Source: a virus. From it: 30,571 bases of DNA. Of the stretch, positions 1 to 30,571 are shown piece after piece. Each line of letters starts with the position of its first letter. Positions within the stretch are counted from its first letter, which is position 1. The stretch spans positions 1-30,571 of the IMG/VR virus record IMGVR_UViG_3300033144_004840; one strand, 5' to 3'. Both the position numbers and the translations under genes were made by a program. A model generated the notes under the pieces. It was not told where the DNA came from and made no database searches. It saw only the letters and a program-made list of their open reading frames with translations.

Positions 1-516
1 ATTAATAATGATGAACCTGAAAAGTCAACAAGACTTGATGATTTTAGATTAGGTGAAAACCCAACTAAAGTAATTGAGAATATCTTTAATGGTGATTATA
101 CAGCTTTAAATATGTTAATGGCTGACAATCCTCAAGATTTTGAAGGTAAAGAATTCTTTGTTAAGGAGGATAAAAATAATCAACTTGGTATTTTCCTTGG
201 TGTTCGTCCAAATCAGGATGGAGATAAAATTTATCAAGATGTATTAGCTCCTTTTACTGTATTCCCTGTGGGAATAGAAGCAACATATAGACCTACGGAT
301 CGTAATTATGATTATACTGATACTATGTTTAATGGTGTTAAATTAACTAAAACAAAGCTTAATAAAAAAGCAGTTGAATATTTAACACATGAAGAATATC
401 CATGGAAATCATTTTGGAATAACTCCTTTGATTTTCAAGAGGTAACTGTTGATGATTTACCACAAAATCAAACAGAAACAGAATCAGTTGTTACTGATGA
501 TGATGTTCCGTTTTAA
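1..516 (+). CDS. SSB-like single-stranded DNA-binding protein, 5'-truncated
   Basis: The frame is open from the first base of the window, so the true start lies upstream; the ATGs at 106 and 112 are probably internal. The visible 171 residues hold a mixed alpha/beta region followed by a Gln/Thr-rich linker and an acidic C-terminus ending in DDDVPF. That ending closely matches the DDDIPF tip with which bacterial SSB recruits primase, helicases and repair enzymes. The next gene is a primase, and ligase and nuclease genes follow, which supports a replication role. I cannot show an OB fold from the sequence, so the call rests on the tip and context. It could instead be another replication protein that mimics the SSB tip. 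A strong hairpin follows the stop codon. Confidence 0.6.
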   Translation: MNNDEPEKSTRLDDFRLGENPTKVIENIFNGDYTALNMLMADNPQDFEGKEFFVKEDKNNQLGIFLGVRPNQDGDKIYQDVLAPFTVFPVGIEATYRPTDRNYDYTDTMFNGVKLTKTKLNKKAVEYLTHEEYPWKSFWNNSFDFQEVTVDDLPQNQTETESVVTDDDVPF

Positions 517-538
517 TATTATTTAATCTTATCTAATA

Positions 539-572
539 ATAAACAGGCTATTAATTTTAATAGTCTGTTTAT
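539..572 (+). terminator. Rho-independent-type terminator after the SSB-like gene
   Basis: The left arm at 539-553 pairs with 558-572 around a 4-base loop (ATTT), giving about 15 base pairs with one G-U pair. An AT-rich, T-containing stretch follows. It lies in the 104-base gap between the SSB-like gene and the primase gene, where a terminator or an RNA-processing or stability hairpin is expected. The stem is clear; termination itself is inferred. Confidence 0.7.
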
Positions 573-620
573 ATTTTATAACCTAATGCATATTATTAAT
601 AAAATATATTAAAATGATCA

Positions 621-1586
621 ATGATTTTAAAAGAAAATATTCTGTCAAAGATAACAGAAAAAGATATAATGGAATTTTATTGGGGAGAACAATTAAAAGA
701 TAACAAACCAATTTATAGAAATCCTATGCGACATGACAATAAAGGAAAATGTTATTTTAAATGGCATAGAAATAAATATATGTTTGTTGATAGAGCAAAG
801 GGATTAGAGGCAAATTTTGATTGTTTTCAATATGTTATGTGGTCTCATAGTTGTAATTTTTATGAAGCTTTAAATATTATACATGAAGATTTATTATCAA
901 ATACTAAATTTAATTTAACTAAACCTAAAAAGCAAAGATCAAGTTCTCCAAAATTAAAAAATAAAAGTGTTAATTTTAAAATTAAATTAAGAAATTGGAA
1001 TGAACACGATAAATCTTATTGGAACCAATTTGAAATAAAACTTAATACTGTAAATAAAATAGCAAAACCTGTTAGTTCTTATAAATCAGATTCTAATTCT
1101 TTTGTATTTACAACTAAATATAAATATATAATAGAAGATCCATGTTATGTATATCAATTTGAATCTAGGGTTAAATTATATCAACCTTATTCTGATTTTA
1201 ACAAATGGAGGTCAAATACTACAACAAATAATATATTTGGTTATAAAGAATTACCTCATTTTGATGATGTTTTATTTATTGCTAGTGGAGGTAAAGATAT
1301 GTTGTGTTTATGGGAAATGGGATTTAATGCTATAGCTCCTCAGAGTGAAAGTAATAAATTATCAGAAGCCGTAATAGATGATATTAAATGTAGATTTAAA
1401 AATATATATTTTATATACGATAATGATCCAACAGGTATTGAAATGTCAAATAAATTTGCTAATGAACATAATCTCAATAATATAATTATTCCAAACGTAA
1501 ATGATTGTAAAGATATTGCTGAATTATGTAAAAAAATTGGATTAAATAATACAAAACAAATTATAAATAATAAACTTAAAAAGTAA
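621..1586 (+). CDS. DnaG-like DNA primase with TOPRIM domain
   Basis: A 321-residue protein likely to synthesise RNA primers for phage replication. The N-terminal part (about residues 15-95) has the layout of a DnaG-type substrate-binding domain (NPMR, then KGKCYFKW, then DRAKG and DCFQYV) but lacks an obvious complete zinc-binding cysteine/histidine set. The C-terminal half carries a TOPRIM fold: strand DVLFIASGGKD, then APQSES, then the acidic pair in IYDNDPTG. The usual first glutamate of TOPRIM is absent; SGGKD sits there, similar to the S-x-KD variant I recall in other phage primases. No helicase domain is fused. The ATG at 621 is the first in frame; another ATG at 614 is out of frame. 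The downstream gene starts three bases after the stop, so the two are probably cotranscribed. Confidence 0.75.
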   Translation: MILKENILSKITEKDIMEFYWGEQLKDNKPIYRNPMRHDNKGKCYFKWHRNKYMFVDRAKGLEANFDCFQYVMWSHSCNFYEALNIIHEDLLSNTKFNLTKPKKQRSSSPKLKNKSVNFKIKLRNWNEHDKSYWNQFEIKLNTVNKIAKPVSSYKSDSNSFVFTTKYKYIIEDPCYVYQFESRVKLYQPYSDFNKWRSNTTTNNIFGYKELPHFDDVLFIASGGKDMLCLWEMGFNAIAPQSESNKLSEAVIDDIKCRFKNIYFIYDNDPTGIEMSNKFANEHNLNNIIIPNVNDCKDIAELCKKIGLNNTKQIINNKLKK

Positions 1587-1589
1587 AAA

Positions 1590-1826
1590 ATGGAAGATAC
1601 TAAACAACCAGAAATTACACCAGAACAATTAGCTGCTATAGATGCACAAATGAATAGAGAATTTGCAATAATACGTGTAAGAGCTGCTGCTATTGAATTA
1701 AAAAGAAGTAAACATGAATCATTAACTAAATTACTAGATGCAGGTGGATTAAGTGATGATTTAACTGAAAAAATGAAAGAAGAATGTACTAAATTAGCAG
1801 AAGGTATATTAAATATAGCCACATAA
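1590..1826 (+). CDS. Small helical protein of unknown function
   Basis: A 78-residue acidic protein that I do not recognise. It begins three bases after the primase stop codon and ends 32 bases before the reductase start, so it is very likely translated from the same message. The sequence is predicted helical throughout, with an alanine-rich first half and a Lys/Glu-rich second half. There are no cysteine pairs, signal peptide or membrane segment. A small helical accessory protein for replication or for the reductase is possible, but nothing in the sequence identifies a role. Confidence 0.7.
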   Translation: MEDTKQPEITPEQLAAIDAQMNREFAIIRVRAAAIELKRSKHESLTKLLDAGGLSDDLTEKMKEECTKLAEGILNIAT

Positions 1827-1858
1827 AGATTATAAAATATATTAATTATATTTAATAA

Positions 1859-3739
1859 ATGAATAAAAGTCAAAAGTTATTATCAGATATTGTTGTTTAT
1901 ACAAAATACGCAAAATATAATCCCCAATTAAAACGACGTGAAACTTGGGAAGAAATTGTAATGCGGTATGAAACAATGATGAAGAAAAAATATCCTCAAT
2001 TGCATGATGAAATTGAAAATAATATTAAATTGATATATAAAAAAGAAGTTTTACCTTCTATGAGAATGTGTCAATTTAGTGGAATTGCAATTGAGAAAAA
2101 TGAAGCACGTGGGTATAATTGTTCTTATTTACCTGTTAATGATTATAGAGCATTTTCAGAAACAATGTTTTTATTGTTATCAGGTTGTGGTGTTGGTTAC
2201 TCTGTACAAAAACATCATGTTGAACAATTACCTGAAATTATTAGACCTACTAAAGAAAGAAAATACCTAGTATCAGATGATATTACAGGTTGGGCTGATT
2301 CAATTAAATCACTTCTAAAATCTTATTTAGGATATGCTAAATCAAAACCAAGATTTAATTTTTCTGACATTAGACCTAAAGGTGCAAGGTTGGTAACAGC
2401 AGGGGGTAAAGCTCCTGGACCAGAACCATTACGTAGATGTTTACATGAAATTGAATTAATACTTGATAGAAAACAAAATGGAGATAAATTAACTACTTTA
2501 GAATGTCATGATATTCAATGTCATATTGCTGATTCAGTATTAGCAGGTGGAATAAGAAGAAGTGCAATGATTAGTTTATTTAGTGCAGATGATGAAGAAA
2601 TGATATCTTGTAAGTCAGGTAAATGGTATGAATTAAATAGTCAAAGAGGTAGAGCTAATAATTCTGTTAACTTATTAAGGCATAAAGCAAGTAAAACATT
2701 CTTTAATAAAATTTGGAAACAAATTGAATTATCGGGTTTTGGAGAACCAGGCATTTATTGGAATCAAGATAAAGAATGGGGAACCAATCCTTGCTGTGAA
2801 ATTGCATTACGACCACATACTTTTTGTAATTTGTGTGAAGTTAGTGGTGCTAATATTACATCAATTGATGATTTTAAAAAAAGAGTTAAATGTGCAGCTT
2901 TCTTTGGTACATTACAAGCAGGTTTTACTGATTTTCATTATCTTAGAGATGTATGGAAACGTAATACAGAAAAAGATGCTTTAATTGGTGTAGGTATTAC
3001 AGGTATATGCAATGGTGATTTATTAAATCTTATAAATAAAGAAGGTTCTTTATTACCTGATTCAACTAAAATAGTTAAAGAAGAAAATAAAAGAATTGCT
3101 AAAATTACAGGTATTAATAAAGCAGCAAGAACAACAACAATAAAACCTTCTGGTTCAACAAGTTGTGTATTAGGAACAAGTTCCGGAATACATGCTTGGC
3201 ATTCTAAATATTATATTCGTAATATGCAATGTGCTATTGGAGATGATTTACATACATTTTTTACAAAATATCATCCTGAATTAGTTAAAACTATGGAATG
3301 GGATTCTACTTCAGCTATTATCCATACACCTCAAATGGCTCCAAATGTGGCTATTTTACGTGAAAATGAAACAGCCATAGAAATGATTGAAAGAGTAAAT
3401 TCATTTAATTTAAACTGGGTTAAAGAAGGTTATAATAGTGGTCAAAATCATAATAATGTAAGTGCTACTATTAGTATTAAAGAAAATGAATGGGAAGATG
3501 TAGGAGAATGGATGTGGAATAATAAAAATAATTATAATGGACTATCCGTTCTTCCTTATGATGGAGGTCAATATAAAGATGCTCCTTTTCAAGAATGTAC
3601 TAAAGAAGAATATGAAAGATTAGTTAAAATAATTGAATCTAATCCAATTGATTTAACAAAAATCATTGAAGAAGAAGATAAAACTAATCTTAACGATCAA
3701 GTAGCATGCGCAGGTGGTGCATGTGAAATTAATTTTTAG
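1859..3739 (+). CDS. nrdJ: Class II adenosylcobalamin-dependent ribonucleotide reductase
   Basis: Reduces ribonucleotides to deoxyribonucleotides using coenzyme B12, supplying phage DNA synthesis. The 626-residue protein shows the class II signature: GYNCSY with C88, GCGVGYSV, NPCCEI with C312 and E314, C323 in FCNLCEV, TTIKPSGST, and a C-terminal redox pair C617/C622 in CAGGAC. The spacings C312 to C323 (11) and C617 to C622 (5) match the monomeric Lactobacillus leichmannii enzyme (C408/C419 and C731/C736), so C312 is probably the thiyl-radical cysteine. It is about 110 residues shorter than that enzyme, and I see no N-terminal ATP-cone. The gene ends in TAG just before a terminator hairpin. 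As a single-subunit enzyme it needs no separate small subunit or activase. Confidence 0.93.
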   Translation: MNKSQKLLSDIVVYTKYAKYNPQLKRRETWEEIVMRYETMMKKKYPQLHDEIENNIKLIYKKEVLPSMRMCQFSGIAIEKNEARGYNCSYLPVNDYRAFSETMFLLLSGCGVGYSVQKHHVEQLPEIIRPTKERKYLVSDDITGWADSIKSLLKSYLGYAKSKPRFNFSDIRPKGARLVTAGGKAPGPEPLRRCLHEIELILDRKQNGDKLTTLECHDIQCHIADSVLAGGIRRSAMISLFSADDEEMISCKSGKWYELNSQRGRANNSVNLLRHKASKTFFNKIWKQIELSGFGEPGIYWNQDKEWGTNPCCEIALRPHTFCNLCEVSGANITSIDDFKKRVKCAAFFGTLQAGFTDFHYLRDVWKRNTEKDALIGVGITGICNGDLLNLINKEGSLLPDSTKIVKEENKRIAKITGINKAARTTTIKPSGSTSCVLGTSSGIHAWHSKYYIRNMQCAIGDDLHTFFTKYHPELVKTMEWDSTSAIIHTPQMAPNVAILRENETAIEMIERVNSFNLNWVKEGYNSGQNHNNVSATISIKENEWEDVGEWMWNNKNNYNGLSVLPYDGGQYKDAPFQECTKEEYERLVKIIESNPIDLTKIIEEEDKTNLNDQVACAGGACEINF

Positions 3740-3773
3740 AAAATTATAAAAATAAAAATAATTAGAAATTTAT

Positions 3774-3807
3774 AAATAGACTGATGTAGAAATATGTCAG
3801 TCTATTT
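3774..3807 (+). terminator. Terminator hairpin after the reductase gene
   Basis: A perfect 11-base inverted repeat, with 3774-3784 pairing to 3797-3807 around a 12-base loop. The right arm runs into TTTT at 3804-3807, and A/T-rich sequence follows. It fills most of the 85-base gap between the reductase and ligase genes and probably separates the first transcription unit from the next. The pairing is seen directly; the termination role is inferred. Confidence 0.65.
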
Positions 3808-3824
3808 TAATTAAAAAAAGTATT

Positions 3825-4943
3825 ATGAAACTTAAAAGATTATATAAAAAGACACAATCTAATAAGGTAGCTTATTTAGATCTTTATACTCGTAAAGAAA
3901 CAGGTAAAGATGTATATGTAATGTATGCTAAAACAGGAACAATAGGAAGTACTAAATTTTCTATTAGTTCTGTTAAGGTAACTACAGGTAAAAATATTGG
4001 ACGTAAAAATGAAACTACTCCTCAACAACAAGCAGAAAAGGAATTGACGAGTAAATGGAATTTAATGTTTGCAAAAGGTTATAAAGATACAATGACATAT
4101 GTTGATGAATCAACAAATAACACTTTTAAAGACAAATCTATAATGCCAATGTTATTAAATAAATATAAACCTAAAAAAGATAACTTTAAATCAGGTTATA
4201 TTCAATTTAAAAAAGATGGATGTAGGTGTATTGCTGAAAAACACAATGGTGTTATACGACTTAAATCTCGTGAAGGTAAAATATTTAATATACCTCATAT
4301 TTTAGAAAGTATAACTAAAATGATGAATACTCAATTAGATCAAACATTTGATGGAGAATTATATTTACATGGTGTTCCTTTACAGGAAATTGGTAGTATG
4401 GTTAAAAGAGATGATCCAAATAATAAATTAGAATATCATATTTATGATATAGCTATACCAAATCTTACTTTTACTCAAAGACGTAATCTATTACTTGCTT
4501 TAGATACAACAGATTTTCCAAACATCGTAATTGATTATGGTAAAACTGTTCAAAAAGAAGAAGATATTACATCATTTCATAAAAGTGCATTAGATTTAGG
4601 TTATGAAGGAAGTGTATTCTGTGATCCTAATTCAAAATATGGTTTTGGATTTAGAACATCAGGTAAAACTAAACTTAAACCTAGAGTAACTGATGAATTT
4701 GAATGTATTGACCATTATTGGAATAAAGGTAAAATGGAAAAACAATCTACTTTAATATGTAGAACAAAAGAAGGTAAAGTTTTTCATGTTAAACTTAAAG
4801 GAACAAGTAAACAACGTGAAGAATGGGCCCGTAATTTTGAAACTGATGTAAAAGGTAAAATGATAACTGTTGAATACCGTAAATTATCTAACGATAAGAA
4901 ACCATTAGAAGCAGTTGGAATTGCAATAAGAGATTATGAATAA
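3825..4943 (+). CDS. ATP-dependent DNA ligase with N-terminal WGR-like domain
   Basis: Seals nicks during replication and repair. In the 372-residue protein the nucleotidyltransferase motifs appear in order: motif I KKDGCR (adenylated lysine probably K129), motif III FDGELY (E178), motif IV YEGSV (E261) and motif V KLKPR. An OB-fold region follows, with FHVKLKG and MITVEYRKL. The first 95 or so residues resemble a WGR domain: YAKTGTIGS, then QQQAEKEL and a lysine-rich helix ending in FAKGY. WGR modules bind DNA ends in PARP enzymes and occur in some bacterial ligase proteins, so this one may help place the ligase on breaks. The gene starts a new unit after a terminator and overlaps the next gene by eight bases, suggesting translational coupling. 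Confidence 0.9.
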   Translation: MKLKRLYKKTQSNKVAYLDLYTRKETGKDVYVMYAKTGTIGSTKFSISSVKVTTGKNIGRKNETTPQQQAEKELTSKWNLMFAKGYKDTMTYVDESTNNTFKDKSIMPMLLNKYKPKKDNFKSGYIQFKKDGCRCIAEKHNGVIRLKSREGKIFNIPHILESITKMMNTQLDQTFDGELYLHGVPLQEIGSMVKRDDPNNKLEYHIYDIAIPNLTFTQRRNLLLALDTTDFPNIVIDYGKTVQKEEDITSFHKSALDLGYEGSVFCDPNSKYGFGFRTSGKTKLKPRVTDEFECIDHYWNKGKMEKQSTLICRTKEGKVFHVKLKGTSKQREEWARNFETDVKGKMITVEYRKLSNDKKPLEAVGIAIRDYE

Positions 4944-5559
4944 ACAAAATAATAAAATTAATTATACATTTGATTCTAAAGAGGAAGAGTATTTTTATAC
5001 TTGGTTATTAGAATTATATAATGCAGGTTATATTGATTGGATTTATCCGAATAAAAAAACCTATCGTGTAATTAATGAAACATTGTCAACTAGGATGGCT
5101 AAACTCAAAACTAAAGATAAATATAAATTATTTATTTTAACAAAAAAAAGAGAATATACGCCAGATTTTATATTTAAGTTTAATCCTAAAGCATATAAAA
5201 TATTTTATCATAATAAGAAGGGTGGTTATGAAAACCGCCCTTACTATTATTGTAATAATAATAGAGGTATTATTTATGTAGATGTTAAAGGTGCTTTTAA
5301 TGGAAATAGAAAAAGTGACATGATATTTCCAGATAGACAATCAGCAATGGCTGAAAAATTTAATAGTTATGTACAAAAAGTAATACCTTATGCTTTAGGT
5401 AAAAAATATATTAATAAAGAAACACTATTTAAAAAAACATTTACTCCTCAGATTATGATTAATACTGAGGTATATGTAAATGATCGTAAGAATAAATGGA
5501 AAAAAGGTGATTCTAAACTTAAATATAAAGTAACTAAATTAAATGAATATTTATGTTAA
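4936..5559 (+). CDS. PD-(D/E)XK superfamily nuclease
   Basis: A 207-residue protein with the core layout of a restriction-like or resolvase-like nuclease. An N-terminal acidic helix FDSKEEEYF is followed by TPDF (D77) and then YVDVKG (D116, K118), which gives the E...PD...D-x-K constellation. The region between is aromatic-rich. Known relatives cut branched or damaged DNA; placed between ligase and flap exonuclease, this one may resolve recombination or replication junctions. It overlaps the ligase gene by eight bases and the next gene by seven. The target structure cannot be told from sequence, and a generic endonuclease is the alternative. Confidence 0.78.
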   Translation: MNKQNNKINYTFDSKEEEYFYTWLLELYNAGYIDWIYPNKKTYRVINETLSTRMAKLKTKDKYKLFILTKKREYTPDFIFKFNPKAYKIFYHNKKGGYENRPYYYCNNNRGIIYVDVKGAFNGNRKSDMIFPDRQSAMAEKFNSYVQKVIPYALGKKYINKETLFKKTFTPQIMINTEVYVNDRKNKWKKGDSKLKYKVTKLNEYLC

Positions 5560-6317
5560 CTACAAGATTGTGGATAGACGGTAGTTCATTGGCTTTTATA
5601 CATGGTAACAAAAAGAATTATAAAGAAACTATTTACAATCATATAAAAACATTGACTGAAAGATTTCATACAGATGATTTTAATATTATTTTAGAAGATA
5701 GTAAAACTAACTTTAGAAATAAAGTATCAACTAGTTCAGTATATAAAGGTCAACGTAGAACTAAGAAAAAGAAAAAAGCAATAGCAAATTATTTACCGTA
5801 TTTAAAAGATTGTTTTCGTGAGATAAAAAACACATATGATCCAATAACATATTTAAATGTTGAAAATGATGATGCTATTGCTATATTAGCAAGTAGGATA
5901 TCAAACTCTGTTATGATAGCAAATGATAGAGATTATTTAGCAATACCCGGAATATATTATAATATAAAAACTAATAAAACTACTGTTATACAGTACCCAG
6001 GTAAAATTGAATTAGTTAAAGATAAAATACATGCAATTGGGTATTATCAAATTTATTTTCAACTGTTGAAAGGTTCACCAAAAGAAAACTATAAAGGTGT
6101 GGAAGGTATAGGTGAAAAATCAGCATTTAATATATTATTAAAATGTAATACTGAACAAGAAATGAAACAAGTTTGTACTCAACTATTTATTGATAGGTAT
6201 GGTTTAAAAGAAGGTATTAAAAAGCTCGAAGAAGGATTCAGATTGAGTTGGATCATTACGCATAACGAGAGCTTAGTAACACCGAAACCAACAAAGTTTT
6301 CAAAAATAAAAATTTGA
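5553..6317 (+). CDS. 5'-3' exonuclease / flap endonuclease (FEN family)
   Basis: Removes RNA primers and 5' flaps, working with the ligase encoded just upstream. The 254 residues show the family layout: WIDGSSLAF at the N-terminus (D9), a basic arch region with FRNK and VYKGQRR, the acidic cluster VENDDAIAI, IANDRDYLA, and a helix-hairpin-helix-like GVEGIGEKSA that would grip the DNA backbone. This compares well with T5 and T7-type 5' nucleases and with the 5' nuclease domain of DNA polymerase I, although no polymerase is fused. The acidic residues expected for two metals are present. The gene ends in TGA and is followed two codons later by an in-frame TAA. It overlaps the nuclease gene before it by seven bases. 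Confidence 0.88.
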   Translation: MLTTRLWIDGSSLAFIHGNKKNYKETIYNHIKTLTERFHTDDFNIILEDSKTNFRNKVSTSSVYKGQRRTKKKKKAIANYLPYLKDCFREIKNTYDPITYLNVENDDAIAILASRISNSVMIANDRDYLAIPGIYYNIKTNKTTVIQYPGKIELVKDKIHAIGYYQIYFQLLKGSPKENYKGVEGIGEKSAFNILLKCNTEQEMKQVCTQLFIDRYGLKEGIKKLEEGFRLSWIITHNESLVTPKPTKFSKIKI

Positions 6318-6322
6318 AATTA

Positions 6323-7015
6323 ATGACAATAAATACAGACATTTCAAACCCTAATCTAACTAAGTTTGCTAAATATATGTTTTACATAGAGCAAGGAATG
6401 TATTTTCCTTTAGCTCTACAAGAAGCATTTCAAAAACTAGAACCAACATTAAGTGAAACATTTGAACCAATAAATATATACATTGACGATAAAAATTCTA
6501 AAGATTATTCAATAAGAGAAGAATTATTATCCGACAATCCATTTTATTTATATTTAGTATGTTGTGATACACGTAATCCAAGATTTAAAGCACAATTAAA
6601 TATAATTAAAGGTTATGATGGATTTATTGATTGTTATCAATATGAAAATAAAACATCTAATAAAGCAATTATAAGATACAAAGTATTCATTAAAAATAGA
6701 ATACGTAAAATGATTGAATCAAAATATAGTGAAATGTATCAAGAACAGGAATATCGTTCAATTAGTAATAATAAAACGATACAAAATATATACTCTCATT
6801 ATAGTTATGTTAATTCAGCAACAATATTTGATAAATCATTTCATGTGTTATTAAGAAGTGATGAATACTTAGAACAATTAATAGATGAATTAAAATTAAC
6901 TGATACTGAAACTATTAAAATATTATCAGAAAGTGAATTTGATAGTAAATATTCTATTGATGATGAAACGATTAAATTTAAAAATAAAATGAATAAAAAT
7001 GAATGTAAAAATTGA
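6323..7015 (+). CDS. Unknown protein in the replication/repair operon
   Basis: A soluble protein of about 230 residues that I do not recognise. A TTG at 6314 would add three residues and overlap the previous stop; I chose the ATG at 6323, five bases after that stop, because ATG is the general start here. The N-terminal 50 residues look helical (YMFYIEQGMYF, then LALQEAFQKLE). A mixed middle with CCDTRNPRF follows, then a Lys/Arg and Tyr-rich region and an acidic C-terminus. There is no membrane segment or nucleotide-binding motif. Its place between the flap exonuclease and the nucleotide-pool gene suggests a DNA-metabolism accessory role, but that is guilt by association. It ends in TGA immediately followed by TAA, and the next gene overlaps it by 17 bases. 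Confidence 0.7.
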   Translation: MTINTDISNPNLTKFAKYMFYIEQGMYFPLALQEAFQKLEPTLSETFEPINIYIDDKNSKDYSIREELLSDNPFYLYLVCCDTRNPRFKAQLNIIKGYDGFIDCYQYENKTSNKAIIRYKVFIKNRIRKMIESKYSEMYQEQEYRSISNNKTIQNIYSHYSYVNSATIFDKSFHVLLRSDEYLEQLIDELKLTDTETIKILSESEFDSKYSIDDETIKFKNKMNKNECKN

Positions 7016-7547
7016 TAATGATGAATTTAAACTTGTATTAGGTGAATATATCAATACCAAAGAAGGAAGTGGAGTTATAATAGGTTTTGAAGAAGTATAC
7101 GAAAATATTATTATTAATAATAATGGTGATAGAACTCCTGTACATAGAAGTAAAATAATAAGTATTGGTAAATCTGAAAGTGATGATAAGTTTTTAAATT
7201 TTGTATTAGCCACTAAAGATGAACCAGCAAAAAAAGAATTTGTTAAAGATGGTCGGGTTAAACCCCGATTATCTTTACTTCCACAATTAGCATTAATTGA
7301 AATAGCAAAAGTATTTACTTATGGTGCCGATAAATATGATGAATATAATTTCTCACAAGGAGCAAAAAATACAACCTATGTTGATGCATCATTAAGACAT
7401 ATAAATAAATATTTATGTAATAATGATATTGATGATGAAAGTAACTTACTTCATTTGGCGCATGCTATTTCTAATCTTATGATGGTGTTAGACAATGATT
7501 TACTTAATAAAAGTATAGAAAATAGAAATAAATATTATAAAAAATAA
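6999..7547 (+). CDS. dATP/dGTP diphosphohydrolase-like protein (DUF5664 type)
   Basis: The C-terminal 110 or so residues match a phage family annotated as the dATP/dGTP diphosphohydrolase N-terminal domain (DUF5664), related to MazG-type all-helical NTP pyrophosphohydrolases. Visible anchors are KPRLSLLP, IAKVFTYGADKY, SLRHINKYL and ESNLLHLAHAISNLMM; the Glu, Asp and His residues are likely metal ligands. The first 65 residues are a small beta-rich extension ending in VHRSKI, possibly a separate domain. Such enzymes remove selected purine deoxynucleotides, either to rebalance pools or, in some phages, to support base substitution in DNA. The start at 6999 lies inside the previous gene. Activity and substrate are inferred from family resemblance. 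Confidence 0.7.
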   Translation: MNVKIDNDEFKLVLGEYINTKEGSGVIIGFEEVYENIIINNNGDRTPVHRSKIISIGKSESDDKFLNFVLATKDEPAKKEFVKDGRVKPRLSLLPQLALIEIAKVFTYGADKYDEYNFSQGAKNTTYVDASLRHINKYLCNNDIDDESNLLHLAHAISNLMMVLDNDLLNKSIENRNKYYKK

Positions 7548-7553
7548 TAAAAA

Positions 7554-8342
7554 ATGAAAAATAACATAAATGAAACATTAATATTTGATGATAAATCAAT
7601 AGTGTTTATTGATAATAAAACAAAAGGTCATAAAACATTACAAAAAATGTTAACTGCGAAATCAATTACATGGACTTCAATTCCAGACAAAAATGTTACT
7701 CATATTGTATGTACGAGACATCAATGTGATAAATTTCATCCACCATCAGTAAAATATGCAATAAATCCTGACTGGAAGACAGTACCAAAATATATTCAAG
7801 ATAAATTTGATTCTGTTACTTCAGGTTGTATATTAATAGATACTATAACAGGATATAATTCTTATAATCGTTGGTATGGTTCTAAATTTAATAGACGAGA
7901 ATTTATTGGTTATATTGATGATAATGGTGGAAAAACAACTAATAAATTCATAATAAATAAATCATTTAATTGTTTTGCAGGTAAAAAAGTATATTCATAT
8001 AATGAATTTAAAAGGTGTTTGGAAAATAAAAATAGAAGTAAAATAGAAGATACTGAAGATTCAGTTATTTCTTTATTGACATCAAAAGATGATGTTAATA
8101 TTAAACTCGCTGTTACATTAATAGAACAATACAAAATGGATGAAAGGTGGGTTCCATGGTTAAAATTAAATCAACATATTAAAGAAGTAAGATTATTATT
8201 AAGAAAATTAGGTTTATCTTATCCAGGAACTTACAATAAAAGACGGTATATTAAAGATGATATACATTATCATATTGCAATGTTAGATGTTCCTAAAGGG
8301 TATGAAATAGATTTTATTAAAGCTTTATATCAAAATGAATAA
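7554..8342 (+). CDS. BRCT-like domain protein, tandem paralogue A
   Basis: A 262-residue protein. Residues about 12-58 resemble a BRCT repeat: KSIVFID, a helix TLQKMLTAK, then VTHIVCTRH, the classic 'cannot hide from the strand' end of a BRCT fold. A cysteine/tryptophan/tyrosine-rich middle follows, then a C-terminal domain (about 165-262) with SKDDVNIKLAVTLI and RWVPWL and ending in VPKGYEIDFIKALY. That C-terminal domain recurs in the next gene, and the DNA shares an exact 16-base stretch (8109-8124 and 8722-8737), so the pair arose by duplication. The 'S-x-D-x-VNI-LA-LI' pattern recalls HEAT-like repeats seen in Bacteroidota proteins. BRCT modules bind DNA ends or partner proteins, as in NAD-dependent ligase, which suits this operon. 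The last eight bases overlap the next gene. Confidence 0.65.
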   Translation: MKNNINETLIFDDKSIVFIDNKTKGHKTLQKMLTAKSITWTSIPDKNVTHIVCTRHQCDKFHPPSVKYAINPDWKTVPKYIQDKFDSVTSGCILIDTITGYNSYNRWYGSKFNRREFIGYIDDNGGKTTNKFIINKSFNCFAGKKVYSYNEFKRCLENKNRSKIEDTEDSVISLLTSKDDVNIKLAVTLIEQYKMDERWVPWLKLNQHIKEVRLLLRKLGLSYPGTYNKRRYIKDDIHYHIAMLDVPKGYEIDFIKALYQNE

Positions 8343-8982
8343 ATATAAACAAAAATTATCTCCTGAATGGTTTAATTTAGATCAATTAGTATATTTAGAA
8401 GGAAGTTTTCCTGCAAATTGTACTAAAAAACAATTAAAAAATAAACTTACTAAATTAAAAATTAATTGGACAACAACATTCTCAGATAAAATAACTAAGA
8501 TAATTACAACAAAAATAGAACGGACATTTAAATACAGTGTTGTATTTCATCATAAAGACAAAAAACTTCACAATTTATACATGAATATAGGTTGGGAGAA
8601 TTGTCATCATCCTTGTGATGTATTACTAATGATTAAAAATTTACATGCAAAAGATATGGGTCAAAATTCTAATAAAATATTGACCCTTCTTAAATCTTCA
8701 GATTCTGTTAATATAGATTTAGCTGTTACATTAATAGGTAAACACATGTTAGAATCTAATTGGATTCCTTGGTTATTATTAAACAAAGGTAATGAAAATG
8801 TTAGAGAGTTACTTAAATCTAATAATATAAATTTAGGTAGATGGCACACATATAATACAGAATGGAATTTTTATGACGCAAGTAGAAATTTAATAAATAG
8901 ATTAAATGTACCAGACGAATATATAACGGAATTTATGTCAGAATTCTATGAAAAAGTTAAAAATAAATATACATGGAAGTAA
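8335..8982 (+). CDS. BRCT-like domain protein, tandem paralogue B
   Basis: A 215-residue relative of the preceding protein. Residues about 17-62 again look BRCT-like: LVYLEGSF, a Lys-rich helix with KKQLKNKLTKL, WTTTFSDK, then ITKIITTKI. The C-terminal domain repeats the partner's pattern as SSDSVNIDLAVTLIG and NWIPWLLL, then LNVPDEYITEFMSEFY. It is shorter because the middle region of paralogue A is largely missing. Overlaps with both neighbours (eight bases before, ten after) suggest coupled translation and possibly a stoichiometric complex. No catalytic motif is visible, so I expect a binding or scaffolding protein. The BRCT assignment is by eye and less secure here than the paralogy, which is clear. 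Confidence 0.65.
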   Translation: MNKYKQKLSPEWFNLDQLVYLEGSFPANCTKKQLKNKLTKLKINWTTTFSDKITKIITTKIERTFKYSVVFHHKDKKLHNLYMNIGWENCHHPCDVLLMIKNLHAKDMGQNSNKILTLLKSSDSVNIDLAVTLIGKHMLESNWIPWLLLNKGNENVRELLKSNNINLGRWHTYNTEWNFYDASRNLINRLNVPDEYITEFMSEFYEKVKNKYTWK

Positions 8983-9452
8983 AAATAAAATTTAAAAGAT
9001 TACATCCTCTAGCTCAAATACCAAAGAAGGCAACACAATTAGCCGGAGGATGGGATGTAACTGTAACAGAATTAATTTATAAAGGACCTAATAAAATATA
9101 TTGTAAACTAGGATTTGCATTAAAAATACCAGAGGGATATAAATTAAATATAGTTCCTAGATCAAGTTTTACTAAATATAATTGGGTAATGAATAATAGT
9201 CCTGGTTTAGGAGATGCTGATTATTTGGATGAATATCAAATTAGATTTACAGCTATACCTACCTGGATGGAAGCAAACCTTAATCTTGATGAACAACCAA
9301 TATTAACATATGATGTATTTCCTTATGGAATTGGTGATAGAATAGGTCAAATATATTTATCTAAAGTTGAAGATACTGATTTTATAGAAGTAGAAGAATT
9401 TGAAGAAGTAATTTCTGATAGAATTGGAGGTTTTGGAAGTACAGGGAAATAA
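8973..9452 (+). CDS. dut: dUTPase (deoxyuridine 5'-triphosphate nucleotidohydrolase)
   Basis: Hydrolyses dUTP to dUMP and pyrophosphate, keeping uracil out of phage DNA and feeding dTMP synthesis. The 159 residues contain all five trimeric-dUTPase motifs in order: AGGWDV (D28), PRSSF (62-66), GLGDADYLDE (probable catalytic D81), GDRIGQIYL, and a C-terminal glycine-rich arm DRIGGFGSTGK. Length is typical. Motif 1 has an extra Trp where Tyr or Phe is usual, and the stretch between motifs 3 and 4 is longer than in the Escherichia coli enzyme, but every expected functional residue is present. The ATG lies ten bases inside the preceding gene. With the reductase and the dATP/dGTP hydrolase-like gene it completes a nucleotide-pool set. 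Confidence 0.93.
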   Translation: MEVKIKFKRLHPLAQIPKKATQLAGGWDVTVTELIYKGPNKIYCKLGFALKIPEGYKLNIVPRSSFTKYNWVMNNSPGLGDADYLDEYQIRFTAIPTWMEANLNLDEQPILTYDVFPYGIGDRIGQIYLSKVEDTDFIEVEEFEEVISDRIGGFGSTGK

Positions 9453-9464
9453 AATAACTAATAT

Positions 9465-9492
9465 TATCTCAGTAAATAATTATCATGAGATA
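9465..9492 (+). promoter_or_regulatory. Weak hairpin overlapping the HNH gene start codon
   Basis: TATCTCA at 9465-9471 can pair with TGAGATA at 9486-9492, placing two bases of the ATG at 9485 inside the right arm. Start-site hairpins that delay translation are known for phage T4 homing endonuclease genes. This stem has only seven pairs, is AT-rich and has a 14-base loop, so it may be chance. Confidence 0.25.
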
Positions 9493-10063
9493 TTGTAAAC
9501 GAACTAAAGAAATAATACATAGTTCATATAAATCAGCAACTGTTAACGAAATACAAGACATTATTAAATTAAATAGTCTTAGAAAGCGTTCTAATGCTAA
9601 TTTAAAGAAGTATATTAATAAGTTAATAGAAAGAGATCAAATGCGAGAATTCAGGCGTAAAAAGCTAGAAATATGGGCTTTAGCTAATCCTGTTAGATAT
9701 AGAGCAAGAACACTGGTTAATGGTGCGAAAGCAAGAGCGAAAAAGAAAGGAATTGATTTCAATTTAACTATTGATTGGGTTGAAGAAAAGTTAAATAATG
9801 GTAGATGTGAAGTATCAGGTACTCCATTTTATATAAAACCTTATTCTGCTAAATCAATAATACCAATAAAAATACATCCTCATAGCCCTAGTTTGGATCA
9901 AATAGAACCAAGTGGAGGATATACTATGGATAATGTACAAATTGTATGTGATCAAGTTAATAAGTTTAAAGGTGATAGGCATATAACATCAATGATTATC
10001 ATTGCTAAGAACCTATTAAATGAATATGAACGTCGAAATACACCTATTATTAAAATGAAATAA
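9485..10063 (+). CDS. HNH family endonuclease, probably free-standing homing type
   Basis: A 192-residue basic protein. After a Lys/Arg-rich helical N-terminal half likely to contact DNA (RKRSNANLKK, FRRKKLEIW, GAKARAKKKG), the C-terminal half has a recognisable HNH-type core: RCEVSGTPF (C108), HPHSPSLDQIEP (D138), GYTMDNVQIVCDQVN and FKGD. This 'PSLDRI...GYT..NV' pattern is typical of phage-borne HNH enzymes that cut DNA and spread their own gene. I see only one cysteine pair at most, so a structural zinc site is uncertain. It sits at the boundary between the early operon and the virion module, a common position for such selfish inserts, separated from dUTPase by 32 bases and followed by a regulatory gap. 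Confidence 0.82.
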   Translation: MRYCKRTKEIIHSSYKSATVNEIQDIIKLNSLRKRSNANLKKYINKLIERDQMREFRRKKLEIWALANPVRYRARTLVNGAKARAKKKGIDFNLTIDWVEEKLNNGRCEVSGTPFYIKPYSAKSIIPIKIHPHSPSLDQIEPSGGYTMDNVQIVCDQVNKFKGDRHITSMIIIAKNLLNEYERRNTPIIKMK

Positions 10064-10096
10064 TATGTAAAACGTTATTGTTTCGACATTAATGTG

Positions 10097-10171
10097 GTAA
10101 AGTGTTATATTTGTTGAGTTAATTTAAGCATTAAAAATTAATAAAATATAATGATAACACTTTACTTTTTT
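10097..10171 (+). terminator. Long-loop inverted repeat with T-run between early and virion modules
   Basis: GTAAAGTGTTAT at 10097-10108 is the exact reverse complement of ATAACACTTTAC at 10154-10165, and six T residues follow directly (10166-10171). The 45-base loop can itself fold (TTAATTT pairing with AAATTAA). The arm plus T-run resembles an intrinsic terminator ending the early operon. The long loop is unusual and would also suit a protein-binding operator or an RNA switch in the leader of the next gene. It fills most of the 127-base gap. Confidence 0.6.
10106..10113 (+). promoter_or_regulatory. Candidate Bacteroides-type -7 box (TATATTTG) for the virion module
   Basis: TATATTTG matches the Bacteroides primary-sigma -7 consensus TAnnTTTG exactly. 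The upstream -33 element is poor: TTTC at 10081-10084 or TTG at 10078-10080 is the nearest candidate, about 21-25 bases away. The box overlaps the left arm of the inverted repeat at 10097, so promoter and hairpin could interfere. Transcription from it would start near 10120 and give a leader of about 70 bases before the ATG at 10191. Confidence 0.35.
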
Positions 10172-10190
10172 AATATATAAATAATACAAA

Positions 10191-13100
10191 ATGGCAATAA
10201 TTAAAGGTATGAAAACAGCTGATATGGGGAGTATAACTCCTTATAATGAAGATATTGAGAAACTAGCATCTGGAATAATGGCAAGAGAAGGAAGAGCTGA
10301 AGAAACAAGAAATGCTATTGCTGATGCAAGAAATCAGATGTTATTGAAAGAAACAAGAGATAATAGTGAAGACATGGCATTAGCTCAAAAATTAGAACAA
10401 GGTTTTGCATCAGATGTAGATGCAATGTTAGATAAAGCAGATGCTGATTATTCCATGATAAGTAAAGGTGATTTACAACGATTAGCTGGTGATTACATGG
10501 GTAAGACAGAATGGAGAGCATTAACTAATGCTAAAATACAAACTGATATCTATAATGATGAAAAACGTAAGTTAGAAGCAGCGGGTGGATCAGCAACAAT
10601 ATTTGGAAAAGATCCAAATAAGGTATCTTTATATGATGAAGAAGGAAATATAAATCACTTAACGGGTACATTTGAGGTTCAAAAAACATTAGATCATAGT
10701 CAAGCAGCTAAAGATTTATTTGATACTTTAGGTCATAAACTAAAGAAAGAAACTGGATATGATGAAGTTAGGGACGGAAAAGATTTTATTAAATATTATA
10801 ATTCATGGATAGAAACCCATAAAGATAATCGTCCCATGGTTGATGAAATTATACTTGGTGGAATAGATGGGTTTTTAACAGATCCAGAAGGACTTCAATA
10901 TTATCGTATTCATTATGAAAGTCAAAGAGATTTAGGTATTGATCATGAAAACGCTGATAAATATGCAAGAGAAAAAGTTGTAGCATTAGTAAGAACATAT
11001 GGTAAAAGTGAATATGTTTATGAAGATACAAGACTAGATAAACGTAATGATATTAATACAAATAAAGGCACCACGAGTAATCCTAGAAAACCAGGTTCAA
11101 TAGAAGCTGAACCAATAGGTGAGACTCATCCAACAACTACGGCTACAGTATCTTATCATAGTTTTAATTCTCCTGAAGGACAAGATGCTATTGACGTTCT
11201 TTTAAATAATACAGAAGGAACTAATTTTGAACAAATAGGTCAAGGTACAGAAGTTGCAAAAATATCTGATATTACAAACAATAATACTTTAATAGAAGTA
11301 ATAGGTGCTGTACATCCCGTTAATGATCCAAATGGAGAAGGATCTGGAGGGGATGGTGTTATTTATAAACCCGGAACATTATTTAAATTAGGACAGAAAG
11401 AAGGAAGTAGAAATCCGACTGTTTTTTCTATTAATACAATTCAAAATATTAATAGTGCAATAGAAATAATAGATGATGAAATAACAATAAAAAATGAAGA
11501 AATTCAACAAAATCCTAATAATGAAACTTTTAAAACAGATTTAAAGAATTTAAAAATAAAAAAATTTAAACAAAAATTGCGTTTAGCTAATAAAGAAAAT
11601 TATAAAAGTTTAGATTTTGAAACATTGAAAGGTTATACTAGTGAAAATATATCAGATTTAGTTGGAGATGATTTATTTACAACTGCTGATATACGTAAAT
11701 TATTAGAAGGAGATGATAATATCCTAAAAAATGCAAATATGTTAAGTAGTCAAGTATATAAATCAATTCTTAATTCAGAAAATACAAATAGTAATTGGAA
11801 ATCAGGCTCTATAACAACATATCAAACAGAAAACAAAGACGGTGATATTAATATAAATATTAATTCTGTTCTTACAAAATTACAAGAAAAATATAAAACA
11901 GATTTAGAAAGCTTATATGATGAAGATGATGAAGGAAATAAAACATTAAAAAGTAGTTCTAGTAAAGGTGAAGAAAAATTATTAGAAGCTAAAATATTTA
12001 AAATAGCACAAAAAATACGACTTGCTAAAGAATTTTTAGATAAAAATGATGGAGTAATTGAAAATATTAAAACTACTTTTAACAAAAACTTTACTAGCAA
12101 TAAAAATTTAAGAGTAGTTTTAGATCAATTAGCAATAAATGCCGGCTTAACTCCCGATCAAATAAGCTACGGATTACATTTAAAGTTACCCAAGTATTTA
12201 GATGATAATGGAAAAAAAATTAATACATATAATGGAAAACATGAATTAGCTAATGAAAGGGCAGAAACAGATTCAGGTATAAATTGGGCAAATCCACTAA
12301 AAGGTACTGCATATAGTGTATTTGAATCTACAAAAGAAATTATTGAAGTTGATTTTGATAGACTCACTGCAGCTAGAAAACAAAGACAACAGAAGCTAAA
12401 AGAAAGAAGCAATAAGAAGGTTACAATTGGTGATATTGGAAATACTAGCTGGTCACTTGTAAATAGATTAGAAGCTAAACTTGGTAAAGATGCTACTAAA
12501 GATGAAACCTTAAGAGATATTCAAAAACTTAAAGACGCACATCTTATATTTAGAAATAACATTACAACCGGTAAATATACAGAAGAAGATCTTAAAGAGA
12601 CAGATTGGTATGAAAAATACATAGTAGAATACAATCATAAATTAGAAAATATGCATGATGAATATACTATAGCTAGCTCTCAAAGAGCTTATATACTTGA
12701 ATTAAATCAAGAACTTTTAAAAAAAGAATTTGAAAAAGCAAAAATAAGTAATAACAACTCTTATACTACAGAGTTAATGAATACATTATTAATGAATGAT
12801 GAACAATTGACAGGAATGGGCAATGTATCTCAACATCCACTAGGAGCAGGACTAACTTATTATGATTCAGAGTCTAGAACATATTCATTAAAACCAGAAG
12901 CAACCGAAAAAATATATAAAAACAAAAAGAAACAATTAAAAATAATGTATGGTACTGATCCAACATTAAAAGCATATTTTAAATCAGTAGACGAATTATC
13001 ACAACAAATTGATAGAACAAGTGAATATTATGTATTTGAAGTAGGTGGAGATGGTGAAAGTAAAAGTAAATATGATCATATTAAAAGAAGTATAGTAGCA

Positions 13101-14045
13101 GGTTATAAAGATCAAAAAATAAGAAGAGTTATATATGATAACTCAGATGGTAGTACAATGAAAGAAGCTCTTAATAAACAAGACGTTCAAAAACAGATTG
13201 ATGCCGATTATAATGTTAAATATCCAAATGGCGGGTTTGAGGCAGATGAATATAAAAAAGAGTGGCTTGAAAAAAAATTAACAGGTATAAGATTAGATTA
13301 TACTAATCCAGGGGGACCTATGTTTGTTGCACAATTTGAATACGGTGACGGAACAATTTCAAAAACTTTTGAAATGAATACTACTACTATAGATGAAAAA
13401 ACTGCTACAGAATATTTTGGAATTTCAGGATTACAGATGAAATATACTGATTATTTAAGTAAAGGTTTAATTAAAAACAATGGTTTATGGGCTGACTTAC
13501 CAACCATTGGGGGAGGAAATCCAATTAGAGTACATCAAGCTCTTACTAATTTTACTGGTAGTGGCGGAGATGGTAATAAAGTTATAAGAGGTAATTTCTA
13601 TGTTATGAGTGATAAAAGTCAAATGTACGAAGATGAAGACGAAGGAAATCCTAAATACGGAATGGATGCTACAGATGTATTCTATCATCAATTTGAAACT
13701 ATGAATGAAGTTTTTACATATGTAAAAAATAAAAGTTCAGAAAAAATGAAACATATAAATAAATTATTAAAACAAAAAGCAGCATTAGAAAATACAAAAT
13801 ATGCTAGTCAATCAATTTCAGAAATACTTGGTGTTCCTGCAGGTAAAGAATATCATCCATATGAAGAATCATGGGGTACTAAATCTAATGCAATAAAAGG
13901 TATAGATGATGCACTTCAATATTTTTATACAGGAATAGATCCAACTAAACCTAATATTGCTACTGGAACTACAGCTACAGCTGGAACTACAACTGGAACT
14001 ACTGCAAATAAGTTGCCTCAAAGTTTTCAGCTACCGGGTTCTTAG
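10191..14045 (+). CDS. Large putative virion or ejected protein, 1284 residues
   Basis: The first large gene of the virion module; I do not recognise a named family. The N-terminal 120 residues are helical and Glu/Lys/Ala-rich (KLASGIMAREGRAEETRNAIADA), a style seen in internal or ejected phage proteins. The middle contains long Lys/Glu/Asn-rich helical stretches, and Gly/Asp-rich loops lie toward the C-terminus. The protein ends in a Thr/Gly/Ala linker encoded by short DNA repeats and then stops at TAG. The -1 frame continues with coding-like sequence into the muralytic gene, so this may be the N-terminal part of one protein of roughly 1780 residues. No signal peptide or catalytic motif is visible. 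A cargo or tail-associated role is inferred from size and neighbours. Confidence 0.75.
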   Translation: MAIIKGMKTADMGSITPYNEDIEKLASGIMAREGRAEETRNAIADARNQMLLKETRDNSEDMALAQKLEQGFASDVDAMLDKADADYSMISKGDLQRLAGDYMGKTEWRALTNAKIQTDIYNDEKRKLEAAGGSATIFGKDPNKVSLYDEEGNINHLTGTFEVQKTLDHSQAAKDLFDTLGHKLKKETGYDEVRDGKDFIKYYNSWIETHKDNRPMVDEIILGGIDGFLTDPEGLQYYRIHYESQRDLGIDHENADKYAREKVVALVRTYGKSEYVYEDTRLDKRNDINTNKGTTSNPRKPGSIEAEPIGETHPTTTATVSYHSFNSPEGQDAIDVLLNNTEGTNFEQIGQGTEVAKISDITNNNTLIEVIGAVHPVNDPNGEGSGGDGVIYKPGTLFKLGQKEGSRNPTVFSINTIQNINSAIEIIDDEITIKNEEIQQNPNNETFKTDLKNLKIKKFKQKLRLANKENYKSLDFETLKGYTSENISDLVGDDLFTTADIRKLLEGDDNILKNANMLSSQVYKSILNSENTNSNWKSGSITTYQTENKDGDINININSVLTKLQEKYKTDLESLYDEDDEGNKTLKSSSSKGEEKLLEAKIFKIAQKIRLAKEFLDKNDGVIENIKTTFNKNFTSNKNLRVVLDQLAINAGLTPDQISYGLHLKLPKYLDDNGKKINTYNGKHELANERAETDSGINWANPLKGTAYSVFESTKEIIEVDFDRLTAARKQRQQKLKERSNKKVTIGDIGNTSWSLVNRLEAKLGKDATKDETLRDIQKLKDAHLIFRNNITTGKYTEEDLKETDWYEKYIVEYNHKLENMHDEYTIASSQRAYILELNQELLKKEFEKAKISNNNSYTTELMNTLLMNDEQLTGMGNVSQHPLGAGLTYYDSESRTYSLKPEATEKIYKNKKKQLKIMYGTDPTLKAYFKSVDELSQQIDRTSEYYVFEVGGDGESKSKYDHIKRSIVAGYKDQKIRRVIYDNSDGSTMKEALNKQDVQKQIDADYNVKYPNGGFEADEYKKEWLEKKLTGIRLDYTNPGGPMFVAQFEYGDGTISKTFEMNTTTIDEKTATEYFGISGLQMKYTDYLSKGLIKNNGLWADLPTIGGGNPIRVHQALTNFTGSGGDGNKVIRGNFYVMSDKSQMYEDEDEGNPKYGMDATDVFYHQFETMNEVFTYVKNKSSEKMKHINKLLKQKAALENTKYASQSISEILGVPAGKEYHPYEESWGTKSNAIKGIDDALQYFYTGIDPTKPNIATGTTATAGTTTGTTANKLPQSFQLPGS
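13963..14002 (+). repeat. Three copies of CTGGAACTAC encoding a Thr/Gly/Ala linker
   Basis: The 10-base unit CTGGAACTAC occurs exactly at 13963-13972, 13981-13990 and 13993-14002, with similar bases between. It encodes a Thr-Gly-Thr-Thr type low-complexity stretch near the end of the 1284-residue protein. Such stretches usually act as flexible linkers between domains, which is odd at a terminus and supports a fusion with the muralytic region downstream. Confidence 0.8.
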
Positions 14046-14278
14046 ATAAGATAGTTACTACGACTCCCGGCGTAGTTCAAAAAACACAAAAAGAAGACGG
14101 TGAATATAAATATTCAATTGAGAAAAATGTATTTGATGATTTAAGTAAAATTGATCAAGCACAATTAGGATTTGCATCTAAACCCAGTTTAGCTAAAAAA
14201 CATAAATGGTTTAGTACAAGCACAGGAGATATATATGCTGTTAATCCAGATGTTTTAAAGGAAATACAAGAGATTCCA
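14012..14278 (+). other. Coding-like sequence in the -1 frame joining two virion ORFs
   Basis: The frame used by the downstream muralytic gene is open from 14012, just after a TAA at 14009, but has no ATG, GTG or TTG until 14279. Its translation from 14042 (LDKIVTTTPGVVQKTQKEDG onwards, including HKWFSTSTGDIYAVNPDVL) has normal protein composition and no stop. The upstream gene overlaps this frame only from 14012 to 14045, so a -1 shift there would fuse the two genes. I see no good X-XXY-YYZ slippery heptamer; the nearest candidate is the TTTT run at 14024-14027. A real or artefactual indel is as likely as programmed frameshifting. Confidence 0.65.
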
Positions 14279-15544
14279 ATGGTTACTAATAAAGGTACAC
14301 GTGCTAAAATGAGATTTACTCCTGCAATAGGAAATCTTGTTCAGGACATGAGTGATATATTACAAGGGTTGTTGAGCGCAAAAGAAAATTATGAAAAACC
14401 AATAACAAATATCTCACAATTATCTACTGTAAAACCTTATTTAAGTAACTTTACTCAAAATGAAGACTATAATTACATAGATCCAAAAGATTTATCTATG
14501 TTTGATGGTTTAACAGTTCATGATAAAGCAGTAATTACAAGTGGTTTAAGATCAATACAAGATAATACAAGTGCATACAGAACTAATTTAACTTCTATGA
14601 TAGATAGTCCACATATGACAGGTAATTCAGTTGACATACGTACTAGAGATGGACAAGATGGTAAAGCAGGTAGAGCATTATGGGAATTCTTTAAAACTCC
14701 TTCAGGGGAAGCATTTTTAAGAAAAAATAATGCAAGTGCATATTATCATGATACAGGTACAGGTTATCATATTGATATAACAAAAGCTAGAAATGATAGA
14801 CCTGCAGGTAAAGTGTATGAGAAAAATAAAAAAGGAGAAATGATAATTTATTCTCCTGGACAAGCACAAGTACTCGAAAATATAAATAATCAAATAACTA
14901 AAAAAGAAAGAAAAAGTATACAAGGAAGATTAACTAAAGTTAGTGAATATAATGATTTTATAGAAAATGCTGCTACTAAATATGGTATGCGTGCCGATCA
15001 CCTTAAAATTATTATGGGGGTAGAATCAGGTGGAAAACCTGAAGCAAGCAGTGGAGTTGCATTCGGATTAATGCAAGTTGTTAAATCAACATGGGACGGA
15101 ATTCAGGGGAGTTATCCTGAATTATCAAAGTATGACTTTGAAACATATCGGTATAATCCTGAAATTAATATACTTTTTGGTGCAGCTGCTCTTAAGAATA
15201 AAGCTGAAGACATGGGTGTCAAACCTAACGATCCTAATTTTCTTATCCTTGCTGGTACTGCTTATAATGCTGGACAAGGAACTGTCTTAAAAGCTATGAC
15301 AAATGCTCAAGCAGGTGGTAGTAAAAACCCAGGTGAAGATTTTATTTTAGAAGAATACATGAAACCCGCAATTAGACATTATAAACTTTTTACTTACAAT
15401 CTATCAGCAGAAAATAAAGCAAAATTCAAAAAAGGTATTACATTAGATGAAAAAATAATTAATGATGCTATAGATAAAAAATATAAAGAAATTTCAAGAT
15501 ATAAACCAAAACTAAATCAGTACTTTGAAATATTAAATCAATAA
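14279..15544 (+). CDS. Two-domain muralytic protein: M15-like peptidase plus lytic transglycosylase
   Basis: Likely cuts host peptidoglycan, probably as a virion-associated enzyme during entry since it lies among large virion-type genes with no holin. Residues about 85-165 match M15/VanY-type zinc peptidases: VITSGLRS, then HMTGNSVDI (the H-x-x-G-x-x-x-D pattern) and a later GYHIDI supplying the last ligand. Residues about 230-350 match soluble lytic transglycosylases: IIMGVESGG with the catalytic glutamate, FGLMQVV, and AGTAYNAGQG. A Lys-rich helical linker separates the two, and a Lys-rich tail follows. The ATG at 14279 is the first start in this frame, but open coding-like sequence precedes it, so the true N-terminus may be in the 1284-residue gene. 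Confidence 0.85.
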   Translation: MVTNKGTRAKMRFTPAIGNLVQDMSDILQGLLSAKENYEKPITNISQLSTVKPYLSNFTQNEDYNYIDPKDLSMFDGLTVHDKAVITSGLRSIQDNTSAYRTNLTSMIDSPHMTGNSVDIRTRDGQDGKAGRALWEFFKTPSGEAFLRKNNASAYYHDTGTGYHIDITKARNDRPAGKVYEKNKKGEMIIYSPGQAQVLENINNQITKKERKSIQGRLTKVSEYNDFIENAATKYGMRADHLKIIMGVESGGKPEASSGVAFGLMQVVKSTWDGIQGSYPELSKYDFETYRYNPEINILFGAAALKNKAEDMGVKPNDPNFLILAGTAYNAGQGTVLKAMTNAQAGGSKNPGEDFILEEYMKPAIRHYKLFTYNLSAENKAKFKKGITLDEKIINDAIDKKYKEISRYKPKLNQYFEILNQ

Positions 15545-15608
15545 CATATACCGTTACCATATAATAAAATAAATATAATCACCATATACTATAAATATAT
15601 AATATAAT

Positions 15609-18600
15609 ATGAATCCAGAAGAAATGGAGGCTTATTTGAAAAGTCTAGATAATGAAGCAACATCTGAAAAATTACAAGAATCAATGGCAGAAGATATTAA
15701 ATATGCCAATGAGTGGGATTACTATCAGAAACAACAAAGATATATAAGTCCTTATTTAAATCCTACTGCAGATATTGATATTGATTATGATATGATGACA
15801 GAAGCAGAAAGATTGGGTGCTGATTATACTGTTGGTTCTGAATATAATGCTGATAATCTTTGGGAGAAGCAAGGGACAAAGGAACAATTAGGAAATGCAA
15901 CAGCAAGATTTTTCTTTAATACTTTAACTGATACAGCTGCTGGATTTGCATCAATGGTAGATTTACCAGGATATGTTGATCCAAATAAAGGAATGTTTAA
16001 AGGTGTTGCAGATTGGGCAGCGGAACAAAAAGAAAAAACAAATGAGTGGGCGCCTATTTATCAGAAAAAAGATGCTGGAATGTGGGGTCCTGGTATGTCC
16101 TCATGGTGGATTGAAAATGCAGGAAGTCTTGCTTCTAGTGCAGTTTCATTTGGATTACAAGGTATGGGTGCAGGTGCTTTTGTAAGTAGAGGTGCACAAG
16201 CACTTAAATGGTTGAACACTTTAAAAAAGGCAGAAAAAATAAAACGACACGGTAAAGTAATTGGTACAGGTGAAAAGATGGCTAGATCAGGTAGATCTGG
16301 TACAGCAATAGGAGAAGGATTAAAAGCTGGAGATATGGCACAAAATGTCGCTGTATCAACAGCGTTAAACCAATCTGCTGCTATAATGAGTGCAACAGAA
16401 TCATATAATAGTGTATATAATGAAGCTATTGAAATGGGTTATAGTGATGCATATGCCGAACAAATTGCAGCTCAAACAGCATCAAATATTGTTAATGCAA
16501 GTAGAGCCAATATTGCATTAAATTTAACAATGTCTAGTAGATTCTTAAATGGTTCTAAAAATGTAAAAGGATTTAAACGTGAATCATTTTTACCCTCTTT
16601 TAAAAGAAAAGAAATGGGGGCGGGGTTAAAAGAAGGTGCTCAAGAACTTGTTGAAGAAAATATAGAAATGATTGCCCAAGAACAAGCTGAAGCAGAGGCT
16701 CATAGAGCAATGGGAACAGGTGAAATGGCTAGATCTAAAGGTCTTATATTTGGTGATGAATTTTATTTAACAGGTAATATATATGGTGATGCTAGTTATA
16801 AAGATATTGTAGAAACTTCTGTATTAGGTTTCTTAGGTGGACCAGCTCATGTTGGTATGGCAACAATAAAAGGATCTGTGGGTACAACTGGTTCACGATT
16901 AGATAAGGTAACTTTTGGTGCAGCAAGTAAAATATTTGGTCATAAGGTTGCAAAAACACATAAAGAAAATGTGTATTACCCTGATGGTTCACTTAAGTTT
17001 AGAGCTGGTGAAACAATGGTTGAAATGGAAGATGTAATGGTTGAAAATGAGGAAGGTGAGTTAGTTAATGAATATGTAGAATCAGAAGTTGAAAAAGATA
17101 AAGATGGTAAGTTTGTAAGAGAAAAAAGACAAACAGAAAAATTAGATGAAAAAGGAAATGTAATAGTACAATATGAAGACGGTCTGGTATCTGCAAATAA
17201 AAAAGTTGATGATGAATATGATAGAATAAATAAACCAATTGAAGCATGGCAGAAGAGTGTTGAAGACAGTGCAGGTATTATTGCAAGTGCAAAATATCAA
17301 GCTGCATTAGAAGAAAATATAGCAGATATTAATGATTTTATTGAAACTAGAGACCATAAGAAAAAAGATAAAATCATTGATAACATGGCTAGAATTGATA
17401 TGGCTAATTCAGGCACAATTGATTTTGATACACAGGAATCTAAAGATAAGTTAGAAAAAAATAAAAAAGAACTCGCCAAAGAGTTTGATAAAATGAATGA
17501 AAGACAGTTGAGAAAAAGAGCTGATAAACATAAAGAATTTTCTTTAGCTCGTGTTGCTGTTGAATCATTTAAAAGTAACACCAAAGATCACTTAATAAAT
17601 ACATTTAAGGAGATAGGGTCATTAAGTCCAGAAGAGGCTAAATCTAAAGGATATACGGATGATTATAAGGATCAGGTTGAAGGGGCAATAGTAAAAATAG
17701 ATGAATACTATGATCGTTGGATGGAATATAATACTAAACTAGATAATCCTATTGCACATGCTGCATTTAACAATAGATTAAGTTATGATTTGTTAGGTAA
17801 AGATATAGAAGATTTAAATAAAGAGGCAGAAGAAAAGCATAAATTAGCTGTTAAAAGCCATGCAGAAAAACAGGATATTGATATAAATGAAATAGATGAA
17901 GATGGTGTATCTAATAAATTTAAATACGATCAAGCATTTAAAATACAACAGGAGAAAAATAAGAAATTAATTTCTGATAAGAAATTAACAGAATTAAAAG
18001 AAAGACAGGATGAACTACAAGATGAACTTGATGAATTTGATAGAATACCTGAAAAAAAGATAAAAAAAGATTTAGCTGAAAGTTTACAAAAAAGAGAAGA
18101 CTTATTAAATCAAATTAGTAGTTCTTTAAAGGAAATAGAGAAAAGAGAAAATGAAATATCTAAACCTTTTGATGAAAGAATTGAAAAACTAGGTTTTGAT
18201 AAATTTAGTACTAAAGAACAAAGTGATATATATGATAAAAAATTAGCTGCTGTTAAAAAATCACTTGAACTTGATGAAGAGTTTGATGATTTAGTTAGTG
18301 GAGAGAAATTAGCTAAGTTAATTAGAAAAGAACAAGAAAAGAATAGAGAGAAAAGAAGAAAGTTCTATTTTAATTTACATATGGAGCAATTAATGGAACT
18401 TCAAGATAGAGATGGATTCGTTTATTGGGATAATAGTGAAGAAGGAAAAGCCAATTTATTTAATAGTAAAAGAGGTAGAATTGATTATAAAGATGGCAAA
18501 TATATGTTTACACCTGAAAATGAAGAACCATTTTTAGTTAATGAAGCCAATAAAGAACTTTATGAAAATCAAATTAAACCTGGTAAAGAAAGTGAATGGG

Positions 18601-21600
18601 AAGAACATAAAAATAACATAAACAAAAAAAATAAAAAACAATTAGAAGAATCAAAGAAGGAAGTTGGTACACTACTAACTAAATTGAATGAATTAAATGA
18701 AAAGAAAAAATCTTTAACTTCTTCTGTTCATAGTAAACGAATATTTAATACAACTACAGTAAGAAGAACAGCTGATCGAATTGATGAATTAGATAATAAT
18801 GATACTCTTAGAAAAGGATTAATTAAAGAATTAAATAGATTAAATAAAATATTAAATCGTCCTGTTTTTGATGATACATTAACAGGTAAAGAAATAGACA
18901 ATCAAGAATTACTTATTAATAGAGCTATTGATGAAGAGGTAGCCTCATTAGATACATCTATTCGTTACATTCAAGAAGAAGTTGGTAAAGATGAAAAAGG
19001 AGAACCTCAATTTACAGGTACATTAAGTAAAGCTCAACTTAAGGTATCTAAATTAGAAGATCAAATAAATAAACTTCCAATTCCTAATAGATTAAAAATG
19101 TATACTGTTACGGATAACGAAGATGGTTCTTTTACTGTATTTCAAAATATAAATGCAATAAAAGAAGAATCTATTTCTTTAACGGATACTAAACTTAATG
19201 AAAAATATTATAAAGATGATAAAGGCAGGCATTCAATAATAGGAAAAGATACTGAACACAATGAAAATACAGAAGTATTTGAAATGCTTTCTCCTGCTGA
19301 TTTAAGATTTGAAAAATTAAAAGAATTTAGGAAAAAACTTGGTAAGCCAATTAATGTTGCTAAAAATGAAACACTAATGGAAATGGCAGAAAAAATGCCT
19401 AAGACAGAAAGTGAATTCTTAAAAATAAAAGGTATTGGTAAAGTTAAAAACGAGAAATACGGAAAGCAATTTCTTGAATTTATTGCAACACTTCCTACTG
19501 ATGATAGTGTAGATTTTGATGAACAATTTAAATCAATTGGTATTGTTTCTACTAAAAAAGAAAAAGGTGAAACTACAATAAAAATAAAACCATCTGATTC
19601 ACAAGCAATTGAAATAGCTGATTTAGATACTATTTCAAATTTACGTGGTCGTGAAAAAGATAGTGCTCTTGTTGCTGAAGCCCAATTAGAATTTATTAAA
19701 GCTTTTTGGGATAAACAAATAACATTAGAAAGATTAAAAGTAGAAAAAGCTGAAATTTACACTAATGAAAATGAAAATAGAAATAATTTAATAGATAAAC
19801 AAATAGAAATAAGTAATAATATAGCTCGTTTTAATGAATTGCGAGACTTTATGAATCAAGTAATTCAGTCAGATAATTTAGAACAGTCACTTGTAGATCA
19901 TTCAGATCCTATTGCAGCTCAATTTAATTTAATTGTTGCACAATTTGTTGATGATAAAGAACAATTACTTTTTGATGAAGACGCTAAAGAACTTCACAAT
20001 AAGTTAACTGAAATGTGGGATAAGTTACTTGGTTTTGAAAAACAAGTAGAAGAACAGGATAATAAAATTGAAAAGATACGCGAGGGTATTGAAAAGCAGC
20101 GCCAAAAAATAACTGAAAAAACAAGTAAAAAAGAATCTGTTAGAGGTCATCTAAGTCATATTACTAAATTAAATAAACAATTAGTAGAAGCTAAAAGAAT
20201 AAGAAAAAACATTCTTTCTAGTAGAAACTACTACGAAAAAGAAATTGAAAGATATGAAGTATATGTAGATGTTCTTGAAAATAGAAAAAAAGAGATTTAT
20301 TTTGTTAGAGAGGAATTAAATAGATTAGCTACACCTATACAACAGTTAAGAGATGATTTAGATAAACTAAATACATCAATAGAAAAGTTTGATGTAAATC
20401 TTAAAGATATTAATAGAAACATTAGACTAAATAGAAAAATATATAAAAAATTAAAAGGTATATTAGACTCCAGGAAAATCTACGGAGGTAAATATTTTGA
20501 CAGTGAAGAAGCTATTGTTAGAATATTAGATAATGAAAACCCTGATAGTTTATCTTCTTTAATGGGTGATATATTAGATGAACTCGGATTACCTGAAGAA
20601 TTTCATACAAGATTTGAACAAGAGTTACTTAATTCAGTATATAATACTGATTTTGAATATCAAGGCGATCCTGATATTGATCAATTAAAAGCATTACTTA
20701 AAGACCCCTTAAAAGGTGTGGGTATTACAAGGATAAATTCTACAGATTTTGTTGGTCCTAACGGAGAAACAATTACAATATCTCCTGAAACTGCAGAGAA
20801 ATTATCAAGGATGTCTAATGCATTAGAAAAAGCAACTATTGAAAATAGAAAGGATGCTGATAGTGTTGAATTTGTAAAATTAGAAGATGGTACTGAAATG
20901 ACCGTTAGAGAGATTCGAGAAAGTCTTAATCAATGGGAAAGTGAACTATCTCGTTACACAGAAGAGAGAAAGCTAGTACATAAAATAAGAAAAGAGGGTA
21001 GAGAAATTAAAAAACAAATAGAAAATAAAATACAAGACGAGGAAAATATACACGGTAGTACTATTTATATTCTATCAAGGATTGATAGAAAGGTAACTGA
21101 TACCGAACAAAGTGCTTTTAATAAAGTTCAACAATTATTAAAAGACATGAATGACAAAGAAATAGGACAAAGAAAAGCATTTGGTGATTTAAAAAAATCA
21201 GTAGAGGTTATTGATTTAGAATTACAAAATAATAAAAGAAAGTATAATAAACTTTTAGAATTTGAAGATATATTTGTTGAAAGCTGGGAAGAATTTGCTG
21301 GTACATTTTCTGATGAAGATGTTAAAGTAGGTGATATCAATAAAATGATTGAAATGATCAATGGTACTATTGATCCAGAAACAGGTGAAAATAAAATAAC
21401 AAGAGACCTTAAAAATGAAATAGAAATACTTGAAAAAGATTCTAATTTAAGTAAACTAGAATTAAGTAAGTTAGATGCTTTAATTAAATTACAAGAAGAA
21501 TTAAAAGCTGCTATTGAAAATAAAGATCTTGATCTTTCACCGAGAACATTAGTTCTTCGTAAGAACAAAATAAAAAAAGCTATTAGTGATATTGGTTCTT

Positions 21601-24600
21601 TACAAAGAGAGAGTATAGAAAAAGAAAGAGAACTAGAATTAAAAAACAATGCCGGTAGTATAGTTGATACAGTTGATACATATAAAGAAAAATTAGAAGA
21701 TGATTCTGAAGAATTATTTAGACTCATAACATATAAAGATGGCAGTACTAAATTACTTACATTAGTTGAGGAAACTGATCTTTTTGGTAATGAGGTAGAT
21801 AAAGAATTGGCTGAAGCTAAAATTTTAAGTTTAAAAAAGTCAAAACCATTTAAAACAGAAACTTCTGTTGAGGCATTTAAAACAAAAGTTGAAGATGAAA
21901 TAAATAAAAAATATGATGCTAAAATAGATGAATCTTTAAGATTAGAAAATTTTGAAGAAAGTATTTTAAATGCACATGGTACTCAATTAAAATTAAGTCA
22001 GGCAGTAAAAGATAAAAATGCTTTGGAAGCTGATTTAGAAAAAGCTAATGATAAAAAACAAGATCCTAAATATATTGAAGAAAAATCAGATAAAGAGAAT
22101 ATATTAAATCAAATTGCTCAAATTGATAATGATGTATATATCTCAGAAGAAGAAAGAAAAACAAATGAGAAACTTATTAATGATCCAGATAGGATCAAAA
22201 GAAACAATGTATTACAAGCAGAATTAGATAATGTACAAGGTCGATTAAGAGTAATACATGGTGGTGATAAAAGAACAGGTCTTAAGGTAGCAACTAAAGT
22301 TGCAATACATAAGAGAAGAAAGCCTGGTGAATTACAATCACTTTTAGATGAAGAAGAAGAAATACTTAACTTACAGAAAAAAGAACAAGATGAAGTACAA
22401 GTATTTGAAGATGAAATAATCTATTATGACGAAAAAATAGAAAGAAAAGCATTAGAAAGAAAAGAATTAGAATTAATTCTAGATGAATTTTCTAATGAAT
22501 TTTTAGAAGTTGATAAGGAAGTTGAATCTCTTGAGAATCAAATTGCAGATATAGATTTAAAAATAGAAGAATATCATGAACTTATATCAAATGGAGCACA
22601 AACCGGATTAATGGCTTCTGTTGCAGCATTTGGCGCAGAGGAAGATGTAATGAGTGAAGTTCAATTAGGGTTATTAGAAGGACAACTCAATTGGACTAAT
22701 TTAGTAAGGTCACAAGAAGGAGATCGTCTTAAATCATTAATTGAAAGAAAAAATGATGCTGAAGATGAATTAGAAATACGTCAAGCTTTATTCGCAGGTA
22801 ATGATGAAATAATAAAAAGTTCAAAAAAAGCTTTAAGTAATAAGAAATTTAAATTAACAGCAGAGGATACAAAAATAAATAATGCTTTAAAAGAAGAAGA
22901 TAAAAATACCAATACATTAGAAGATGATGACATTCTAATGAAAGGTGTTGATGATAATTTGATAAATAGTAAATCAACAGTATTAAGTACTATGCCTACT
23001 CATCTTAAATGGGATGGTAAAGAAGTAATATTTGATACAAAAACAAAACTACCTAACTTAGTTGATGTTGATTATCAAATACGTCATATGAAGTTTATGA
23101 ATTTAAATGTTGATAATATGGAAGATTTCAACATAGAATTTGTACAACCAACTAAAGTAATTAATGAAGATACTGGTGAAAGAGAAGAAAGAAATCCAGA
23201 TGATCCTTTCAATAAAGTTGAAATAACACAAGTAGATTCAGAAACTAAAAATAAAACAGGAAAAGTTTTAACTACTGTTGAAGCAGATAAAGAATTTGGA
23301 GGTGGTTTATACGCTATTATTACTAATAAAAAAGGTCAGCGTATTTATATGAATAATGAAGGTGATATGCGTCCATTAGACGATACTACTACTCATGATG
23401 ATTTAGAAAAAGATGGTTATGAATTAGTATTTACTAATATCCCTAATATAGTAAAAACGTCAAAACCTGGAGAACCAGATAGGTATACCCAAACTATGGG
23501 TGACAATATGCTTCTTAATGAACTTGGAGAAGTATTAGGACAATCTCCAGCTCAGGAATGGGGTGAAGTTAGTGGTAATAACATAATAACAATAAGGGGT
23601 AATACTTATAATTTAACTAATGAGGATGATTTATCAAGAGTAAAAGAAATACTAAAAAATAACATCTATATTAAGATGTCTAAATTTAGAGAAAATGTTG
23701 AAAATGAATTAAATAAAGATAAGAAAGTATATGTAAAAATTAAAGATGTTTCTGATGGTTTTCAATTATCACGTAGTAAAGATAAAGAATTAAGAATTGT
23801 TGATGATTTAATACTTGATAAAAATAATAGATTAATTCGTACAACAGATGCAAAAGGTAGAAATACAACAGTAGAAAAGAGAGTTAAAAATAAAGATGGT
23901 GATATAGTTGATAAACAGTTCAATGTAACATCAGGTATCTTATATGTTTTAAAACCCAATAACAATCTTGTTGAAGTAACTGCTGGTAAATTAGAACAAG
24001 ATGAAGTTAATACAACATTAAAATTGATTACTGAATTATTAGATGAACAAGGTGCATTTAATAAACAAGGTACTTATGAAACAAATAATGGTGAATCAAA
24101 AAATGTTAATTTAATTTCAGTTGGTAAAGAATCTAAAGATATTGGATTACTTAATAAAGTACTTAATTGGACTGGTCCCACAGATAATAAGAAATTTAGT
24201 ATTTGGATTTCAGGTGGAAGAATACAATTTGTAAACAAAGATGGTAAAAAAAGACATTTCCCTGTAAATTCAATAAGAGAGTATATTAATAATGGTTTCA
24301 AAAAAGATAAAATAACTGATAAATTTGGAAAACAATATTTTGATGAATTTTTACTTTTCTTAGATGAAAAAAGAAAACATGTTCATTTTCAATTAATTGC
24401 TGATGAAAATATTGATAAAGAATATTTACATCCTTATTTAGATAAAGAAACTAATGAAATTAAACTTATAAAATATAATAACTATAGAGAATATCTTGCA
24501 ACAATACTTAAATCAAGAGTAATAACTGAAGATGAATTAGAATCTTTAGGTTTAAAAATTAAAGATAAAGATGGTAATGTTGTTTATAATGATGGAACTG

Positions 24601-27600
24601 TTGGACGTTATATGTCTTTTTCTGAAACAATAATTGATGAAAAGAAAAAACCCCTACCTCTTAATTATTTAAAGAAAGATGGTTTATTTCTTGATGAAGG
24701 GGAGTATTTAAAATACGGAGATGAAGTAGGTAGACTAGAATCTAATGGTATTGATTTAGTTTGGACTGGTGAAGAATCAAAAAATGAAATTATACTAACT
24801 GCTGATAACATAGATGATTTTGATTTTACTATTGAAGAAACTAGTGGTGAAGAAGGTACAGATGAAGATACAGGTGATGAAGATTTTACACCTATAGAAA
24901 AAACTGAATTACCTGTTATTGATAAAGATGATACATTAGAATTTGTTAATGGTTATATAAATGTAGATACTGCAGGTGATGTTACATTAGGTAACTTTGG
25001 AACTAGAATAAAAGTTAAAAAAATAGAAGGGAATGAAGGTTTATTAGTACATCAAACATTCTCTTATCTTAATGAAACCTATCATGATTTTTATTCAATA
25101 GATGAAAATGGAGAAGTTGAGTTAATTACCTCAAAAGAAGTTATAAAAACTATTAAAGAAATATTTACTTTAGGTAATGAAGAATTAAAATTAGGTAGTG
25201 AATTAAAAGGTGAAGGAGAGAGAGAACAAAAAAGAAAAAAACTTTTAGGTAGAGAAATTAAAAGTGCTAGTGATTTTATAGAATACTATGATAAATTTTT
25301 AGAAGATGATCCATCTAGATTTGATAGTAATAAAAATGATATAATTCAAACATTAAATTATAATAATACATTTATTAATGAATATCTACCTTATTTAATT
25401 ACAGGTAAAGGAGGAGAAGGATTACTTATAAGTACAAGAAAAAGTAATGATGGTAAAACTGATTTAAATATTTTTAGAAAAAAAGGAGTAAAAAATGCAG
25501 GTGATGTAGCTATAGAATTAAAAACAGAAAAGCCAGATAGTGTTAAAAAACTACTTGCTGATAAAAAATTCATGCCAACAGAAGATAATGTATATTCAAG
25601 ATTGATTAAACAAATAATGGGAGATGAAGATACTTCTATTAATTATATACCTCACATTACTCCTGATGCTAAATTTAATTCTAATACAGAAGCTATATCT
25701 TTATCTTTAGGATCTATTGTACGTAGTAATAAAACACCTAAACACTTAGGTGCAACTATAGCACATGAATTAATACACAAATTAGATAAGAAAAAATTTA
25801 AAAGTGAACATTGGGATAAACTTGTTAACTTAAGAGATGCAGTAGGTAAGTATTTAATTAAAAATAAAAATAAGAAAAGTATTCAAGACTTATGGAAAGA
25901 AACATATAATGATCCTGAAACAGGAGAGAAGATTAATAAACTTGCTTATTGGTTATTTGGTAAAAGAATAAATCAAGATGAATTTCAAGGAATATTAGAA
26001 AATAGTGTTGATTTTAAAAATCTAACAGATTCTGAGACATTAGCATTAGAAGATTTAGAATCTACTGATGGAGCAATGAAAGAGTTCTTTGCTAATTTAA
26101 TGAATCAAAAAGAATTTCAAGAACTATTAAATGATATTCAAATAAGTGAAATTAAAGAAGATCTTGAATACACTGTTAAGCGTGGTAAAAAGAATATGTT
26201 TCAGGCGTTTCTTGATGTCTTAAATGACATATTAAAAAGTTTTGGTGTCACAGTAGGGATTAAGAAAAATGGTGTCTTAGAAGAGGTTTTAATAATAGGT
26301 GCTGCACATTATAAAAAAGCAGGAGCATTTAAAGATATTGATGACAAGGTAGTCTATGAAAAGAGTTTAAAATCAGATGATGATAAAGATAAAACTTTTG
26401 AAGAGCAAATCAATGATTTAAATAAAGAAATTAAAGAAAGTATTAAACTTGCTGACTTTGTAAAAGTTAGTGATTTAGAAGCTAAAATTAAAGAACTAGA
26501 AGCTAAGATAGCAGAAAGAGATAAAAAGGATGATGTTAAAACTAATCTTACACCTCAAGAGATAAGTTATGTTTTTAGTACTTTAGATACTATTACAAAA
26601 ACATCTGCTGATGAATTAGTAAAGCTTGCCAATCAAGTATTAAATAAAGAAATAACTAAAGCAGAAGCAAAAGCAGAAACATCACCTCTATTAATAGAAT
26701 ATTTAGATGCACTTTTATCTGTTAGAGATCAAGATACTGGGGATACTAATGATAAATTAGGACACTCTATTGATAGAGCTGAATTAGATTCAGAAATTAT
26801 TAAAAATGAAAGTGATAATATAAAAATTGGAAGTTATAGTAAAGAAGCTCAAGATAGTATTAAAATTAGTGATGATGGAAAAATTATAGCTATTGCCGAT
26901 GGTATGGGAGGGGCAGCTGCTAATTTTAATGGTATGGTAAATGCACGTAGTATTGCTACTACTGTAACTAAAATTCTAGCAAAAGGTGGAAGTTTAGATG
27001 ATATTATATTGCAAGATTTAATTGATAATATGTCTGATAGTGATTTAAAATATTTTAAAATACTTAAATATATTGCAGAATCTAAAAAAAATAAAGTAAA
27101 TCTAAAAGAAGTAACCGATTATATTGACAGTTTAAAACTAAAGTGGAATGTTGCTAATATTTTAAAAACTATTGCACTTGATGTTTATAGTGGTAAAATA
27201 AATGAGGGTGCATCAACCCCATCAGTTTCTACAACTTATATAAATGTAGAAAATACTGCAGAAAATACTTATGTTATTACTAAAGTTGGAGATACTCAAT
27301 TTACTATTGTAGATAAAGATGGAAATATTGTAAAAACACATGGAATGTCTGCCTCTGCTACTACTGGTGGTTTTGGTATGCGTTATAGTGAAAAATCTGG
27401 AGAATTTGAATTCACCTCTAGTCCATTACATACTGCAACTATAAAACTTTTACCTGGTCAAAAATTAATAGTATCAACAGATTTTATAGAAAAAGAAAGT
27501 CAACTTAAATCTTTTAATGAACAATATAATAATGCCGATTTTAGTTTAAAAGAGTTTACTTCTGCTAAAGGTAATAAACAAGATGATGCAACTTTTGCTG

Positions 27601-29870
27601 TTATTGATTATGTTACTAAACCCGAAGTTAAACCTGAAGAAACTAAAGATGATGATGATGGCCTTACAGATAGATCTAGTTTAATATTTGGAATTACGGC
27701 AAATGATGAATTAAATTTCTGGGGTAAAAATAAAGGAGCAGCAGATGACTATTTAGACACTCTTGCAGAAAATGAATTAAAAGATATTTTGAATAAAACA
27801 AAAAATCTAGAAGATTTAAAAAAAGAGTTTGATACTTGGCTAAATAATAATGATGATGATTGGAGTCTTAATTCACCTGAAGAAAATAAAATAGATTCTG
27901 TTGAATTAACAAACAAAGAATTAAAACATATTAAAAAACTTTTAAAAGATAAAAAATACGATTCTCTTTCAAGGAAACTTTTAACAACAGAAGAAAAGCA
28001 AAAACTTCAAAAAGATTTAAGAGAAGATTTTTCAGAGTATAACGAAACTTTAAATGATAAAAACAAAACACCGGAAGAAAAAATAAGAAATACAGATACT
28101 ATGCTTGCCATATTATTAATGGATGATAATGTAGATGACAAGTATAAAATTTTTGCAGATAAGGTAAAACAGTTAGAGGAAATGACTGTTATTTCAGAAC
28201 AACAAAAATCTAAAACAGTGAAAGAACTTTCTTCATTTTATGATTTTAAAGATGTTAAATTAAATCAAGATGAATTAGATTCAATAATGGGTGCATTAAC
28301 AAATGATGTATTTGAATTATTTAGAACTAACTCAGAAGCTCTTTATGAAAAGGGAGTTAATAAACAAGTATTATATGATCAAATTAGAAAAAAACAAGCA
28401 AGGGAAGATGGATTAGGTATTTTAAAGAATATTATTGAAAGAGCTGGATGGACACCAGATGGAATTGATAATACAAAAGCAAAAAAGTTTATAGATAATA
28501 ATACTGATCAAGGAAAACTTATTTTAAAGGGAGATATTAAATTTGTATTTGATATTATACAAAAAATAAAAAGATTAGAAAAAGCATCTAATAAAACAGA
28601 AGAACAAGAACAACAATTAATTAATTTAAATACCCGATTAAGTAATATAGTAAAAGTATATGATAATTTTATTTCAAGAAAAGGTCCTGGTAATAATGAA
28701 AGATGGAATGAATTAGTTCGTATGCATACAACTTATATGAATAGTTTAGGATTTTCAATTGATACTGAAACATTACTTGATAACGAAAGATCTGAAAATG
28801 AAACAGAAGCTTCAAAAGATAGTGCATTTATTAAGGATTCTACTTTAATTGATCAGAAGTCTACAATGCCTTCTGCTATTAAATTATTAATTTCAAGTTT
28901 AGTTAATGAAAAACTAAATAAAGATTGGAAAGATGTCAAAGGTGAAGAAGTATTTGAAAATGTTAGAGGATATCTAGGATTACCTATACCAAATGAATTC
29001 AATGATATATATAATTTATTAGTTAAAAAATTAGCAAATAAACCTGCTAGACTTGATGTTATTATTAATGAATTAAATAATATATTTAATAAAGAAAAAA
29101 ATGAATCTGGTCCAGGGCAAGCATTAAAAAGTTTAGTAAATGCTGATACATCACCATTACATGTTTTAGGTAAAAAAAATATAAGCGATATAACATTAAA
29201 TGATGTTAGGGTAATAACCCAATTCATTCAAACATTTAGTAAATTTGCACCTAAATTTTTATTGGCAACAATTGATAAGAAAGGACATTTATTCTTTTAT
29301 GATGCAAATAAAACAAGAGCTGTAGAAAAAATAGTAAAAACATGGGAGGAAAACTTTAATAAAATAAAAGAAGATGTAGAAAAAGATGGTGTTAGAACTA
29401 GATTGCTTCCTGATTTTTTAAAAACTTTTAAAGCAGAAACTTCCAATATAATTAAAAGTAAAAATAAAACAGATAGAGTAAGAAATTTAAAAAAACAATT
29501 ATCTAAAATAGGTATTGACATTAAAGACATGCAATCTTATATGGATAATTTTATAAAAGGACTTGAAGGTACTTCATTTGGTGATAGATTAACAGCAAAA
29601 GATAGTTTATTAGAAAATATTGATAAAGCATTAAACCCTAAAGATAAAGACGGTAATGCTAAAGAAATAAATCATGATTATAATCCTTTTAAAGATGATA
29701 ATATTAGAGGTACAATTATGGAGTTTGCTGAAAAACTTGTTGAATCTTCTAATCAATCAGTTGATAATCAGTTTATGAGTGTAGATAATAAAAGTATTTA
29801 CGCTGCAACATTAAATCAGTTCTTATCATTATCTGCTAATAAAATGAATTATGGTGCTAAAAAACTTTAA
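15609..29870 (+). CDS. Giant multidomain 'polyvalent' phage protein, 4753 residues before TAA
   Basis: A single uninterrupted frame of over 14 kb, starting at an ATG in an A/T-rich leader without a Shine-Dalgarno site. N-terminal region (to about 450): acidic start, then Gly/Ala-rich hydrophobic segments at about 158-200 and 400-428 that could insert into or cross membranes. Long Lys/Glu coiled coils fill much of 500-2350, interrupted by an HRDC domain (about 1232-1292). A beta-rich stretch spans about 2480-3100. Then come a zincin metallopeptidase (HELIH at 3386), a possible UVR-like motif (about 3606-3640), a PP2C phosphatase domain (about 3735-4005), and a helical C-terminal part. The mixture resembles large proteins that phages inject with their DNA to act on host targets. 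No RNA polymerase DxDGD-type motif is visible. The frame continues beyond the stop. Confidence 0.85.
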   Translation: MNPEEMEAYLKSLDNEATSEKLQESMAEDIKYANEWDYYQKQQRYISPYLNPTADIDIDYDMMTEAERLGADYTVGSEYNADNLWEKQGTKEQLGNATARFFFNTLTDTAAGFASMVDLPGYVDPNKGMFKGVADWAAEQKEKTNEWAPIYQKKDAGMWGPGMSSWWIENAGSLASSAVSFGLQGMGAGAFVSRGAQALKWLNTLKKAEKIKRHGKVIGTGEKMARSGRSGTAIGEGLKAGDMAQNVAVSTALNQSAAIMSATESYNSVYNEAIEMGYSDAYAEQIAAQTASNIVNASRANIALNLTMSSRFLNGSKNVKGFKRESFLPSFKRKEMGAGLKEGAQELVEENIEMIAQEQAEAEAHRAMGTGEMARSKGLIFGDEFYLTGNIYGDASYKDIVETSVLGFLGGPAHVGMATIKGSVGTTGSRLDKVTFGAASKIFGHKVAKTHKENVYYPDGSLKFRAGETMVEMEDVMVENEEGELVNEYVESEVEKDKDGKFVREKRQTEKLDEKGNVIVQYEDGLVSANKKVDDEYDRINKPIEAWQKSVEDSAGIIASAKYQAALEENIADINDFIETRDHKKKDKIIDNMARIDMANSGTIDFDTQESKDKLEKNKKELAKEFDKMNERQLRKRADKHKEFSLARVAVESFKSNTKDHLINTFKEIGSLSPEEAKSKGYTDDYKDQVEGAIVKIDEYYDRWMEYNTKLDNPIAHAAFNNRLSYDLLGKDIEDLNKEAEEKHKLAVKSHAEKQDIDINEIDEDGVSNKFKYDQAFKIQQEKNKKLISDKKLTELKERQDELQDELDEFDRIPEKKIKKDLAESLQKREDLLNQISSSLKEIEKRENEISKPFDERIEKLGFDKFSTKEQSDIYDKKLAAVKKSLELDEEFDDLVSGEKLAKLIRKEQEKNREKRRKFYFNLHMEQLMELQDRDGFVYWDNSEEGKANLFNSKRGRIDYKDGKYMFTPENEEPFLVNEANKELYENQIKPGKESEWEEHKNNINKKNKKQLEESKKEVGTLLTKLNELNEKKKSLTSSVHSKRIFNTTTVRRTADRIDELDNNDTLRKGLIKELNRLNKILNRPVFDDTLTGKEIDNQELLINRAIDEEVASLDTSIRYIQEEVGKDEKGEPQFTGTLSKAQLKVSKLEDQINKLPIPNRLKMYTVTDNEDGSFTVFQNINAIKEESISLTDTKLNEKYYKDDKGRHSIIGKDTEHNENTEVFEMLSPADLRFEKLKEFRKKLGKPINVAKNETLMEMAEKMPKTESEFLKIKGIGKVKNEKYGKQFLEFIATLPTDDSVDFDEQFKSIGIVSTKKEKGETTIKIKPSDSQAIEIADLDTISNLRGREKDSALVAEAQLEFIKAFWDKQITLERLKVEKAEIYTNENENRNNLIDKQIEISNNIARFNELRDFMNQVIQSDNLEQSLVDHSDPIAAQFNLIVAQFVDDKEQLLFDEDAKELHNKLTEMWDKLLGFEKQVEEQDNKIEKIREGIEKQRQKITEKTSKKESVRGHLSHITKLNKQLVEAKRIRKNILSSRNYYEKEIERYEVYVDVLENRKKEIYFVREELNRLATPIQQLRDDLDKLNTSIEKFDVNLKDINRNIRLNRKIYKKLKGILDSRKIYGGKYFDSEEAIVRILDNENPDSLSSLMGDILDELGLPEEFHTRFEQELLNSVYNTDFEYQGDPDIDQLKALLKDPLKGVGITRINSTDFVGPNGETITISPETAEKLSRMSNALEKATIENRKDADSVEFVKLEDGTEMTVREIRESLNQWESELSRYTEERKLVHKIRKEGREIKKQIENKIQDEENIHGSTIYILSRIDRKVTDTEQSAFNKVQQLLKDMNDKEIGQRKAFGDLKKSVEVIDLELQNNKRKYNKLLEFEDIFVESWEEFAGTFSDEDVKVGDINKMIEMINGTIDPETGENKITRDLKNEIEILEKDSNLSKLELSKLDALIKLQEELKAAIENKDLDLSPRTLVLRKNKIKKAISDIGSLQRESIEKERELELKNNAGSIVDTVDTYKEKLEDDSEELFRLITYKDGSTKLLTLVEETDLFGNEVDKELAEAKILSLKKSKPFKTETSVEAFKTKVEDEINKKYDAKIDESLRLENFEESILNAHGTQLKLSQAVKDKNALEADLEKANDKKQDPKYIEEKSDKENILNQIAQIDNDVYISEEERKTNEKLINDPDRIKRNNVLQAELDNVQGRLRVIHGGDKRTGLKVATKVAIHKRRKPGELQSLLDEEEEILNLQKKEQDEVQVFEDEIIYYDEKIERKALERKELELILDEFSNEFLEVDKEVESLENQIADIDLKIEEYHELISNGAQTGLMASVAAFGAEEDVMSEVQLGLLEGQLNWTNLVRSQEGDRLKSLIERKNDAEDELEIRQALFAGNDEIIKSSKKALSNKKFKLTAEDTKINNALKEEDKNTNTLEDDDILMKGVDDNLINSKSTVLSTMPTHLKWDGKEVIFDTKTKLPNLVDVDYQIRHMKFMNLNVDNMEDFNIEFVQPTKVINEDTGEREERNPDDPFNKVEITQVDSETKNKTGKVLTTVEADKEFGGGLYAIITNKKGQRIYMNNEGDMRPLDDTTTHDDLEKDGYELVFTNIPNIVKTSKPGEPDRYTQTMGDNMLLNELGEVLGQSPAQEWGEVSGNNIITIRGNTYNLTNEDDLSRVKEILKNNIYIKMSKFRENVENELNKDKKVYVKIKDVSDGFQLSRSKDKELRIVDDLILDKNNRLIRTTDAKGRNTTVEKRVKNKDGDIVDKQFNVTSGILYVLKPNNNLVEVTAGKLEQDEVNTTLKLITELLDEQGAFNKQGTYETNNGESKNVNLISVGKESKDIGLLNKVLNWTGPTDNKKFSIWISGGRIQFVNKDGKKRHFPVNSIREYINNGFKKDKITDKFGKQYFDEFLLFLDEKRKHVHFQLIADENIDKEYLHPYLDKETNEIKLIKYNNYREYLATILKSRVITEDELESLGLKIKDKDGNVVYNDGTVGRYMSFSETIIDEKKKPLPLNYLKKDGLFLDEGEYLKYGDEVGRLESNGIDLVWTGEESKNEIILTADNIDDFDFTIEETSGEEGTDEDTGDEDFTPIEKTELPVIDKDDTLEFVNGYINVDTAGDVTLGNFGTRIKVKKIEGNEGLLVHQTFSYLNETYHDFYSIDENGEVELITSKEVIKTIKEIFTLGNEELKLGSELKGEGEREQKRKKLLGREIKSASDFIEYYDKFLEDDPSRFDSNKNDIIQTLNYNNTFINEYLPYLITGKGGEGLLISTRKSNDGKTDLNIFRKKGVKNAGDVAIELKTEKPDSVKKLLADKKFMPTEDNVYSRLIKQIMGDEDTSINYIPHITPDAKFNSNTEAISLSLGSIVRSNKTPKHLGATIAHELIHKLDKKKFKSEHWDKLVNLRDAVGKYLIKNKNKKSIQDLWKETYNDPETGEKINKLAYWLFGKRINQDEFQGILENSVDFKNLTDSETLALEDLESTDGAMKEFFANLMNQKEFQELLNDIQISEIKEDLEYTVKRGKKNMFQAFLDVLNDILKSFGVTVGIKKNGVLEEVLIIGAAHYKKAGAFKDIDDKVVYEKSLKSDDDKDKTFEEQINDLNKEIKESIKLADFVKVSDLEAKIKELEAKIAERDKKDDVKTNLTPQEISYVFSTLDTITKTSADELVKLANQVLNKEITKAEAKAETSPLLIEYLDALLSVRDQDTGDTNDKLGHSIDRAELDSEIIKNESDNIKIGSYSKEAQDSIKISDDGKIIAIADGMGGAAANFNGMVNARSIATTVTKILAKGGSLDDIILQDLIDNMSDSDLKYFKILKYIAESKKNKVNLKEVTDYIDSLKLKWNVANILKTIALDVYSGKINEGASTPSVSTTYINVENTAENTYVITKVGDTQFTIVDKDGNIVKTHGMSASATTGGFGMRYSEKSGEFEFTSSPLHTATIKLLPGQKLIVSTDFIEKESQLKSFNEQYNNADFSLKEFTSAKGNKQDDATFAVIDYVTKPEVKPEETKDDDDGLTDRSSLIFGITANDELNFWGKNKGAADDYLDTLAENELKDILNKTKNLEDLKKEFDTWLNNNDDDWSLNSPEENKIDSVELTNKELKHIKKLLKDKKYDSLSRKLLTTEEKQKLQKDLREDFSEYNETLNDKNKTPEEKIRNTDTMLAILLMDDNVDDKYKIFADKVKQLEEMTVISEQQKSKTVKELSSFYDFKDVKLNQDELDSIMGALTNDVFELFRTNSEALYEKGVNKQVLYDQIRKKQAREDGLGILKNIIERAGWTPDGIDNTKAKKFIDNNTDQGKLILKGDIKFVFDIIQKIKRLEKASNKTEEQEQQLINLNTRLSNIVKVYDNFISRKGPGNNERWNELVRMHTTYMNSLGFSIDTETLLDNERSENETEASKDSAFIKDSTLIDQKSTMPSAIKLLISSLVNEKLNKDWKDVKGEEVFENVRGYLGLPIPNEFNDIYNLLVKKLANKPARLDVIINELNNIFNKEKNESGPGQALKSLVNADTSPLHVLGKKNISDITLNDVRVITQFIQTFSKFAPKFLLATIDKKGHLFFYDANKTRAVEKIVKTWEENFNKIKEDVEKDGVRTRLLPDFLKTFKAETSNIIKSKNKTDRVRNLKKQLSKIGIDIKDMQSYMDNFIKGLEGTSFGDRLTAKDSLLENIDKALNPKDKDGNAKEINHDYNPFKDDNIRGTIMEFAEKLVESSNQSVDNQFMSVDNKSIYAATLNQFLSLSANKMNYGAKKL
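16080..16212 (+). other. Hydrophobic Gly/Ala-rich segment in the giant protein
   Basis: Encodes residues about 158-201, including SSWWIENAGSLASS, VSFGLQGMGAGAF and ALKW. It is small-residue-rich and largely uncharged, and a basic stretch follows (KKAEKIKRHGK). A second weaker hydrophobic segment, ETSVLGFLGGPAHVG, lies near 16812-16890. These might form an amphipathic or membrane-inserting region used for delivery through the cell envelope; that is inference from composition only. Confidence 0.4.
19302..19484 (+). other. HRDC domain inside the giant protein
   Basis: Residues 1232-1292. The order is LRFEKLKEFRKKLG, a helix around ETLMEMAEKMPKT, ESEFLKIKGIGKVKNEKYG and then FLEFI. This is the standard HRDC layout of RecQ and UvrD-type helicases (helix, 'L-EMA---P-T-EEFL-I-GIG--K---YG--FL'). 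HRDC binds DNA or proteins and guides helicases; no helicase motor lies nearby here, so it probably acts as a DNA- or partner-binding module among coiled coils. Confidence 0.85.
25680..26210 (+). other. Zincin-type metallopeptidase domain inside the giant protein
   Basis: Residues about 3358-3534. The zinc motif is IAHELIHKLD (H3386, E3387, H3390), preceded by a strand ISLSLGSIV. A probable third ligand lies 102 residues on: E3492 in MKEFFANLMNQKEFQELL. The spacing and the 'EF-A-----EF--LL' pattern fit gluzincin-like peptidases found in large phage proteins. It may mature the giant protein or cut host proteins. Confidence 0.78.
26424..26526 (+). other. Possible UVR-like helical hairpin motif
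   Basis: Residues about 3606-3640: EIKESIKLADFVKVSDL followed by an amphipathic helix with KIKELEAKI. The DF-K-SDL--KI--LE pattern resembles the UVR motif of UvrB, UvrC and ClpC-associated proteins, which mediates protein contacts. The surroundings are generally coiled-coil-like, so this could be coincidence. Confidence 0.35.
26811..27623 (+). other. PP2C-family serine/threonine phosphatase domain inside the giant protein
   Basis: Residues about 3735-4005. All PP2C hallmark elements occur in order: KEAQDS (D3749), IIAIADGMGGAAA (D3764, G3765), a TPSVSTTYI strand, VITKVGDTQ (the GDSR-like motif, D3895), LPGQKLIVSTDFIE (D3958) and KQDDATFAVI (D3992/D3993). The metal-binding aspartates needed for two Mn or Mg ions appear intact, so activity is likely. 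A phosphatase carried in a virion-type protein could reverse host phosphorylation-based control or defence. Confidence 0.88.
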
Positions 29871-30571
29871 AATCCTCTTCGTGATGAAGTTCCTCATATT
29901 TTCAATGTTTTTACTGGTAATTCAATTGCATTAAAACGACTAAGTGGTTTAACTGGTAATAATGAAATTACTACTAAAGCCGTAATAGAAGTTGGTATGT
30001 TTAATGGTTTGACTATTAAAGGTGAGCCTGGTGGAGAACTTACTAAGTCATTAGATTCTCCTGATAAATGGGCAATGATGATTAGTTCTACAATGAAAGG
30101 ACATTATACTTTCTTCCGTGCTGCGGATAGAGGTACTGAAAATTTATTTACTTTTAGAGATATTGATAGTGGAAAACCTATTAAATTATATGAAAATAGA
30201 GATGATGCTCTTGATGCTTTTTATGGTTATTTGTTAGATGAAGTTAATGCAATGGTTCAACTTAAAAATGGTCTAGGTGCAGATGTTAAATTCTATGAAA
30301 CAAATGGTAAAGATTTTAGATTTTTTAAAGATATATCTTTAGGTACAAATGACTCTATTAAAGAAAACATAATAAGTTTAATTGAAGATGGTAATAGTTT
30401 TGAAGAAATAAAAAAAGACTTAGATAGAAATAAAGAAAATATTATCCAAGATATTAAAAAACATTTCATAACTAAAGCTGCTGTAACAAAAGGGAAAATT
30501 GATAAAGATGGTTTATTAAAAGAATTTCCTGAAAATATTCTAAAAGAAGATTATTGGGTAAAAGATAAAAA
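29871..30571 (+). CDS. In-frame continuation of the giant gene after TAA, running off the window
   Basis: Directly after the TAA at 29868-29870 the same frame stays open to the end of the window, 233 codons. It begins NPLRDEVPHIFNVFTGNS and includes MISSTMKGHYTFFRAADRG, FTFRDIDSGKP and a Lys/Glu-rich end. No ATG occurs until 29998, and the preceding 42 codons look fully coding, so a new gene starting there would waste a coding-like leader. Composition matches the giant gene. The likeliest reading is one gene interrupted by a single stop, through mutation, sequence error or readthrough. A separate downstream gene is the alternative. The end lies outside the window. Confidence 0.6.

Follow-up and report, generated by a model that had tools for sequence, protein, structure and literature searches.

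The front part of a probable virion RNA polymerase giant with HRDC and probable PP2C domains in a deeply branching crAss-like phage

The giant open reading frame (ORF) of the virus record IMGVR_UViG_3300033144_004840 probably encodes the first ~4750 residues of a virion RNA polymerase (RNAP) giant of the crassvirus type, in a deeply branching crAss-like phage. The whole 30.6-kb record, referred to here as the window, is a fragment of a crAss-like phage genome, and its features are listed in Table 1. A sequence-only reading of the same DNA had described a single frame of 4753 codons, which was confirmed from ATG to TAA, and had proposed that its product could be a multi-weapon effector delivered to act on the host. 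The latter interpretation was supported in part, for delivery; the giant appears to be, first of all, the front of a virion RNAP, for which early transcription is the established role. That reading had missed that both ends of the giant are homologous to virion-RNAP proteins of crassviruses and that the frame continues past the TAA.

Table 1. Features of the window and of the giant ORF, with the basis of each assignment.
Feature	Coordinates	Strand	Basis
crAss-like DnaG-type primase, lineage marker	621..1586	+	phrog_12622 E 2.8e-35; 30-35% identity to Crassvirales primases; tree
1284-aa protein in crassvirus cargo-protein position	10191..14045	+	position compared with crassviruses
Cell-wall hydrolase, MepK/DUF5715-like front and SLT transglycosylase	14279..15544	+	Pfam SLT E 2.6e-16; MepK match weak
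Giant ORF, 4753 aa, probable front of crassvirus-type virion RNAP giant	15609..29870	+	ATG-to-TAA frame; homology at both ends
N1 module, aa 88-345, common to crassvirus cargo proteins and phi14:2 g067	15870..16643	+	hhalign P 4.2e-6
HRDC domain, RecQ type, aa 1234-1292	19308..19484	+	Pfam E 7.1e-13; slice 9.7e-14; 1wud E 7.7e-9
Probable zincin-like metallopeptidase	25716..26288	+	motif only: HELIH at aa 3386, candidate Glu at aa 3492
Probable PP2C phosphatase domain, aa 3746-3996	26844..27596	+	Pfam PP2C_2 on slice, six-frame scan, Asp motifs
N-terminal module of crassvirus virion RNAP, aa 4203-4749 (~gp66 residues 60-563)	28215..29855	+	14-vRNAP profile
In-frame TAA within RNAP module	29868..29870	+	homology on both sides
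Open frame continuing after TAA, RNAP N-terminal module (~gp66 residues 601-834)	29871..30569	+	phmmer, profile

The RNAP assignment comes from the C-terminal end of the giant together with the frame that follows its TAA. A profile of 14 crassvirus virion RNAPs scores 50.7 bits at aa 4203-4749 and 41.9 bits in the post-TAA frame, and the profile positions aligned are consecutive (56-550 for the giant C-terminus and 581-779 for the post-TAA frame); none of 400 shuffles exceeded 3 bits, and no other part of the giant exceeded 2.4 bits. The post-TAA frame is open for 233 codons up to the window end, with its first ATG at 29997. Its residues 43-223 match aa 2307-2487 of the giant of another crass-like record, G015, with E-values of 2.5e-7 and 4e-7 in two comparisons, and its residues 54-181 match the RNAP ORF of G012 (phmmer E 1.5e-9). 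In G015, the matching stretch sits just ahead of the part homologous to phi14:2 gp66, a core that matches PDB 6VR4 at E 1e-28, and a weak but in-register alignment connects the final 250-550 residues of the window giant with the part of G015 immediately preceding. When the five closest profile members were held out, the C-terminal signal decreased to 13.9 bits and the downstream signal to noise, indicating that the homology to a gp66-type polypeptide is found as a chain through one sub-group (G015/G012). When viral sequences were scanned with an alignment of the N-terminal RNAP piece, no matches were obtained. The window does not include the catalytic DxDxD motif and ends ~530 residues short of the expected position (gp66 residue 1365), and by comparison with gp66 the active site should lie ~1.6 kb past the window end.

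The opposite end of the giant gives independent support for its identity as a crassvirus RNAP giant, as judged by profile comparison. The N1 module, common to eight crass-like proteins, aligns with aa 88-345 of the giant (hhalign probability 87%), while shuffles and other segments of the giant all remained below 1% probability; the same module aligns with phi14:2 g067 at P 2.6e-10. Since the two ends of the giant match N1/g067 and gp66, both correspond to the side-by-side phi14:2 genes g067 and gp66. By homology to the mass spectrometry-detected proteins of phi14:2 and crAss001, the giant would be present in the virion. Virion delivery, previously argued from size and from the adjoining muralytic gene, is supported by better evidence than size, namely the N1 homology to g067, a virion protein identified by MS/MS, and the homology of the C-terminal end to the region ahead of the gp66-type RNAP core.

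The in-frame TAA is the point on which an alternative explanation could be built. A -1 frameshift in the run of A residues ahead of the TAA was ruled out, the downstream homologous frame being the same frame, and a simple homopolymer indel is therefore not the cause. No second contig over the TAA was found. The TAA is possibly a substitution error, a minority variant, a site of readthrough, or a stop followed by a re-start at the ATG at 29997; in-frame stops and shifting gene borders have been described in crassvirus RNAP genes (PMC7886860). Alternatively, the giant might be a polyvalent effector (Iyer et al. 2017) that enters together with the DNA, disarms the host, and has itself no polymerase function, the polymerase being a separate gene after the TAA that starts, for example, at this ATG. 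The stop at 29868 and the ATG behind it are in agreement with such an arrangement, as are the separate genes for the g067 and gp66 homologues in phi14:2 and the joint occurrence of HRDC, zincin motif, and PP2C, which resembles polyvalent proteins; several domains are observed in one ORF, and delivery is suggested by homology. However, the TAA interrupts the conserved N-terminal module of the RNAP at ~gp66 residue 563-601 and not at the gp66 start, with homology both before and after it, and the N1 and RNAP modules are within one ORF in the related phages G015 and G031, as in the window giant. We consider the separate-effector explanation unlikely on these grounds. It is highly improbable that the ORF is a decaying or misassembled RNAP giant, in which the TAA within the conserved module would be an inactivating mutation or sequence error and HRDC and PP2C (one motif of which reads TDF instead of the usual SDG) recent non-functional acquisitions, because the 14-kb frame is otherwise open without a second stop, HRDC is well over its cut-off, and the PP2C metal-site Asp positions are intact, all of which points to selection.

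The source of the window, as judged from its genes, is a deeply branching crAss-like phage. Its primase, a member of phrog_12622 with ~30-35% identity to Crassvirales primases, is near-identical in two IMG/VR contigs, L013 (100%) and L014 (97%), the former of which extends upstream with PolA, DnaB, and more replication genes. In the primase tree, the window groups with L013 and L014 on a long, separate branch within the crass-like sequences, the exact place of which is unsure because of the branch lengths. A crass-type primase and a replication block, by which membership in Crassvirales was assessed, are both present on this deep, separate branch. No crass-type capsid, portal, terminase, or IHF genes were recognised on the window fragment or on the contigs L013 and L093. 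The replication/nucleotide block upstream of the giant comprises the primase, a B12-dependent ribonucleotide reductase, an ATP-dependent DNA ligase, a 5'-3' exonuclease, and a dATP/dGTP diphosphohydrolase-like protein, and, judged from sequence alone, a putative dUTPase. The reductase (1859-3739) shows 55% identity to the enzyme of Microcystis phage Mel-JY01 and ~50% identity to Oceanospirillum and Vibrio phage proteins, some of which are annotated as recombinase, suggesting exchange between unrelated phages. Two adjacent proteins of the window (7554-8342 and 8335-8982) have a common C-terminal part (E 1e-13 against the L013 copy), and the second of these tandem paralogues gives a weak BRCT match.

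The block is followed by the 1284-aa protein, the cell-wall hydrolase, and the giant, in this order. The 1284-aa protein has no detectable relatives in searches of viral contigs, annotated phages, and PHROG, and the homology of this protein and of the giant N-terminus to the crassvirus C1/C2 cargo families was not significant in profile comparisons. The hydrolase is a probable ejection helper, for which no close relatives were found among viral contigs or annotated phages. An SLT transglycosylase occurs in just one other of 29 crass-like records, G011 (51563-51850, L157), where it lies ~6 kb before a giant ORF; this suggests that the proximity of a muralytic gene to the giant may be a recurring feature.

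Between the N1 and RNAP modules of the giant lie ~3850 residues with charged, coiled-coil-like stretches. In the best explanation, this middle is a lineage-variable segment holding HRDC, a probable zincin, and a probable PP2C. The HRDC domain proposed earlier is beyond doubt: Pfam PF00570 gives 48.8 bits on the whole protein and up to 51.5 bits, with recovery on the slice as well, against a curated cut-off of 23.8, and the nearest solved structure is the HRDC of E. coli RecQ (1wud, E 7.7e-9). The complete PP2C domain claimed from the sequence is retained as probable. Pfam PP2C_2 reaches 25.7 bits on a 500-aa slice, just over the curated cut-off of 24, and 25.5 bits in a six-frame scan, but 21.1 bits on the whole protein (aa 3747-3961), below the cut-off. 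The Asp motifs of the PP2C metal site, assigned by eye, are present in PP2C order (EAQD3749S, AD3764GMGG, VGD3895TQ, STD3958F, and QD3992DAT), the fourth being the altered one. An AlphaFold2 model of the region, run without relatives, has a pLDDT of 44 and is not interpretable, and the fold search with it, which matched nothing, is accordingly meaningless. No PP2C relatives on plasmids were found.

The putative metallopeptidase is recognised by its motif, IAHELIHK (aa 3386), followed by the Glu of EFFANL (aa 3492) as a candidate third ligand, but was not recovered by the profile searches, as no match was found in Pfam, NCBIfam, or PDB sequences. In shuffles of the giant, a bare HExxH occurs in 5.8% and the aliphatic context seen here in 0.2%. 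Structure prediction of the region without relatives gave a pLDDT of 37, which is not interpretable, and homology between this zincin and the conserved crassvirus zincins was not detected. The hydrophobic N-terminal segments reported previously were only weakly reproduced; Gly and hydrophobic residues are enriched at the N-terminus relative to the remainder of the protein, but a clear transmembrane helix is not seen there, and no 19-residue stretch has transmembrane-like hydropathy (maximum 1.25). Close relatives of the giant were absent from viral contigs and annotated phages, except for RecQ-type HRDC matches; a weak match to phrog_20886 (E 0.016) was set aside.

Judging from its homology to g067/gp66 of phi14:2 and to cargo proteins of crAss001, the giant would be carried inside the capsid and would leave through the tail in a largely unfolded state, together with the DNA or ahead of it, and the upstream transglycosylase/peptidase would open the cell wall for ejection. 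The polymerase, with its N-terminal domain starting at ~aa 4200 and its active site beyond the window, would then transcribe early genes, as shown for phi14:2. The zincin could either process the giant itself or cut host proteins; self-processing by a peptidase domain has been proposed for polyvalent and N4-type proteins (PMC5512222). The HRDC domain probably binds nucleic acid near the polymerase, and the PP2C domain would remove phosphates from host or phage proteins as infection starts; host targeting by either of the two is plausible. A more specific proposal is that an injected RNAP brings its own Ser/Thr phosphatase to erase host phosphorylation in the first minutes, with the RecQ-type HRDC tethering the giant to the incoming DNA. 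We regard this proposal as tentative and rather doubtful. If it holds, the phosphorylation erased could be, for example, that of kinase-based defence or stress signalling, and a virion-delivered phage PP2C would offer a direct handle on defence by phosphorylation.

Crassvirales, which rank among the most abundant groups of phages, have as a known hallmark giant multidomain RNAPs packed in the virion, with published layout and virion location (PMC7886860, PMC10172136, PMC10136315). No function has been assigned to the greater part of these polypeptides. Crassvirus giants are found beside the replication block in cr50_1 (4775 aa), Fpv3 (4289 aa), and phi14:2 (g065-g067), and giants in related records reach 6374 aa. 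Compared directly, the window giant matched none of a first set of named crassvirus giants, in agreement with reports that these proteins are extremely divergent (PMC7886860). In phi14:2, the g067 N-terminal module and the gp66 N-terminal part are recognisable in the same order as at the two ends of the giant, and both g067 and gp66 (PDB 6VR4) are annotated from MS/MS as virion proteins. The two phages differ in that phi14:2 has two genes where the window has one ORF up to the TAA, and in the ~3850 residues that the window giant holds between the modules, including HRDC, the zincin motif, and PP2C. The single-ORF giants of G015 (4125 aa), G031 (4637 aa), cr50_1, and Fpv3 are comparable in size and have the RNAP motif; those of G015, G031, and cr50_1 carry an HExxH N-terminal of the RNAP core, and those of G015 and G031 also the N1 module. 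In contrast to the window giant, they lack HRDC and PP2C, and their conserved zincin, situated directly before the RNAP module, has no detectable similarity to that of the window. A further ORF of G015 (9797-17221, L099) encodes a 2475-aa protein having many internal repeat segments in common with a G008 protein, perhaps a repetitive surface or fibre protein. The virion RNAP of phage N4 and polyvalent proteins are similar in being giant ejected polypeptides with RNAP and HExxH domains and varying accessory domains (PMC5512222, PMC12633501), whereas the N4 RNAP is of the single-subunit, T7-like type, unrelated to the crassvirus double-barrel type. Neither HRDC, PP2C, nor phosphatase turned up in a text search of the paper on polyvalent proteins (PMC5512222).

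The unusual domain combination noted earlier could be upheld for HRDC and PP2C. Both were found in none of 51 out of 52 crass-like records, the window record being the exception, and in none of 9 further phage genomes, giving 60 others, many of which are fragments, so that the absence is not proof. Other crassviruses carry different enzymes. The cr50_1 giant has an SF1 helicase instead of HRDC/PP2C, and the crass-like 6374-aa single ORF of G022 (IMGVR_UViG_3300009526_000016, 20980-40101; L128 980-19999) has the RNAP motif GSDFDVDSL, two HExxH motifs, an SF1 helicase, and a PD-(D/E)XK nuclease; PDDEXK domains in crassvirus transcription proteins have already been published (PMC7886860). The window case suggests that the segment from the N-terminal module to the core, and the flanks of the core, hold different enzymes in different crassviruses, such as helicase, nuclease, or HRDC and PP2C, which makes a host-takeover role of injected polymerases a testable question. 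Considering these different enzymes, variable accessory domains look like a general habit of crassvirus giants, of which HRDC together with PP2C is a new instance.
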